Assembly (NCBI GenBank): GCA_031284585.1
Contig: JAITXT010000003.1
Location: 1 to 64,000 of the forward strand
Direction of reading: 5' to 3'
DNA length: 64,000 nucleotides
Origin: Acholeplasmatales bacterium
Lineage (GTDB): Bacteria; Bacillota_I; Bacilli_A; Acholeplasmatales; Acholeplasmataceae
Shown here piece after piece: positions 1-64,000 of the stretch. Position 1 is the first letter of the stretch. Each line of letters opens with the position of its first letter. Below the pieces are notes generated by a model. The model worked only from the letters and a program-made list of their open reading frames with translations. It ran no database searches and was not told where the DNA came from. The translations under genes were made by a program, and so were the position numbers.

Positions 1-85
1 TAAGGGTTGTTTTACCATGATCAATGTGACCAATTGTACCGATGTTAACATGCGGTTTTGTTCTTTCGAATTTTTCTTTTGCCAT
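1..85 (-). CDS. tuf: Elongation factor Tu, N-terminal fragment (cut by window start)
   Basis: Only the first 28 codons are in the window. They read [20 protein letters not shown] and continue into the P-loop IDHGKTTL, the G1 motif of the EF-Tu GTPase, which delivers aminoacyl-tRNA to the ribosome. The start is ATG at 83-85, preceded by GGAGGA at a normal distance. The gene lies 36 bp downstream of fusA and closes the rpsL-rpsG-fusA-tuf operon. A small palindrome, ATATTTA-TTGC-TAAATAT (99-116), sits just before the ribosome binding site. The identification is secure from position and the GTPase motif even though most of the protein is missing. Confidence 0.95.
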
Positions 86-121
86 TATTTTCCTCCATAT
101 ATTTAGCAATAAATATTTATT

Positions 122-2194
122 TTAATTAGCTCCACGACGTTTAATAATTTCATCCAAAATTGCTTTCGGACATTTTTCAAACTTCGATAATTGCATAATG
201 AATGTACCTCTTCCTTGGGTGTTTGATCTAATTGCCGTAGCATATCCAAACATTTCTGATAAAGGAACGTTTGCTCTTACAACAACAGCATTCCCTCTAC
301 TTTCTTGGTATTCAATTCTACCTCTTCGGCTTGTTAAATCACCAATAACATTACCCACATAATCATTAGGTACCACAACTTCTACATCCATAATAGGTTC
401 AAGGATGACAGGAGCACATTTTTCTTTCGCAGCCTTAAGCGCCATCGATGCAGCAATCTTAAAGGCTAATTCAGATGAATCTACTTCATGAAATGATCCA
501 TCAAACAATGTTGCTTTAATATCCACAAGTGGATATCCAGCAAGAATTCCAGTAGGTAATGATTCTTCAATACCTTTCTGGACTGCAGGAATGTATACTC
601 TAGGGATAACACCTCCTACAATTTTATCTACAAACTCAAAACCTTTATCAGGATTTGGTTCGAATTTAATCCAACAATGACCATATTGACCATGGCCACC
701 AGATTGACGTACAAATTTACCTTCAATTTCAGCAGGTTTTGTAATAGTCTCTCTAAATGATACTTGAGGTGCCGCAACATTTGCTTCCACTTTAAATTCA
801 CGTTTCATTCTATCAACAATAATTTCTAGATGAAGTTCACCCATACCAGCGATAATAGTTTGACCTGTTTCTCTATCAGTATAAGTTTTAAAAGTTGGAT
901 CTTCTTCTGCAAGTTTCTGTAATGCAACTCCCATTTTTTCTTGATCACCTTTAGTTTTAGGTTCAATAGCAACGTTAATAACAGGTTCTGGGAAAGTCAT
1001 AGATTCAAGAATTATATCACTTTTTTCATCTGCTAATGTATCTCCAGTTGTAGTATCTTTTAATCCTACCACAGCCGCAATATCTCCAGCATAGACTTCC
1101 TTAATTTCTTCTCTATTATTAGCATGCATTTGAAGTAATCTTCCTACACGTTCTTTATTGTTCTTATTAGTATTTAATACATAAGAACCAGATTGTAACG
1201 TACCAGAATAAACTCTAAAGAAAGTTAATCTTCCTACAAATGGATCAGTCATTACTTTAAAAGCTAAAGCAATGAAAGGAGCATTATCTTTAGATTCTAA
1301 GATTATTTCATCTCCATCTCCGTTGTGAGCAATAACTGCTTCAACATCACTTGGGCTAGGTAGATAATCAATAACGGCATCTAACATCAACTTAACGCCT
1401 TTATTTTTAAAAGCAGATCCGCAGATAACTGGAAAGAAATTTACTGATAAAGTAGCTTTTCTTAAAGCTCTTTTAATTAATTCAGAAGAAGCTTCTCCAG
1501 TTTCAAGAAATTCAATCATTAATTCATCATCAAAATCAGATAAAGCATCAATTAATTCAACTCTCTTTTTTTCAATAATAGGTAATAAATGTGAAGGTAT
1601 TGGAATTATAACTGCATTTTCATCTTGATTACCATCATAATGATAAGCAACTCTATCAATGATATCAATAATACCATCAAAGTTACTTTCAGCACCAATA
1701 GGATAATTTATTGGATAAGCTTTAACACCTAATCTTGTATGAATTGTCTTGACAGCATTTTCGAAATCTGCTCCAATCTTATCCATCTTATTGACAAAAA
1801 CAATTCTAGGAACTTTGTATTCGGTAGCTTGACGCCAAACTGTCTCAGTTTGAGGTTCAACACCTGCTTGAGCATCTAGCACTGTAACTGCACCATCTAA
1901 GACTCTTAAACTACGAGATACTTCAACCGTAAAGTCAACGTGTCCCGGAGTGTCTATGATGTTTACACGATAGTCTTTCCAAAAAGCTGTGGTTGCCGCA
2001 GAAGTAATTGTAATACCTCTTTCTTGTTCTTGAACCATCCAGTCCATAGCGGCTGCACCATCGTGCACTTCTCCAATCCTATGAATTTTTCCAGTGTGAT
2101 ATAAAACTCTTTCTGTAGTGGTAGTTTTACCAGCATCAATATGAGCCATTATTCCTATATTTCTAGTTTTTTCTAATGAGTACGCACGTGGCAT
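122..2194 (-). CDS. fusA: Elongation factor G
   Basis: A 690-residue translational GTPase that drives ribosomal translocation. The N-terminus shows the G1 motif [15 protein letters not shown] (about residues 17-31), G3 DTPGHVDF (about 81-88) and G4 NKMDK (about 135-139), followed by the usual domains II-V. The stretch [20 protein letters not shown] begins domain IV. The length is normal for bacterial EF-G. It is the third gene of the str operon, 19 bp after rpsG, with an AGAGG ribosome binding site before ATG. Nothing suggests a specialised paralogue such as an antibiotic-resistance EF-G; the operon position argues for the housekeeping copy. Confidence 0.98.
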
Positions 2195-2213
2195 CTTTTT
2201 AATAACCTCTTAA

Positions 2214-2684
2214 TTAGTAACGATAATGAGCGAAAGCCTTATTTGCTTCAGCCATTTTATGTACATCTTCTCTTTTCTTTACTGCTGCTCCAGTTCCATT
2301 TGAAGCATCTAGTATTTCATTAGCAAGTTTTTCTTGCATTGTTTTTTCACGACGAAGTCTAGCATAAGACACTAACCAACGTAATCCTAAAGCTTTTCTT
2401 CTATCAGGTCTTACTTCAGTCGGTACTTGTAAATTTTGTCCTCCGACTCTTTTACTTCTAACTTCTAATGTTGGCATAATATTATTTAAAGCTTCATTAA
2501 ATACTTCCAATGGATCTTTACTTGATTTATCTTTAATTATATTGAATGCACCATATAATATGCTTTGAGCTGTTCCTTTCTTTCCTTCTTCCATAATCCT
2601 ATTAATTAGATTAGTAACTAACTTAGAATGGTAAATTGGATCAGGTAACACATCTCTTTTTACGACATTTCCCTTTCTTGGCAT
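2214..2684 (-). CDS. rpsG: 30S ribosomal protein S7
   Basis: A 156-residue small-subunit protein that nucleates assembly of the 30S head and contacts the E-site. The start [20 protein letters not shown] and the internal [20 protein letters not shown] are typical S7 signatures, as is [16 protein letters not shown] further on. The C-terminus [14 protein letters not shown] is complete. It lies between rpsL and fusA, with ribosome binding site AGAGGAG ahead of ATG. In other bacteria S7 can repress its own operon; no obvious S7-binding mimic is visible in the 31-bp rpsL-rpsG gap. Confidence 0.98.
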
Positions 2685-2715
2685 TTTGATTCTCCTCTTT
2701 TAGATTATTCTTTGA

Positions 2716-3147
2716 TTATTTCTTTTTTGCTACTACTGCTTTTGGACGTTTTGCTCCGTATTTGCTACGTCCTTGCTTTCTGTTGGCAACACCAGTTGTA
2801 TCTAGTGTACCGCGAATAATATGATATCTAACACCAGGTAGGTCTTTTACTCTTCCACCTCTGATTAGAACCACACTATGCTCTTGAAGAGTATGTCCTA
2901 TACCCGGAATATAAGCAGTTACTTCAGTACCATTAGATAATCTAACTCTGGCATATTTTCTTAATGCAGAATTCGGTTTCTTAGGGGTCATAGTTGTAAC
3001 TCTGGTACAAACTCCTCTTTTCTGTGGGGAAGAATAAACAGATTGTTTTTTCTTAAGATTGTTTAAACCATAAAGTAACGCTGGTGACTTTGATTTATAC
3101 TCCTTATCAATTCTTCCTTGTCTTACAAGTTGTGCTATTGTTGGCAT
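2716..3147 (-). CDS. rpsL: 30S ribosomal protein S12
   Basis: A 143-residue decoding-centre protein, first gene of the str operon. The motif [17 protein letters not shown] carries the lysine that governs streptomycin response, and [17 protein letters not shown] carries the conserved aspartate modified in many bacteria. I start it at [12 protein letters not shown] (ATG at 3145-3147) because AAAAGGAGAAAAG stands immediately before it and S12 proteins normally begin this way. The frame stays open upstream to a GTG at 3184-3186, but that 13-residue extension runs through a leader hairpin and is unlikely to be translated. Confidence 0.97.
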
Positions 3148-3251
3148 CTTTTCTCCTTTTTTGGAACACACCCTCAGGCGTTCCACAATTTATTTAGTGG
3201 CTTTATAAAGCCAAAATTTACATATATAATATGGTACGTTTTTTTCGTACC
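3148..3251 (-). promoter_or_regulatory. Structured 5' leader of the str operon (three hairpins)
   Basis: About 104 nt separate the predicted transcription start from rpsL. Three inverted repeats lie in it. At 3233-3251 is GGTACG-A7-CGTACC (as transcribed), which begins at or within a base of the predicted +1 and so would form a 5'-terminal hairpin. At 3199-3212 is the palindrome GGCTTTATAAAGCC. At 3163-3184 is GGAACGCC-TGAG-GGTGTGTTCC, 12 nt before the ribosome binding site. None has a U-tract typical of a terminator. Roles in mRNA stability or ribosomal-protein feedback are inference only. Confidence 0.55.
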
Positions 3252-3256
3252 TAAAT

Positions 3257-3285
3257 ATTGTATTACAAAGTTATTTAAAAGTCAA
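3257..3285 (-). promoter_or_regulatory. str operon promoter
   Basis: On the minus strand TTGACT (3280-3285) and TACAAT (3257-3262) are separated by exactly 17 bp, close to the housekeeping sigma consensus. Initiation would fall near 3250-3252. It is the clearest full -35/-10 promoter in the window, fitting strong expression of translation genes. Confidence 0.85.
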
Positions 3286-3361
3286 GGAAAATGTCCTATT
3301 TTTTCAAAAAATACATTTATTTGTCAAATATTTAACTTTTTCGAGAAATTCAAGGTTATTT

Positions 3362-3370
3362 TGTTATAAT
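3362..3370 (+). promoter_or_regulatory. Extended -10 promoter for aroE-aroC-recG
   Basis: TGTTATAAT, an extended -10 (TGnTATAAT), lies 24 bp before the aroE start codon. No convincing -35 box stands 17 bp upstream. The ribosome binding site GGAGG follows at 3380-3384. Confidence 0.6.
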
Positions 3371-3394
3371 TATTAAAATGGAGGTTTAAAATAG

Positions 3395-4165
3395 ATGATT
3401 AAAATTGCACTTACTGGAAAAAATATATCTTATAGCAAATCTCCACTCCTTTATAGTCTTTTATCTAAATATTTTAAAGATGAAATTGTTTGTGACTTAA
3501 TTGATATTGAAGAAGATCAATTAGAATTAACTTTAGATAAAATTAGAAATAAAGAATATCTTGGAACTTCTGTCACTATTCCATATAAAGAAAAAGTAAT
3601 CAAGTACTTAGATTCTCTAACTGAAAAAGCAAAGTTTGTTGGTGCCGTTAACTGTGTTTATTTAAAAGAGGGAAAACTAATCGGGGATAATACTGATATT
3701 GATGGATTAGAGTTTCTTTTAAATAATAATAATATCTCTTATCACGATAAAAAAATTATTTGTCTAGGCACAGGAGGTGCCGCAAAGTCTACTAAGTATG
3801 TTTTTAGAAATGATAATCTTACTTTTGTGACTAGAAATAAGGATAATTATAAGGGGGATTTTGCAAAAGTAATTTCCTACCAAGAATTAAATGACAATTA
3901 CGATATTTATATAAACTGTACTCCTATAGGTACTAATAGTACTATTGATTGTCCTATTGATACTAATATTATAAAAGATAAAATCACAATTGATTTTGTA
4001 TATAAACCTAAAAACACTTTATTTGTTACTAAATCTAGACTAGGGATTAGTGGAGTAGATATATTAATAGGTCAAGGATTGAGTGCCCTTAATAATTATC
4101 TGGATATCAAAATAAAATTAAGTCTTAACGAATTAAATGAACTAAGAGAGGAATTAACTAAATGA
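3395..4165 (+). CDS. aroE: Shikimate dehydrogenase
   Basis: 256 residues. It reduces 3-dehydroshikimate to shikimate with NADPH in aromatic amino acid synthesis. The N-terminal substrate domain shows YSKSPLLYSLL (the S-x-S-P shikimate site) and TVTIPYKEKVIKYL with the catalytic lysine; NTDIDG supplies the catalytic aspartate region. The nucleotide fold begins at LGTGGAAKST (about residues 124-133), followed by DFVYKPKNT and the C-terminal GVDILIGQGLSAL. Slightly shorter than most AroE proteins but all landmarks are present. Its end overlaps aroC by four bases (ATGA), so the two are translationally coupled. No other shikimate gene is in the window. Confidence 0.95.
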   Translation: MIKIALTGKNISYSKSPLLYSLLSKYFKDEIVCDLIDIEEDQLELTLDKIRNKEYLGTSVTIPYKEKVIKYLDSLTEKAKFVGAVNCVYLKEGKLIGDNTDIDGLEFLLNNNNISYHDKKIICLGTGGAAKSTKYVFRNDNLTFVTRNKDNYKGDFAKVISYQELNDNYDIYINCTPIGTNSTIDCPIDTNIIKDKITIDFVYKPKNTLFVTKSRLGISGVDILIGQGLSALNNYLDIKIKLSLNELNELREELTK

Positions 4166-5163
4166 ATACATATGGAAATATTTTCAAAGTTACAATTTTT
4201 GGAGAATCACACTCAAGCCTTATGGGTGTAGTATTAGATGGAGTAAAAGGCGGAATTAGAATTAATTTAGATCAAATCAAAGAAGATCTAGTCAGAAGAC
4301 AACCTCAATCACTAGGAAATACTCTTAGAAGAGAAAAGGATGATTTTGAAATTATCTCTGGTGTGCTTGCGGATGAACAAGGTTTTTTATCAACTGGTGC
4401 TCCAATTACTATTTTACTTAAAAATAATAATATCAATTCTAAAAGTTATGAAGATTTCAAGTTTCATTACAGACCTTCACAAACTGATCTTGTCGCAAAA
4501 TATAGATATGATAGTTATAATGATTCTCGAGGAAGTGGAATATTCTCCGCCAGATTAACTGCCCTACTTACTATATCTGGTTCGATTGCGAAAATGGTTC
4601 TTGATAAAGTTATCTTCACCTCAGAAATAACTGAACTTGCAGGTATTAAAGATTCATCACTATTTCCAGAAAAGGTTAAAGAGATAATTGATTCATTAGA
4701 TAGTATAGGGGGAAGAATAAAAGTTACTATTAAAAATTACCCGATTGGGATCGGGAATCCTTATTTTTCGAAACTTAGCGCTGAACTTGCGCATATTCTT
4801 TTTTCAATTCCTGCGGTTAAAGGAGTTAATTTTGGAGATATTTTAGATTCAAGTATTCTTCAAGGAAGTTTATTTAATGATTTAATATTAAATGCGGAAG
4901 GAAAAACTGAAACCAATCATGCTGGAGGTATTGTAGGCGGAATTTCAAACGGAAATGATATTGTTATAAATTGTCTTCTAAAACCTATCGCTTCAATTAG
5001 ACTTCCTCAAAAAACATATAATGATAAAACCAAAAAAATGGAAACCTTAGTAATCGCCGGACGCCATGATTCTTATTATATAGATAGAGCAAGGGTCATT
5101 CTAGAAAATGCATGTGCGATAGTTTTACTTGATCAATTATTACTAACTAAAGCTTTAAAATAA
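4162..5163 (+). CDS. aroC: Chorismate synthase
   Basis: 333 residues. It converts 5-enolpyruvylshikimate-3-phosphate to chorismate and needs reduced FMN. Family signatures are GESHSSLMGVVLDGVKGG at the N-terminus, the RRQPQ motif, SRGSGIFSARLTALLTISGS in the centre (alanine instead of the usual glycine in SGRLTA), NHAGGIVGGISNG, and the C-terminal RHDSYYIDRARVILENACA. It overlaps aroE at its start and recG at its stop (TAATG), forming one tight transcription unit. FMN dependence makes an indirect link with the riboflavin-uptake gene at 62.6 kb. Confidence 0.96.
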   Translation: MNTYGNIFKVTIFGESHSSLMGVVLDGVKGGIRINLDQIKEDLVRRQPQSLGNTLRREKDDFEIISGVLADEQGFLSTGAPITILLKNNNINSKSYEDFKFHYRPSQTDLVAKYRYDSYNDSRGSGIFSARLTALLTISGSIAKMVLDKVIFTSEITELAGIKDSSLFPEKVKEIIDSLDSIGGRIKVTIKNYPIGIGNPYFSKLSAELAHILFSIPAVKGVNFGDILDSSILQGSLFNDLILNAEGKTETNHAGGIVGGISNGNDIVINCLLKPIASIRLPQKTYNDKTKKMETLVIAGRHDSYYIDRARVILENACAIVLLDQLLLTKALK

Positions 5164-7031
5164 TGAATGAATTATTAAGAAATCTTTCTTATAACAAAAA
5201 AACTATTCAAAAATTAATCAAACATAACATTAATACAACTTATCAATTGATAACAACTTTTCCAAAAAACTATGATTATTTATTACCAAGTGAGAAGATA
5301 GAAAGAGACAATAATTCTACTATTTTAATAACAATTAAAACTGAAATTACTGAAATAAATAAAAAAAATATGACAATTTGTAAGTTTATTGGGACATTTA
5401 AAAATGAAACAATAAATTTTATTTCTTTTTTTAAAATTTATGAAAGAAAAGATGATAGAGTTATAGTACTAGGAAAATATGACGAGATAAATAATTTATT
5501 TACAATTAAAAAAATAAGTAATGAGAAAGACTCCGGCATAAAACCCAACTATCCTTTTAAAGATATAAGTTCCAAAATGATTTCTAAATTAATAGAAAAT
5601 ATTTTTAAGCATAACGATTATATTATTTATAATGACATTAATCCAAAGTTAATTGAAGAATATAATCTTTATTCCAAATATGAGACCTATTATTCGCTTC
5701 ATTTCCCAGACGATAATTTTAATATTAATAAAGCAATAACGTCAAATAAATATTTTGAAGTATATTTATATATTAAAAAAACTCTGTTTATAGTTGAAAA
5801 AAAGACTAGGATTAAAAAAAATATTGATATAAAGGAAGTTAAAGAATTAATTTCAACACTTCCATTTACTTTAACCGAATCACAAAAGAAAGCTTGTAAT
5901 AATATCATTCAAAAATTTTATCTTAATGAAACTTCTTTTACATTACTAGAAGGAGATACAGGAAGTGGTAAAACTATAGTCTCTTTAATAGCAATGTATG
6001 CCGTGTCTCAAAATGAACAAGTTGCCCTAATTGCTCCAACAGAAATTCTAGCCAAACAGCATTATGATTTATTTACTAAAATCATTAAAAATCGCACTAT
6101 TATGCTACTAACTAGTAATTCAAAAACTAGAGAAGAAATAACAAATTTATTAAAAAATGGGGAAATAGATATTATTATTGGAACTCATATTATATTTTCC
6201 GAAGATGTAATTTTTAAGAATCTTGGTTTAGTAGTTATTGATGAGCAACACAAATTTGGAGTTCTTGCAAGGGAATCAATTTACACGAAAGCAGCATCCG
6301 GAATAGATACTATCTCACTTTCAGCTACTCCAATTCCTAGAACTTTAATTGAAATATTTTTTAATAATACTGTTCTAAAATTAGAGAAAAATATTAACGG
6401 AAGAAAAGAAGTAGTGACAAAATGTATTACCTACGAAGATCTTAATATATTTTTTAGGGTAGCTAAAAAAGAATTAGATAAAGGAAATAAAGTTTTATGT
6501 GTGGCTCCAGCCATAGATACAAACTATTCAATAAGTGTAAATAAAGTATACGAACTATTAAGCAAATATTTCATAGATTATGATATTTTCCAAATTCATG
6601 GTAAAATGAGACCAAATGAAATAGAGAAAAACTACTTTGAATTCAAACAATCAAAAAACGGAATCTTAATTGCTACTAAAATGATTGAGGAAGGAATAGA
6701 TATCCCTAATGCAACCGTAATCGCAATATTTGATGCTCACTTCTTTGGACTTTCAGAATTACATCAATTAAGAGGAAGAGTAGGAAGAAGCAACTTAGAA
6801 AGTTGTGCTTTCCTCATTAGTGATAATAGTAACACTCAAAGACTAGGACTTTTAGAGAAAGAAAACGATTCTTTTGTCCTTGCGGAAGAAGATCTTAAGG
6901 AGCGAGGTCCAGGAAACTTTTTAGGATTAAGTCAAAGTGGTAATTTAAGTTTCAAATTTTTTGATTTTAAAAAAGACTATGAAATCTTTTTAAATGTCCT
7001 CAACTTCTTCAAGAATATGAATAGAAAATAA
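5163..7031 (+). CDS. recG: ATP-dependent DNA helicase RecG
   Basis: 622 residues, a superfamily 2 helicase that remodels stalled replication forks and Holliday junctions. An OB-like wedge region lies at about residues 50-120. Helicase motifs follow: Walker A LLEGDTGSGKT (about 261-271), DEQH in VVIDEQHKFGVLARE, SLSATPIPRTLIE, and QLRGRVGRSN near the C-terminus, then the RecG-type tail DLKERGPGNFLGLSQSG. It is shorter than typical RecG (near 680), mostly in the N-terminal part. DEQH and the GRVGR region distinguish it from PriA and Mfd. A weak hairpin, AAAGATT/AATCTTT at 7040-7063, may end the transcript. Confidence 0.93.
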   Translation: MNELLRNLSYNKKTIQKLIKHNINTTYQLITTFPKNYDYLLPSEKIERDNNSTILITIKTEITEINKKNMTICKFIGTFKNETINFISFFKIYERKDDRVIVLGKYDEINNLFTIKKISNEKDSGIKPNYPFKDISSKMISKLIENIFKHNDYIIYNDINPKLIEEYNLYSKYETYYSLHFPDDNFNINKAITSNKYFEVYLYIKKTLFIVEKKTRIKKNIDIKEVKELISTLPFTLTESQKKACNNIIQKFYLNETSFTLLEGDTGSGKTIVSLIAMYAVSQNEQVALIAPTEILAKQHYDLFTKIIKNRTIMLLTSNSKTREEITNLLKNGEIDIIIGTHIIFSEDVIFKNLGLVVIDEQHKFGVLARESIYTKAASGIDTISLSATPIPRTLIEIFFNNTVLKLEKNINGRKEVVTKCITYEDLNIFFRVAKKELDKGNKVLCVAPAIDTNYSISVNKVYELLSKYFIDYDIFQIHGKMRPNEIEKNYFEFKQSKNGILIATKMIEEGIDIPNATVIAIFDAHFFGLSELHQLRGRVGRSNLESCAFLISDNSNTQRLGLLEKENDSFVLAEEDLKERGPGNFLGLSQSGNLSFKFFDFKKDYEIFLNVLNFFKNMNRK

Positions 7032-7112
7032 TAAATTATAAAGATTTAAGTAATTTAATCTTTTATTCGCATTTTTTTATATAATTATTAAGAGTTTATA
7101 AAAGGAGAAATT

Positions 7113-7394
7113 ATGTCAAAGAGAAGTTCAGATGGTAATTTAGTTGGTTGTTTAGCATTATTCAGTTTGTTTTTTTGGGCAATAGTCCAAGTATTTGGTT
7201 TATTCCATATTTTCCAACTAGCAATATTGAGTTCACTCTCTAATTTATTTATGCTAATAGCGATGGGATGGAGTGCGTATTTATATTCAAGAAGAAGTAA
7301 AGTTCTTAGAAATATTTTTATATTTATTGTTGTGGTAGTTTTAGTACTCTGGGTATTTAATTCATTCCCACAAATTAGATTTTGGGAAAAATAA
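7113..7394 (+). CDS. Small membrane protein of unknown function (93 aa)
   Basis: Not recognised. It begins MSKRSSDGNL and has three hydrophobic stretches at about residues 10-32, 33-54 and 65-82, with a basic loop SRRSKVLR between the last two. It has an AAAGGAG ribosome binding site and its own TATAAT (7080-7085) upstream, and a strong terminator 4 bp after the stop, so it looks like a monocistronic gene. A reading frame on the opposite strand (7088-7408) is a shadow with no ribosome binding site. Like the 73-residue protein at 9.4 kb it starts MSKR, but the two do not otherwise resemble each other. Confidence 0.6.
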   Translation: MSKRSSDGNLVGCLALFSLFFWAIVQVFGLFHIFQLAILSSLSNLFMLIAMGWSAYLYSRRSKVLRNIFIFIVVVVLVLWVFNSFPQIRFWEK

Positions 7395-7397
7395 TTA

Positions 7398-7433
7398 AAA
7401 AAAGCCATTAGAAATAATGGCTTTTATTTTTTT
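7398..7433. terminator. Bidirectional terminator
   Basis: AAAGCCATTA-GAAA-TAATGGCTTT is a ten-base-pair stem with T-runs on the plus side and A-runs on the minus side. It can end the small membrane protein gene on plus and the tRNA-Lys transcript on minus. Confidence 0.9.
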
Positions 7434-7435
7434 AT

Positions 7436-7511
7436 TGGTACTCCCTCACGGGCTCGAACCGTGGACCCACTGATTAAGAGTCAGTTGCTCTGCCAACTGA
7501 GCTAAGGAAGC
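7436..7511 (-). tRNA. tRNA-Lys (anticodon CUU)
   Basis: A 76-nt cloverleaf with encoded CCA. The D-stem is GCTC/GAGC, the anticodon stem ACTGA/TCAGT encloses loop CTCTTAA (anticodon CTT, reads AAG), and the T-arm CACGG-TTCGAGC-CCGTG is standard. The acceptor stem GCTTCCT/AGGGAGT closes with a G1-U72 wobble and has another at 4-69. Discriminator base is A. Confidence 0.95.
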
Positions 7512-7529
7512 ATCTAAATAAATCATAAT

Positions 7530-7558
7530 ATTATACCAAAAACTTAAACATTTAGCAA
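7530..7558 (-). promoter_or_regulatory. tRNA-Lys promoter
   Basis: Minus-strand TTGCTA (7553-7558), a 17-bp spacer and TATAAT (7530-7535) with an upstream TGG, so it has both a -35 box and an extended -10. It lies 18 bp before the tRNA 5' end. Confidence 0.75.
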
Positions 7559-7754
7559 TAAATTCACCTTAAAAGACCTATTCTACAATTTAAAAATTGA
7601 GATATTTTGATATTGAGTTATTTAAAATTATCATATTTATCCAAGTATTTAAAAAAATGAAATATAAAATATTTGATTATTGTATTAAAATAGCCTATTT
7701 CTTTTAAATTTTATTAGTAATAAAGCGATTTTATTTAGATAAATATTTATTTTT

Positions 7755-7763
7755 TGGTATAAT
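7755..7763 (+). promoter_or_regulatory. Extended -10 promoter of the symporter gene
   Basis: TGGTATAAT stands 41 bp before the ATG at 7805, with AAAGGAG as ribosome binding site. No good -35 is present. The rest of 7559-7754 is AT-rich with no gene or clear structure. Confidence 0.6.
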
Positions 7764-7804
7764 ATGAGTAAACACTTGTGCTAAGATAAATAAAGGAGAA
7801 ATCT

Positions 7805-9235
7805 ATGACCCAAGATTCTAAAAACAGATATTTTTATAGCGTCGGTACCATTGGAAGAGATATGTTTTACTCGCTTGTATTTGGTAATTTTTTGTATTTT
7901 ATTACTATAATTTGTGGTTTAAACACAAATTCAATTCGTTATATTATTGGAATTACCGTAGTATTTACTATTCTACGAGTATTTGATGCCTTAAATGATC
8001 CTCTTACTGGATACTTCGTTGATAAAACAAAAAGTAGATACGGTAAATTTAAACCTTGGATTTTAATAGGAACAATAGGTTCTATTTTTGCTGGTCTATT
8101 ACTTTTTGTTGACTGGAATAATACTTATCCAGATACTACTATTGGAACCATACTCTTTATTGGAACTATCTTTGTAATTTATTTAATCCTTGACTTCTTC
8201 TTTGGACTTAATGATACAGCCTACTGGGGAATGTTACCAAGTTTATCATCTAATAATAAACAAAGAGAAAAAACAGGTTCAGTAGCAAGAATTTGTGCAA
8301 GTATAGGTTCATTTTCGATGGCAATTATGATTATGCCATTACTACAAAAGGGGGACATTAAAAATGATCCCGGAATATTAATTCAATTTTTTAATGGAAA
8401 TGGTCAATTAGCTTGGATCGTATTCATGGTATTTATTTGTATTCTCATGTTAGGATTTCAATTATTTACACTTTTTGGAGTAAAAGAGAAAAAAGAATTT
8501 AAAGAAAATGAAAAATATACTTTAAAAGATATGTGGAAAGCTATTGCTAGTAATGATCAATTAATTGTGATTGCGATATCTATGCTTTTATTTAATACTG
8601 GATATATGATAGCTATTGGTGCGGCACCTTATTTCTGTCGTTTCGTAATTGGACAAGAAAGTTTTTATTCAACTTTTGCTTTAGTTCTTGGAGTAAGTCA
8701 ATTAATTACCATTGGAATATTTCCGTTTCTCACCAAAATTCTTAAAAGAAATACTTTATTTACGATTGGATTTGCCGCATTTGTAATTGGATTTATTATT
8801 ATGGCGTTTTCTTATACATTTATTCCTTTGTTTATTGTAGGAGGCATCTTTGGATTTGCAGGTCAAGGACTTGTTCAAGTACTTATGTTAATTTTTATTC
8901 AAGATACAGTTGAATACGGACAACTTAAAAATAATAAGAGAAGCGTAGCTGTTACATTTTCTACTCAATCATTTATTAATAAAGGTTCTTCAGCAATCGG
9001 TGAAATTCTATTTGTAAGTGCACTCTTAACATTTATTAATTTTGGTCCTCAAATAAAACCAGAAGAAGTCGTGGACTCGCAAAAATTATACTTTTCAATG
9101 GGAATGTTTATTATTCCAATTATACTAGCCGTTATTGGTTATATAATTTATAAACTAACTTTTAAAATTGATGAAAAACGTCACGATGAAATTGTGGAGG
9201 AACTTAAAAAAAGAGGAGATGTAATCGAAGATTAA
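7805..9235 (+). CDS. Sugar:cation symporter, GPH (MelB-like) family
   Basis: 476 residues with about twelve hydrophobic spans, a secondary transporter of the glycoside-pentoside-hexuronide:cation family in the major facilitator superfamily. The family signature is visible early: DALNDPLTGYFVDKTKSRYGKFKPW (given here only as landmark, residues about 61-85), with the DP..G..D+ and R.G+.+PW elements. A second landmark, FIQDTVEYGQLKNNKRSVA, lies in the second half as in MelB-type proteins. The substrate (glycoside or hexuronide) cannot be told from sequence and no sugar-degrading gene is adjacent. It is transcribed alone from an extended -10 promoter. Confidence 0.85.
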   Translation: MTQDSKNRYFYSVGTIGRDMFYSLVFGNFLYFITIICGLNTNSIRYIIGITVVFTILRVFDALNDPLTGYFVDKTKSRYGKFKPWILIGTIGSIFAGLLLFVDWNNTYPDTTIGTILFIGTIFVIYLILDFFFGLNDTAYWGMLPSLSSNNKQREKTGSVARICASIGSFSMAIMIMPLLQKGDIKNDPGILIQFFNGNGQLAWIVFMVFICILMLGFQLFTLFGVKEKKEFKENEKYTLKDMWKAIASNDQLIVIAISMLLFNTGYMIAIGAAPYFCRFVIGQESFYSTFALVLGVSQLITIGIFPFLTKILKRNTLFTIGFAAFVIGFIIMAFSYTFIPLFIVGGIFGFAGQGLVQVLMLIFIQDTVEYGQLKNNKRSVAVTFSTQSFINKGSSAIGEILFVSALLTFINFGPQIKPEEVVDSQKLYFSMGMFIIPIILAVIGYIIYKLTFKIDEKRHDEIVEELKKRGDVIED

Positions 9236-9394
9236 TTAATAAAATACCATTTTTAAAAAAATATATATTTCGATAAAATACGAAATTTAACATAAAAATA
9301 ACTTAAATTTTTAGATATTTCTTTCTATTATCGAATTTATTAAATATGTAAATTTATTGTCGTATAATATTAACATTAAAAAGGAGATTTTATA

Positions 9395-9616
9395 ATGTCA
9401 AAACGTGGAAAAGGTGGATATTGGTTTGGAAGTCCTTGGATTATTTCTGTAATTGTTTCAATAATCCCTGGAGTTAATTGGGTTGCTGGAATCATTCATA
9501 GATTAGTAAAAGGCAACATTTTAGGTGTAGTTGTTTACATATTTTTAGGTTGGTTTTTGGGTTTTGTTGATTTTGTAACTATTCTAATTTCTAACAAAAT
9601 TGTTTTACTTGCTTAA
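9395..9616 (+). CDS. Small two-span membrane protein (73 aa)
   Basis: Not recognised. MSKRGKGGYWFGSPW is followed by hydrophobic segments at about residues 15-33 and 45-68, separated by the basic turn HRLVKGN. It has AAAAAGGAG before its ATG, TATAAT at 9363-9368, and a terminator directly after the stop, which supports a real short monocistronic gene. The arrangement of glycine- and proline-containing hairpin IPGVNWVAGIIHR recalls small membrane proteins of unknown role in other Firmicutes; function is open. Confidence 0.6.
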   Translation: MSKRGKGGYWFGSPWIISVIVSIIPGVNWVAGIIHRLVKGNILGVVVYIFLGWFLGFVDFVTILISNKIVLLA

Positions 9617-9632
9617 TTAATCTTTAAGGTAT

Positions 9633-9668
9633 AAAAAAGGATAAGGCTAACGTCTTATCTTTTTTTTA
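9633..9668. terminator. Bidirectional terminator
   Basis: Stem AAGGATAAG/CTTATCTTT around a short loop, with T8 on the plus side and T6 when read on minus. It separates the 73-residue gene from the convergent ABC exporter genes. Confidence 0.85.
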
Positions 9669-9678
9669 TTTTTTAAAA

Positions 9679-11433
9679 TTATTCTTCATAATTCTTTTTC
9701 TGAGTATTAAATAACTTGCAATAAATACTATCTTTTTTCATCATTAAATTTTTATGAGAATCAAAATCCTCTATTACTCCCTCATTAATTACTAGAATTT
9801 TATCAGCAAACGTTGAACTACTCATTCTATGAGAAATAAATATTGAAGTTGAGTTTTTGACAAGTTCTGCGAATTTTTCATAGATTTCTGCCTCACTAAT
9901 AGGATCAAGGGACGCCGTTGGTTCATCGAGGATAATTAAAGATGCATCTTTTGCTAAACATCTTGCAATCGCCATTTTTTGAATTTGGCCTAAAGACATC
10001 TCAATTCCATTTTCTTCAAATTCCTTCCCATAAAAAGTATCAAGACCATCTTTATAACTATGAACTATTCTTTTAAAGTCAATTGAATCTAGTATTTCAT
10101 CTATTTGCGTATCGCTTTTCTGAAAAGAAATATTATCCCTTAAAGAGTAAGCAAATAGTTTGAAATCTTGAAAAACAGTTGAAATTTTATGGATATAAGA
10201 ACTATATTTATATTTTGAAATATCAATGTTATTAACATAAATTACTCCCTCTTCTAAGGGATAGAGTCTACATATCAATTTTATTAATGTTGTTTTCCCA
10301 GCTCCATTTAAACCAACAACAGATATTTTTTCCCCTTTTTTAATCGTAAAAGATATATTTTTTAAGACGTAAGTATCACTTTTTGGATATTTAAAGTTAA
10401 CATTTTCAAACTTAATTTCATCTATGCTATCCCGAAGATTTATTGTTCCGTCTTTATCATCTTCATCTAATAATAAAAGTTCCCGAAATGAATTTAGATA
10501 ATTTGCACATGAAACCAATTTAATGACACTTTGAACTCCATCTTCAAAGGAGGAAGCCATTTTAATGGCGGTTCCTAAGTATAAAGAAAAATTAGGAATA
10601 CCAAACTTCAAACTTAAACATTTTATAGATACATATAGATAAATTAAAAAATTTAATATAGTACTTGCAACAATAGTTAAAGAGCCGTATAAACTATTAT
10701 AAAAATTAAAAGAAAAAAATTCTTTAATAGTTTGTTTTTGAAATTTAGAAAATTCATTTCTAAGAACATCACCAATACTATAGAATCTAAAATCCTTTTC
10801 ATATTTTGGATTTAATAAGATATTCAAATAATATCCGGCTTTTCTATTGATAGGTATAATATTGCCGTAAAAACTAACGGTTTTTTTATAGTTTAGAAAG
10901 TAAATAAAAACTTTAAGACCAATAAAAAATAAAATAATAACAGGAAGAAAAACACCAATATTTAATAAAATAGATATGAAAGAAACAAGAGACGTAAATA
11001 AAATTAAGAGACTCTTAAGCGATGAGAATAATCCATAAATTGCTCCTTGATTACTCACCGCAAAGATTGCCTTTTCTTTCAAATCAAGATAATATGGATC
11101 TTCTAATTTATCAAAACTTGTATTCATCATCTTACGACCAAGTTCTCTTAGTATTAGATTATTTGCTACCATAAGCTCTATTTCGTATTTATTATTTAAT
11201 AAATTGGAAATAAGCACTATTAATACATTCATAAAAACAATGACTAGACTAATGAGCAATGAGTATTCAAAAGAAGAATTATTAGAAATTAGGGAATCTA
11301 ATATGTATTTTATTGAATATATTTCAAAAATAGTTTTAAAAACCTCTAAAATAGAAGAGAATAAAGTTAAGAAAATAAATTTCTTATCTATTTTAAAACT
11401 AACTTTTAGAAAGAGAAAAATAGTCTTAAACAT
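9679..11433 (-). CDS. ABC exporter half-transporter (permease-ATPase fusion), subunit 2
   Basis: 584 residues: a six-span transmembrane domain (about 1-310) fused to an ATPase domain. Walker A GLNGAGKTTLI is near residue 374, the signature is MSLGQIQKMAIARCL (leucine replaces the second-position glycine of LSGGQ), Walker B is LIILDEPTASLDP and the H-loop FISHRMSS. The ATG directly abuts the stop of the upstream homologue, whose last codons contain its GAGGAG ribosome binding site. The pair probably forms a heterodimeric exporter with one changed signature motif. Substrate unknown: lipid, peptide or drug are all possible. No precursor peptide gene or immunity gene is adjacent. Confidence 0.88.
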   Translation of the reverse strand: MFKTIFLFLKVSFKIDKKFIFLTLFSSILEVFKTIFEIYSIKYILDSLISNNSSFEYSLLISLVIVFMNVLIVLISNLLNNKYEIELMVANNLILRELGRKMMNTSFDKLEDPYYLDLKEKAIFAVSNQGAIYGLFSSLKSLLILFTSLVSFISILLNIGVFLPVIILFFIGLKVFIYFLNYKKTVSFYGNIIPINRKAGYYLNILLNPKYEKDFRFYSIGDVLRNEFSKFQKQTIKEFFSFNFYNSLYGSLTIVASTILNFLIYLYVSIKCLSLKFGIPNFSLYLGTAIKMASSFEDGVQSVIKLVSCANYLNSFRELLLLDEDDKDGTINLRDSIDEIKFENVNFKYPKSDTYVLKNISFTIKKGEKISVVGLNGAGKTTLIKLICRLYPLEEGVIYVNNIDISKYKYSSYIHKISTVFQDFKLFAYSLRDNISFQKSDTQIDEILDSIDFKRIVHSYKDGLDTFYGKEFEENGIEMSLGQIQKMAIARCLAKDASLIILDEPTASLDPISEAEIYEKFAELVKNSTSIFISHRMSSSTFADKILVINEGVIEDFDSHKNLMMKKDSIYCKLFNTQKKNYEE

Positions 11434-13236
11434 CTAAAGATTCTCCTCTTTATAATATTTTCCTTGAATATTAAACATTTCATAATACTTACCTTTTAAA
11501 TTCATTAATTCGTTATGAGTTCCGTATTCTAAAATACTAGCATTACCAATTAAAACAATATGATCACAAAACTTAGTCGAAGAAAGACGATGGGAAATAA
11601 AGATTGTTGTCTTATTCTTAGTAATTTTATCAAAATCTTCATAAATCTTTCCTTCCGCAAGAGCATCTAATGATGAGGTAGGTTCATCTAAAACAACAAG
11701 ACTATTATCTTTAACTAGAGCTCTTGCGATCGCAAGCTTTTGAATTTCTCCACCAGATAATTCTATTCCATCCTCATAAATAACTTTTAGCATATTTTCA
11801 TGATACCCATTTTTAAATGATTCTATTTTTTCATCAAGCCCCGTTAATTTAGCACTATATTTGGCTTTTTCAAGACTTATATCAGAAATATCGTTACCTA
11901 CAATATTTGATAAGATATCTATTGCATAGAGATTAACATCTTGAAATACAACACCTATTTTCTTAGATAATTCTACAATATCATAATCTAGAATGGATCT
12001 ACCATTTATTAGAATTTCTCCTTCTTCAGGAACTAAGAGTCCTAAAATTAATTTTAGTAAAGTAGTTTTCCCTGCTCCATTTACTCCCACAATTGCTAGT
12101 TTTTCTTTAGAAGATATTTTTAAACTTAAATCTTTGATTATGTAATTATCACTCCTTGGATATTTAAAAGAAACGTGATTGAGGATAACTTCAAAGTCAT
12201 CTAAATCGCTCTTATAATTACCTCTTTTTTGATTATAATTAGGTAAATCATCTACAAAGTTATAGTAAGTAGATGTAATTCTTAAATCTTCAATTGTTTT
12301 AGATAATCTAAAACCTATTGAAGTAGTAATTAAAGATAGTGAGGTTATAGCAGTAAGATAAAAAACTACATCTTCTAAGCCTAAATTTTCATAAAAATAT
12401 TCTCTCAAAACAAAATAATAACCTGTCCCACCTTGTAATAAGAGAAATAAAAGTCCAATAAGACTAATTTTAAAAGAATAATTATATATTTTCTTCTTAA
12501 ATTGTTTTTTCTCGTTTATTTGAATTAAATGTTTATCAAGTAAAGTAGCGGATAAATTATTAATTCTTAAATCTTTTCCATAGGTAAAATCAGAACTTGT
12601 TTTATTATAATAGTCTAATTTTCTTTCTAATCTACTTTCTTCTAGTCTCTTTTTATATTTATATTTTCCAACTAAGAAATTATTAATGAAAGAAAAAACG
12701 CCAGTTGCGAGGAGAGAAAGAAATACTAGAAAATTTAAATTGTAAAGAATTATACAAGTTAAAGAAAAAGTAATAAGTAGAGGAAGTAATAACTTCAAAT
12801 TATAAAAAGTTCCTTCAAATCCAACTTCTTCAGAATTTAAGGCAGTAATACTTGTTTGAACATAATCTAGAAATTTTGGATCTTCTACGTAAATGTAATC
12901 GACATCATGAAAAACAGTTAGTGCATCTTCAAATTTATTAAGCCTAATTTTTAGTGAATAAACACCAATAAGATTACTAAAAATAGTATTTAATAAATAT
13001 AATAGAAAAGAGATTAGAGAAACATAAATAATTATTTGAAGAGGTAATTCATCTATAAGTAATTTTTGAATAATAAATTTAGGAATATAATAAGAAAGAA
13101 TAGGGAGAACGCCTCCTGCAATAGAAGTTATTAGATAGAATAAATAAATCCTTTTTAATTTATATTTTTTTATCTCCTTAAAAACTCTAACTAATGTTTT
13201 AAGATAATAAACCTTATTTTTTGTTCCCTCACCCAT
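11434..13236 (-). CDS. ABC exporter half-transporter, subunit 1
   Basis: About 600 residues with the same design as its downstream partner: six membrane spans, then an ATPase domain with Walker A GVNGAGKTTLL, signature LSGGEIQKLAIARAL, Walker B LVVLDEPTSSLD and H-loop FISHRLSS. I prefer the start MGEGTKNK (ATG 13234-13236) because GGGGGG lies 4 bp before it; an ATG four codons upstream (13248) has no ribosome binding site. It is the first gene of a two-gene operon. The canonical signature here contrasts with the altered one in the partner, a common asymmetry of heterodimeric exporters. Confidence 0.87.
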   Translation of the reverse strand: MGEGTKNKVYYLKTLVRVFKEIKKYKLKRIYLFYLITSIAGGVLPILSYYIPKFIIQKLLIDELPLQIIIYVSLISFLLYLLNTIFSNLIGVYSLKIRLNKFEDALTVFHDVDYIYVEDPKFLDYVQTSITALNSEEVGFEGTFYNLKLLLPLLITFSLTCIILYNLNFLVFLSLLATGVFSFINNFLVGKYKYKKRLEESRLERKLDYYNKTSSDFTYGKDLRINNLSATLLDKHLIQINEKKQFKKKIYNYSFKISLIGLLFLLLQGGTGYYFVLREYFYENLGLEDVVFYLTAITSLSLITTSIGFRLSKTIEDLRITSTYYNFVDDLPNYNQKRGNYKSDLDDFEVILNHVSFKYPRSDNYIIKDLSLKISSKEKLAIVGVNGAGKTTLLKLILGLLVPEEGEILINGRSILDYDIVELSKKIGVVFQDVNLYAIDILSNIVGNDISDISLEKAKYSAKLTGLDEKIESFKNGYHENMLKVIYEDGIELSGGEIQKLAIARALVKDNSLVVLDEPTSSLDALAEGKIYEDFDKITKNKTTIFISHRLSSTKFCDHIVLIGNASILEYGTHNELMNLKGKYYEMFNIQGKYYKEENL

Positions 13237-13279
13237 TTGACCCCCCATATCTTAATCATTTTTAAAAAATGAATATTTA

Positions 13280-13318
13280 ATTATAACACTTAAATTTCAA
13301 AAAATTATAATTGAAATT
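13280..13318 (-). promoter_or_regulatory. Promoter and inverted repeat before the ABC exporter pair
   Basis: Minus-strand TGTTATAAT gives an extended -10 with the hexamer at 13280-13285. Immediately upstream is an inverted repeat, AATTTCAA (13293-13300), 10 nt, TTGAAATT (13311-13318). It covers the -35 area, so a regulator or operator there is plausible but unproven. Confidence 0.45.
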
Positions 13319-13424
13319 CTTAAATTATTCAAAAGATTAGAAAATAATCATAAAGATTCATGATTTTTTGGAGTTTTTAAATATTAAATAAAAAAGATAT
13401 TTGATTAATATACTAAAAATAAAT

Positions 13425-15311
13425 TTAAGACTGTGTTACTTGATTAAATATTTCTTTTAATGTTTTTAATACACTTACAAAATTAAGTGGTTTAGCAATA
13501 TGCCCATTCATTCCTGATGCAAATGCTCTATCTATATCTTCTCTAAATGCATTTGCAGTCATAGCAATAATAGGTACTTTTTTAGCATCTTCTCTATCAA
13601 GTGAACGTATAGCTACCGAAGAGTCATAACCATTCATATTAGGCATCATTATATCCATAAGTATGAGGTCATAATATCCAGCCTTTGCTTTTTTAAACTT
13701 ATTTAATGCATCTAATCCATCTACTGCTTCTTCTATTATAGCATTTGTATCTGCTAGTAACTCTGTTACAATCAATCTATTGATTTCAATGTCTTCAACA
13801 AGAAGTACTCTTTTACCAGTTAAATCAAATTCAAAAGTATCTTCTATGATTTCACTTTCTTCCTTACTATCAGAATTTAATTCTTTCGCAAGAGTTAAAT
13901 CAAAATAGAAATTAGAACCTTCTCCTAATTTTGTTTTAACTTCAATTTTAGATCCTGTTAAATTAACAATATGTTGAGAGATAATCAAACCTAAACCAGA
14001 ACCAGCATATTGCAATGAACCATTAGGATTATATTGAAAAGAAGAAAAGAGATTAGATAAAACATCATCACTAATGCCTATTCCTGTATCAATACATTCA
14101 ATATGATATTTTACAAAAAAATTTGTCTCTTCTTCAATGTTTATATTAAGTCTTACTTCTCCTCCACAAGGAGTGAATTTTACAGCATTTCCTAGTAAAT
14201 TTATCAATGCTTGTTTAATTCTTACTTTATCACCTATGACAATATTTTTAGAAACATCTTTAATACTTGGAAGAAAATTAATTTCTTTTTGTTCTGCTCT
14301 TACTTTGATTATCTCACATACTTCATTAACCGATTCATAGAAAGAAAATTCATCTTGAGATAGTTTAATCTTCTCTGCTTCAATCTTACTCATATCTAGA
14401 ATATCATTTAGTAGTCCAAGAAGATAATCAGATGCATTTTTAATTTCTGTTAATTGAAGAGTTGTATGCTCGTCATGTTCTTTTTTTCTAAGTATTTGTA
14501 ATAAACCTATAATTGCATTAAGAGGTGTTCTTATTTCATGGCTCATTCTTGACAAGAAAGAACTTTTTGCTTTCGATGCATTTTCCGCTATTACTATTTG
14601 ATTTTGTAATTCTTTTGTTCTATCATCGATAATTTTTTCTAATGTTAAATTTATTTTTTCTATTTTAGCACGGTGTTGATAATTACTCACAAACATTCTA
14701 TATAATAAAATAGAAACGAATATAGAAATACCTGTCATAATTAATAAATTAGTCCATAAATCCGTATTAATTAAGTTATTCCATGTTGAACTAGTTTCCC
14801 GATTGAAAAAAGCAAATAATACAACATAGATTAGACCAAAAGAACCAATAGATACTATTTCAATTGGTTTAATGATAAGAAATAAACCAGCTACCATAAC
14901 TACGATTATAAATGATTCAAAACCTCCATTTTGTTTAATATTTAAAGAACAAAATGCGAATTGAACGATAATATATATGTATAAGAAAGCAAAAACACAA
15001 TTATTTACTAATCTATCAGATACTTTATCTCTATGTTTTTTAAAATATGAAAAAATAGATAAGAATATAATAGCGGCTACGATATTGACAAGAGATAACA
15101 TGATAAAAAAGATGATTGTATTATCAAATTCGGAATCTCCAGCAGGACGAACCATATTTATGATTTGAAGAGATAATTCCAATATCAAAACATATAAAGA
15201 AAATACCCAAGCTCTGTGAAGGTTACTACTAGTTCTTTCTTTTTCAAAACCTGCAATTTCATCATTTTCTAAATTTCCGTATCCAAACAACCGTCTGATA
15301 ATTTTTTTCAT
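13425..15311 (-). CDS. Hybrid sensor histidine kinase with C-terminal receiver domain
   Basis: 628 residues. Six hydrophobic spans (about 35-53, 66-90, 103-122, 133-150, 152-170, 186-206) form a membrane sensor with short loops. A coiled-coil linker leads to the H-box MSHEIRTPLNAIIGL (phosphorylated His258), then an ATPase domain with INLLGNAVKFTP (N-box) and the glycine-rich SGLGLIISQHIV. The receiver domain has phospho-acceptor Asp553 in ILMDIMMPNMNGYD and Lys607 in HIAKP. No separate response regulator or Hpt protein is in the window, so the output partner is elsewhere. TATAAT on the minus strand at 15338-15343 is the likely promoter. Input signal unknown; substrate-like neighbours are the ABC exporters and the giant surface protein. 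Confidence 0.9.
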   Translation of the reverse strand: MKKIIRRLFGYGNLENDEIAGFEKERTSSNLHRAWVFSLYVLILELSLQIINMVRPAGDSEFDNTIIFFIMLSLVNIVAAIIFLSIFSYFKKHRDKVSDRLVNNCVFAFLYIYIIVQFAFCSLNIKQNGGFESFIIVVMVAGLFLIIKPIEIVSIGSFGLIYVVLFAFFNRETSSTWNNLINTDLWTNLLIMTGISIFVSILLYRMFVSNYQHRAKIEKINLTLEKIIDDRTKELQNQIVIAENASKAKSSFLSRMSHEIRTPLNAIIGLLQILRKKEHDEHTTLQLTEIKNASDYLLGLLNDILDMSKIEAEKIKLSQDEFSFYESVNEVCEIIKVRAEQKEINFLPSIKDVSKNIVIGDKVRIKQALINLLGNAVKFTPCGGEVRLNINIEEETNFFVKYHIECIDTGIGISDDVLSNLFSSFQYNPNGSLQYAGSGLGLIISQHIVNLTGSKIEVKTKLGEGSNFYFDLTLAKELNSDSKEESEIIEDTFEFDLTGKRVLLVEDIEINRLIVTELLADTNAIIEEAVDGLDALNKFKKAKAGYYDLILMDIMMPNMNGYDSSVAIRSLDREDAKKVPIIAMTANAFREDIDRAFASGMNGHIAKPLNFVSVLKTLKEIFNQVTQS

Positions 15312-15455
15312 TTAAAAACCTCTTATTTATAATAATAATTATATTACAAAATAAATCTTTTTGCATAAATATATATGTTTATCTATTTATTTATGATAAT
15401 AGCCCTCTTTTTAATCATTTATTACTCCCAAAACCTTTTTGACTTAAAATATAAA

Positions 15456-15490
15456 TAATGCTCTAGGGAATTAGATTCTCTAGAGCATTA
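15456..15490. terminator. Long hairpin after the giant gene
   Basis: TAATGCTCTAG (15456-15466) and CTAGAGCATTA (15480-15490) pair over 11 bp, with GAAT/ATTC continuing inside. The flanking T-tract on the minus side is poor (ATTTATATTTT), so it may act as an imperfect terminator or a 3'-end stabiliser for the 7.5-kb mRNA. Confidence 0.65.
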
Positions 15491-15508
15491 TACTTTTGAA
15501 ATAATAGA

Positions 15509-18500
15509 TTAATAATTTAAAACTAAATTAGATAACAAGCAAGAATTTGAATAATTTGAAGTACCTATAATAGGTAATCCTTCGTATGTAATAACAATTT
15601 CAAAAGAACCAGTACTTGGAAGACTAGCTGAATCAATCACAACAACAGTATTTCCATTTTCAAGATTAAAAATTACAATTGGATGATTAGTTCCACTATA
15701 ATTCAACGAAATATAAATAACTCCACTTTCGTAATCTCCTAATAAACCTCCACCAGAGGAAATGATATTGTTTAGGAATAGACTTCTAAATGATAAATAG
15801 ATAGATGTAATTCCGCTAACTTCTTCTACTGTAGTCGTAACAGTTTTTTCATTACTTAATGGGTCAGATACTATAATAAGACTTCCGAAAATATCAACTC
15901 CGTTTCCACCATCAAATTGTGACATATCATAAGTTGAATCAACAACTATAAGTTCATCGGTATCGTTTAAATATTCCACAAAATCGTTAGTTCGATTTAA
16001 TTCTGGTAAACTTACCATAGCAAGTTTTCTAATAAAATTAACAGGATGTTCTGTGCCTCTATCATACATAAATGAGAGGAATGGATATTGAGCCATAGCA
16101 AGTATAAGCAAGTAATTAACAACTATTGTCTTTGATCTTGTATGAACAAGTGATGGAAGAATCGCAAAGAATGAATCAAAGTCATTTTGGATAGTTGTTG
16201 ATAAGTCACCTAAACCAACATCAAAGTTAGACATGAAGTCAGCAATTCCCCAAAGTTCATCAATAAATAAATCAGCTTTGTGATTTTTAGGGTCAGGATC
16301 TGAGATATCATAATAATTAGGATCAAATCCTAACCTTAGGTTACCTTCATTTATATAAGCAAATTCATTATGTGCAGTAATACCAGTATCGATAATACCT
16401 TTCGAAATTATTCTTCTAACAAGTGGACTTCTTTCAGCAAGTATCACAAACTTGTTTATAAGGGTCGCAGGAGAATTAAGTATTTTTTCTTCTAATACAT
16501 CAAAACTTTCTCCATCTGCTTCTAGAATAGTTAAAATATCAAATACAGAACTTATTTCACCAATCAATAAGAAATTAGAACCAGCTTTAGTAGTTGGAAT
16601 ATTATCCATTGATAGAGTAGGTAGACTTGTAATAAACGAATCCCCGCCAGATGAAGATTCAATCAAGGCTTTAGTAAATAAAGAATTCATTAATTCACCA
16701 GAATTTCCAATATTATTCTGTAATAAAGTTGAATTTAAAGTAAGGAATGTATCTTGAGAGAAAGATTCACTCAAGCTAAGAGAAGATGAACCAAATAATC
16801 CTTCAACATTAGCAATGAAATTTGCTAAAACGTAATGTTTAATAACTAACTTAGTATCTAAATCATATGCTTCTCTAAACTCAGCTAAATCTCTATAAAC
16901 ATATAAACCAATCGATTCATCATATAAGATAGATTGAGAAATCATCGCATCAACAATTATCGATTCAACGTTAATTATATCACCAAGAAGGTTAAGACTA
17001 ATGCCATCAAATAACGATTGAATATTTGAAGAAATTTCAAAAATAGAACTAGAAGGTCCATCAGCCATAAGAAGTAAAATATCATACATTTTCACTAATT
17101 CAATATGTTTGATACGTTTCTTGACATCAATAGAATCAACTAGCGCAGATCTTGGAATATTTCCATTATAATCACTTAATACATCACTTTCGCCAATATT
17201 CTTATACATAACATCAGAAATATAACTTTCAATTAAAGGTGAATTTAAGTCTAATATGCTTTCAAAATCACTCAAGGTCATACTATTAGCATCAAACGTT
17301 GTAATGTCTCCTATTATTGCATAAGCAGACCATAAAGCAACTATTTCACTGTAATCAATCATTTGATAATGTCTTGAACTACTTACATGATCTATTGAGT
17401 CTACAGAAAGAGTAATTTCATCTAAATTATTTACAACACAATTAATAAGAGTATAAATATAAATAGAAGTAAATAGAATATCTAATTTCTCTTCAGTAAT
17501 AGTACCAAAAATACCTAAATCAAAATCAATATTTGAGAAATCATCAATTCCAAGTACATCAATACTATTAAACAAGTCTCTTATTTCAACTCTACTTAAT
17601 CTAGAAGTAACTGCACTATCAAATGCATAATGATTTAAAACAAATTCTTCTTTACTGAATTTATCTCCTGCAAATTTAGAAATAGTTTCCTCGCTAGTTA
17701 AAGTAAATGATAACAAATTCCAAACAATTACGCTATCTAGTAAAACTCCTAAATCATCTTCTGGAAATTCCCCGTACTTATGTGAATTTCCTAAGTTTAA
17801 AATCTCAGTTAATGAAAAATCCATATTGTCCATTTCATCAAATCCTAGTAAAGTTAGAGAAATAAATAATTTTCTAATTTCTGATTTTTTAATTCTATCA
17901 TCTTCAATACCAGTATTTCCTAATGCATCAGAAGGAATAAATACTATTTTCATATCTGTAACATCGAAAGATTCACTTACAACACTATTAATTTTTGAAC
18001 TAATAGAATCGGACATCATAGCTCTTGAAATTAAAATATAGAAATAATTAGAATTTAAGAGTTTTGAGAATTCATCATTTGAAGGATCATTTATATCAAT
18101 TAGAGAAGTAATTAAATTCAAACCATAACCTAATTCATCTCCTCTACTTATATCTAGAGCTTTAAATGCAATAACTAGGTTCTTTATTTCCACCTTAGTA
18201 ATTAGATCTTTTTCTACTCCAGAAGTACCAAGTAAATCACTTGGAACTTTTATTGATACATTACTAAAATCAATACCAGAAGAACCTAATTTATCAGAAA
18301 GAAAATCTTTAATCTTGTTATCTAATGCATCTTGTTGGAAAAATTTAGCTATAACTGAATAAATGATACTAGATGCTAACAATCTATCAAAGTCATCTTT
18401 ACCATCGCTATAATTCTTACCTACAAGATCTGTAATTAAATCAATTCCAATTTCAGGTACATCACCATCTTCAGTAAATCCTAAGATCTTTAAATCTCTT

Positions 18501-21500
18501 ATCAACTGTCTAATTTCAAATTCTTTAATTAATTTAGTATCTTCTTCAAATGCTTCTTTTGGAAATTCCAACCAAAGTGGATCTGCATCTTCTAAAAGAG
18601 AAGATAATTTAGATACTCCAAATTCTCTTAATTGACTAGATTTAAGAATATTAGTAACAATAGAACTCAAAGTAATAGTAGAAAGTAAATAATGAATCGG
18701 ATCACTATTAGGTGTATTACTATCTAATTTAAGGATAGTATAAATTCCAAAACCACCTTCTAAATCAATAACTGATAATAGATTAATAAGATTATAGATC
18801 TCTGATTTCTTGATTATTCCATTTTCAAGAGCACTTTTTTCAATTACAAATATTTCTTCATCAACTTCAAATGGAAGAAATCCAAGTTTATTAATAAGTT
18901 CTGCATATTTAGCCTCTCTTCCCGTAGTATTTAAAATAATATCAAAAATACCTAAGAGAACTTTAGAATTAAGCATGTATTCGATATGAGATTGATGGAA
19001 TTCATTGTTAGATCTCTCAAGGAGAGTTTTAGAAATTGATTGAATAGAACTAAATCCACCAGATAATAGATTACTAAAATTAATTTCAACTAAACTTAAA
19101 ATAAATTTCTTAAATTCGACTTTCGAGATATTTCCATCTTCAAATAGACCATATCTTGGATTAGTGAAATTAATAGCATCTTCCGCGAAACTAATATCAG
19201 CCCCACTATCATTAAGTAAATTAGCGACTAAATTAGTAAGTAAACTAGAAAGTTTAGTACTCTTTAAAAGATCAGAAAAAATATTCATTGTAAAATCAAA
19301 ATCCATCAATGCATCTACAAAACCAGTATTATAGATCTTTTCTTGAAGAAAATTAAATTTACTAAAATTACCAAATTCATCTAGGCTACTAACTTCTAAT
19401 GACTTAAATAAGCCAACAGTTTCTTTTAATATTTCTTTATCAAAATAAACGCCATCTGTATCTTTTGTTCTATTTAAAATATTTACAACCAGATCATTGT
19501 AATTGATATCTAAATCAGTAAAATTACTTAAAGCACTTGTAAAAGTATTTTCAACTAAATCTACCAATAAGGTTTTAATACCATCATCATATATTAATTG
19601 GGAGATTGTTTGTTTTAAAATATTAGAATTAAATAAAGAATCAATAGCTGTATTACGGAAATAAACATTAATATACTCAACAATAGCGTCATTATCAAAA
19701 CTTAGAACTTTAGCATTAAGTTTTAAATCTTTAAGACCAACTAATAAAAGAGTTATTTCGCTTTCCGTTAAATTAGTATAATGTAAAGCAGAATCAGATA
19801 ATTCAACATTTAAAGCATTTGATAAAAATCCTCTTAAGGCAACTTGGTTAGAAGGTTTTTCTAAATTGAACCGTAAAACCTTATTTAGTAATTTATTATC
19901 TCCTAAAATAGCAATTTGAGAATTATTAAGGGCATTGAAATTATCAACAAAATAAGATAATTCTCTTTCACCTAATTCTTTTATAGTGTGATCTCTACCA
20001 ATAAGAACATCAACAAATCCAAGAACGTTATTTACTGTAGCAAAAATTTCATTTGGATCAAGCATTCCATCCGAATTATATAAGGAATTAGGAACGTCAA
20101 TTTTTAAATTAGAGTCACCTAATTTAAGAGAGAAACCTTTATTTGCGAGATTAGTAACCGTATTACTAACAATCAAAGTATTTAAAAGACAATTTACATT
20201 AGGATTATCTTTTAATTCAAAAATAATTCCTAAATTAACTTCATTCAAATTAAGCACAATACTTGATAAATCATGAATAGAAGTTCCAACATATTTTTCA
20301 AGGGATACTGAGGTTACTAATCCAAAAATACTACCTAGTATATCGTCAATTTCTTTTTTCCAAATACTACTATTACTACTAGCATCTAGTAACTTATCAG
20401 GAATACTTAAAGGTATATTGGCAAGAGAGTTTTGTACAAAATCACCTTTTACAAGAGAGGCAATTAATTCACTTATAATTGGAATACTATTTTCTTTATA
20501 GATATAACTTTCTATAACTCCACTCTCTAATAATTCTATGATATTTAAATCAAAAAGTAATCTATCAGTTAAATCGTCCATATTTACAATTGATTTATAA
20601 TTGATTTGGGTTCCAATTTCAGTAACAATTGCTTTCGAAAAATTAAGAGCATAACTTATAAACTCGGAATAATTAATTTCTTTAGGAATTTCTATAAAAT
20701 CAGTAATAAAATCTAATTTACCGTTTTCATTCATATTTTGAACTATTGGATCAACAAAATTTAAAAAATTAAGGGAAGTTAGATTGTAATCAATTTCCTG
20801 AAATATTTCACTATCACAATTACTAATTGCAGTTAGTACTTCTTTTAAAGTAATTTTTTGATTGACTAATTTAGAAATTGACATTTCACCATTAATTAAT
20901 ATTACTCCATCAATTATTTTAATTAGATCTGAACCTATGTTTTCGGATACCGTTGTATCATCTAATAAAAGATGCAGATATCCATTTATTTCTTCATCTT
21001 TAACCGCTATATCTACTATTATGCCACTAAAATTTACAAGTATATTATTAACCAAAGCACTTTTATCGAAAACAATAGAGATTATATCTTTAAGTTCTTT
21101 TTGATGAGTTGTTAATAAATCTTCCACAAAAAGACCAACATTACCATCAAATAATGCTTGAATCGCAAAGTTAGTAATATTACTATATATATCCATTATA
21201 TTTTCTACTTCATCTTTAATAACTACATCATCAACTAAATTTTCAACTTTTTCATTCAATTCTTCTTCTAAACCAAGAGATGCAATTCCAAAGTCTATTC
21301 CAATAGGAATCACGTTTTCAACTAATTTATCATTCAAAATTACATCTACGATGTCATTAAAATAAAGATAATACTTTTCAGAAATTAAACTATCGGTATT
21401 TGATTCATTTAAATTTGAAATAAGTTCAAAAAAGATCGAACAATCTTCACCTAAAATAGCACTAACTACTCGACTAAGATTTCCAATTTCACCAGATTCA

Positions 21501-22993
21501 CCAATGAAAAAATCAGGATCATCAATTATAAATTCTAAATTTTCTTCAAGATAATTTTTAACATTTTCCTCAGGGATCCAAGAAATCAAATTTCTTACTT
21601 CTGAAATTTCAGGTACGATTGAAATAACTGTATTAAGAAGTAATAATAATTTTAAATCTTTAATTTGTTCAAAAGTTCCTACTAATAAATTTCTAATCTT
21701 AATACCGTTTGTTTCTAAATAATCTAAGTCAAAATTAGATAAAGCTTCAAAAAGTGCTAATAGTTCATCTAATTTACCATAATCAAGTAAATTATCTACA
21801 ACTTTATAAAGGGTTGTTAAATCCTCACCTAAATCTATTTCTGATAATAATTTTAAATAAGAAGAGAATTTTTCGTTATTCAATAAGTCATCAATTGTTA
21901 AATCACCTACAATAGGATCAGATAGAAAGGAGGAAATTAAACCAGGAGTAAGAGAAGCATTAAGAGCTGCTGGAATTAAATCAGTAAAAATTGTGGATTT
22001 AGATAATCTATTAAAGATTTCATTTAAAGAACCACTATCTTCTTTTGATATATTCTTATAATCAACAAGGTTACCTTCTATCACCACATTTAAAATCTCA
22101 TTGATATTTTTTAATTCACTTCCTAAAGAGAATTTCTTATTAAATCCAATATTTACATCAAAAAAAGCATTAAACAAAGAATCTTTAAGTCCAAAATAAA
22201 GAGGAGACACTCCTTTTTTAGAAACATTTTGAACTAAACCAATAAGAGATAACATATCACTATCTAAAATAGGAGCACTTAAATTAGAACCACTACTTAA
22301 ATATGCAGTTTCACTTTCTTGAACTAATTCAACTGGTAAATTGTTTACTTTCTCAAAATCAATATTATCAACAACAGAAATTAAAATAACTAATGGTAAT
22401 ATGTAAATTAAACCAGCAAATAAACCGCTTAATATACCAATTCCACCGCCACCTAATCTGCTTAAAAAAGATTTTTTATATCTTGAAGTTTCTTTTTTAT
22501 TGATAGGAGCAGAATTTCCATAAAGAATTCTTTTTTTAGTAACTTCATTATAGATAATATTTTTATTAATAGCTTTCCAGATAGGACGACCGATGATAAG
22601 TCTTAATAAAAATTTTAAAATTGGATATAAAATAAAGAACAAAACTATTTTTAGAGCTAAATCAACAAATCCAAGAATAATATTTGCGATATTAATATCT
22701 CTTAAAAGAGGTTCATAATTTTCAATTGTTACAAGAGCCGCAGAATAATATCTATTTGATAGATCATGGATAAAGGTATAAAAATTATCAGGTTTTACAA
22801 ACCATCTAAAAGAAAATAGCGAAATTAGCAAAAGAGAAATAGCAGCAGCAATTAAGTTAAAAACAAAAAAGAACAATGACTTTTTAGAACCCTTTTTTAA
22901 TCCACCTAGAAAATATATTAGCACAAACAAACCTACTAATAACCATTGTGCTATGGAAATTAAATCCCCCCAATTTGATATTATTTCTTGCAT
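15509..22993 (-). CDS. Giant CvpA-like membrane-anchored repeat protein (2,494 aa)
   Basis: Residues 1-210 look like a CvpA-type membrane domain: hydrophobic spans at about 13-31, 40-62, 103-134 and 184-206, with the glycine-rich RLGGGGIGILSGLFAGLIYI entering the last one. Lys/Arg-rich loops (31-38, 130-178) predict that everything after residue 208 is outside. The remaining 2,280 residues are acidic, rich in Leu, Ile, Ser, Asn and Asp, with no catalytic motif I recognise. They contain divergent repeats of about 80-107 residues with the core I.K.EI..L...L..L, clearest at about residues 1280-1970. There is no LPXTG, no second membrane span and no signal peptide. The start has an AAGGAGG site and its own promoter. 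Adhesin, cell-shape or envelope scaffold are possibilities; function unknown. Confidence 0.85.
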   Translation of the reverse strand: MQEIISNWGDLISIAQWLLVGLFVLIYFLGGLKKGSKKSLFFFVFNLIAAAISLLLISLFSFRWFVKPDNFYTFIHDLSNRYYSAALVTIENYEPLLRDINIANIILGFVDLALKIVLFFILYPILKFLLRLIIGRPIWKAINKNIIYNEVTKKRILYGNSAPINKKETSRYKKSFLSRLGGGGIGILSGLFAGLIYILPLVILISVVDNIDFEKVNNLPVELVQESETAYLSSGSNLSAPILDSDMLSLIGLVQNVSKKGVSPLYFGLKDSLFNAFFDVNIGFNKKFSLGSELKNINEILNVVIEGNLVDYKNISKEDSGSLNEIFNRLSKSTIFTDLIPAALNASLTPGLISSFLSDPIVGDLTIDDLLNNEKFSSYLKLLSEIDLGEDLTTLYKVVDNLLDYGKLDELLALFEALSNFDLDYLETNGIKIRNLLVGTFEQIKDLKLLLLLNTVISIVPEISEVRNLISWIPEENVKNYLEENLEFIIDDPDFFIGESGEIGNLSRVVSAILGEDCSIFFELISNLNESNTDSLISEKYYLYFNDIVDVILNDKLVENVIPIGIDFGIASLGLEEELNEKVENLVDDVVIKDEVENIMDIYSNITNFAIQALFDGNVGLFVEDLLTTHQKELKDIISIVFDKSALVNNILVNFSGIIVDIAVKDEEINGYLHLLLDDTTVSENIGSDLIKIIDGVILINGEMSISKLVNQKITLKEVLTAISNCDSEIFQEIDYNLTSLNFLNFVDPIVQNMNENGKLDFITDFIEIPKEINYSEFISYALNFSKAIVTEIGTQINYKSIVNMDDLTDRLLFDLNIIELLESGVIESYIYKENSIPIISELIASLVKGDFVQNSLANIPLSIPDKLLDASSNSSIWKKEIDDILGSIFGLVTSVSLEKYVGTSIHDLSSIVLNLNEVNLGIIFELKDNPNVNCLLNTLIVSNTVTNLANKGFSLKLGDSNLKIDVPNSLYNSDGMLDPNEIFATVNNVLGFVDVLIGRDHTIKELGERELSYFVDNFNALNNSQIAILGDNKLLNKVLRFNLEKPSNQVALRGFLSNALNVELSDSALHYTNLTESEITLLLVGLKDLKLNAKVLSFDNDAIVEYINVYFRNTAIDSLFNSNILKQTISQLIYDDGIKTLLVDLVENTFTSALSNFTDLDINYNDLVVNILNRTKDTDGVYFDKEILKETVGLFKSLEVSSLDEFGNFSKFNFLQEKIYNTGFVDALMDFDFTMNIFSDLLKSTKLSSLLTNLVANLLNDSGADISFAEDAINFTNPRYGLFEDGNISKVEFKKFILSLVEINFSNLLSGGFSSIQSISKTLLERSNNEFHQSHIEYMLNSKVLLGIFDIILNTTGREAKYAELINKLGFLPFEVDEEIFVIEKSALENGIIKKSEIYNLINLLSVIDLEGGFGIYTILKLDSNTPNSDPIHYLLSTITLSSIVTNILKSSQLREFGVSKLSSLLEDADPLWLEFPKEAFEEDTKLIKEFEIRQLIRDLKILGFTEDGDVPEIGIDLITDLVGKNYSDGKDDFDRLLASSIIYSVIAKFFQQDALDNKIKDFLSDKLGSSGIDFSNVSIKVPSDLLGTSGVEKDLITKVEIKNLVIAFKALDISRGDELGYGLNLITSLIDINDPSNDEFSKLLNSNYFYILISRAMMSDSISSKINSVVSESFDVTDMKIVFIPSDALGNTGIEDDRIKKSEIRKLFISLTLLGFDEMDNMDFSLTEILNLGNSHKYGEFPEDDLGVLLDSVIVWNLLSFTLTSEETISKFAGDKFSKEEFVLNHYAFDSAVTSRLSRVEIRDLFNSIDVLGIDDFSNIDFDLGIFGTITEEKLDILFTSIYIYTLINCVVNNLDEITLSVDSIDHVSSSRHYQMIDYSEIVALWSAYAIIGDITTFDANSMTLSDFESILDLNSPLIESYISDVMYKNIGESDVLSDYNGNIPRSALVDSIDVKKRIKHIELVKMYDILLLMADGPSSSIFEISSNIQSLFDGISLNLLGDIINVESIIVDAMISQSILYDESIGLYVYRDLAEFREAYDLDTKLVIKHYVLANFIANVEGLFGSSSLSLSESFSQDTFLTLNSTLLQNNIGNSGELMNSLFTKALIESSSGGDSFITSLPTLSMDNIPTTKAGSNFLLIGEISSVFDILTILEADGESFDVLEEKILNSPATLINKFVILAERSPLVRRIISKGIIDTGITAHNEFAYINEGNLRLGFDPNYYDISDPDPKNHKADLFIDELWGIADFMSNFDVGLGDLSTTIQNDFDSFFAILPSLVHTRSKTIVVNYLLILAMAQYPFLSFMYDRGTEHPVNFIRKLAMVSLPELNRTNDFVEYLNDTDELIVVDSTYDMSQFDGGNGVDIFGSLIIVSDPLSNEKTVTTTVEEVSGITSIYLSFRSLFLNNIISSGGGLLGDYESGVIYISLNYSGTNHPIVIFNLENGNTVVVIDSASLPSTGSFEIVITYEGLPIIGTSNYSNSCLLSNLVLNY

Positions 22994-23026
22994 GCAGACC
23001 TCCTTACGACAATTAATGACTACTCT

Positions 23027-23055
23027 CTTATATTTTACTTTATTTTTGCTGTAAA
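23027..23055 (-). promoter_or_regulatory. Promoter of the giant gene
   Basis: Minus-strand TTTACA (23050-23055), 17 bp, TATAAG (23027-23032), 34 bp before the ATG. The ribosome binding site AAGGAGGT follows. Confidence 0.65.
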
Positions 23056-23115
23056 AATAATATTTTAACTTTTTAACCGTGGTTTTTAGGTTTTAATCGT
23101 TTGTAAGTAGAAATC

Positions 23116-24003
23116 TTAAGAAAGTTTGGGATTTACGTGAACCATAATGTGTAAAACTTCTTCAAAAGTGTTTTCTATTTGTGAATGTACATTTTCCGCA
23201 ATTTCGTGTGCTTTAATTAAACTTAGATTTGCATCAACTCCAATCTCAACATCAATATAAACATCTTCCATATTAGTTCTAACTCTCAAAACATCAACTG
23301 AAAGTACTCCTTTTATTGATAAAATAAAGTCTTTATACTTGAGAATAGTTTCTTCGTTTGGAGATTTATCAGTTAAAAAAGCAACACTATCTCTAAATAC
23401 ATCAATTGCTAATTTCATAATAAAGAAAGCAATTAATATAGCAGCTAGAAAATCAAAATAACGTAACCTCTTATCAATTACTGATAAAAAAATTCCAATA
23501 ACTCCTGAAAGGGTTGCGAAAATATCTAAAAAATGATTTTTTGATTCATTTTTTAGTGTTGGATTATTGCCGAGACGTTTACTAGATTTAAGTAGATAGG
23601 TTGCCATAAATATTTTAACAACTAAAGTTATTCCACTTGAAATAATAGCTAGATAATTCATGGGCTCAATATCTGAATTATTTGAAAATTCAATTATATT
23701 AATTATTCCATCATAGAAAATAGAAATAGAAGTTAAGAAAAATATCAAAGAAAGTATTAAATTTGCGATTCCTTCGTATTTCGCATGACCATATGGATGA
23801 TCTTTATCTGGAGCCTTTTTCGATAATTTAACACATACTAATAACACTATACTAATGATTATATCAGAAGAACTATTAATGCCATCACTAAGTAATGCAA
23901 GAGAAGAAAATATGAGTCCAGTTGATATTTTAAAAATAGATAGTAAAATATTTAATACAAATACAATTATAATAGGTCTTAAGGTTATTTTTTTATTGTT
24001 CAT
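23116..24003 (-). CDS. Cation diffusion facilitator (divalent metal exporter)
   Basis: 295 residues. Six membrane spans are followed by a cytoplasmic ferredoxin-like domain ending near VHVNPKLS. CDF exporters expel Zn2+, Mn2+, Fe2+ or Co2+ in exchange for protons. The second span has SDGINSSSD and the fifth NHFLD, so Asn-x3-Asp stands in both sites where zinc exporters usually have His-x3-Asp or Asp-x3-Asp. The loop DKDHPYGHAKYEG is a standard CDF landmark. The ATG overlaps the dnaE stop (ATGA), making it the last gene of flavodoxin-dnaE-CDF. The substituted sites suggest manganese or iron rather than zinc, which is inference. Confidence 0.9.
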   Translation of the reverse strand: MNNKKITLRPIIIVFVLNILLSIFKISTGLIFSSLALLSDGINSSSDIIISIVLLVCVKLSKKAPDKDHPYGHAKYEGIANLILSLIFFLTSISIFYDGIINIIEFSNNSDIEPMNYLAIISSGITLVVKIFMATYLLKSSKRLGNNPTLKNESKNHFLDIFATLSGVIGIFLSVIDKRLRYFDFLAAILIAFFIMKLAIDVFRDSVAFLTDKSPNEETILKYKDFILSIKGVLSVDVLRVRTNMEDVYIDVEIGVDANLSLIKAHEIAENVHSQIENTFEEVLHIMVHVNPKLS

Positions 24004-26960
24004 TTTTTCACTCTCCCAATTTTTTCTACTGTATAAGATATTTTTCCTTGATAAGTAGATATTCTTATATCAAAAATTAATGCATCTTCAGCTATTAATT
24101 CTTCTAAACTAATTAAACTTTCTCTGAAACAAACAGCTTCAAAAAACTCTGAATCATCAGAAATTGTTAAAAAAGCCATGTCTTCTCCCGTTTTGGTTTT
24201 TATTTTCTTAATCTTGTTTTTATCAATAAAACCAAGAACTCTTCCTGATAAACCTCGCTTAATAAAAGAAGAGACATCTAATACATTAGGAGAATTTTTT
24301 AAAAAATCACTATAACTATCAATTCCTCGATAAAATATATTAAATCCAAAGGTTTGATATTCGTATTTTCTTAAATCTGTAAATAAATATTCTTCTTCGT
24401 TATTAATTACTACTTTCATTCCAACATAAGAAATACTATAATGTGAATTTTCAAAAAGTGATTTAATTAAAGTTCTGTGATTATACGAGAATGTGTCAAA
24501 TGCTGAACCATGAATTAAACTTTTGTATTGAACTTCCGTTAGTCTTTGAATTCTATCTTTAAAATCGTTTAAATTTTGAAATTTTCTTATATTAGCTTCG
24601 TCAACTATTTCCTTAGCTATTTCTTTAGAAATGTCTTTTATTAAAAATAAAGGAAGATAAAAATTGTGTTTATCATCAAAATAATAACTAAAATTTAGAT
24701 TATTAACACTTGGTTTAACAATATTATATCCTCTTTTCCTAATCTCTTTTAAGATATTATTTATTTCTACTCCATTGCTAGAGTTCTCTAATGTAACACT
24801 TATATAAATCTCAAAGTAATTTGCTTTTAAAAAAGCTTGTTCATAAACAATCATTGAATAGGCAACCGCATGGCTTTTATTAAACCCATAACCTTGAAAT
24901 TCTTCTATTTCACCAAAAATACGAGTAGCTTCTTCTAAATTAAATCCATTGTTAAACGCTCTTTCAATAAATTTATCTTTTTCTTTTTCAATTAAACTTG
25001 AATTCTTTTTAGAAATAGCTCTTCTAAAGATATCTGCCTCTTTAAGTGTATAATTCGCAACTATTTTAGCTATTTGCATTATTTGTTCTTGAAATAAAAT
25101 AATTCCATAAGTTCCTCTTAAACAATCATTTAATTTGGGATGAAGAACTCTAGCTTTTCTTATGTTTTCTTTGACCGCTATAAAATCATTGATATTAGCA
25201 GTAATCCCTGGTCTCTCAAAGGAAATTAAAATTACAATATCTAAAAATCTGCTTATTTTAAATCTTTTTAATAATTCTAAACCTTGAGAAGTCCCAATTT
25301 GAAAGATATCACTATTGGTTGCTTCATTAATTAGTGATAAAGTCTTATCATCTTGAAGATCTATTTTACTTAATTGAAAATCAGGATGAACTTTCTTTAC
25401 TTCCTCACTTATTCTATTAATTTTGGTTAAAAAATTATTCGAAAGAAGATCTATCTTAAGAAAACCTATCTTTTCAACGATTTCTTTATCATATTCCATT
25501 TGTCTAATTTTTGAAGCCTTATTAAAATAAGGAACTTTTCCCACAAAAAAATCATTTAAAATAACTATTCCAGCAGGGTGATTAGCAACTTCGGAAGTTG
25601 ATTTTTTAATTTTATCAAATATATTTTTTAAATAGATAGTTTCTTTGTCATACGCATCAACAACATTATTACTAATCGAGTTATAAATACTATTTATTTT
25701 ACTTGGAAGTACTTTTTTCTCTAAACAAATTTTAGAAAATATTTCTTTCGAATCTTTTTTCTTGAAGACAGAAATTTCATAACATTTTTCTTCCCCATAT
25801 TTAAGAACTAGATAGTCAATTACTTCTTTTCTCCTGTTATCCGCAATATCTATATCTATATCTGGTAATTCAGTTCTAGAAGTGTTCAAAAATCTTTCAA
25901 ATAATAAATCATATTCTAGAGGATCAACTGCTATTATTCCTATAGAAAATGCAACTAAAGAAGATACAGCTGAACCTCTTCCTGGTCCTACTGGTATATT
26001 ATTTTTGGCGCAATACAAAACAATATCATAAACGATAATAAAATAAGAATCAAATCCCATAGTATGTATTATTTCTAATTCACTCTCTAGACGTTCAAGA
26101 TATTTATCGCTTATTTTACCGTTTAATCTTTTGTTTAGTCCTACATAACAGAGATTTTTTAAATATTCCTCAACACTTATATCTTTAATCCAAAAAATAT
26201 CAGGTAAGAATAGTTTACTATTATAAAAATTCTTGTAGGTAATTTTATTTAAAAAATCTAAATTAAAATCAAATTTAGTAGATTTTCCAAGGAATAATTT
26301 CTCTAAATTAGAAAGTTCAATATAATTATAGTCATTATAGGAATTATTATTTGTATTTAAAGATATTTTTTCAAGTATACTATAGGCTTCAATTTCATTA
26401 GAATCAAGATATTTTATTAAGTGGACAGGGAAGAAATTACTTTCAAGTGCACTATTTCTAGCAATTAAATCTTCTAGTTCAAATAAAACATTTTCAACAT
26501 ATAATAACTCGCTTAAGATTACTCCATAATAGAAAATTTTAGATTTAGAAATAATTCCCGAAAGATTACTAATAAATAACGAATCGCTACTATTTTTAAA
26601 TGAATTTTTACTAAAAGTAAAGATAACAGCTAAATGTGAAAGAGATCCTAAATCCTCAAATATTAAATCCCTTTTATGAACATTAATTTCGATTAATTGT
26701 TTAATACCTTCATCATCTAAAGCATAAAAAATTAAGTCATAAAGATATCCACTAATTTCAATTCTTTTGGATAATCCAATTACTCCCCTCATATTAAGTT
26801 CATTTGTTTTAGTTAGAAAAGTAAAAAAAGATGATAAATTATCATCTATTAACGAAATAATATTAATATTATCTGTCTTTGCTTTCACAAGTAATTCGTC
26901 TAGCGAGATTAAACTACTAGACATTGAATTACTTGTTACTACATTTAGTATTTTTTTCAT
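24000..26960 (-). CDS. dnaE: DNA polymerase III alpha subunit, DnaE type
   Basis: 986 residues, shorter than the usual 1,050-1,160. C-family polymerase landmarks are GPGRGSAVSSLVAF (about 325-338), the catalytic PDIDIDIADNRRKEV (366-380), NHPAGIVI, and GFNKSHAVAYSMIVYEQAFLKANY. A C-terminal OB-like domain follows. The N-terminal PHP region (1-230) has lost the usual opening LxxHSxYSLLDG histidines: it starts MKKILNVVTSNSMSSSLISL. It lies 3 bp after flavodoxin and overlaps the CDF gene. In low-GC Gram-positives DnaE works next to PolC, which is not in this window. Confidence 0.92.
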   Translation of the reverse strand: MKKILNVVTSNSMSSSLISLDELLVKAKTDNINIISLIDDNLSSFFTFLTKTNELNMRGVIGLSKRIEISGYLYDLIFYALDDEGIKQLIEINVHKRDLIFEDLGSLSHLAVIFTFSKNSFKNSSDSLFISNLSGIISKSKIFYYGVILSELLYVENVLFELEDLIARNSALESNFFPVHLIKYLDSNEIEAYSILEKISLNTNNNSYNDYNYIELSNLEKLFLGKSTKFDFNLDFLNKITYKNFYNSKLFLPDIFWIKDISVEEYLKNLCYVGLNKRLNGKISDKYLERLESELEIIHTMGFDSYFIIVYDIVLYCAKNNIPVGPGRGSAVSSLVAFSIGIIAVDPLEYDLLFERFLNTSRTELPDIDIDIADNRRKEVIDYLVLKYGEEKCYEISVFKKKDSKEIFSKICLEKKVLPSKINSIYNSISNNVVDAYDKETIYLKNIFDKIKKSTSEVANHPAGIVILNDFFVGKVPYFNKASKIRQMEYDKEIVEKIGFLKIDLLSNNFLTKINRISEEVKKVHPDFQLSKIDLQDDKTLSLINEATNSDIFQIGTSQGLELLKRFKISRFLDIVILISFERPGITANINDFIAVKENIRKARVLHPKLNDCLRGTYGIILFQEQIMQIAKIVANYTLKEADIFRRAISKKNSSLIEKEKDKFIERAFNNGFNLEEATRIFGEIEEFQGYGFNKSHAVAYSMIVYEQAFLKANYFEIYISVTLENSSNGVEINNILKEIRKRGYNIVKPSVNNLNFSYYFDDKHNFYLPLFLIKDISKEIAKEIVDEANIRKFQNLNDFKDRIQRLTEVQYKSLIHGSAFDTFSYNHRTLIKSLFENSHYSISYVGMKVVINNEEEYLFTDLRKYEYQTFGFNIFYRGIDSYSDFLKNSPNVLDVSSFIKRGLSGRVLGFIDKNKIKKIKTKTGEDMAFLTISDDSEFFEAVCFRESLISLEELIAEDALIFDIRISTYQGKISYTVEKIGRVKK

Positions 26961-26963
26961 CAG

Positions 26964-27398
26964 TTAAGATACAAATTGATAAAATCTCTCACCAAACAAA
27001 AGACAATCTTCTTGTTCATCAGGACCAGGTGTAGATAAAACTCTAACACCTTTTTCGAATAAAATGCTTCCATTAGCAATTACTCTACTTTCCCAATTTT
27101 CCATCCATTCACCAGTACCCCAACCGTATGATCCAAATAAACCAATTTTCTTACCAACTAGTTCGCTTTCAATTGACTCATAAAACGGAAGAAAATCTAC
27201 CTCTTCTAGTTCCTCAACGCCCATAGAAGGACATCCGAATAAGAAACTATCATACTTTTTAACATCCTCTGCTACAACATCAGAAACTTGGACTACGGTA
27301 ATGTCACCTGATTTATTTTTTACGCCTTGAGATATTTTTTCTGCCATTAGGCTAGTATTGCCTGTGCCAGACCAATAAACCAATAATATTTTTGCCAT
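26964..27398 (-). CDS. Flavodoxin
   Basis: 144 residues, a small FMN-binding electron carrier. The phosphate-binding loop WSGTGNTSLMAEKI lies at about residues 8-21; FLFGCPSMGVEELE and KKIGLFGSYGWGTGEWMENW form the isoalloxazine-side loops, with Trp and Tyr positions typical of the family. I start at MAKILLVYWSG (ATG 27396-27398) because AAAGGAGAG precedes it; an upstream in-frame start at 27419 has no such site. TATAAT (minus, 27419-27424) is close by. It heads an operon with dnaE and a CDF exporter, a non-obvious grouping. Confidence 0.93.
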   Translation of the reverse strand: MAKILLVYWSGTGNTSLMAEKISQGVKNKSGDITVVQVSDVVAEDVKKYDSFLFGCPSMGVEELEEVDFLPFYESIESELVGKKIGLFGSYGWGTGEWMENWESRVIANGSILFEKGVRVLSTPGPDEQEDCLLFGERFYQFVS

Positions 27399-27470
27399 AT
27401 TACTCTCCTTTACTAACAATTATAATATAATAATCTTTTTTTTCTCTCTTTTTTGCTAAAAAATAAATTT

Positions 27471-29549
27471 TTAATCGTACTTTTCTTTCTTAAAGTATAA
27501 GTAAAGAGAGGATATTGCCGCAAGTATCAAAGAACCAATTGAAAAATAATATTCACTTAAGATAGGAGTCTTACTAAAAGGTTCAATTTCAATATTTCTT
27601 GAAACGATTGTCGTATTTCCTCTTAAATCTGTTACAGCATAAAACACCTTTTTAGTTCCAGGAGATAAAAAATTAATATTTTTAGGAAAATAATCAATAT
27701 TACATGATGTTTCATCTTCATAACTAATTCCCTCAAAAATATCAAATTCGGTATTAAATTTTTTAATGATATCATGCGCATATACACGTGGGGCAAATAA
27801 ATCATCTACATAGACAATAAGAATTTTAGAATTATATCCCATGAATTCATCATAAACCTCATATAAAACTTGATACTTCCCAATTTGAAAATAATTAACT
27901 TCTGGCTTAATTAAGACGTTTTCAGTTGTTAGATAAGTCACATTATCACTAACAGAAATAATATAACTTAAATAATTAATTTCTTCCGAATTAATCATGA
28001 CTACTATAGACTCACTACTTAATTCTAAAGAAGGTGGAATTATATCTACAATTAGTATTTCTACTAGAATAATTGTGGTATTAGAAGATGAATCTTTAAC
28101 AGAAACTACTATTTCATAACTTCCAACTTCCTTATAATCTATATTCATATCATAAGCGGTAAAGATTAAATTATTTACAGGTGTATAATTATCAGAATAA
28201 GTAAAATAGCCACTTAAATTTTTTCTGGTGAAATCAGATATTACAATATCATGGACTTGAGTTATGATTGGAGATATATTATCAACAACATATAAATAAG
28301 TATTTAAACTAGCTGTATTTTTAGATTTATCGGTTGCTGTAAAAGATAACTGATAGGTACCTACTACATTAATATTAAACTTACAATCAATTTTTATCGC
28401 GATATCACTAGGATCATAATAATTATCTACTACTTCAAAATAATTAATTAAAAAAGGTTCAACGTCAAAGACATCAAAAATAAGATCTGTCTTTATACTA
28501 ATAGAGGGCGCGATATCATCCACAACACTAACTTTTAATGTTTTAATAGCCTCATTTAAAGAACTATCCCTAAGCAAAAATGTCACTTGATAATCTCCAA
28601 TATAAGAACTATCAATATTATGAAATGTTAAACAATCATTAATAGTTAACAAATTATAATTATCACTTACATAAAGAATATAAGATAGAAGAAAATCACT
28701 ATCAATAGTAGTAAATACTCTTATGGTCTTAGGATTTGGTTTAAGTTCGATAATAGGTTTTGTAGTATCTACAAGTAAAAAATAATCATCTAGGATTGTT
28801 TCATTTAATGATTGATCTCTAGCTATAACCGTAAACGGGTAAATACCTATATTTGCATAATCAATATAATCATCTAGAATAAGAATAGTAACTACGGTGT
28901 TGTAATTATCTTTAATTGTAAAATAATTTCTTAAATCGATAATCTCATTTACCTCACCTATAAGTTCTTTTTTAAGAGTTATAGAAGGTGGTATATCATC
29001 AATTACATTTACAAATGATTCACATGATGAGACGTTTCCAGATGGATCGGTTGCTACATAAATTATTTTATATGTTCCAACTACTTTATTGTTTACTCTA
29101 GTAGCATCGACATGTAAAGTTAATTCTTCAAACTTGTAGTAGTTATCAATTACATCAACACCAGCAAAATAATTTGTTACTTTCCCATCTAGGGGAATAG
29201 TAAAACTAGGAACTAAAATAAAAGTAGGAGGAGTTCTATCTAAAATTCTAAACTTTACAGTTATCGTATTTCTTAAATAATCAAAACTTGGATAAACTAC
29301 CCTGTACCTAATGTTATATTCTCTTATTCTATTCGTATTTACATCAAGAAGAGAAGTGAATTCTACACCTCTTTCATAATACATAAGAGGATCGAATACT
29401 TCTTCATCGTCCATGAAAAGGTGTGCCGATGGCAACTCAAAATAAGGTTCAGGACTCTCTCCTAACATAATATCAATAACCGTATTTTCCCAAGTAACAT
29501 TTAAATTATTCGTTGCAAAAAGTGTAATAATTAAAAAAATAAACCTCAT
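27471..29549 (-). CDS. Surface protein with seven Ig-like repeats and C-terminal anchor
   Basis: 692 residues. A short signal sequence (MRFIFLIITLFATNN) is followed by seven repeats of about 80 residues, each opened by a D-x-x-x-P-x-[IL] motif (DRTPPTF, DDIPPSI, DTTKPII, DDIAPSI, DNISPII, DIIPPSL, DLFAPRV) and closing with G.Y...Y.A.D.S.N. This is the pattern of bacterial Ig-like domains of extracellular proteins (DUF5011/HYR-like). A single span at about 668-686 followed by KKEKYD anchors it, without LPXTG. It is the last gene of the mgtE-to-rlm cluster. Likely adhesion or envelope structure; no enzyme domain is visible. Confidence 0.82.
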   Translation of the reverse strand: MRFIFLIITLFATNNLNVTWENTVIDIMLGESPEPYFELPSAHLFMDDEEVFDPLMYYERGVEFTSLLDVNTNRIREYNIRYRVVYPSFDYLRNTITVKFRILDRTPPTFILVPSFTIPLDGKVTNYFAGVDVIDNYYKFEELTLHVDATRVNNKVVGTYKIIYVATDPSGNVSSCESFVNVIDDIPPSITLKKELIGEVNEIIDLRNYFTIKDNYNTVVTILILDDYIDYANIGIYPFTVIARDQSLNETILDDYFLLVDTTKPIIELKPNPKTIRVFTTIDSDFLLSYILYVSDNYNLLTINDCLTFHNIDSSYIGDYQVTFLLRDSSLNEAIKTLKVSVVDDIAPSISIKTDLIFDVFDVEPFLINYFEVVDNYYDPSDIAIKIDCKFNINVVGTYQLSFTATDKSKNTASLNTYLYVVDNISPIITQVHDIVISDFTRKNLSGYFTYSDNYTPVNNLIFTAYDMNIDYKEVGSYEIVVSVKDSSSNTTIILVEILIVDIIPPSLELSSESIVVMINSEEINYLSYIISVSDNVTYLTTENVLIKPEVNYFQIGKYQVLYEVYDEFMGYNSKILIVYVDDLFAPRVYAHDIIKKFNTEFDIFEGISYEDETSCNIDYFPKNINFLSPGTKKVFYAVTDLRGNTTIVSRNIEIEPFSKTPILSEYYFSIGSLILAAISSLYLYFKKEKYD

Positions 29550-29557
29550 ATTTTCCC

Positions 29558-29580
29558 TCCTTATATAATAATAGTAAGGA
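29558..29580 (-). promoter_or_regulatory. Hairpin sequestering the ribosome binding site of the Ig-like gene
   Basis: As transcribed, TCCTTA (29575-29580) can pair with TAAGGA (29558-29563) around an 11-nt loop. TAAGGA is part of the TAAGGAGGG ribosome binding site, so the hairpin could lower translation. The stem is only six pairs; function is inference. Confidence 0.35.
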
Positions 29581-29601
29581 AAAATGAAAATTACTTAAAA
29601 A

Positions 29602-30831
29602 TTATCTTTTTTTTAAATTCACAAGTGTTTCTATACTAGATGTTCCAGGAAACATCCTAACTGCATAAACCTCAACTATTTCATAGTTATCTTTGATTTT
29701 TTTTAAATCTCTTACTAAAGTTAGAAGATCACAAGAAAGATAAGAAATCTTTTTATAGATGTAAGAATTTAAATGATTAATTAAAGTATCATCTAATCCC
29801 CCTCTTGGAGGATCAACTATAATCCCCTCACCTAGCAATTTTGAAGTTATAGTATTTACATCAACTAAATAGGATGTATATTTGGGATTAGAATTTATTT
29901 TTTTATTTAATTGATAAATATTATCTCTATTATTATCAACAAAAATAACTTTAGGAGCATTTTTAATGCTAAAACCAATCGCACCTAACCCACAATAAGC
30001 ATCAATACAATCATTGATATCATTAAAAAAATCTGAAATTTTATCAAATGCCAAATCCGCAACCTGATAATTTACTTGAAAAAACGAATTATAACTTAAT
30101 TCATATTTAACACCTTTAAATTCTACTTTTAGAGGTTTCCTATCTGGATAAACAACTTTAACGAAAGGAAAAGAATAAAGGAATTTTCTAAGCTCTAAAA
30201 ATTCATTTTCATTACTAGCATATAATTTAGGATGAATATAGTCATTAAAATTAATCATCAATTCATCTTTTTCATTACATCTAAAGGTTATTGATTCTAA
30301 AATAGAAATAAATTTTAGTGATGAAGTATTAATTTGTTCTAAAATAATATTCGTATTTTTAGAGGCTAATGAAAAATTAGTGATTACTATTTTATTATAT
30401 TTGTAATCATACAAAAACAGACGTAAGAATTTATCTCTTTTTACAAAAAACTTGCATTTATTTCTATAATTCAAGGTATTTTCAGTAGAGATAGGTACTA
30501 TATTATTAAATTCTAATCCAGCTCTTTTAAGTTGCTCAGATGTATTATGAATTTGGAATCTCAACTGTTCACTATCAGAGAGATTATATAAATCTGTACT
30601 ATCTAAAAAGAATTTATCTTCTCTAACTCTATGTATACTTTTAGTTATTAAGTTTACAACTTCTGCATTTGCATAATTTTTTGAAATCGAAATTATTCTA
30701 ACAGATGCTCTTTCATCTATAAATAAATCACGCGTGAAAATAACAAAATCATCTATCTTTGCTACTCCTAATCCATGATAATTCATATCAATACATAAAA
30801 CGTTCACTATTTTACCAACAATTAAATTCAT
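29602..30831 (-). CDS. 23S rRNA (uracil-5-)-methyltransferase, RlmCD/RumA family
   Basis: About 409 residues. An N-terminal TRAM domain (VGKIVNVLCIDMNYHGLGVA) is followed by an SAM methyltransferase domain: CIDAYCGLGAIGFSI (SAM loop), IIVDPPRGGLD, and SYLSCDLLTLVRDL with the catalytic cysteine; the terminal SSIETLVNL carries the conserved glutamate. The iron-sulfur cysteines of RumA are replaced: LDSTDLYNLSDSEQLRFQ aligns with CGGCDLQHxSYxxQLxFK. The start is one of two adjacent ATGs; I prefer 30831 because GGGGGG lies 4 bp before it. It overlaps the end of sdaA. Target is probably U747 and/or U1939, by family; the exact position is uncertain. Confidence 0.85.
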   Translation of the reverse strand: MNLIVGKIVNVLCIDMNYHGLGVAKIDDFVIFTRDLFIDERASVRIISISKNYANAEVVNLITKSIHRVREDKFFLDSTDLYNLSDSEQLRFQIHNTSEQLKRAGLEFNNIVPISTENTLNYRNKCKFFVKRDKFLRLFLYDYKYNKIVITNFSLASKNTNIILEQINTSSLKFISILESITFRCNEKDELMINFNDYIHPKLYASNENEFLELRKFLYSFPFVKVVYPDRKPLKVEFKGVKYELSYNSFFQVNYQVADLAFDKISDFFNDINDCIDAYCGLGAIGFSIKNAPKVIFVDNNRDNIYQLNKKINSNPKYTSYLVDVNTITSKLLGEGIIVDPPRGGLDDTLINHLNSYIYKKISYLSCDLLTLVRDLKKIKDNYEIVEVYAVRMFPGTSSIETLVNLKKR

Positions 30832-31993
30832 CATCCCCCCAATTTAGAGCTAAACCGCCTAGACTAGTCTCACGGTACTTTGCTTTCAAATCTTTTCCTG
30901 TTTGATACATTGTTTTAATAATTGTATCTAAAGATATTTTTCTATTTTTATAAATACTTTTTGCTAAACTAGCACAATCTAGGGCTCTTAGAGCTGCTAA
31001 GACATTTCTTTCAATACAAGGAATTTGAACATATCCTCTAACTGGATCACAAGTTAATCCAAGTGAATGTTCAATTGATATTTCTGCGGCACATTCAATC
31101 ATATCTAAGGTTCCTGAATTAATATATGTGAGCATTGCGGAAGCCATGGCAGTCGCACTTCCAATTTCTGCTTGACAACCACCAACAGCACCGCTAATAG
31201 TAGCATTCTCCCTGATAATATTACCAATTAGTCCCGCTATTATTAGACCTTCAATAAGTAATTTTCTTGTAACATTCTCGTAATTATATAAATAATAGAC
31301 AATTGCTGGAATGACCCCACATGCCCCGCAGGTAGGAGCAGTTACTATTAAATTAGAAGATGCATTCTCCTCACTAGCGGCATAAGCAAATGCAGAAATT
31401 AAATTTCTTTTTTCCTCTGGTTCTTCAAGAAACAAAGCTTTTGCTTTTCTACTAACTTTAAGAACTCCAGGTAAAAGTCCATCTTTTTTTAATCCGTCCC
31501 TTACTTCACTAATCATGACATCAAAAACTTCATCCATATAACTTAAATCACCTTCATTTTTAGTGATATATTCATAAAGTCCTATTTTAGAATTGATACA
31601 GTAATTTTTAATATCTTTAAAATTAGTTTCTTTATAAACGTCATTTTCAATGAGAGGTGACCCATTAATTAGAAGAAGTCCTCCTCCAACTGAAATAAAT
31701 TCAATTTTATCTAGTTCATTCATATTAGAATCATAGGGAATAATATAAAATAAATTTGGATGTTTTTTGTTGTCTTTTTTTAATTCATAAGTAGCATCTG
31801 GTAAATATCTAGAAATAGATTCTTTGGTTGCGTGACCTTCTCCTGTTAAATTAAGAGAATTATAAAGAATAATTTTGAAATAAACGGCAAAAGTATATTT
31901 TTCTTTTACATATAAGGCGGCTTTAGCTGGCCCAATCGTGTGACTGCTAGACGGCCCATACCCAATTTCAAAAAGATTTTTAATTGAGATCAT
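30812..31993 (-). CDS. sdaA: L-serine ammonia-lyase, iron-sulfur type, single chain
   Basis: 393 residues. It deaminates L-serine to pyruvate and ammonia using a [4Fe-4S] cluster. The beta-type domain comes first (IGYGPSSSHTIGPAKAALY), then the alpha domain with TAPTCGACGVIPA, AVGGCQAEIGSATAMA, and LTCDPVRGYVQIPCIERN, which supplies the cluster cysteines. Bacillus splits these into two proteins; here they are fused as in E. coli, but shorter (393 versus about 455). It overlaps the ywaF-like gene by 14 bp and the methyltransferase by about 20 bp. Together with the gcv operon it suggests glycine and serine use as carbon or nitrogen source. Confidence 0.93.
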   Translation of the reverse strand: MISIKNLFEIGYGPSSSHTIGPAKAALYVKEKYTFAVYFKIILYNSLNLTGEGHATKESISRYLPDATYELKKDNKKHPNLFYIIPYDSNMNELDKIEFISVGGGLLLINGSPLIENDVYKETNFKDIKNYCINSKIGLYEYITKNEGDLSYMDEVFDVMISEVRDGLKKDGLLPGVLKVSRKAKALFLEEPEEKRNLISAFAYAASEENASSNLIVTAPTCGACGVIPAIVYYLYNYENVTRKLLIEGLIIAGLIGNIIRENATISGAVGGCQAEIGSATAMASAMLTYINSGTLDMIECAAEISIEHSLGLTCDPVRGYVQIPCIERNVLAALRALDCASLAKSIYKNRKISLDTIIKTMYQTGKDLKAKYRETSLGGLALNWGDDEFNCW

Positions 31994-32939
31994 TAGTTAA
32001 AGTATCTCCTAAAATAATTTCTTTTGGTTTAAATTTTAAACTTAATAAATAATTGAACAGCAAAATAATTAAAATTGCTCCCCCAATTAAAAGTATGTCA
32101 TAGACTAAATTTATTTTAAACATTCCAATCTTAAACCCAAAAATATTAAAAAGTGCTTCATAGATAAATAGTAATGGATTTCTATATTCCGAAGTAAAGA
32201 AGAAATTAAATTTAAATATTTGATTTAGAAAAACTAAAATAAAATAAAAAGGTACGATCCAATAAAAATTTAATAAAGCCTTTTTGACATTTGGGAAAAA
32301 GCTTTTTGATAGAAGCATATAGATACAGTAAGTAAGATAAAAATTATGAACCATATTTGATTCAAAACATCTAATATTAAAAAAATCAAGTTGATTAGTA
32401 TTAATATAAGCATTAAGACTTCCAATAAATTGATCTTTATTACTAAACCAATCTCCTAATATAGCATTTGAAATCGCACCAATAAATCCAAAAGTGAGTA
32501 TATACGAATCAAAAAAGGAAGTTTTAAAGAAAGGTCGAATAATTATAAGTACACAAACGATATTACATATATTTAAGGGTAACTTTTCATAAAAAGGGAT
32601 TTCAAAAAAGAATTTAGTAATAAAAAAAGTTAAAAACAAAAGAGAAAAGATGTAGGATAAGTATTTTTTACTTGAAAGTTTCTTGATAAATACATTTAAT
32701 GGAAAAGCTAAACTAATACAAAAGAAAATAAGCATTATTTGTAGAAAAGAAAATTGTTTAAAATCTTTATGCCCTACAAATGCAACACCCAAAAGAATAG
32801 ATATAAGAGCAAAAATAAGCAAGCAAATCATTTCTTTTTTACTAATCATATTTTTAATTTTTAAATAGATAGAAAGCCCTGTAAAGAAAAGACCAATCAA
32901 ACACAAAAAAATTAACGAAAAAATACCAAGTACACTCAT
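31980..32939 (-). CDS. YwaF-like integral membrane protein
   Basis: 319 residues with about eight or nine hydrophobic spans. The segment LPLNICNIVCVLIIIRPFF, followed by FGFIGAISNAILGDW and later FESNMVHNFYLTYCIYMLL, matches the layout of the YwaF/TIGR02206 family, whose function is unknown. No transporter or enzyme motif is seen. It overlaps the sdaA start by 14 bp and lies 15 bp after the second mgtE. Assignment is from pattern recognition of the family landmarks and is moderate. Confidence 0.65.
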   Translation of the reverse strand: MSVLGIFSLIFLCLIGLFFTGLSIYLKIKNMISKKEMICLLIFALISILLGVAFVGHKDFKQFSFLQIMLIFFCISLAFPLNVFIKKLSSKKYLSYIFSLLFLTFFITKFFFEIPFYEKLPLNICNIVCVLIIIRPFFKTSFFDSYILTFGFIGAISNAILGDWFSNKDQFIGSLNAYINTNQLDFFNIRCFESNMVHNFYLTYCIYMLLSKSFFPNVKKALLNFYWIVPFYFILVFLNQIFKFNFFFTSEYRNPLLFIYEALFNIFGFKIGMFKINLVYDILLIGGAILIILLFNYLLSLKFKPKEIILGDTLTNDLN

Positions 32940-32954
32940 TAAATACTCCTCACC

Positions 32955-34280
32955 TTACAAAATAAATACAATTGTTGCGAAACCGAAATAAACAAATAAC
33001 GAAAATAAATCGTTAATAGTAGTCATAATAGGACCGCTTGCGGCAGCAGGATCTATCCCAATTTTTTTAAAGAACATAGGAATTCCAGCACCAATAAAAG
33101 CAGAAACAAATAACGATATAAACATTGAACTAGCTACTACAAAAGCAACATATATAGGTTCCTTATTTCCAAATTTAGTAAAACTCAACAAAGTGAAAAC
33201 AAAACCAAAGGCAAGTAATGATAAAATTATAGAATTAAGAACTCCAATTAAAAATTCATTTAAAAGATGTTTTTTTGGCATGTTAATATCTTTCATCTCT
33301 TTTTCATGAAGATTTAAAATTGTAACAGCTAAACTTTGAGTGGAAATATTTCCCGCCATACCGAGAAGCATAGGTTGGAACAAAGCAAGTGCGATAACAG
33401 TTGTTAAAGTATCTTCAAAAATCGACAAGAAGAAGGCAATTATTAGATTTAGAACAACAGATACAAGAAGCCAAGGCAATCTATTAAATACTCTAGTTAT
33501 TACACTATCCTCTTTCTTATGATCTCCAATTGAGGCAAGTTTTTCATAATCTTCTTCATGAGATTCTATTAATTCTTCATAAATATCACTTGCGGTAATA
33601 ATACCTATTATTTTCTTATCTTTTACTACTGGAAGTACTTTAAGGTCATAATCTTCAACTAAAGTAATGGCACCTTCAATTGAAACAGTATCATCAATAA
33701 CAGGGTAATCTTTATCAACTATTGAAAGGAGACTTTCTTCTTTTCTTAAAATAATTAAATCTTTAATATTAATAATTCCAAGATAATTATCCTCACTATC
33801 TAGAGCAAAAATAGAATCAATATAATCATTTGGTTTTGATTTTTTAATAACTGCAGAAGTTGCGTTGGTAACCGATGAAGAAATATCAATTGTTAAAAAG
33901 TCGGTAGTCATAATTGAAGCTGCTACATCAGCGTCATATTCTAACAATGATTTAATGATCTTTTTATTGATAGAAGTTAAATAAATATAGTACTTATCTA
34001 AATCCGGATCTTCATTACTAATGAAAAATTTTAATTCATCCTTCTCAAGAGAGTTTAGAATTTTACTTTTTAACTCATCATCAATAATATCAAGAAGTCC
34101 AATTTTATCTTCTAAAACTATGAATAATTGATTTAATTTTTCTTTGTCTAATAATGAAATAATTCTAATTTTTTCGTCTCTATCAAATTCCTCAAAGTAA
34201 ATTGATAAATCATAAGCATGAATAGTACTAAGAATTTTTCTAAGTTGTGTATCAGTTAAATGGAAATTTATTTGTTTCAT
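32955..34280 (-). CDS. mgtE: Magnesium transporter MgtE, copy 2
   Basis: 441 residues. An N-terminal helical domain (about 1-125) precedes two CBS domains (about 130-250, with VVKDKKIIGIITASDIYEE) that sense cytoplasmic Mg2+, then five membrane spans carrying GNISTQSLAVTI and PAAASGPIMTTINDLFSLFVYFG, the pore signature with the Mg2+-coordinating aspartate. It directly follows copy 1: the GGAGG in the last codons of copy 1 serves as its ribosome binding site. The two are clearly paralogous but divergent, so they may differ in Mg2+ set point or form separate dimers. Confidence 0.93.
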   Translation of the reverse strand: MKQINFHLTDTQLRKILSTIHAYDLSIYFEEFDRDEKIRIISLLDKEKLNQLFIVLEDKIGLLDIIDDELKSKILNSLEKDELKFFISNEDPDLDKYYIYLTSINKKIIKSLLEYDADVAASIMTTDFLTIDISSSVTNATSAVIKKSKPNDYIDSIFALDSEDNYLGIINIKDLIILRKEESLLSIVDKDYPVIDDTVSIEGAITLVEDYDLKVLPVVKDKKIIGIITASDIYEELIESHEEDYEKLASIGDHKKEDSVITRVFNRLPWLLVSVVLNLIIAFFLSIFEDTLTTVIALALFQPMLLGMAGNISTQSLAVTILNLHEKEMKDINMPKKHLLNEFLIGVLNSIILSLLAFGFVFTLLSFTKFGNKEPIYVAFVVASSMFISLFVSAFIGAGIPMFFKKIGIDPAAASGPIMTTINDLFSLFVYFGFATIVFIL

Positions 34281-35600
34281 TTAAATACCTCCTAACATGA
34301 GAGTAGCAAGCCCCAAGTATAAGAAAAGAGCAATTATATCAATCAAAGTAGTTATAAAAGGACCACTAGCAACAGCTGGATCTATTTTTAAAAATTTCAA
34401 GAAAAGAGGAACAGAAAATCCAATAACTGGTCCACTTAAAACTGTAATCCAAAGAGAAAGTCCAACTACTAACGCCATGTACCATTCATTGATATTAGTA
34501 AGACTTGTATTTAAGGTAGATAAAATAATAGTTGCAATAAAAGCGATTAATCCCATTATTAAGCCATTTAACATTCCTGTTAATATTTCCTTAAATGAAT
34601 TTTTAAGAATTCCTTTTTCATCACTTGATATCATTTTTAAAGTTACCGCTAGAGTTTGAGTCGCAACATCACCAGATGCATCTAGAATAAGTGGAGAGAA
34701 AATCATTAAAATCGAAACACTTGAAAGAATAGCTTCAAAATTTGAAGTAACGAGAGATATTGGAATTGATAAAAACATCAATATCACAAGCCATGGTAAT
34801 CTATGCATAGCCCTACTAAAGATTGATTTATTTTTTCCTTCTTCTGGAAGCAAAGATAATTTTTGATAATCTTCAATTGCTTCTTCTTTATAGGCATCTA
34901 ATGCATCATCAATTGTAAGAGTTCCTATTAAATTCATTTCTTTATTGACAACGGCAATTTCAGTTACACTATAATTTTCAATTGCTTTCGCACTTGCGGA
35001 AATAGAATCATCATCAAATACAAATGGATATTCTTCAACTATTGTACTTACTAAATCAGGGCTTTTGGAAAGAAGCAAATCTCTTAAATTAATAATACCT
35101 AAAAACTTGTTTTCTTCGTTTATTACATAAATAATAGATATATTTTCAACAGAAGGTGCATTATCTATTACATATTTAGTTGCTAGTTTAACATCTTGAT
35201 TATCAAAAACAGTTAATATGTTAGTATTAACAATAGAACCAGTTTCATCTTCACTGTAAGTCATCAAATGTTGAATAGAGGAATTGACATCTAAATGTTC
35301 TAAAAGTTCATCTTTATTTTCATCATCAAATTCAAGAATAATATCTACTGCATCATCAGGCTCTAAATTTTCTAATATCTCTATTTGTTCTTCAATGGGA
35401 AGATCAAGGATAATGGAAGCCGCATCTATCTCATCCATATATGATAAAACTTCTATTTTTTTGTTTTCGGATAGTAAATTAACAACTATTTCTTTTTCTT
35501 CTTCACTAAGATTCTTTAACTCTTCGACTATATCGTAAGCATGATTTTCTTCTAAATAGTTTTTTAATTCTATTTCGTTATTAATTAATTCTTTTATCAT
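34281..35600 (-). CDS. mgtE: Magnesium transporter MgtE, copy 1
   Basis: 439 residues with the same layout as its neighbour: an acidic N domain (repeated AASIILDLP/EILENLEPDDAVDIILEF helices), a CBS pair (VVNKEMNLIGTLTIDDALDAY), and five membrane spans with DVATQTLAVTLKM and PAVASGPFITTLIDIIALFLYL. It is the first gene of a six-gene minus-strand cluster running to 27.5 kb. Ribosome binding site AAAGGAGGTG precedes ATG. No M-box (ykoK) magnesium riboswitch is visible in the 300 bp upstream, unlike many mgtE genes of Firmicutes. Confidence 0.94.
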   Translation of the reverse strand: MIKELINNEIELKNYLEENHAYDIVEELKNLSEEEKEIVVNLLSENKKIEVLSYMDEIDAASIILDLPIEEQIEILENLEPDDAVDIILEFDDENKDELLEHLDVNSSIQHLMTYSEDETGSIVNTNILTVFDNQDVKLATKYVIDNAPSVENISIIYVINEENKFLGIINLRDLLLSKSPDLVSTIVEEYPFVFDDDSISASAKAIENYSVTEIAVVNKEMNLIGTLTIDDALDAYKEEAIEDYQKLSLLPEEGKNKSIFSRAMHRLPWLVILMFLSIPISLVTSNFEAILSSVSILMIFSPLILDASGDVATQTLAVTLKMISSDEKGILKNSFKEILTGMLNGLIMGLIAFIATIILSTLNTSLTNINEWYMALVVGLSLWITVLSGPVIGFSVPLFLKFLKIDPAVASGPFITTLIDIIALFLYLGLATLMLGGI

Positions 35601-35901
35601 TTCAAGTGCACCTCCTTTAACTAAGTAATTTAATTTTATAACAATTTTAAGATAAACTTCTTTTTATACTCATTATTTCTAAATTTTACTTTTTAAATCT
35701 ATTTTCAATAATTTTTAGAGATATTTTTTTGAAAAAAGAACAATCAAAGAAATATAATAATCATTATTTTAACTAATAAGAGCGTTTTTTAATACTTTTT
35801 TTAACTAATCATTTATATTTATTAATATGTTAATATATTTTTCGTTATAAAATTTTACGAAAAAATGATAATAGCTAGGTTTAAAAGATAAAAGGAGAAC
35901 C
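35601..35901. other. Divergent mgtE/topA promoter region
   Basis: About 300 bp of very AT-rich DNA. Minus-strand TGTTATAAA (hexamer 35635-35640) can serve mgtE. On the plus side an inverted repeat TTTTTCGT (35838-35845), 11 nt, ACGAAAAA (35857-35864) encloses TATAAA and precedes TGATAATAG, either of which may be the topA -10. No gene, riboswitch or terminator is evident. Confidence 0.5.
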
Positions 35902-38025
35902 ATGGAAAAAATATTATTAGTAGTTGAATCACCTAAAAAAAGCAAAACTATTTCTTCATATTTACGGGGACTAAATGATACTAATATCGAAGTAGTTGCT
36001 TCAGTAGGTAGTATAAGAGATTTAGATGAAGATACTCTTGCGGTAGATGTAGATGATAATTTTCGTCCAACCTATACTATCAAAAACAATAAAACAGCTG
36101 ATTTTATTAAAAGCAAAGCTCTTACGGCTGATAAAGTTATTTTAGCAACCGATCCAGATAGAGAAGGGGAGGCTATAAGTTGGCATCTTGCGACTATTTT
36201 AAATCTTGACATGAACGAAAAAAATAGAGTTACTTTTGAGGAAATAACTAAGGATACAATTATAGAGTCTCTAGAAAACCCAAGAATAATTGATCAAAAT
36301 ATGTTTAATAGCCAGCAGACAAGAAGGATAATTGATAGATTAATTGGATATCCTATTTCTACTCTTTTACAAGAAAAAATAAAAAGTAAATCAGCGGGAA
36401 GAGTTCAAAGTGCTGTATTAAAAATTATCTGTGATAGAGAAGATGAAATTGAGTCATTTAATTCTATTCTTCACTATGAACTTACAGGAAAATATCAAAA
36501 ATATTTATTTCAATATCAAAAAAGTGAACCTAAAAAACTTCTTAACTTTTTAGAAGCAAGTACTATTAAAGAAGAATCAAAAAATCCATTTATAGTGAGA
36601 GAAATAAATGAAGAAGAAAAATATAAACATTCTCATAGAGCTTTTAAAACTACTACTTTACAAATAGCTTCGGCTAGACATTTTAATTTTTCTCCTAAAA
36701 AATGTATGGATATAGCTCAAGCCTTATTTCAAAGTGGATATATAACTTATATGAGAACTGAATCTGAAAGAATAAGTAACAAAGTTGGTGGTCAATATTA
36801 TAATTACGTTGTTAGTGAATTTGGAAAAGAATATGCTAAACCATACAATTCTATTCAAGTTGGAGCACATGAAGGTATAAGACCATCAGATATTAATAAG
36901 AATCCTTATCAGAGTGATATGAAACTTAAAAGCGATGAATTAAAACTTTATAAACTTATTTTTGATAATACGGTTGCTTGCTTCATGCAAAGTCCTAAGT
37001 ATCTTGAAAAAAATATTATTGTTACTTCAAACAAGCATGATTATAAACTTACAGGAATCAAAAAATTATTTGATGGTTACAATATATTCACAAAAGAAAA
37101 AATCGAGGAAAAAGACCTTCCTGATTTAAAAATAGATGAGAAAATAAACTTTGATGACATAGAACTAGTTAAGCGTTTTACTGAACCAAAACCTAGATTT
37201 AATCAAGGAAGTATAATTAAAGAAATGGAAGATAAAGAAATAGGTAGACCATCTACTTATGCATCAACTATCCAAACCTTACTTTACAAAAGTTATGTTA
37301 CTATTCAAAAAAACCATATTTATCCTACAACAGTTGGTAGATACACGAATAACTATCTTTCTGTCTATTTTCCAAAATTTGTCGATGAAAAATATACAAA
37401 AGATATGGAAGAAAAATTAGATTTGGTTGCGGAAGGAAAAGTAGATTCATTAGAAATATTAACTCCTTTTAACAAGGAACTAGAAAATGCCATTAGTAAA
37501 GCTGGAAATGCGATTGACTGTCAAACTCATGCGAAATGTCCTGATTGTTCTTCACTCATGACTATTACATTAGGAAAATTTGCAGCATACTATAAATGTC
37601 CAAACTGTCTATATTCTACTTCAAACATTGAACTAAACAATGATAAATCAGAACAATCAAGTGATTCCCAAACACCTAACAATGAATTTAATATCGAAAA
37701 GAATAGAGAAAAATTAGAGAAACGAGAAAATGGAGATATTACTGCTAAATGTCCAAACTGTAATTCTGATGCTCTAGATGTTACAAAAAACTCGATTAAA
37801 TGTTCTAGTTGTGGTTTTGAAAAAACTTTAACAGATGAACTTTGCCCAACTTGCGGAAGTCCACTCTTATTTAGAAACGGAAGATATGGGGTATTTATAG
37901 GATGCAGTAATTATCCAAAATGCAAATATATCCTAAATGTCGGCGAAAAAAAGACTTTTTTTGCTACCAAAACTAAATCTAAAAAAAGAACCTTTACGAA
38001 GTCAAAATACAAAAAGCAAGTATAA
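35902..38025 (+). CDS. topA: DNA topoisomerase I
   Basis: 707 residues, a type IA topoisomerase relaxing negative supercoils. The TOPRIM domain opens with LLVVESPKKSKTISSYL and continues with ATDPDREGEAISWHL (the acidic D-x-D metal site); the active-site tyrosine is in GYITYMRTESERIS (about residue 293). C-terminal zinc ribbons are CPDCSS...CPNC (about 548-572), CPNCNSDA...CSSCGF (about 617-638) and CPTCGSPLLFRNGRYGVFIG with CSNYPKC. Length and layout match Bacillus TopA. The last ribbon is shared with the NERD protein at 46.6 kb. The ATG follows AAAGGAG. Confidence 0.96.
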   Translation: MEKILLVVESPKKSKTISSYLRGLNDTNIEVVASVGSIRDLDEDTLAVDVDDNFRPTYTIKNNKTADFIKSKALTADKVILATDPDREGEAISWHLATILNLDMNEKNRVTFEEITKDTIIESLENPRIIDQNMFNSQQTRRIIDRLIGYPISTLLQEKIKSKSAGRVQSAVLKIICDREDEIESFNSILHYELTGKYQKYLFQYQKSEPKKLLNFLEASTIKEESKNPFIVREINEEEKYKHSHRAFKTTTLQIASARHFNFSPKKCMDIAQALFQSGYITYMRTESERISNKVGGQYYNYVVSEFGKEYAKPYNSIQVGAHEGIRPSDINKNPYQSDMKLKSDELKLYKLIFDNTVACFMQSPKYLEKNIIVTSNKHDYKLTGIKKLFDGYNIFTKEKIEEKDLPDLKIDEKINFDDIELVKRFTEPKPRFNQGSIIKEMEDKEIGRPSTYASTIQTLLYKSYVTIQKNHIYPTTVGRYTNNYLSVYFPKFVDEKYTKDMEEKLDLVAEGKVDSLEILTPFNKELENAISKAGNAIDCQTHAKCPDCSSLMTITLGKFAAYYKCPNCLYSTSNIELNNDKSEQSSDSQTPNNEFNIEKNREKLEKRENGDITAKCPNCNSDALDVTKNSIKCSSCGFEKTLTDELCPTCGSPLLFRNGRYGVFIGCSNYPKCKYILNVGEKKTFFATKTKSKKRTFTKSKYKKQV

Positions 38026-38203
38026 AGCTTAAGAAAGCCATTAATTAATAAGTACTTCTATATTTTTTGGAAATTTTTAATATAAATTTTAATTTTTTGT
38101 TATAAAATCATAAAAAAATTCAAATTATTAAATTCAAAAAAAATGATATTTATTGCTTAATATTTTATAATAACTCCTTAAAAATGCCCCAAACCACTTT
38201 TTA

Positions 38204-38212
38204 TGATAAAAT
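38204..38212 (+). promoter_or_regulatory. Possible extended -10 promoter for the SRP genes
   Basis: TGATAAAAT, an extended -10, lies 18 bp before the ftsY ATG with GAGGT between. No -35 is convincing. The 205-bp topA-ftsY gap has no clear terminator. Confidence 0.4.
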
Positions 38213-38230
38213 TATATACGAGGTATTTAA

Positions 38231-39187
38231 ATGGGTATTTTTTCGAGATTGTTTAAAAAAAAGGATCATATTGCAAATTATGAAAAAGGACTTTTTAAAC
38301 AAAGGGAGAAATTTTCTAGTTTACAAGAAATAATTAAATCAAAAACATTGATAGATGATGAACTTTACGATAGCTTATTAGAATTATTTGTTTCAACAGA
38401 TATGGGAATCGATACATCAATTTATTTTATCGAAAAAGTTAAGAAAGATGCTATAAATAGGAATCTCACTAATCCGAAAGATTTAATTGAGTTAGTAGTA
38501 GATAACATGTTTGAACTTTATTTAAATAACGAAATAGTTGATTCTTCATTAAAATACGATGAAGGGGTGTTGAATGTTTACTTATTTGTTGGTGTTAATG
38601 GAAGTGGAAAAACAACTTCAATCGGTAAAATAGCAAAAATATTCACTGATTTAGGTAGGAAAACTATGATTATTGCTGCAGACACTTTCCGTGCTGCTGC
38701 TGTACTTCAAGTATCTATTTGGGCAACTAGATCAAATTGTTTTGTTTTTGATAAAGGTATGGGTCATGATCCTTCAGCTGTTATTTATGAAGGCATTAAT
38801 CTTGCACTCAAAGAAAATTATGAAGTCGTTTTAATTGATACTGCAGGAAGACTCCAAAACAAAGTCAATTTAATGAAAGAACTTGAAAAGATGAAAAATG
38901 TAATTAATAAAGTGTCTCCTCTATCACTTAAGGAAACATTATTAGTAATTGATGCGACCACTGGTCAAAATGGAGTCTCGCAAGCAAAGATATTTAAAGA
39001 AACGACTGATGTCACAGGAATAATACTCACAAAACTAGATGGTACTTCCAAAGGTGGGATTATTATGTCCATAAGACACCTCTATAATATACCAATTAAA
39101 TATATTGGTTTAGGTGAAAAAATAGATGATTTGGTTTTATTTGATATAGAAGAATATATTTATTCACTATTTAAGGAATTAAAATAA
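38231..39187 (+). CDS. ftsY: Signal recognition particle receptor FtsY
   Basis: 318 residues. SRP-type GTPase that docks ribosome-nascent chain complexes at the membrane translocon. The N domain occupies about residues 20-105; the G domain has GVNGSGKTTSIGKIAKI (G1), ADTFRAAAVLQ, IDTAGRLQNKVNLM and LTKLDGTSKGG. There is almost no acidic A domain before the N domain, as in many Gram-positive FtsY proteins. The stop overlaps the ylxM start (TAATG), beginning a chain of ftsY-ylxM-ffh genes. Confidence 0.96.
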   Translation: MGIFSRLFKKKDHIANYEKGLFKQREKFSSLQEIIKSKTLIDDELYDSLLELFVSTDMGIDTSIYFIEKVKKDAINRNLTNPKDLIELVVDNMFELYLNNEIVDSSLKYDEGVLNVYLFVGVNGSGKTTSIGKIAKIFTDLGRKTMIIAADTFRAAAVLQVSIWATRSNCFVFDKGMGHDPSAVIYEGINLALKENYEVVLIDTAGRLQNKVNLMKELEKMKNVINKVSPLSLKETLLVIDATTGQNGVSQAKIFKETTDVTGIILTKLDGTSKGGIIMSIRHLYNIPIKYIGLGEKIDDLVLFDIEEYIYSLFKELK

Positions 39188-39495
39188 TGGAACTTTTAGA
39201 AAAGAAAAATTACTTCATTCAATTATTTGATTTATATGGATCAATCCTCACGAAAAACCAAATCGAGTATTTTAAATATTATTTTGAAGAGGATTTAACT
39301 CTAAATGAGATCGCAATATTAAACGGAAAAACAAAAAGTGCTTCTTTTGATGCGATTGATAAGATTTGTAAATACTTAGAAAATTATGAAGAAAAAATTG
39401 GAATGTTAAAGTATAAAGTTAAAAAAAATGAATTAGTTGAAAAATACCTTGAAACAAAGAATGAAAAATTGTTGGAAGAATTAAAGGAGTTATAA
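39187..39495 (+). CDS. ylxM: SRP-associated helix-turn-helix protein YlxM (UPF0122)
   Basis: 102 residues, mostly helical. The motif LTLNEIAILNGKTKSASFDAI is a sigma-region-4-like helix-turn-helix, followed by CKYLENYEEKIGMLK. YlxM proteins are encoded next to ffh in Firmicutes and are reported to assist SRP GTPase activity rather than to regulate genes. The position between ftsY and ffh, with one-base spacings, fits exactly. Slightly shorter than Bacillus YlxM (about 110). Confidence 0.9.
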   Translation: MELLEKKNYFIQLFDLYGSILTKNQIEYFKYYFEEDLTLNEIAILNGKTKSASFDAIDKICKYLENYEEKIGMLKYKVKKNELVEKYLETKNEKLLEELKEL

Positions 39496-39496
39496 G

Positions 39497-40870
39497 ATGG
39501 AAAATAGTTTAACCGAAAGACTATCAATGCTTTTTAGAAGAATAGGAGGCAAGAATAGTTTAAACGAAAAAGACATAGACGAAATGATGAAAGAAGTAAG
39601 ACTTTCTCTTTTAGAAGCTGATGTTAATATTAAAGTAGTTCGTGAATTAAGTGATAGAATTAAAGAAAAAGCTTTAGGAGAAAAAATTCTTAAAGGACTT
39701 AATCCTTCAGAACAAGTAGTAAAAGTAGTACGAGATGAACTAAGAGCAATTTTAGGTGGTGAGACAGCTGAATTAAATATAAAACAAACTGGTCAAACAA
39801 TCATCATGGCAATCGGTCTTCAAGGAAGTGGTAAAACAACAAGTATTACTAAACTAGCACTTCACATCGAAAAAACATATCAAAAGAAAGTTTTATTAGT
39901 AGCTTGCGATATATATAGACCTGCTGCTATCAACCAATTAAAGACTCTTGGTGAAAATAATGGAATTAAAGTATTTGAAGAAGGTCAAATTGATGTAGTA
40001 AAAATTGCTCAAGATGCATTAAAATATGCTAAAGAGTTTAATTATGACTGTTTAATTATAGATACAGCTGGTAGATTAGAAATTGATACAGTCATGATGT
40101 CAGAACTTTCAAGACTAAAAAAGTCCCTAGTTCCTGATGAAATTTTACTTACAGTTGATTCTTTAATGGGACAACAAGCTGCTAATGTAGCCAAAGAATT
40201 CCATGATAAAATAGTAGCAACCGGTGTTATTTTAACAAAACTTGATGGAGATTCTAGAGGTGGAGCTGCTTTATCAGTTAAATTTATTTCTAATGTTCCA
40301 ATCAAATTCTCTTCCAGCGGTGAAAAAATGGACTCATTTGAAGTATTCCATCCAGATAGATTAGCTGATAGAATCCTTGGAATGGGAGATATTCTAACTC
40401 TAATCGAAAAGGTTGAAGATAATATCTCTGAAGATGAAGCAAATAGCCTAATGGAAAAAATGACTGGTGGTACTTTTGACTTTAATGACATGTTAAAGCA
40501 ATTCAAGACTATCAAGAAAATGGGTTCATTAAGTAAGATATTGGGGTTTATACCTGGTCTCTCACAAATGAAAAATATCAAAGAACAAGTTGGTGATTCC
40601 CAAATTAATATGTTTGAAGCTATTATTTCTTCAATGACTAAAGAGGAACGTGTAAATGCAGATTTAATAGATATGTCAAGTAGAAGAAGGGAACGAATCG
40701 CAAGAGGATCAGGATACCTTGCTAAAGACGTGAAAAAAGTTTATGAAGCTTTAGAAAAACAACAGAAAATGGCAAAACAATTATCGAGAATGCAAGTTAC
40801 AGAAGAAGAAGCAAGTGAATTAGAAAAAGATCCTTCTAAACTATTCAGTAGTTCGATATTTAAAAAATAA
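39497..40870 (+). CDS. ffh: Signal recognition particle protein Ffh
   Basis: 457 residues. It binds signal sequences and 4.5S/6S RNA. N and G domains (about 1-295) carry GLQGSGKTTSITKLA, ACDIYRPAAINQL, IDTAGRLEID and LTKLDGDSRGGAALS. The methionine-rich M domain follows, with FNDMLKQFKTIKKMGS, GFIPGLSQM and the RNA-binding segment SSRRRERIARGSG. Length is normal. It lies one base after ylxM and 11 bp before an unknown gene. The SRP RNA gene is not in the window. Confidence 0.97.
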   Translation: MENSLTERLSMLFRRIGGKNSLNEKDIDEMMKEVRLSLLEADVNIKVVRELSDRIKEKALGEKILKGLNPSEQVVKVVRDELRAILGGETAELNIKQTGQTIIMAIGLQGSGKTTSITKLALHIEKTYQKKVLLVACDIYRPAAINQLKTLGENNGIKVFEEGQIDVVKIAQDALKYAKEFNYDCLIIDTAGRLEIDTVMMSELSRLKKSLVPDEILLTVDSLMGQQAANVAKEFHDKIVATGVILTKLDGDSRGGAALSVKFISNVPIKFSSSGEKMDSFEVFHPDRLADRILGMGDILTLIEKVEDNISEDEANSLMEKMTGGTFDFNDMLKQFKTIKKMGSLSKILGFIPGLSQMKNIKEQVGDSQINMFEAIISSMTKEERVNADLIDMSSRRRERIARGSGYLAKDVKKVYEALEKQQKMAKQLSRMQVTEEEASELEKDPSKLFSSSIFKK

Positions 40871-40881
40871 GGGGTGAAATT

Positions 40882-41463
40882 ATGAAAGCAATGGAAGTTA
40901 AAGACTATTTCGATAATACCATCTGGGAATTATCAAAACTAAATCTTGAAAAAATTACAAATTATTTTTCTCAAGATATTGTAAAAGAATTAAATGTTAT
41001 TAAGATTGAAGCAAAAGATTATGACTATAAAACCATAAAAACAAGAGAAATAATTAAAGATTATATTGATAGATTATATTTTGATTTAGAAGATTATCTA
41101 GATGATGATACTACTCCAATCATTGATTCTTTTTTGAAAAATTTAAGAAAAGTAATCGGAGAAAAATATCATTATTATATTAATCTCGATGTAATCAAAA
41201 ATAATATCTCAATTGATGTATTATTACAAGATGCCAGAGATTTTTATGATGAAAATAATATCAAAATTATGGATTATGTAATTAAAATTCATGAAGTAAT
41301 TAGAAATTCATTTACTAAAAAACCAGAAACTTTTTTAGATGGTCTTCTTGATGAAGAATTTTTAAATACTCCTATTGAACTACGAAAAAAAGCAAGAGTC
41401 TTAATACAAAAAACAATTACTGCTGGAGCAATTATTGTTTTTCATGAAAATACTAAAGGATGA
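40882..41463 (+). CDS. Conserved-looking protein of unknown function (193 aa)
   Basis: Not recognised. The protein is acidic and mostly alpha-helical by composition (IIKDYIDRLYFDLEDYLDDD, LDGLLDEEFLNTPIELRKKA), ending with the hydrophobic ITAGAIIVFHENTKG. No membrane span, zinc site or nucleotide-binding motif is seen. It starts MKAMEVKDYF after GGGGTG, and its stop overlaps the polA ATG (ATGA), so it is co-translated with DNA polymerase I. The position after ffh, where many Firmicutes have rpsP, gives no functional clue. Confidence 0.75.
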   Translation: MKAMEVKDYFDNTIWELSKLNLEKITNYFSQDIVKELNVIKIEAKDYDYKTIKTREIIKDYIDRLYFDLEDYLDDDTTPIIDSFLKNLRKVIGEKYHYYINLDVIKNNISIDVLLQDARDFYDENNIKIMDYVIKIHEVIRNSFTKKPETFLDGLLDEEFLNTPIELRKKARVLIQKTITAGAIIVFHENTKG

Positions 41464-44045
41464 AAAAAGCATTACTTGTTGATGGAAATTCCTTAATTTT
41501 TAGAGCTTTTTACGCAACAAATCAAACTAATTTAATGAAAAAAAATTCAAATGGCGAATATACTAACGCTGTTTTAGGATTTATAAATATGTTTGAATCA
41601 ATTCTCGAAAATAATTATGACTATGTTTTTGTCGCTTTTGATACAGATAAAAAGACTTTTCGTCATGAAATGTATAGTGAGTACAAAAAAGGGCGTGCTG
41701 ATTTTCCTCATGAACTTGAAAATCAATTCAAAATAGTCTATGAATATATTGAAAAGCGAGGTGCTTGCTATTATTTTTTTGAAGGACTTGAAGCTGATGA
41801 TTTAATAGGAACTATGACTTCTCAATTTAAAGAAAATAATATTTTCTGTGAAATTTTTAGTTCAGATCATGATTTCTTACAATTAATAGATGAAAATGTA
41901 AATGTGAATATTATTGTTAAGGGTGTTAAAAATACAAAAAGATATGATATAAGCACTTTTTTTACTGAATACGGCATCTATCCCAATCAGTTTATTGAAT
42001 ATAAGGCTATTTTAGGAGATAATAGTGACAATATCAAAGGTATATCAGGGGTTGGACCTAAAACAGCTAGTTCGCTTTTATTAAAATACAAGACAATTGA
42101 TAATATTTATAATAATATTGATGATTTAAAAGAGGAATTAAGAAATAAATTTTTAGAATTTAGGGATAACATTCAAACGAATCTCACCTTAGTAACAATA
42201 AGATGTAATGAATTTTTCCCAATTAATTATTCTACTTGTATTTTTAAAAATAAAGAAAGAGATTCTCTAATTGATTTCTATAGAAGATATGATCTAAAGA
42301 GATATATACCTAGAACATATCTTGATATAAATTATGAAATAGTTTCAAATATAGATGATTATCCTGATTTATTTACAAAAAGTTCAAGTCTTTATTTTGA
42401 ATTTGAAGATGTAAACTATCAAAGAAGTGATATTTATGGTATCGGTTTGAATGATGGTGAAAGATCTTATTTCTTAAAGAAAGAATTCCTACGTGATGAA
42501 AGATTTATTGCTTATTTATCAAGTGATTCAACAAAGAAAATAGTTTTTGATTTAAAAGCTACTTATGTTTATCTTAAAAAGAAGAATATTACATTAAGAG
42601 GAGTTAAATATGATTATCTATTATGCTCATATCTTCTCTTTCAAAATAACATGAAAACTAATTTAAGTGAAATTGCTTCATCTATTTTAGATTCTAATAT
42701 TGAAATTGATAAAAATATCTATAATAATAAAGAAGAGTTTTCATTTCAAAAAGTGATGCAAACAATTTCTAAAAAAGCAGAGTTCTTATATAAAAATACT
42801 TCTCAATTAGTTAAACAACTTGGTGAATATAACCAACTTTTTCTTTTAGATTTAGAAATGAAATTATCAATTGTTCTTGCAAAAATGGAACTAGAAGGAA
42901 TTAAAATTGATACTTCAGAACTTTACACTCTTCAAGAAAAATATAAAAACGAAATTGATATTGTTACTGAAGAAATATATAGGATTGCAAATAAAAAATT
43001 TAATATTTCTTCTCCTAATCAATTATCAATAGTTTTATTTAATGATTTAGATATTACTTACCCCGAAAAAAATCCTAAAAAATTATCAACTGCAATTGAT
43101 ATTCTAGAAAAAATAGAACATTCACATCCAATAGTTTCAAAAGTTATTCTTTATCGTAAATTAACTAAAATCTATTCCACTTATCTTTTAGGAATAGAGG
43201 AAAATTTATTTAGTGACAATAAACTTCATACTATCTATACTCAAGCAATTACTCAAACAGGAAGATTATCTTCAATTCTTCCAAATATTCAAAATATTCC
43301 TGTTCGCGATGAATCATGCAAAGAAATAAGAAAACTATTTATTCCATCTCAAAAATCAAATTATTTATTATCTTGTGACTATTCACAAATTGAATTAAGA
43401 GTTTTAGCCCAAATTGCTAATGTAGCGAAACTAAAAGAAGCTTTTTTAGAAAAAAGAGACATCCATGAAGAAACTGCAAAATTAATATTCAAGACTCAAG
43501 TTATATCTAAAGAACAAAGACAAAAAGCTAAAGCTATAAATTTCGGTATTATTTACGGAATGTCAACTTATGGTCTAGCAACTGAAATAAAAGTATCTAA
43601 TTCAGAAGCAAAACAATTTATGGATGAATATTTTTCTGTTTATCCAGAAATACTAGAATACCAAAAAAATACAATATTAGATTGCGAAAAAGATGAATTT
43701 GTTTTGACTTTATTGAATAGAAGACGTTACATTGAAGGAATAAATTCCTCTAATCAATTAGTTAAACAAAGTAGTAACAGAAATGCGATTAACTCTAGAA
43801 TTCAAGGAAGTGCCGCTGACATAATTAAAGTTGCAATGGTTAAATTAGATGAGTTTTTAACTGAAAATAATTTAAAATCTAAAATAATTTTACAAATCCA
43901 TGATGAACTTATTTTAGATGTTTACGAAGATGAATTGAAATTACTAGTCGAAAAAGTTCCTTTAATTATGCAAGACTTCCCTGAAATTGAAGTTCCTCTT
44001 GAAACGAGCCGAGATTATGCCAAAAATTGGTATCTTCTAAAGTGA
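41460..44045 (+). CDS. polA: DNA polymerase I
   Basis: 861 residues. Residues 1-290 form the 5' nuclease (LLVDGNSLIFRAFYATN, FEGLEADDLIGTM, SDHDFLQLID, ILGDNSDNIKGISGVGPKTA). The middle domain (about 300-450) is a proofreading exonuclease remnant: LYFEFEDVNY stands where active enzymes have D-x-E, so it should lack 3'-5' activity, as in Bacillus. The polymerase domain has motif A DYSQIELRVLAQI, motif B RQKAKAINFGIIYGMSTYG and motif C QIHDELILDV. It overlaps the gene before it and is followed 7 bp later by mutM-coaE, the usual Firmicutes order. Confidence 0.97.
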   Translation: MKKALLVDGNSLIFRAFYATNQTNLMKKNSNGEYTNAVLGFINMFESILENNYDYVFVAFDTDKKTFRHEMYSEYKKGRADFPHELENQFKIVYEYIEKRGACYYFFEGLEADDLIGTMTSQFKENNIFCEIFSSDHDFLQLIDENVNVNIIVKGVKNTKRYDISTFFTEYGIYPNQFIEYKAILGDNSDNIKGISGVGPKTASSLLLKYKTIDNIYNNIDDLKEELRNKFLEFRDNIQTNLTLVTIRCNEFFPINYSTCIFKNKERDSLIDFYRRYDLKRYIPRTYLDINYEIVSNIDDYPDLFTKSSSLYFEFEDVNYQRSDIYGIGLNDGERSYFLKKEFLRDERFIAYLSSDSTKKIVFDLKATYVYLKKKNITLRGVKYDYLLCSYLLFQNNMKTNLSEIASSILDSNIEIDKNIYNNKEEFSFQKVMQTISKKAEFLYKNTSQLVKQLGEYNQLFLLDLEMKLSIVLAKMELEGIKIDTSELYTLQEKYKNEIDIVTEEIYRIANKKFNISSPNQLSIVLFNDLDITYPEKNPKKLSTAIDILEKIEHSHPIVSKVILYRKLTKIYSTYLLGIEENLFSDNKLHTIYTQAITQTGRLSSILPNIQNIPVRDESCKEIRKLFIPSQKSNYLLSCDYSQIELRVLAQIANVAKLKEAFLEKRDIHEETAKLIFKTQVISKEQRQKAKAINFGIIYGMSTYGLATEIKVSNSEAKQFMDEYFSVYPEILEYQKNTILDCEKDEFVLTLLNRRRYIEGINSSNQLVKQSSNRNAINSRIQGSAADIIKVAMVKLDEFLTENNLKSKIILQIHDELILDVYEDELKLLVEKVPLIMQDFPEIEVPLETSRDYAKNWYLLK

Positions 44046-44052
44046 GATTACT

Positions 44053-45420
44053 ATGCCTGAACTTCCAGAAGTAGAAAGCGTTAAGAGATATTTAAGCGAA
44101 AATTTAATATCAAGAAAAATTACTAATATAGATATATATTATGAAAAGATTATCAAAGGATATGATAAACTTTTGGTTTTGTCCCTAATTGGTGAAGAAT
44201 TTTTAGAAATCAAACGATTCGCAAAAGTCTTAATATTTGTACTAACAAGTAAAATTATAGTTTCTCATCTTGGTCTAGAAGGTAGATTTTATATTTATAA
44301 TAATTATTCCTTTAAAAAGCATGAACATGTTGTTTTCTCGCTTGATAATGCAACTTTCCTAGTATATAAAGATGTAAGGAGATTTGGTTCTATTGAGATT
44401 TTTGATAAATCTACATTTTCTTTAGAGAGTCATTTTTCAAATTATGGAGAAGAACCATTTACAATTACAGTTGATGATTTTTTATCTAAATTATATTTTA
44501 AGACTAAAACTATTAAAGAATCACTTTTAGACCAAAGTATAATATCTGGAATAGGAAATATCTACGCAGATGAAATATTATTTGCATCTCTTATTAATCC
44601 TACTAAGAAGAGCGGATTAATTTCAAAAAAAGAAGGAATTTCACTTATAGAAAATGCTAAAATAATTTTAAAAAATTCAATTGATAATGGAGGAACTACT
44701 TTTAAATCATTTGAAAGTAGTCTAGGGGTTAAAGGAAATTATCAAAATTACTTAAAGATATTTAATAAAAAAGGGGAACCTTGTCCTAGATGCCAAACTC
44801 CTATTTTGAAAACTAGGGTAGGTGGAAGAGGAACCTATTATTGTCCTAATTGTCAAAAAGATATAAAAATAATTGCAGTCACAGGAAATTACGGAGTTGG
44901 TAAATCAACAGTTTCCTCCATATTTGATAAATATTACCATAATCTAATTGATTGTGATAAAATTGTAAATGATTTATATTTAGAAGATTTTGATTTAATA
45001 TCTAGATTAGTTAGTGAATTTCATTTAACATCCTCAAATATCAAACTAGAACTAAAACAAAAAGTGAAAATGAATCCCAAATTAATAAATGAATTAAATA
45101 AAATTGTTCATAAATTTGTCTTTAATAAAATTAATGATTTAATAGATGAAGCAAAAAGAGATAGAGTGATTCTTGAAATGCCTCTCCTATTTGAAACAAA
45201 GTATGATAAATTAGTTGATTATTCAGTCTTAGTTACTACGGATAATTCTCTACTTAAAGAAAGACTTATTAAACGGGATGGAGAGAATTTATTTGATTAT
45301 TCTAAATTTCAAATAAATTCATCGCAAATTAAAGAAAAGGCAAATTATTTAATTCAAAATAATAGTAATATTTTGCAATTAGAAGAAGAGGTGTTAAAAA
45401 TAATCCATGAAATCAACTGA
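44053..45420 (+). CDS. Fusion of formamidopyrimidine-DNA glycosylase and dephospho-CoA kinase
   Basis: 455 residues in one frame. Residues 1-270 are a complete MutM/Fpg: catalytic Pro2-Glu3 in MPELPEVESV, Lys58 in RFAKVLIF, the helix-two-turn-helix SLLDQSIISGIGNIYADEIL, and zinc ribbon Cys244, 247, 264, 267. Residues 271-455 are a CoaE kinase: IKIIAVTGNYGVGKST (P-loop 278-286), LIDCDKIVNDLY and VILEMPLLFETKYDK. CoaE normally starts M-K-I-I; here Ile271 (ATA) replaces that Met, with no linker. The first half removes 8-oxoguanine from DNA; the second makes CoA from dephospho-CoA. The order polA-mutM-coaE-dnaB is that of Bacillus, so the fusion arose between neighbours. Confidence 0.93.
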   Translation: MPELPEVESVKRYLSENLISRKITNIDIYYEKIIKGYDKLLVLSLIGEEFLEIKRFAKVLIFVLTSKIIVSHLGLEGRFYIYNNYSFKKHEHVVFSLDNATFLVYKDVRRFGSIEIFDKSTFSLESHFSNYGEEPFTITVDDFLSKLYFKTKTIKESLLDQSIISGIGNIYADEILFASLINPTKKSGLISKKEGISLIENAKIILKNSIDNGGTTFKSFESSLGVKGNYQNYLKIFNKKGEPCPRCQTPILKTRVGGRGTYYCPNCQKDIKIIAVTGNYGVGKSTVSSIFDKYYHNLIDCDKIVNDLYLEDFDLISRLVSEFHLTSSNIKLELKQKVKMNPKLINELNKIVHKFVFNKINDLIDEAKRDRVILEMPLLFETKYDKLVDYSVLVTTDNSLLKERLIKRDGENLFDYSKFQINSSQIKEKANYLIQNNSNILQLEEEVLKIIHEIN

Positions 45421-46510
45421 ATTCATTAAAAAAAATCGCATGTTTATGAGCGAAGATTTATCGCAAAGTCTTTCAATGTTATATCTTCCTATAATTGGTG
45501 AAACAGCTTTTTCGCTATATTTTCTTCTTTACTCTTTTCCTAGAATAAAGACCAATATCTTAACCTATACTGATATTTTAAAACTAACAAATTCATCATT
45601 TAATGATTCACTTAAAGTTCTTTCAGCTTATGGATTAATAAAAGAATATCATAAAAACAATGAATCAATTGTTGAAATAATACCTCCTCTTCCTGATTTT
45701 GAATTCTTTTTAGAACCAGTTTTAGAAAAAGCATTAAGAGATAACACATCTAGTGAATATTTTTCTTTAGTTCAAAAAACATCCCTGATTGGAATTCATG
45801 ATGATTATTTGGAAAATACTTCAAAATTTACAGATGTATTTAAAATCAAAAAAATTGAAAGTCTTGAAATTGATTCTAATTTAAACATGGAAGAATTTAT
45901 TAATTCTATTTCAAAACCAACCTTAAAAAACCCATCTATATTCACGGAAACAATAATTAATACTTTGGTTAAAATTAAGTATTTATATCAACTAGATATT
46001 TCTCAGTTAGCAAAAATATTTGAGAAAGCATACAATAAGAAAGAAAGACAAACAATTGCAAATCTGTTGATGGAAGCAAATGTAAGTAGTAATATTGCAA
46101 CCAGAATAGTAGAAATAGATAATAGCTTAGATGATTTTAAAGATGATATAAAGTCATTTGCTAAGGAACTTGATGAAATCAATTCATTCGATATTCTAAA
46201 GAAATTTGGAAAAAATCTAACAAATGAAGACTATTATAACGTTACCTTATTAATTTCTAATTATCCTAGTATACCAATTGGTGTGATAAATTGCCTACTT
46301 TTAAAATTCATTAAGATTAAAAAAGGGATTTTACCTACTTATAATTATTTAGAATTAGTTCTTCAAAACTGGATAAGTAAAGGAACAATAACCACCGAAC
46401 TTGCAGTTAGAGTTACAAAAAATAATTCCAAGGGCAAAATAAATCGTTCAAATGGAGTAACAGAGGACGATTTTGAAGATATGTATAATGACTATTTTGG
46501 AAAGAGTTAG
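45407..46510 (+). CDS. dnaB: Replication initiation and membrane attachment protein DnaB
   Basis: 367 residues, the Gram-positive DnaB (not the helicase). It has an N-terminal winged-helix-like part (LSQSLSMLYLPIIGETAFSL, TNILTYTDILKLTNSS) and a C-terminal DnaB/DnaD-type domain around LKKFGKNLTNEDYYNVTLLI and NYPSIPIGVINCLLLKFI. With DnaD and DnaI it loads the replicative helicase at oriC and restart sites. The start overlaps the end of mutM-coaE by 14 bp. In Bacillus dnaI follows directly; here a NERD gene intervenes. Identification rests on weak sequence landmarks plus firm synteny. Confidence 0.85.
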   Translation: MKSTEFIKKNRMFMSEDLSQSLSMLYLPIIGETAFSLYFLLYSFPRIKTNILTYTDILKLTNSSFNDSLKVLSAYGLIKEYHKNNESIVEIIPPLPDFEFFLEPVLEKALRDNTSSEYFSLVQKTSLIGIHDDYLENTSKFTDVFKIKKIESLEIDSNLNMEEFINSISKPTLKNPSIFTETIINTLVKIKYLYQLDISQLAKIFEKAYNKKERQTIANLLMEANVSSNIATRIVEIDNSLDDFKDDIKSFAKELDEINSFDILKKFGKNLTNEDYYNVTLLISNYPSIPIGVINCLLLKFIKIKKGILPTYNYLELVLQNWISKGTITTELAVRVTKNNSKGKINRSNGVTEDDFEDMYNDYFGKS

Positions 46511-46637
46511 TAATAGTTTCTTTTAGTTATTCTTTACAAGATTAAAAAGTTAATAATCTTACATTATTTAATTGATAAAGAAATAAGGGAAAGAGACAAA
46601 GAATTATTAGTATTACCAAGATCAAAAAGGAGGAAAA

Positions 46638-47429
46638 ATGGAAATATTTATAGGATTTTTAATATTGGGTTTTATTGCACTATATTATTTTTATATAAAA
46701 CCTTCTAAGCACCATCATCATACTAGAAATAATTATAGAAGTAGCCCTTCAGAAACTCCAACTTATAAGGGGGTATCAGGTGAAAAATCGGTCGCAATCA
46801 CCCTATCAAAATATAAAAAATCAAAATACCATTTAATCAATGATTTAATGATAGAATTTGATGGTAAAAATAGCCAAATTGATCATGTCCTAATCACTAA
46901 TTATGGAGTATTTGTGATTGAAACCAAAAATTACTCTGGAATTATATTTGGAGAAGAAAATCAAAGAGAATGGTTACAAGTATTATATTCTGAAAAAAAT
47001 AATTTTTATAATCCCCTCAAGCAAAATAAAACTCATATTTATGCCCTAAGTCATTATCTAAATAAATATAACTGTTTCTTTTCATTTATTGTATTCATTG
47101 ATTCAAATATTGATAATATTGATATATCTAACGTCTGCAATCTAGAAGATTTAATGAGTAATATATATAAAATTGATGATGTTATACTTACAGATAAAGA
47201 GATAGAAGAAATTTATGATCGCTTAATTAATTTAAAAATTTATCCTTCCACAACTACAGAAGAACACATTAATGAAATACATAAAATGCAAGAAGACATA
47301 GATAACAATATATGTCCTAGGTGTAAAGGTACGTTAGTTTTACGTAAAGGTAAATATGGCGAGTTCTATGGATGTAGTAATTATCCAAATTGTAGATTCA
47401 AAAAAGAAAAAAAACCAAATGTATTATAA
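46638..47429 (+). CDS. Membrane-anchored NERD-domain protein with C-terminal zinc ribbon
   Basis: 263 residues. One N-terminal span (about 2-20) is followed by a nuclease-related (NERD) domain: GVSGEKSVAITLSKY, LINDLMIEFDGKNSQIDHVL and VFVIETKNYSGIIFG, with the D-x(n)-E-x-K nuclease-like residues. The C-terminus (about 235-257) is a topoisomerase-type zinc ribbon, CPRCKG...YGEFYGCSNYPNCRF, like that of TopA in this window. Gaps of about 125 bp on both sides and its own GGAGG site suggest a separate insertion between dnaB and dnaI. NERD proteins are presumed DNA-processing enzymes; the substrate is unknown. A hairpin AAGATTA/TAATCTT (46549-46571) lies upstream. Confidence 0.85.
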   Translation: MEIFIGFLILGFIALYYFYIKPSKHHHHTRNNYRSSPSETPTYKGVSGEKSVAITLSKYKKSKYHLINDLMIEFDGKNSQIDHVLITNYGVFVIETKNYSGIIFGEENQREWLQVLYSEKNNFYNPLKQNKTHIYALSHYLNKYNCFFSFIVFIDSNIDNIDISNVCNLEDLMSNIYKIDDVILTDKEIEEIYDRLINLKIYPSTTTEEHINEIHKMQEDIDNNICPRCKGTLVLRKGKYGEFYGCSNYPNCRFKKEKKPNVL

Positions 47430-47519
47430 TTATATAGGTTCCAAAGAATAAGTGATTTAAAAATAAGTTAAACCTCTAAGAAAGAGTAGCTTAATGTAAT
47501 TTTAAAGATATTTAAAAAG

Positions 47520-47538
47520 ACTATTTGTTAAAAATAGT
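47520..47538 (+). promoter_or_regulatory. Small hairpin directly before the dnaI ribosome binding site
   Basis: ACTATTT (47520-47526) pairs with AAATAGT (47532-47538), ending 3 bp before the GAAGGAG of dnaI. No U-tract follows, so it is not a terminator. Confidence 0.3.
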
Positions 47539-47552
47539 GAGAAGGAGATATT

Positions 47553-48365
47553 ATGCCAACATCAGAAGAAGTATTAAAAATAATTAGAAATGATAAAGAA
47601 TTTAAAAATATTAATTTTCCTATTTCCAAAAAATTTGAAATTTACGATTATATAAAACGTCGTGATAGTGGTACTTTGAGTGAAGGAGGACTAACCTACA
47701 AATATATTCTAGAACCTTCCTTTGAAATTATATTAGAAGCTGATGAAAACTATGTCTTCGGTTATTCTAAAAACAAAAAAACTTTAGATATTAATGTTTT
47801 TAATTCAACTATCTCAATATATAAATGTAAAATTGAAGATATTCACAAAGATAAAGTTCCAATAGAATTATTTACTTTCTTATATAACTTTTTAAGTGAT
47901 TATAGTTCTAGACTTAATAAAGGCATCTTTGTATATGGCCCGCATAGTTCTGGAAAAACTTATATATTAAGTGCAATTTACAATTTTCTTGTGGAAAAAA
48001 AAATTGATGTTTCCTATATAAGTTTACCTGAATTTTACCGAGATTCTAAATTTCAAACCAAAGATTTAAGTGATTATGTTGATACTCTTAAAAAAGTAAC
48101 CTATCTTATTATAGATGATCTAGGATTCGCAGATCTAGATGCCTCGTTTAGAGATACCGTCTTAATACCGCTACTTAAATACCGTGATATCAATCAAAAA
48201 GGTGTTTTTGTTGGATCATTATCAGATGTTAAAAATCTAGCTAAAGAATTTATTTATCCAAATGATAGAAGTGCCGAGAAAAGTATGATCTTAATGAAAT
48301 TACTATTAAATTTAACCGAAAAACAAAAATATAATCTAGAAGATAAGAAAAAGGAAGAAAATTAA
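47553..48365 (+). CDS. dnaI: Primosomal protein DnaI (helicase loader)
   Basis: 270 residues, an AAA+ ATPase that loads the replicative helicase. The N-terminal helicase-binding part (about 1-100) lacks the zinc-binding cysteines often seen in DnaI. Walker A is [19 protein letters not shown] (about residues 127-145), Walker [13 protein letters not shown], followed by SVGL-like [10 protein letters not shown]. The position immediately before thrS (one base apart) and near dnaB is that of Bacillus dnaI. A DnaC-type name would also fit; synteny favours DnaI. Confidence 0.88.
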
Positions 48366-48366
48366 A

Positions 48367-50286
48367 ATGATTAAAATAACTCTAAAAGATGGAAGTATTA
48401 AAGAATATAAGGAAAATATCACTCCTTATGAAATTGCGTTATCGATAAATGAATCTTTAGCAAAACACGTAATTGGTGCTTATCAAGATGATGAATTAAT
48501 TGAAGCTAACCGAGAAATAAAAGTTAGTTCTAAAATAGAACTTGTCAAAGATACTGATCCAGTGGCCATTGAAATATTAAGACATTCGACTGCTCATGTA
48601 CTTGCTCAAGCAATTAAAAGACTATATCCAAATGCTTTATTTGGAACAGGTCCTAATGTTGAAGAAGGTTTTTATTATGATATTTTCATAAGTGAAGGTT
48701 TTAGTGCGGAAGATTTTCTTAAAGTTGAAAAAGAAATGGAAAAAATCGCAAAAGAAGCACTTCCAATCGTTCGGGAAGAAGTTACTTATAAAAAAGCTAA
48801 GGAACTATTTAAAGATGATAAATTCAAACTTGAAATACTAGAAGATCATAAAGATTCAAATTTAACTATATATAGACAAAACGAATTTTATGACCTTTGT
48901 AAAGGTCCACATCTAGTTAATACTAGTTTAATCAAACATTTTAAACTTCTAAATGTAGCAGGCGCATATTTTAAATCTGATGCTAAAAATCAAATGTTAC
49001 AAAGAATTTATGGAACAGCATTTTTCACTAAAAAAGATTTAGATGATTATTTAAAAATACTTTTAGAAAGAAAAGAAAGAGATCACCGTAAAATTGGTAA
49101 GGAATTAGATTTATTTTTTACTTCCAAAGAAGTTGGCCAAGGTCTTCCTTTTTGGTTACCAAAAGGATCTACTGTTAGAAGAGTAATTGAACGTTATATA
49201 GTTGATAAAGAAATTAGTTTAGGATACCTTCACGTATATACTCCAATACTTGCGAATGTTGATCTTTATAAAAAATCAGGTCACTGGGATCACTATCATG
49301 ACTCCATGTTTCCTCCAATGGATTTAGGGGACGGAGAAATGTTAGTCTTAAGACCAATGAATTGTCCTCATCATATGGAAATATATAAAAATAGTATCCA
49401 TTCTTATAAAGAACTACCTATAAGAATAGCAGAATTAGGTATGATGCATCGATATGAGAAAAGTGGAGCATTATCAGGTCTTCAAAGAGTTAGAGAAATG
49501 ACACTAAATGACGCCCATGTTTTTGTTAGATTTGATCAAATAGAAGAAGAATTCAAGAGAACTTTGGATTTATTAACAAGTGTTTATGAAGATTTTGAAA
49601 TAAAAGATTATTCTTTCCGTTTAAGTTTAAGGGATAAAAATAATAAAGAAAAATATTTCGATGATGATAAGTTATGGGAGAAAGCAGAATCTGAATTAAG
49701 AAAAGTACTAACTAATTATGGATTATCTTTCTTTGAAGCGGTTGGAGAGGCTGCATTTTATGGACCAAAATTAGATGTCCAAGTTAAAACAGCAACCGTT
49801 ATGAGTGAAACTCTATCTACTATCCAATTAGACTTTTTGTTACCAGAACGCTTTGATCTTACTTATGTTGGTGAAGATGGTAAGAATATCTATCGTCCTG
49901 TTGTAATACATAGAGGAATAGTATCTACAATGGAGAGATTTGTAGCATACCTTATTGAAGAATATAAAGGAGCTTTCCCATTTTGGCTTGCTCCAGTACA
50001 ATTAAAAGTTTTACTAGTAAATAATGAATTTCATAAAGCTTATGGAGAATCTGTAATTGAATTATTAAAAGAAAATGGATTCAGAGCAGAATTAGATGAT
50101 AGAGAAGAAAAATTAGGATATAAAATAAGGGAATCTCAAACCTTAAAAATTCCTTATTCTCTAATAATAGGGGACAATGAAGTAACTTCCAAAACCGTGA
50201 ATATTAGGTTATATGGTAATCAAAATCAATATAGTTTATCTCTAGATGATTTATTAGCTGAAATAAAAAAACTTAATAAAAAGTAA
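48367..50286 (+). CDS. thrS: Threonyl-tRNA synthetase
   Basis: 639 residues, class II synthetase charging tRNA-Thr. It has the TGS domain (residues 1-60), the editing domain with [16 protein letters not shown] and the YDLCKGPHL motif, the catalytic core with [15 protein letters not shown] (zinc-binding Cys and His), [20 protein letters not shown] (motif 2) and [17 protein letters not shown] (motif 3), and a C-terminal anticodon-binding domain. Length is typical. No T-box leader is visible before it; it sits one base after dnaI and depends on upstream promoters. Confidence 0.98.
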
Positions 50287-50347
50287 ATGCAATCTAAATA
50301 TTACATATAGAAACCCAAATTTGTTTTTTTAAAATATCGTGTAGTTG

Positions 50348-50353
50348 TATAAT
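50348..50353 (+). promoter_or_regulatory. Possible -10 for the NatAB-type operon
   Basis: TATAAT 24 bp before the natA-like ATG, with GGAG between. The -35 region (T-rich) is poor. Confidence 0.4.
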
Positions 50354-50376
50354 TAGATGTAGACAAGGAGAATAAT

Positions 50377-51285
50377 ATGCTAGAAGTAAAAAATGTAGAA
50401 TTAAAATATGGTGATTTTGTTGCAGTTCATGATTTAAGTTTCGTAGTTAATCCAGGTGAAGTATTTGGTTTATTAGGGACAAATGGAGCAGGAAAAACAA
50501 CAACATTTAGAATGATAATGGGGTTATTGTCCCCCTCAAAAGGCGAAGTAACTTATTGTGGACATACCGTAAGTTATAGTGATACCAATGAAATTGGATA
50601 CATGATCGAAGAGAGATCTCTACTTACTAAAATGACTGTAAAAGACATCATGTTATTTTTTGGACATTTAAAAGATTTAGAAACCGATGTAATTCTAAAA
50701 AGATTAAATTACTGGTTACAGAGATTTAATGTCGAAGAATATAAAGACAAGAAAATTAAAGAACTTTCAAAAGGGAATCAACAAAAAATCCAATTTATAT
50801 GTTCTTTAATCAATAATCCAAAATTACTAATTCTTGATGAACCATTTTCAGGTCTAGATCCAATTAATACTGAGCTATTTGCATCTGTAATTATGGACTT
50901 CAAAGAAAAAGGATCAATGATTATTTTTTCTTCTCATCAATTAGATTATGTTGAAAACTTTTGCCAGAAGGTAACAATCTTAGATAAAGGCTACCCTGTA
51001 ATTTCTGGTAATTTATTAGAAATAAAACAAAATTATCAAAAGAGAAATGTTGTCGTAATTGCGGAAGATATTGATCTTGAAGTAATAAAAAATATATCTG
51101 GAGTAATTGAGGTCACTCAACGTGCAAATGACACCCTAGTTAAAATTGAGAGTGATTTAGTCGTATCAAATATTTTCGATTACGTAAAGACTCTAAAAAA
51201 CGTAAGAAAGTTTGAAGTTGAATTACCTAGATTATCAGAAATATTTGTTGAAACCGTAGGAGGTCATAAAAATGAAAAAATTTAA
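50377..51285 (+). CDS. ABC transporter ATP-binding protein, NatA-like
   Basis: 302 residues. Walker A GLLGTNGAGKTTTFRMIMG, Q-loop region EERSLLTKMTV, signature LSKGNQQKIQFICSL, Walker B LLILDEPFSGLDPIN and H-loop IIFSSHQLDYVE are in order, followed by an 80-residue C-terminal extension typical of drug- or Na+-export ATPases (NatA, BcrA, EcsA groups). It overlaps the permease gene by 14 bp. The DEPFSGLDP form and the partner suggest the NatAB (Na+ extrusion) type, though exported substrate is not certain. Confidence 0.88.
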   Translation: MLEVKNVELKYGDFVAVHDLSFVVNPGEVFGLLGTNGAGKTTTFRMIMGLLSPSKGEVTYCGHTVSYSDTNEIGYMIEERSLLTKMTVKDIMLFFGHLKDLETDVILKRLNYWLQRFNVEEYKDKKIKELSKGNQQKIQFICSLINNPKLLILDEPFSGLDPINTELFASVIMDFKEKGSMIIFSSHQLDYVENFCQKVTILDKGYPVISGNLLEIKQNYQKRNVVVIAEDIDLEVIKNISGVIEVTQRANDTLVKIESDLVVSNIFDYVKTLKNVRKFEVELPRLSEIFVETVGGHKNEKI

Positions 51286-52552
51286 ATTTTTATTTTTACA
51301 CGGACTAAAGAAAAGAATTAAAACAAAAGCATTTCTTTTATCAAATATTTTCATTGGAATTGTAATGTTAATAATAACAATTCTTCCTGGTTTTATTTCT
51401 AGTTTAATATCTGATGATGAACAAGATAATTTTGAAATTTTAGTTTATAACGCTACAATTATTCCAGATACAGATATCAATACTGCTATCTTATCTATTA
51501 TGGCAAACAATTCCTATGACGCTACTATTTCCTATGGTTATATTGATAGTAGTGATCCTGACTTTGAAAATGTAGGAGATTTGGGAGTAATTTTAAGGGC
51601 TATTGGTGGAACTGTAAATACTTTAACCGTTGAATTAGTAATAAATTCCGCTGATCCAGCAATTCATACTAAATACGCATCTATCTTCGGAGCTCTAAGA
51701 CTATATGTAGCAGTAGCAGGATATCAATTAGTAAATACACCAGTTACAGTAATTTCTAATTCGAATCTTACCTATGAGTCAGAAGATGAAGTTGGTTTTG
51801 ATATGCTATTATCTCTAGCATTCTGTCTCCCTGTATTCATGTTAGTAATTATGGGTGTATCATTGCTTGGAACTGAAATTGTTGACGAAAAGAGTACTAA
51901 AGCTATTGAAACAATTATTTCAAGCGTTAAACCATCTACTCACTACTATTCAAAAATATTAAGTGTTTCATGCTTTGTTTTGATTGAAACTATAATAATG
52001 CTAGTAATTGGAGCGTTTGGAAGTCTAATATCTGGACTTCTTTTCCCATCTACTGGAGCAGGAGGCGATGTTGTAGGTTCCTTTTTACAAGCATCAGTTC
52101 CACATATTTTATTAGGAATATTATTTTTAGTTTTATTTACAGCTGTAGGAGTTCTAGGTGAATTTACAATTGCTTCTCTATTCGCAAGCATGAGTAATTC
52201 AAACGAAGATTACCAACATGTAATTGCTCCATTCATGGTAGCAAACCTACTTATATTTTATGTCGTAATTTTTGGTTCAATGTTTGACCTTTATGGAACA
52301 TTAAAATTCCTAGTATACATTCCATTTCTTTCAATGATGACTGTTCCTTTCGGACTTGCTAGTGGAGTTCTAACAATCCTTGAATCATTTATCTCATTAC
52401 TAATTTTTATAGTTGCTGTCTATGGTATTAATAGATTTGTTGGTCCTATTTATAGAATTGCAATTCTAACTTTTGATGAAAGTAAAACCTCAAAACGTTT
52501 TTTATTCTATATTAAGAAAGCATTTCATAAAGATTCTAAAAAAATAAAATAA
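51272..52552 (+). CDS. ABC transporter permease, NatB-like
   Basis: 426 residues. One span at about 20-40, a large external domain of about 140 residues (DEQDNFEILVYNATIIPDTD onward), then five spans in the C-terminal half, the ABC-2 layout of NatB. The motif EIVDEKSTKAIETIISSVKP is typical of this family. Together with its ATPase it should export Na+ or a small compound. The IS element at 52.57 kb begins 14 bp after its stop and separates it from a hairpin terminator. Confidence 0.87.
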   Translation: MKKFKFLFLHGLKKRIKTKAFLLSNIFIGIVMLIITILPGFISSLISDDEQDNFEILVYNATIIPDTDINTAILSIMANNSYDATISYGYIDSSDPDFENVGDLGVILRAIGGTVNTLTVELVINSADPAIHTKYASIFGALRLYVAVAGYQLVNTPVTVISNSNLTYESEDEVGFDMLLSLAFCLPVFMLVIMGVSLLGTEIVDEKSTKAIETIISSVKPSTHYYSKILSVSCFVLIETIIMLVIGAFGSLISGLLFPSTGAGGDVVGSFLQASVPHILLGILFLVLFTAVGVLGEFTIASLFASMSNSNEDYQHVIAPFMVANLLIFYVVIFGSMFDLYGTLKFLVYIPFLSMMTVPFGLASGVLTILESFISLLIFIVAVYGINRFVGPIYRIAILTFDESKTSKRFLFYIKKAFHKDSKKIK

Positions 52553-52566
52553 ATTAATTCTTATAT

Positions 52567-52598
52567 CTTAAACTCTTAAACATTTAGTTATATCACTC
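52567..52598. repeat. Left terminal inverted repeat of the IS
   Basis: The outer bases TAAACTCTTAA match the other end exactly over 11 positions; TTTA and TTATATCA also match further in. Preceded by the target copy TTATAT. Confidence 0.82.
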
Positions 52599-52602
52599 TA
52601 GT

Positions 52603-54160
52603 TTAATGCTTTATTTGAGACATAGTTTTGAATAATTTAATTTGATCTAATTTAGCAGTTTTTAGAATAGTCTCTTGTCTTCCAGTTAGCCTTTTAGTTG
52701 GTTTCCATACTTTTCCATTTTTTCTAATTTCTAATTTATTCCTAGTACCTAAAACAGAATTTAGAGTATATGATGAATATTTTGGATTATGAAGAAAAGG
52801 TTCTAATTCGTTTAGTAGTTCAAACTTAATAATAGATGAAATAAAAGAAATAAATGTTTTAGATAGTAATACTTCATCTGATTGTATTCTAGCTTTTTCA
52901 TTATCAAAGTCTGTTTTATGTTGTCTAAAATTTAACTCTACTTTATATTTATTTCTCATTGATGTTAGCATTAGAGAATGCTGTATATCAAAGTCATTAG
53001 TTAGTACAACAAAGAAACCACATTTATCCATTTCTTTTTGAATATTATCATGATTTCTTCTAATGATGAAATCTCTTTTGTTGTTGATAGTTGGTTCTCT
53101 TCTTTCAAAATTAAAATACTTACAATATTCTCATTTAACTGTTTTATTTCTAGTGCTTGTCTATCACCATCACAATAGATAAATACTATTAATTTAATAT
53201 CATAAAAACTTTACAATAAGTATTAAAATCAGAAATACGATATTGACTTTGATTTAAAATATTATGGTTGTTTAGAATTACTTCTTTAGTAGTATCATTA
53301 ACCTCACTGCACATTAACACAAATTTAGTATTTAATAAGATTTTTATATTATTTTGGCTATGATATCCTCTATCAGCTATAAAAAAGCATTCTTTTAAAC
53401 CAATTAAAGCAACATAAGCATATAATTCATTTATTGTAGACTTATCTATTTGAGATCATCAATATTGATACATAGCAAGTGGATGTGATGTAGTTTCACT
53501 TAAAAACACTGCTGTGTTAACTTGTGGGTATCCATCTTTTTTCTTAAGATGACCATACTCTGCATTATCAATGCTAGGAGAAGATGTAGTAATATTAGTG
53601 CTATCAAGAGAGACTATTGTTTTTTTATTAATATCTTTTTTTAGACAATTCTTACTCCACTCTTTAGTAAATTTTTCTATTAGTAGTTCATTTATTTCTT
53701 TTTTAAAGAAAGTTGACTACTCAGGACCACTCATGTTTTTTGTTAGGCTAGTATAATTCTCATAAGCAAAACTTTCAAAATTAGAAGCTTTATTACTTTC
53801 ATCTATAATTTCATAAATGCAAAAAGCAACAATTTTTTTGCGTTTTCTTCTCCAAAGGTAGACACAATAGAATTAATACAACCAGTCTTAACTAGAGCAT
53901 TATTAATTAAATAATAAGCACCATAACTAAATGTATCAGAAAAATTATCATCATTAGAGATAAGTGAATCAAAGTTATCTAAATAAAATGAAAAGTAATT
54001 ACTATTAGGAATCATATACTTTATTTCATCATCTCATACCCTTCCAATCACATTAATTATTGGCTATCCTCATAACATAAGTAGCTAGTCCTCTTTTTTG
54101 AGTGTAACACCCTTTGTCTGGTATCAATACTTTTGTGTTTTTGTTTCTATTTTGACTCAT
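52603..54160 (-). pseudogene. Degenerate IS4/IS1634-family transposase
   Basis: It starts MSQNRNKNTKVLIPDKGCYT at ATG 54158-54160 (AGGAG before it) and ends DQIKLFKTMSQIKH at 52603. DDE residues can be followed across frames: IVSLDSTNITT, FIADRGYHSQ and KYKVELNFRQHK (E-x6-K). Reading requires about four frame changes, near 54045, 53815, 53205 and 53140; three of them look like single-base losses in T or A runs. In-frame stops within otherwise good sequence are TGA at 54034-54036, 53456-53461 (two in a row) and 53131-53133, and one TAG at 53717-53719. It is therefore not functional under the standard code. The palindrome GATATATT-G-AATATATC (54181-54197) lies in front of its start. Confidence 0.88.
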
Positions 54161-54284
54161 AATTCACTCCTTAATATTGTGATATATTGAATATATCATA
54201 AAAGCAAAAAAAGTAAAAATACACTTTATATTCGCATATTTTTAATTGTTTATTGATACATCTATAGTATTTATCCAAAATTGT

Positions 54285-54316
54285 GATTGATATAATTAAA
54301 ACGTTAAGAGTTTAGG
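54285..54316. repeat. Right terminal inverted repeat of the IS
   Basis: Reverse complement of the left end with a few mismatches. It contains TGATATAAT (54288-54296) reading outward, a possible extended -10. Followed by the target copy TTATAT. Confidence 0.82.
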
Positions 54317-54322
54317 TTATAT

Positions 54323-54358
54323 AAAAAACGCTCACTACTAAGTAATGAGCGTTTTTTT
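54323..54358. terminator. Bidirectional terminator
   Basis: AAAAAACGCTCA and TGAGCGTTTTTT pair, with TAC/GTA continuing inside. It ends the minus-strand gene at 54386 and, before the IS inserted, probably ended the natAB transcript about 14 bp after natB. Confidence 0.9.
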
Positions 54359-54385
54359 ATTTCAAATAAATTTAATTTTTAAAAA

Positions 54386-55057
54386 TTATACTAAAACAGA
54401 GTGAGCTAAGTATCTTACGAATTGACGATCAATATCATTAATAGTTAAATCTAATTCTTCTTCTAAAGCTTCTTTATTACTTAAAGTTTCATTAATATAA
54501 ATTTTCTTGAAAGAATTTAATCCATATTTTTTAATTAAAAAGCCAACAAATGCGCCCGCAATAACATTATGTATTTCATCATTATCTTTAAACCATCTAT
54601 TATCTGAAAGTTCTTCAATCGAAATAAACTTACCATTTCTTAATAAATTAGAAACATAAACTTCATTACTAATATGAGATGATGGTTTTAGAAATAAATT
54701 AATCAATCCATTAATAAGCAATTTTGATTTAGAAGTTCCAAAATCACAAGATAAAGCAGCAAGTATCTCTTTATGAGCTATTCCACCACCAGAACTATAT
54801 AATTGATATACATCTAAAAGAAGAGCGAAAGATCTTATTTTCTGATTATCAACAACAACCATTTTATATTGTTGTTTTGTCTCTAAAAGATGATAATTAA
54901 TAACCATTTCCTCACGTATTTTAATAATAGTAGAAAAATCTTCTAATACTTTATTAGTTTTTTCAACAATTAAATCTATATCCTTTTCAGCTGAACCGCC
55001 TTCATAGTAAATATAGACAACATTTTTAGTAATTTTATGCAAAATAACGTCACTCAT
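54386..55057 (-). CDS. Unknown protein resembling the C-terminal part of gluzincin peptidases (223 aa)
   Basis: Not firmly recognised. The segment VIAGAFVGFLIKKYGLNSFKKIYINE followed by LEEELDLTINDIDRQFVRYL (two stretches, about residues 163-215) resembles the helical C-terminal lobe of peptidase-MA-like gluzincins (GSFVxYLxxxYGxxxLxxLY). The zinc motif HExxH is absent; IAHKEILAALSCDFG lies roughly where it would be, so catalysis is doubtful. The first 110 residues are a mixed alpha/beta region. Transcribed divergently from the Mrp gene, from TTGCAA-17-TAAAAT, with ribosome binding site GAGGT. No signal peptide, so likely cytoplasmic. Confidence 0.6.
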   Translation of the reverse strand: MSDVILHKITKNVVYIYYEGGSAEKDIDLIVEKTNKVLEDFSTIIKIREEMVINYHLLETKQQYKMVVVDNQKIRSFALLLDVYQLYSSGGGIAHKEILAALSCDFGTSKSKLLINGLINLFLKPSSHISNEVYVSNLLRNGKFISIEELSDNRWFKDNDEIHNVIAGAFVGFLIKKYGLNSFKKIYINETLSNKEALEEELDLTINDIDRQFVRYLAHSVLV

Positions 55058-55076
55058 TCTTTATACCTCATATATT

Positions 55077-55128
55077 ATTTTACAATAAATATAATAAATT
55101 TGCAATTTAAACTCTTTTTTGTTATTAT
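55077..55128. promoter_or_regulatory. Two divergent promoters sharing one palindromic -35 box
   Basis: TTGCAA at 55100-55105 is its own reverse complement. On plus, 17 bp later, TGTTATTAT gives an extended -10 (hexamer 55123-55128) for the Mrp gene. On minus, also 17 bp away, TAAAAT (55077-55082) serves the 223-residue gene. Both spacers are ideal. Confidence 0.6.
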
Positions 55129-55145
55129 ATTTAAAGGAGAATATA

Positions 55146-56114
55146 ATGAAGCAAATATTAAGCAAGATAAAATTACTAAAAGTTAACGAAATCAATAAAA
55201 CTCTTCAAGAATTACATGCAATATCTAACGTGAGCATTTCAGATGATGACATCGTAGATATCTCTTTTACTAATTTAACAAAAACTCAATTTAATAATCT
55301 AAAAAGAGAGATTACAAAAATAGTTAAATTAGACTTAGGACATAAGGGGATTAAACTAACTCTTAAAGAAGAAAAAGAGACAGTAGAAGAAGAAAATCCT
55401 CTTAATTCAAGAAAAACAAAATTCATTGCGATTGAATCAGGAAAAGGCGGAGTAGGTAAATCTACCATTACCGCAAATTTAGCACTATCTTTTAAAAGAA
55501 AGGGATTTAAAGTTGGAATTATAGATTGTGATATTTACGGTCCAACAATTCCCCTACTTTTCGATATTAACGATTGTGAATTATTAATGAAAGAAGAAAA
55601 AATAATTCCTTACGTAAAAGATTCTATTCAAATTGTTTCTGCTGCTCTTTTAATTCCCGATAATAGACCTATTATGTGGAGAGCTCCTATGTTAAATAAA
55701 TTACTTTCTACTTTTTTTAATGATACTTTATGGAATGAAGATTTAGATTATATTTTTATTGATATGCCACCAGGAACTGGAGATGTATCAATAGATTTAA
55801 AAAACTTCGTAAAAGATGCAAAAGTGATTATTGTAACTACAAACGATATCGTAGCTAGTAAAATTGCTGTAAAAGCAGGACTAGGGGCTATCGAACTTGG
55901 TCATGAAATACTTGGAGTTATTGAAAATATGAGTTACATTTATAACAACGAGAAAATTAATCCTTTTAATCTTAAAAAATTCTCGATTGAAAAAGAATTA
56001 AATACCGTTATTTTAGGTAGTATACCTTTCTTTATTGGTTCTGGTCTAATAGAAGATAAAAGAAAAGTATTTTATGATATCCTAGGGGATCACATATTAG
56101 AAAGACTTAATTAA
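55146..56114 (+). CDS. Mrp/NBP35-family P-loop ATPase (iron-sulfur cluster carrier)
   Basis: 322 residues. An N-terminal DUF59-like part (about 1-85) precedes the ATPase domain: FIAIESGKGGVGKSTITANL (deviant Walker A), IIDCDIYGPTIPLLF, RPIMWRAPMLNKLL and IDMPPGTGDVSIDL. These are the Mrp/ApbC signatures; such proteins pass [4Fe-4S] clusters to apo-enzymes. I start at MKQILSKIK (ATG 55146-55148) because AAAGGAGA stands before it; an in-frame ATG at 55119 lacks a site. The CxxC pair found near the C-terminus of many Mrp proteins is missing. SdaA in this window is a possible client. Confidence 0.9.
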   Translation: MKQILSKIKLLKVNEINKTLQELHAISNVSISDDDIVDISFTNLTKTQFNNLKREITKIVKLDLGHKGIKLTLKEEKETVEEENPLNSRKTKFIAIESGKGGVGKSTITANLALSFKRKGFKVGIIDCDIYGPTIPLLFDINDCELLMKEEKIIPYVKDSIQIVSAALLIPDNRPIMWRAPMLNKLLSTFFNDTLWNEDLDYIFIDMPPGTGDVSIDLKNFVKDAKVIIVTTNDIVASKIAVKAGLGAIELGHEILGVIENMSYIYNNEKINPFNLKKFSIEKELNTVILGSIPFFIGSGLIEDKRKVFYDILGDHILERLN

Positions 56115-56132
56115 TTTTATATTTTTAAAATT

Positions 56133-57557
56133 TTATTTATACGTTAAAATTGGTTTTCTGGCAGCTAAAACTTCATCAGGTCTTTTAATTTCTCTTGTTA
56201 AAGGAGCATTTTTAAGTGAATCTGGGTCACTAACTGCTAACTTTGCTACTTCTATCAGTGAATCTCTAAATTCATCTAAGGTTTCAACGTTTTCGCTCTC
56301 AGTTGGTTCAATCATCATTGCTTCATGAAATACAAGAGGGAAATATATAGTTGGTGCATGGTATCCATAATCAAGTAATTTCTTCGCTACATCTAAGGTT
56401 CTTATTTCATTAGGATTATTCTTTAACCCATTAAATACAAATTCATGAAGGCAAGGTACATCAGCAAGAGGATCAATAAAATAATCTTTTAAACCTTCTT
56501 TTAAGTATCTAGAATTTAATACAGCAAGTTTTCCAACGTAATCAATCTTATTTCCAAGAGATAAAATATAGGCATAAGCTTTAATAACAACTAAAAAATT
56601 ACCAAAAAAATGAGAAACTGAACCAATAGTTTTCTTAGGTGTACTAAAGCAATAAGTATCATTGGTTTTAACTACTACTGGAGCAGGAAGATAATCTTTT
56701 AGAAAATCTCTTACTCCAACGACCCCACTTCCGGGTCCTCCTCCTCCATGAGGAGTTGAAAAAGTTTTATGTAAATTGATATGCATAACATCAAATCCCA
56801 TATCAGAAGGTCTTATTACACCTAGAATAGCGTTTAAATTCGCTCCATCATAATATAATAGTGAACCATTAGCATGTACTAATGTTGATATTTCTAGAAT
56901 TTCTTCTTCAAAAACACCAGTAGTGTTAGGATTAGTTAACATAATTCCAGCCACATCTTTCTTTAAAACACTCTTAAGAGTTTCTAAATCAATTTGTCCT
57001 CTTTCATTTGATTTAATTTGAATTATTTCAAAACCTGCTAAAGCAGCAGAAGCAGGATTAGTTCCATGAGCACTATCAGGAACAATTATCTTGTTCCTTT
57101 TTTGTTTCTTTACTTCAAAATATTTCTTGATAATCATTAAACCTGTAAGTTCTCCATGAGCTCCAGCAAAAGGAGAAAATGAAAAATAAGGGAACCCAGT
57201 TATTTTTTCAAGAAAATGACTCATTTCAAAAAGGATTCCTAATTTACCTTGAACAAGATAATTAGGTGTTTCAGGATGAACATTAAAAGCATCAAAAGAA
57301 GCTATTTTTTCATTGATCTTTGGATTATATTTCATAGTACAACTACCTAGAGGATAAAAATTTGTCTCAACTCCAAAATTTTTTCGTGACAATGCAGTGT
57401 AATGTCTAACAACATCTAGTTCACTAACATCTGGTAAATCTAGTTCATTTTTTCTTAACAAAGAAACTAACTTATTAGGAAGTTCACGAGTAATATTTAT
57501 ATCACTACATCCTCTACCTTTTTTATGATAATCGAAAATAAGTTTATTATAAGGCAT
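56133..57557 (-). CDS. gcvPB: Glycine dehydrogenase (decarboxylating), subunit 2
   Basis: 474 residues, the PLP-carrying half of the P-protein of the glycine cleavage system. The lysine that binds PLP is in MHINLHKTFSTPHGGGGPGS; further landmarks are VPDSAHGTNPASAALAGF and FSPFAGAHGELTGLMII. With GcvPA it decarboxylates glycine and passes the aminomethyl group to GcvH lipoate. The start overlaps the end of gcvPA by 11 bp. It is the last gene of the gpmI-gcvT-gcvH-gcvPA-gcvPB run; no clear terminator separates it from the convergent Mrp gene. Confidence 0.96.
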   Translation of the reverse strand: MPYNKLIFDYHKKGRGCSDINITRELPNKLVSLLRKNELDLPDVSELDVVRHYTALSRKNFGVETNFYPLGSCTMKYNPKINEKIASFDAFNVHPETPNYLVQGKLGILFEMSHFLEKITGFPYFSFSPFAGAHGELTGLMIIKKYFEVKKQKRNKIIVPDSAHGTNPASAALAGFEIIQIKSNERGQIDLETLKSVLKKDVAGIMLTNPNTTGVFEEEILEISTLVHANGSLLYYDGANLNAILGVIRPSDMGFDVMHINLHKTFSTPHGGGGPGSGVVGVRDFLKDYLPAPVVVKTNDTYCFSTPKKTIGSVSHFFGNFLVVIKAYAYILSLGNKIDYVGKLAVLNSRYLKEGLKDYFIDPLADVPCLHEFVFNGLKNNPNEIRTLDVAKKLLDYGYHAPTIYFPLVFHEAMMIEPTESENVETLDEFRDSLIEVAKLAVSDPDSLKNAPLTREIKRPDEVLAARKPILTYK

Positions 57558-58845
57558 ATTTAATCACCAACTCGACAAAATCTTTAATTTCTTCATTCGT
57601 TCTTTTTTCTGTTGCACAAAAAGTGAACTGTTTATTTATTGAACTTGGCATCAAAAAGCCATTTTTAGTTAAATATTTTTTATAATCAATATTTTTTGAT
57701 CCTATATATTTAAGAGTAAATTCATTGAAAAAAGGTTTCTTATATTGATCAAAAAATAGTCCAGTCTTAAGTAATGAATCATATAATCTACTTGCTTGAA
57801 TAGTATTTGCAAGAGCAATATTCTTTAAATTATTTCCAACTGTCGCAAGATAAATGGTCGCTTTAAGAGCCATTAAACTTTGATTAGAACAAATATTAGA
57901 AGTAGCTTTTTCTCTTCTAATGTGCTGTTCTCTAGCCTGTAATGTTAAAACATAACAGGGATTATTATCTCTGTCTACAGTCTTTCCTACTATTCGCCCT
58001 GGTAACTTTCTTAAAAACTTACTTGTTGTGCAAATGCACGAAAGATGAGGTCCTCCAAAAGACATACTACATCCGAATGGCTGAAGGTTTAGAGCGCATA
58101 TATCTGCGCCCATTTCATTTGGAGTTTTTAATAAACCTAAAACCATGGCATTTACTCCAAGTATCAGACTCACATTTTTAGCATGCAATATTTTTGAGAT
58201 TTCTGTGAAATCTGTCAAATGACCAAGATAATTAGGATAACTTCCAATAAAAGCAAAAACTGAATCATTAATTCTAGATTCTAAATCAAGAATATCATCT
58301 TCATTAATAATTTCAACATTAATATTTCTAAAATGAGCATAAGTTTTTAAAGTACTAATTGTTCTTTCAGAAACATATTTTGAAATGAGAACTGTATTTT
58401 TATCTTCTGTTAACGCCATAAACATTGATTCTGCTAGTGCGGTATCTATATCATACATTGAAGCATTCGCGAATTCAAGTTCAGTAAGTTTACTAGCAAA
58501 CGTTTGAAATTCAAAAATATAAGATAAAGTACCTTGAGAAACCTCAGGTTGATAGGGAGTATAAGCTGTTAAAAACTCTTGTCTTTCCGATAAAGAATCA
58601 ACTACAACTGGTACATAATGATCATAACAACCTTTTCCCACAAAAGTGATTAAAGATTTATCGTTTTTAACTTTGTTTTTAACATAGTTTAATAAATCAT
58701 ATTCCTCTAAAGGTTCATGAAAATTCAATGATCTTTGAATCAAAGAAGGTTCAATATGAGAATACAATTCATCTAGGGAATCTAGATGTAAAAGTGAAAG
58801 CATTTTTTTAATGTCTTCATCTGTTTGAGGTAAATATTTATGCAT
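57547..58845 (-). CDS. gcvPA: Glycine dehydrogenase (decarboxylating), subunit 1
   Basis: 432 residues, the other half of the two-chain P-protein. Family landmarks are FVGKGCYDHYVPVVVDSLS, AYTPYQPEVSQGTLSYIFEF, and GGPHLSCICTTSKFLRKLPGR. The RREKATSNICSNQSLMALKA segment is typical too. Lengths of both halves match the split form in Firmicutes. It lies 3 bp after gcvH and overlaps gcvPB. It needs H, T and L proteins; the L-protein (lipoamide dehydrogenase) gene is not in the window. Confidence 0.95.
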   Translation of the reverse strand: MHKYLPQTDEDIKKMLSLLHLDSLDELYSHIEPSLIQRSLNFHEPLEEYDLLNYVKNKVKNDKSLITFVGKGCYDHYVPVVVDSLSERQEFLTAYTPYQPEVSQGTLSYIFEFQTFASKLTELEFANASMYDIDTALAESMFMALTEDKNTVLISKYVSERTISTLKTYAHFRNINVEIINEDDILDLESRINDSVFAFIGSYPNYLGHLTDFTEISKILHAKNVSLILGVNAMVLGLLKTPNEMGADICALNLQPFGCSMSFGGPHLSCICTTSKFLRKLPGRIVGKTVDRDNNPCYVLTLQAREQHIRREKATSNICSNQSLMALKATIYLATVGNNLKNIALANTIQASRLYDSLLKTGLFFDQYKKPFFNEFTLKYIGSKNIDYKKYLTKNGFLMPSSINKQFTFCATEKRTNEEIKDFVELVIKYAL

Positions 58846-58848
58846 ACT

Positions 58849-59205
58849 TTATATTGTCTTATTATAATCTTCTTCGGAAAGAAGGTCTTTTAATTCGTTT
58901 AAGTCAAGAATCTCAACTGTAAATAATGATCTATTTTCAGGATCTTCAGTAACCTTTTCAGGGTTATCACTTAATTCACTATCTAATTCGACTACCTTTC
59001 CACTTAGAGGAGCGTATACTTCACTTACTGCCTTAATCGATTCAACGCTAGCAATTACATCTCCTTTTTTATATTCTTTTTTGGAAGGTAATTCTAAAAA
59101 AACAACCTCTCCAATCAAATCGGTGGCATGTTTAGTTATGCCAACTCTTCCTAAATTATCTACTACATCTACCCACTCATGTGTTTTTGTATAATATTTT
59201 GCCAT
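58849..59205 (-). CDS. gcvH: Glycine cleavage system H protein
   Basis: 118 residues, the lipoyl shuttle of the glycine cleavage system. The lipoylation lysine is in ASVESIKAVSEVYAPLSG (about residues 54-71). The N-terminus YYTKTHEWVDV and the ITKHATDLIGEVVFLELP strand are standard. It is slightly shorter than average but complete. A lipoate ligase or LipA/LipB must exist elsewhere for it to work. Ribosome binding site AAAGGAG precedes ATG; it lies 14 bp after gcvT. Confidence 0.96.
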   Translation of the reverse strand: MAKYYTKTHEWVDVVDNLGRVGITKHATDLIGEVVFLELPSKKEYKKGDVIASVESIKAVSEVYAPLSGKVVELDSELSDNPEKVTEDPENRSLFTVEILDLNELKDLLSEEDYNKTI

Positions 59206-59219
59206 ATAATCTCCTTTTT

Positions 59220-60284
59220 TTATTTTACGTATTCTTTAGTCATAAATTTTTTATCTCTGACTACTGCATTATAATATTTATCTCTAATTAATACTTTGAC
59301 TGGTGTTCCAATTTTTCGGTAATTAATATCTACTAAAGCAAGGGCCAGAGGTTTTCTTCCGGGTAATAGATAACCGGTTGTTACAAATCCAATCTCTTTA
59401 TCATCTAAATCAAATACTTTATATTGAGCTCTTGGAACTGCTTTTTCTAATAACTCTATTCCAACAATATGTCTTGTTTTATGTAGTGATTTTTGATAAA
59501 GACCATGTTTTCCGATAAATTCAAATTTTTCTAAATTATATCCATAAGTTAAACCTGCTTCAACAGGACTAATCTCCTCACTTATTTCATGACCGTAGAG
59601 AGGCAAATTGGCTTCAAACCTTAAAGTGTCCCTAGCTCCTAGACCAATGGGCGGAATTCCAAGTTTGATAGCTTTCACAAAATAATTTATAATATTTTCA
59701 TTAAGATCATAGATCTCAAATCCATCTTCACCTGTGTAACCACTTCTTGAAATAATTAAATCTTCAACAACCATGAAATTCATAAATTTTAGAGCGGAAA
59801 TATCAACATTTACAATATCTTTAATATAATTGCAGGCATTTTTTCCTTGAATTGCAAGTCCACCATAATCATCAAATAAATTCGAAATATCAACATCAAA
59901 TCCTTTTTTTAATTCTAATAAAGTAGCAAAGTCTCTTCTTTTGTTAGAAGCATTACAAACAATATAGATTAATTCCTCTGAAACATAGTAAACCATTAAA
60001 TCATCTAATGGATATCCATTTTCATTAAGTAGAAAAGCATAAGTCATTTTATAACTAATCTTATGAATTAGATTAGAAAGCGCATGATTTACGAATCTAA
60101 TAGAATCTCGCCCCTCAATTTTTAATAATCCCATGTGAGAAATATCAAAAATACCAGCATTAAATCTCACGTTATTATGTTCCTCCTCAATTGATGTATA
60201 TTTCACAGGCATAATAAAACCAGCGAATTCTATCATTTGAGCATTAAGAGATATATGGTTATTATAAAGAATAGTTTTTTCCAT
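59220..60284 (-). CDS. gcvT: Aminomethyltransferase (glycine cleavage T protein)
   Basis: 354 residues. It releases ammonia from aminomethyl-lipoyl H protein and makes 5,10-methylene-tetrahydrofolate. Landmarks are MIEFAGFIMPVKYTSIEEEH, FDISHMGLLKIEGRDS with the catalytic-region aspartate, NENGYPLDDLMVYY, and SRSGYTGEDGFEIY. GARDTLRFEANLPLYGHE is the usual C-terminal folate-domain motif. Its ATG is one base from the gpmI stop, so translation is probably coupled to the glycolytic gene. No glycine riboswitch is present in the operon's leader. Confidence 0.95.
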   Translation of the reverse strand: MEKTILYNNHISLNAQMIEFAGFIMPVKYTSIEEEHNNVRFNAGIFDISHMGLLKIEGRDSIRFVNHALSNLIHKISYKMTYAFLLNENGYPLDDLMVYYVSEELIYIVCNASNKRRDFATLLELKKGFDVDISNLFDDYGGLAIQGKNACNYIKDIVNVDISALKFMNFMVVEDLIISRSGYTGEDGFEIYDLNENIINYFVKAIKLGIPPIGLGARDTLRFEANLPLYGHEISEEISPVEAGLTYGYNLEKFEFIGKHGLYQKSLHKTRHIVGIELLEKAVPRAQYKVFDLDDKEIGFVTTGYLLPGRKPLALALVDINYRKIGTPVKVLIRDKYYNAVVRDKKFMTKEYVK

Positions 60285-60285
60285 T

Positions 60286-61812
60286 TTACTTTTTAATCAA
60301 ACTCTTTCCCGTCATCTCTTTTGGAATGTCAAGAGAAAGCATAGTTAACATAGTGGGTGCAATATCATACAAAGCACCACCATCTCTTATTGATAAACTA
60401 GAATCTGTAATGATAACAGGAACTTTATTTGTAGTATGAGCGGTCATAGGAAAACCATTTTCATCAATCATTTTTTCTGCATTTCCATGATCCGCGATAA
60501 TTATCGCTGTACCATTCACTTTTAATACTGCATCTACAACTGTCTTCAAACAAACATCAATAGTTTCAATTGCTTTAACAACCGCAGGAATTATACCAGT
60601 ATGTCCTACCATATCGGGATTTGCAAAATTTAAAATAACAGTATCGTAATTATTTGTTAAAATTTCTTCTGATGCTCTTCTTGCTACTTCATATGCACTC
60701 ATTTCTGGTTGTAAATCATAGGTCGCAACCTTAGGTGAATTAATCAAAACTCTTGTGGAACCTTCAATATCTTTATCTTTACCACCATCAAAGAAAAAAG
60801 TAACATGTGCATATTTTTCTGTTTCCGCTATTCTTAATTGTTTTAAATTGTTTCTACTTATAATATCACCATATAAATTATCTAAAGATGTAAGAGGAAA
60901 AGCAATCTCTCCTTTTACAGTATCTGAATAATACATCATTGATACATAAAATAAATTAGCAGGAATAATACTAGGATTAGGTTTTGCTTTTCCTTCAACT
61001 ACATATTTTTGCAAATCGCCATATGAAAATAAAGTTGAAAGTCTAATAGCTCTATCAGGTCTAAAATTAGCCATTATTATAGCGTCATTTTCCTCAATTA
61101 TTCCAGAGTTATCAACCCGGAAAGGAGTTATAAATTCATCAGTTACTCCTGCAGCGTATGAATCCTTAATTTTTTCTAAACAATCAAAACATTCTCCTTC
61201 TTTAACAAATGTATCAACTGCTAAATTAATTCTATCCCAATTGTTATCTCTATCCATAGCATAATATCTTCCAGATACGCTTGCTACCTTGAGTCCTGAA
61301 TCTAATACTTTTTTAATATAACTTTCTCCGCTGTTAGGAGGAGTATCACGTCCATCCATGAAAGCATGGAAATAAGTTTTGTTCACTAAACCATGTCTCT
61401 TTGCGAGTTCATATAATGCAAGAATATGTGTAGTCATAGAATGAACTCCACCATCAGAACATAGTCCGAAAATGTGTAGTTTTGAATTCTTTTCTTTTAC
61501 ATATTGAATAGCATCCAAAAATGCTTTTACCTCATAAAAAGATTGGTTCTTAAGTGCTACATCAATTCTAGTTAAAGATTGATAAGTAACTCTTCCGCTA
61601 CCTAATGTTTGATGACCAACTTCTGAATTTCCCATCTGTCCATCAGGAAGACCAACGAACTCTCCGCTTGCTTCTAAAAGAGAATGTGGGTATTTTTTAA
61701 ACAAGGAATCAATATATGGTTTTTTAGCAAGTTCGATTGCGTTTCCAGCAGATTTTTTGTCAACACCATATCCATCCAGAATAATTAATGCTACTAGTTT
61801 TCTTTTGCTCAT
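60286..61812 (-). CDS. gpmI: Phosphoglycerate mutase, cofactor-independent
   Basis: 508 residues. It interconverts 3- and 2-phosphoglycerate with a Mn2+-dependent phosphoserine intermediate. The start ALIILDGYGVDKKSAGNAIE carries the first metal aspartate; MGNSEVGHQTLGSGRVTYQS holds the catalytic serine; AFMDGRDTPPNSG, IIADHGNAEKM and MTAHTTNKVPVI hold later metal ligands. Length is normal. It starts after GGAGGT with TATAAT on the minus strand at 61832-61837, and is the first gene of the glycine cleavage operon, an unusual pairing. Confidence 0.96.
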   Translation of the reverse strand: MSKRKLVALIILDGYGVDKKSAGNAIELAKKPYIDSLFKKYPHSLLEASGEFVGLPDGQMGNSEVGHQTLGSGRVTYQSLTRIDVALKNQSFYEVKAFLDAIQYVKEKNSKLHIFGLCSDGGVHSMTTHILALYELAKRHGLVNKTYFHAFMDGRDTPPNSGESYIKKVLDSGLKVASVSGRYYAMDRDNNWDRINLAVDTFVKEGECFDCLEKIKDSYAAGVTDEFITPFRVDNSGIIEENDAIIMANFRPDRAIRLSTLFSYGDLQKYVVEGKAKPNPSIIPANLFYVSMMYYSDTVKGEIAFPLTSLDNLYGDIISRNNLKQLRIAETEKYAHVTFFFDGGKDKDIEGSTRVLINSPKVATYDLQPEMSAYEVARRASEEILTNNYDTVILNFANPDMVGHTGIIPAVVKAIETIDVCLKTVVDAVLKVNGTAIIIADHGNAEKMIDENGFPMTAHTTNKVPVIITDSSLSIRDGGALYDIAPTMLTMLSLDIPKEMTGKSLIKK

Positions 61813-61831
61813 TTTTTACTACCTCCATTTA

Positions 61832-61837
61832 ATTATA
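61832..61837 (-). promoter_or_regulatory. -10 element of the gpmI-gcv operon
   Basis: Minus-strand TATAAT, 20 bp before the gpmI ATG with GGAGG between. The -35 region is not convincing, so the leader is very short and leaves no room for a riboswitch. Confidence 0.5.
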
Positions 61838-62436
61838 TTATTTTTTCCTATTTTTTTCTTGAAAAATGATATTTAATTTAAATAGTTCTAAAAATAGAAA
61901 ATAGTTTGAAGAAGATTAAAAAAAAGATTAATATGTTTATGGTTGAAATTAAAAAAAATAAAATAATAAAGGGAAAGGGATGTTTGCTTAGTTAAGCGGT
62001 ATTTAATCAAATAGATACTTTAATATCAATAAACTTCAAAACGCACATTTTAACGACCCAAAATTACTAAATGATTGAAAAAAGAATAAGTACTATTTTA
62101 GAATTTACAACACAGAACTTTCATAAATATTTATTTATTCTAAAAAATCTATTTATCATTGATTGTTTTGCTTTTAAACAACTTTTTGATTTAGCCTCAT
62201 TTTTAATACCAACTCGCTTACTAAAGCCATTATTACTCCTTTTTTTATTTTAAATCAATTAAAAACTTGCTACTTAGAAACTTAATCATACTTATTTCGT
62301 ATAAATTTTATGCCTTATTTTTTTATTACTTTAACATGGAATAAAAATAATAATTTTCATTTTAGATCACTTTTGGAAAGATAAAAAAAATAGTAAATCA
62401 CTAATAGTTCATTTAAAATTAATTATCTTGTTTTTT
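61838..62436. other. 600-bp gap with no supported gene
   Basis: AT-rich DNA between the divergent gpmI and ribU promoters. A 60-codon frame on plus (62071-62253) has no ribosome binding site. A minus-strand ATG at 62228-62230 has AGGAG before it but only 18 codons (to 62174). No tRNA, hairpin terminator or repeat is clear. It could be a gene remnant. Confidence 0.5.
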
Positions 62437-62445
62437 TGTTATAAT
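62437..62445 (+). promoter_or_regulatory. ribU promoter (extended -10)
   Basis: TGTTATAAT, identical to the aroE extended -10, just before the riboswitch. Initiation near 62451-62453 would put the aptamer at the very 5' end of the mRNA. Confidence 0.65.
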
Positions 62446-62450
62446 ATTTC

Positions 62451-62568
62451 TATATTCAAGGTATGGTGAAATTCCATAACCGGTGGTAAAAGTCCACAAG
62501 CTATTTGATAAATAGTTGATTCAGTGAAATTCTGAAACCGACAGCAAAGTCTGGATGAAAGAATTATA
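62451..62568 (+). promoter_or_regulatory. FMN riboswitch (RFN element)
   Basis: Conserved parts are all in order: ATGGTGAAATTCCAT, ACCGGTGGTAAAAGTCCAC, a variable hairpin (CTATTTGATAAATAG), CAGTGAAATTCTG, AACCGACAGCAAAGTCTGG and ATGAAAGAA. P1 is formed by TATATTC (62451-62457) and GAATTATA (62561-62568). When FMN is bound, downstream transcription is expected to stop. Confidence 0.95.
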
Positions 62569-62581
62569 TTTTTTATTCTTC

Positions 62582-62613
62582 TAAAATACTTTGAATTATA
62601 AAGTATTTTTTTT
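62582..62613 (+). terminator. Riboswitch-controlled terminator
   Basis: AAAATACTTT (62583-62592) and AAAGTATTTT (62600-62609) pair over ten bases with a seven-base loop, followed by a T-run ending where the ribU ribosome binding site begins. It is the expression platform of the FMN riboswitch. Confidence 0.88.
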
Positions 62614-62625
62614 ATGGAGAGAAAA

Positions 62626-63333
62626 ATGAAACAACAAATTAGTTTAAAGAGATTAATATTCATAACTATTTTCGCCGGTCTCGCAATCATAGGTTCTTTA
62701 ATAGAAATACCTTGGATTCCAACACCCGCAACAGCAGACCTAAAAATTGATTTGGGGGAAGTTGTCATTTTAGTTTCTTTGTTCCTTTTAGGAGCAAAAG
62801 ACACTACTGCGATCGTTTTAATAAAATCATTAACTAGAAGACTCTTCAAAGGTTTTGATCCTGTACCAGGTTTAATAGGCGAAGCTATTGCACTGGTTGC
62901 TTCATTATCCATAATATTGGTTTTCGTGATTGTTTCAAAAGTAATTAACAGAATAAAGACTAGGCCATTACTATTACAAACATTTGAAAATGATTTAGAG
63001 AAAACAAAATACCCAAAAAAGTTTATGATCGAATGTTTAATAATAACTCCAATCGTCCTTGCAAGTGTAATGTTTTTATTTAATTTTTTAGTAGCAACTC
63101 CAATCTATTTAAGTTATTTTACACTCGAAAAAACGTACTTCAATCTCTTTTCTTTTATAAATCACTCTGATTTTTCATTTAAAGTTTTATTTAATTTATG
63201 TTTTGTTTCCTATATCCCTTTTAATTTAGTTAAGGGAGTAGTAACTGTCTTAATTGCAATTCCAATTGTAAAAATACTTCAGGACTATTTGTTATCTAAC
63301 TCTAATCAAGATTCTAATCAAGAAACTCTTTAA
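62626..63333 (+). CDS. ribU: Riboflavin ECF transporter, substrate-binding S component
   Basis: 235 residues with about five or six membrane spans, starting LIFITIFAGLAIIGSLIEIP and followed by DLKIDLGEVVILVSLFLLG and the pattern PVPGLIGEAIALVASLSII. These match RibU-type S components, which work with a shared EcfAA'T energising module (not in the window). The FMN riboswitch directly upstream makes riboflavin or FMN the likely substrate. I start at ATG 62626, four bases after GGAGAG; an ATG at 62614 lies inside the terminator T-run. The last 20 bp overlap the convergent hydrolase gene. The C-terminal NSNQDSNQETL comes from a 12-bp tandem repeat. Confidence 0.9.
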   Translation: MKQQISLKRLIFITIFAGLAIIGSLIEIPWIPTPATADLKIDLGEVVILVSLFLLGAKDTTAIVLIKSLTRRLFKGFDPVPGLIGEAIALVASLSIILVFVIVSKVINRIKTRPLLLQTFENDLEKTKYPKKFMIECLIITPIVLASVMFLFNFLVATPIYLSYFTLEKTYFNLFSFINHSDFSFKVLFNLCFVSYIPFNLVKGVVTVLIAIPIVKILQDYLLSNSNQDSNQETL

Positions 63334-64000
63334 TTGTTGAAATAACACTATCATCAATTTCCGTACTTTTTTCTAAATCAAAATAAAATCCTTCTGGAAC
63401 ATTTTCTGATCCAAAAATATACTTTGCATTACCTCTTAAATATTCCTCAGCACCTATAGTTAAATATGGGTTATGATATTTATCTTTTACTATTTTAGTA
63501 GTTATATTTTTTTTATCTTTTATTTTCTTATAGATTGACGAGTTTAAAAAACTTTTACAAATCATGTTTTCCTTTTCACCAACTAAATAAAGAAATTTAG
63601 TTTTAGGACTATCTTCTAAACCTCTCCAAATAGTTAAACTACTTTTCCCTCCATATAAAATCTTTAATCCTAAATTAATAAGAAATTTAAATGGTTTAAA
63701 GAAAGATATTCTATCAGCAATTGCACTACTAAAATCAAATAATCCTGAAATACAAACAACACTCTCTATAAGGTCAGGGAAAAAACTTAAAACAGTTCCC
63801 ACACAGTATCCGCCATGAGAATGTCCAATTAAAGAAATTGGATAAGTGGAATATAATTCGCTCTCTTTAATATATTTAATAGCTTCTACCAAATCAAAAG
63901 TACTTTGATAAAGTGATTTTCTATTAATACCTCCACTATAACCTGTTCCATAGTTGTCATAAGATAAAACATCATAACCCATTAGAACAAATTTTCTAAT
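63314..64000 (-). CDS. Alpha/beta hydrolase, N-terminus beyond the window
   Basis: At least 228 residues; the frame stays open to the window end (IRKFVL before MGYDVLSYDNYGTGYSGG), so the true start is outside. The nucleophile elbow is GHSHGGYCVG and a later DKYHNPYLTIG supplies the probable catalytic histidine; YGTGYSGG corresponds to the oxyanion region. Such proteins are serine hydrolases (esterase, lipase or peptidase); the substrate cannot be told. It ends TAG at 63314-63316, inside the ribU coding region, so the two convergent genes overlap by 20 bp. Confidence 0.85.
   Translation of the reverse strand: MRKFVLMGYDVLSYDNYGTGYSGGINRKSLYQSTFDLVEAIKYIKESELYSTYPISLIGHSHGGYCVGTVLSFFPDLIESVVCISGLFDFSSAIADRISFFKPFKFLINLGLKILYGGKSSLTIWRGLEDSPKTKFLYLVGEKENMICKSFLNSSIYKKIKDKKNITTKIVKDKYHNPYLTIGAEEYLRGNAKYIFGSENVPEGFYFDLEKSTEIDDSVISTIKEFLD

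Follow-up and report, generated by a model that had tools for sequence, protein, structure and literature searches.

In the MarP family of serine proteases, a CvpA-like membrane domain bears an extracytoplasmic C-terminal domain. Canonical CvpA (Colicin V production protein, PF02674) is a stand-alone protein of about 160–250 residues, which in enteric bacteria is required for deoxycholate resistance (PMC6705877). Mycoplasma bovis has an enlarged ‘CvpA family protein’ of 1,398 bp (PMC4045577, table); at about 465 residues it is longer than canonical CvpA but not giant, and its likeness to the protein studied here is one of annotation and length. A further group for comparison is formed by the LPXTG and lipoprotein repeat adhesins of Gram-positive bacteria and mycoplasmas, with their tandem surface repeats of variable copy number.

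Here we describe a gene on a 64,000-nucleotide stretch of DNA from an Acholeplasmatales bacterium, the whole of which is referred to below as the window. The product joins a CvpA-type membrane anchor to a stalk of helical repeats that is predicted to face outward, and it belongs to a widespread family, an architecture that we hold with high confidence. The giant anchor shares with CvpA its four spans, a G-x-x-RG motif after span 1, a glycine-rich span 4 and, at the level of the family, profile homology, but in the giants the CvpA domain carries 1,000–4,500 extracytoplasmic residues. In place of the protease domain of MarP, this cargo is a helical repeat array. The giants resemble the repeat adhesins in their tandem surface repeats and variable copy number, whereas their anchor is polytopic and N-terminal, LPXTG is absent, the C-terminus is free and the repeats are helical rather than Ig-like. 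A search of a partial open-access collection for accounts of giant CvpA proteins from these bacteria returned nothing relevant. An anchor of this kind is already known; neither the repeat nor its pairing with the anchor appears to have been described in the available sources.

The gene and its surroundings

The giant gene is a complete ORF of 2,494 codons with an ATG start (15509–22993, minus strand). Direct reading of the sequence showed AAGGAGG, a strong ribosome-binding site, a few bases 5′ of the ATG (22994–23005, minus strand). In several homologs, such as L033, L034 and L046, the mechanical ORF call opens with NEKGGI, a translation of the ribosome-binding site, and the protein really starts at the MPS that follows. 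The full protein had no NCBIfam match, and its sole Pfam match, DUF3015 (E = 0.03), missed the cut-off and was dropped as an identity. Neither Pfam nor NCBIfam assigned the protein to a protease family, and sequence and hydropathy gave no LPXTG followed by a hydrophobic span and a basic tail at the C-terminus. The preliminary description of this DNA had noted the lack of LPXTG and of known enzyme motifs, and this holds; nor did the whole protein match a named family.

Upstream of the gene lie a cation diffusion facilitator transporter (23116–24003, minus strand), whose gene directly precedes the giant gene in many Acholeplasmataceae, and the DNA polymerase III alpha gene dnaE (24000–26960, minus strand), also in conserved synteny. 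Many members of this family keep the four genes in the order flavodoxin, dnaE, cation transporter and giant gene, and outside it the neighbours differ. Because the synteny is seen only within Acholeplasmataceae, it probably reflects shared ancestry rather than a functional link, and since the neighbours vary elsewhere they say little about what the giant protein does. By sequence reading only, the giant genes L131 and L107, from genus-level group g11, lie upstream of acetyl-CoA carboxylase-type genes and not behind dnaE. A second candidate surface protein, with Ig-like (PF16403) and HYR domains (27471–29549), is encoded in the window four genes upstream of the giant one.

Directly downstream is a hybrid sensor histidine kinase with a receiver domain (13425–15311), followed by two ABC exporter genes (9679–13248). 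The exporters would fit an anchor seated in an export machine, with the solenoid serving exported proteins or lipids as a chaperone or docking arm outside the cytoplasm, and the conserved acidic and aromatic positions of the stem described below agree with such a role. However, the kinase and exporters (9679–15311) are not conserved beside the giant gene in relatives, where the conserved upstream neighbours are dnaE and the cation transporter, and a repeat number that varies among species suits a stalk better than a machine part. We therefore regard a secretion or assembly scaffold as improbable.

The N-terminal anchor

Hydropathy placed four membrane spans at about residues 8–35, 37–67, 96–138 and 180–216, giving an anchor of residues 8–216 (22346–22972, minus strand), and no convincing further span after residue 216. 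The four hydrophobic segments described earlier, with none beyond them, were thus borne out. Family alignments likewise contained the four spans.

The window protein alone did not match the Pfam CvpA model (PF02674). Among the anchors of close relatives, 13 of 29 matched weakly (best 1.3e-4), and the alignment of Acholeplasmataceae anchors was a weak match to CvpA as well. These weak matches would be expected of an unrelated four-helix domain that resembles CvpA only through its membrane composition. Against this, CvpA was matched by 21 of 41 anchors drawn from across the class (best 1.2e-9), and hhalign aligned the class-wide anchors with the CvpA profile at 96–97% probability over 175 columns, covering all four spans. 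The comparison set comprised E. coli CvpA and stand-alone CvpAs from the same order; a multi-span transporter used as control reached 1.7%. Anchors and CvpA also agreed in the G-x-x-RG after span 1 and in the glycine spacing of span 4. With a class-wide match over every span, shared motifs and a clean control, an unrelated anchor is very improbable. One of the 41 anchors weakly matched the MarP model NF033740 (7.8e-4, NCBIfam), and Pfam and NCBIfam found no trypsin-like protease domain after the anchor.

The anchor is best read as a CvpA-superfamily domain, as judged from the family profiles. The CvpA identity proposed earlier for this region stands at the level of the family but is not supported by the window protein taken alone. 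At 2,494 residues, the giant lies far beyond the length of stand-alone CvpA; it does not count as a CvpA protein but as a multidomain one that includes a CvpA-superfamily domain.

Orientation in the membrane

Loops 1 and 3 of the anchor were basic in all 29 members compared, and the stretch after span 4 was acidic in 29 of 29. By the positive-inside rule, therefore, both termini would be outside the cell. Cysteine content pointed in the same direction. The ectodomains of the Acholeplasmataceae homolog set contained 2 cysteines in 72,764 residues, compared with 816 in 120,257 residues (0.68%) of neighbouring proteins; the ectodomain of the window protein has 5. Giants outside this core set had about 0.2% cysteine (56 of 24,515 and 88 of 42,000 residues), below the 0.68% of the neighbours but not absent. 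Exported proteins in such bacteria commonly avoid cysteine. Loop charges and the near-absence of cysteine together argue strongly that the repeats lie outside the cell, and both the outward orientation and the basic cytoplasmic loops proposed in the preliminary description are supported.

We considered an intracellular scaffold, with the repeats on the cytoplasmic side arranging the membrane or cytoskeleton. Helical solenoids are common in cytoplasmic scaffolds, and the best, insignificant, fold matches of the giant protein were importin-like and HEAT proteins. The 29 of 29 charge pattern and the exclusion of cysteine make this arrangement hardly credible. Many repeat arrays finish within ~40–60 residues of the C-terminus, so that the outward-facing array would have no second anchor.

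Repeat array, stem and predicted structure

A repeat HMM was iterated from the repeats of the window protein over 29 proteins (the window protein and 28 homologs) and held 353 copies at convergence. In the window protein it found seven significant copies of ~80–100 aa between residues 1064 and 1850, with i-E values of 1e-7 to 3e-17. All on the minus strand, these are copy 1 at residues 1064–1131 (19601–19804; i-E 1.4e-7), copy 2 at 1259–1350 (18944–19219; 9.7e-9), copy 3 at 1369–1447 (18653–18889; 6e-12), copy 4 at 1470–1549 (18347–18586; 5e-17), copy 5 at 1573–1657 (18023–18277; 3e-17), copy 6 at 1686–1762 (17708–17938; 5e-17) and copy 7 at 1774–1850 (17444–17674; 1e-12). An eighth copy at residues 1863–1924 (17222–17407, minus strand) was marginal (i-E about 0.01–0.04), and non-significant copies lay near residues 1158–1252, 1945–2019 and 2130–2206. 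Ectodomain controls, shuffled five times and reversed, gave zero repeat domains, so the internal repeats suspected from the first reading are confirmed. Seven of the positions then listed (19120, 18800, 18515, 18195, 17880, 17590 and 19760) fall inside significant copies; 17350 is marginal, and neither 17105 nor 20060 reaches significance by itself.

The core motif I-x-K-x-E-I-x-x-L, in relaxed form, occurred five times in the window protein, compared with 0.24 expected by shuffling and a maximum of three in 500 shuffles. Across the repeat family the consensus reads approximately L..P....(I/V)...E(I/L)..L..AL..LG....L....L.S.I....IS; a single glutamate in it is invariant and a single serine nearly so. 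The D-G-x-I-x-K-x-E noted in several copies is real in some, but only its E, together with the distal S, is conserved family-wide. Its likeness to an EF-hand or dockerin loop did not survive: the window protein had no such Pfam match to E = 10, 40 repeats searched against Pfam gave no EF-hand or dockerin match, the structure search returned no EF-hand fold, and a single acidic position is conserved. The EF-hand/dockerin reading was accordingly rejected. The homolog L121 has a lone weak EF-hand_6 match (16 residues, E 0.015). Pfam has no model for the repeat.

Between anchor and repeats is a conserved stem, predicted to be all-helical (residues 231–1060; 19814–22303, minus strand). In an alignment of 37 homologs, F274, D275, F278, E293, S333, W472, D567, E595, D624, E689 and P770 were near-invariant. 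The C-terminal region (residues 2061–2494; 15512–16813, minus strand) is largely lineage-specific, with only ~90 aa clearly common to the relative in L035 (blastp). AlphaFold2 modelled residues 1–1060 as nearly all helical (mean pLDDT 79, pTM 0.51); for three repeats in a row it predicted one helical unit bridged by short strands (pLDDT 80, pTM 0.80). An extended stalk is suggested, with moderate confidence, by these predicted helices.

Foldseek found nothing significant in the PDB (best E 0.18, TM 0.09; triple repeat, E 1.3), and a HEAT/ARM alpha-solenoid assignment was accordingly not made. Sequence profiles likewise detected no solved relative. A tape-measure or other viral origin was rejected, because Foldseek matched the models to no viral fold and the chromosomal synteny around the gene is conserved.

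Distribution and evolution of the family

We searched for homologs, as the preliminary description had recommended, in 101 genomes (the window’s own and 100 relatives). Homologs occurred in 34 of these genomes and in 12 of the 26 sampled genera, with E down to 1e-137, and the family extends across Acholeplasmataceae and related families. Homologs ranged in length from about 1,200 to >4,450 residues; frames uncut by contig ends ran from roughly 1,500 to >4,000 residues, apart from a shorter paralog of 1,215. A scan of named genomes put the group in Acholeplasmataceae, with Peloplasma aerotolerans M4Ah (homolog L088) and Tenericutes bacterium MO-XQ among the carriers.

A genome-contig scan with the whole giant protein as query gave no match, and an anchor alignment of 18 rows proved too diverse as a search query; an alignment of closer anchors succeeded. 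With the Acholeplasmataceae anchor profile, 90 of 395 genomes of the class matched, mostly through frames of 1,000–4,800 residues, although a few of these 90 matches are CvpA frames of ordinary length. A repeat profile built from several families was applied to 392 genomes drawn from the phylum and matched 54, in families f1, f3, f5, f12, f16, f19, f21, f23, f24 and f32; among the matches listed, the repeats sit in giant frames, all in the window’s class. Giants retrieved by their repeats alone had the four-span N-terminal anchor in 11 of 11 cases. Phytoplasma-like genomes of the same family (genus g7, 0.6–0.9 Mb) gave no repeat match. In family f9, the giants L118, L119 and L120 (2,960–4,800 residues) have a CvpA-type anchor without a recognisable copy of the repeat; their array may be of another kind or have diverged strongly. 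Judged from these profiles, the anchor-plus-repeat design recurs in ten or more families of bacteria around Acholeplasma, in what is apparently an undescribed and widespread family of giant surface proteins.

Close homolog pairs had dN/dS values of 0.07–0.18 in anchor, stem and repeats alike; the gene is under strong purifying selection. Repeat identity within single proteins had a super-period of two repeats (lag 2) in L031, L032, L044 and L045 and of seven (lag 7) in L036, and copies in L047 were up to 100% identical. Such species-specific super-periods and near-identical copies point to recurrent tandem duplication as the driver of copy number. In the window, repeats at the DNA level are only short and diverged, and its array is therefore old. 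Giant anchor genes stand in adjoining tandem pairs in L125, L138 and L110, pointing to local gene duplication. In MO-XQ and in genome G035 the gene has a single in-frame stop, in different places: TAA at codon 326 (L043:5180–13132) and TAG early in the anchor (L041, anchor just 5′ of 12444, minus strand), suggesting independent loss or sequencing error. With stops in two related genomes, the gene is not indispensable everywhere.

Function and significance

In our preferred reading, a four-helix anchor of the CvpA superfamily, made of the first ~215 residues, would sit in the cell membrane and have its two ends on the outer side. The other ~2,280 residues, an acidic, nearly cysteine-free and all-helical array made up of the conserved stem and then tandem repeats of ~100 residues, would stand out from the cell as a stalk held at a single end. 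Tandem duplication would enlarge or shrink the repeat number, so that stalk length and distal surface differ between species. Such a stalk would most likely serve to attach the cell to surfaces or to its neighbours, or to build a protein coat over the membrane. For this explanation as a whole, an anchored extracellular helical stalk with an adhesive or coat role, we estimate a probability of roughly 0.5; the adhesive or coat function taken by itself falls a little short of an even chance. The earlier proposal of an envelope scaffold or adhesin anchored by CvpA fits the architecture, but no adhesive or ligand-binding domain was detected in the giant protein. The gliding proteins of Mycoplasma (Gli349/Gli521 type) are another kind of giant to be considered; Peloplasma, which carries a homolog of the window protein, has been described as non-motile (PMC11122141).

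The stalks might instead form a dense acidic layer, a brush that protects or stiffens the membrane and partly replaces the cell wall without binding any partner. FtsW/RodA (PF01098) was absent from 68 of 90 anchor-bearing genomes and from 159 of 305 others (Fisher p 9e-5, relatedness ignored), and the enteric requirement for stand-alone CvpA in deoxycholate resistance (PMC6705877) agrees with a protective role. However, that statistic takes no account of relatedness, and some of the 90 matches are ordinary-length CvpA frames. Moreover, FtsW/RodA was encoded by 22 of the 90 (146 of the 305 others), including genomes G118 and G069 with repeat-bearing giants, and wall-less phytoplasma-like and other small genomes are without the giant family. 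The family is commoner in wall-less genomes, not confined to them; since walled relatives carry it, it is not simply a wall substitute, and wall replacement as the sole function is weakened. We consider the brush unlikely. Our ranking of functions would thus place adhesion or coat first, the protective brush next, and a secretion scaffold lower.

A broader version of the anchored stalk is possible, though we hold it only tentatively: the CvpA domain may be a general outward tether for a new helical repeat fold, used class-wide by wall-less and small-genome relatives of Acholeplasma, in which duplication-tuned stalks would form the main protein coat or adhesion organelle.

The giant protein ranks with the largest products encoded in genomes of only 1–2 Mb, yet its repeat has neither a Pfam model nor a detectable solved relative. 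The family suggests that the conserved but poorly understood CvpA domain can serve as an outward-facing anchor. It offers a concrete handle on how surfaces are built in wall-less bacteria outside the mycoplasmas, and homologs in cultured strains make it testable.
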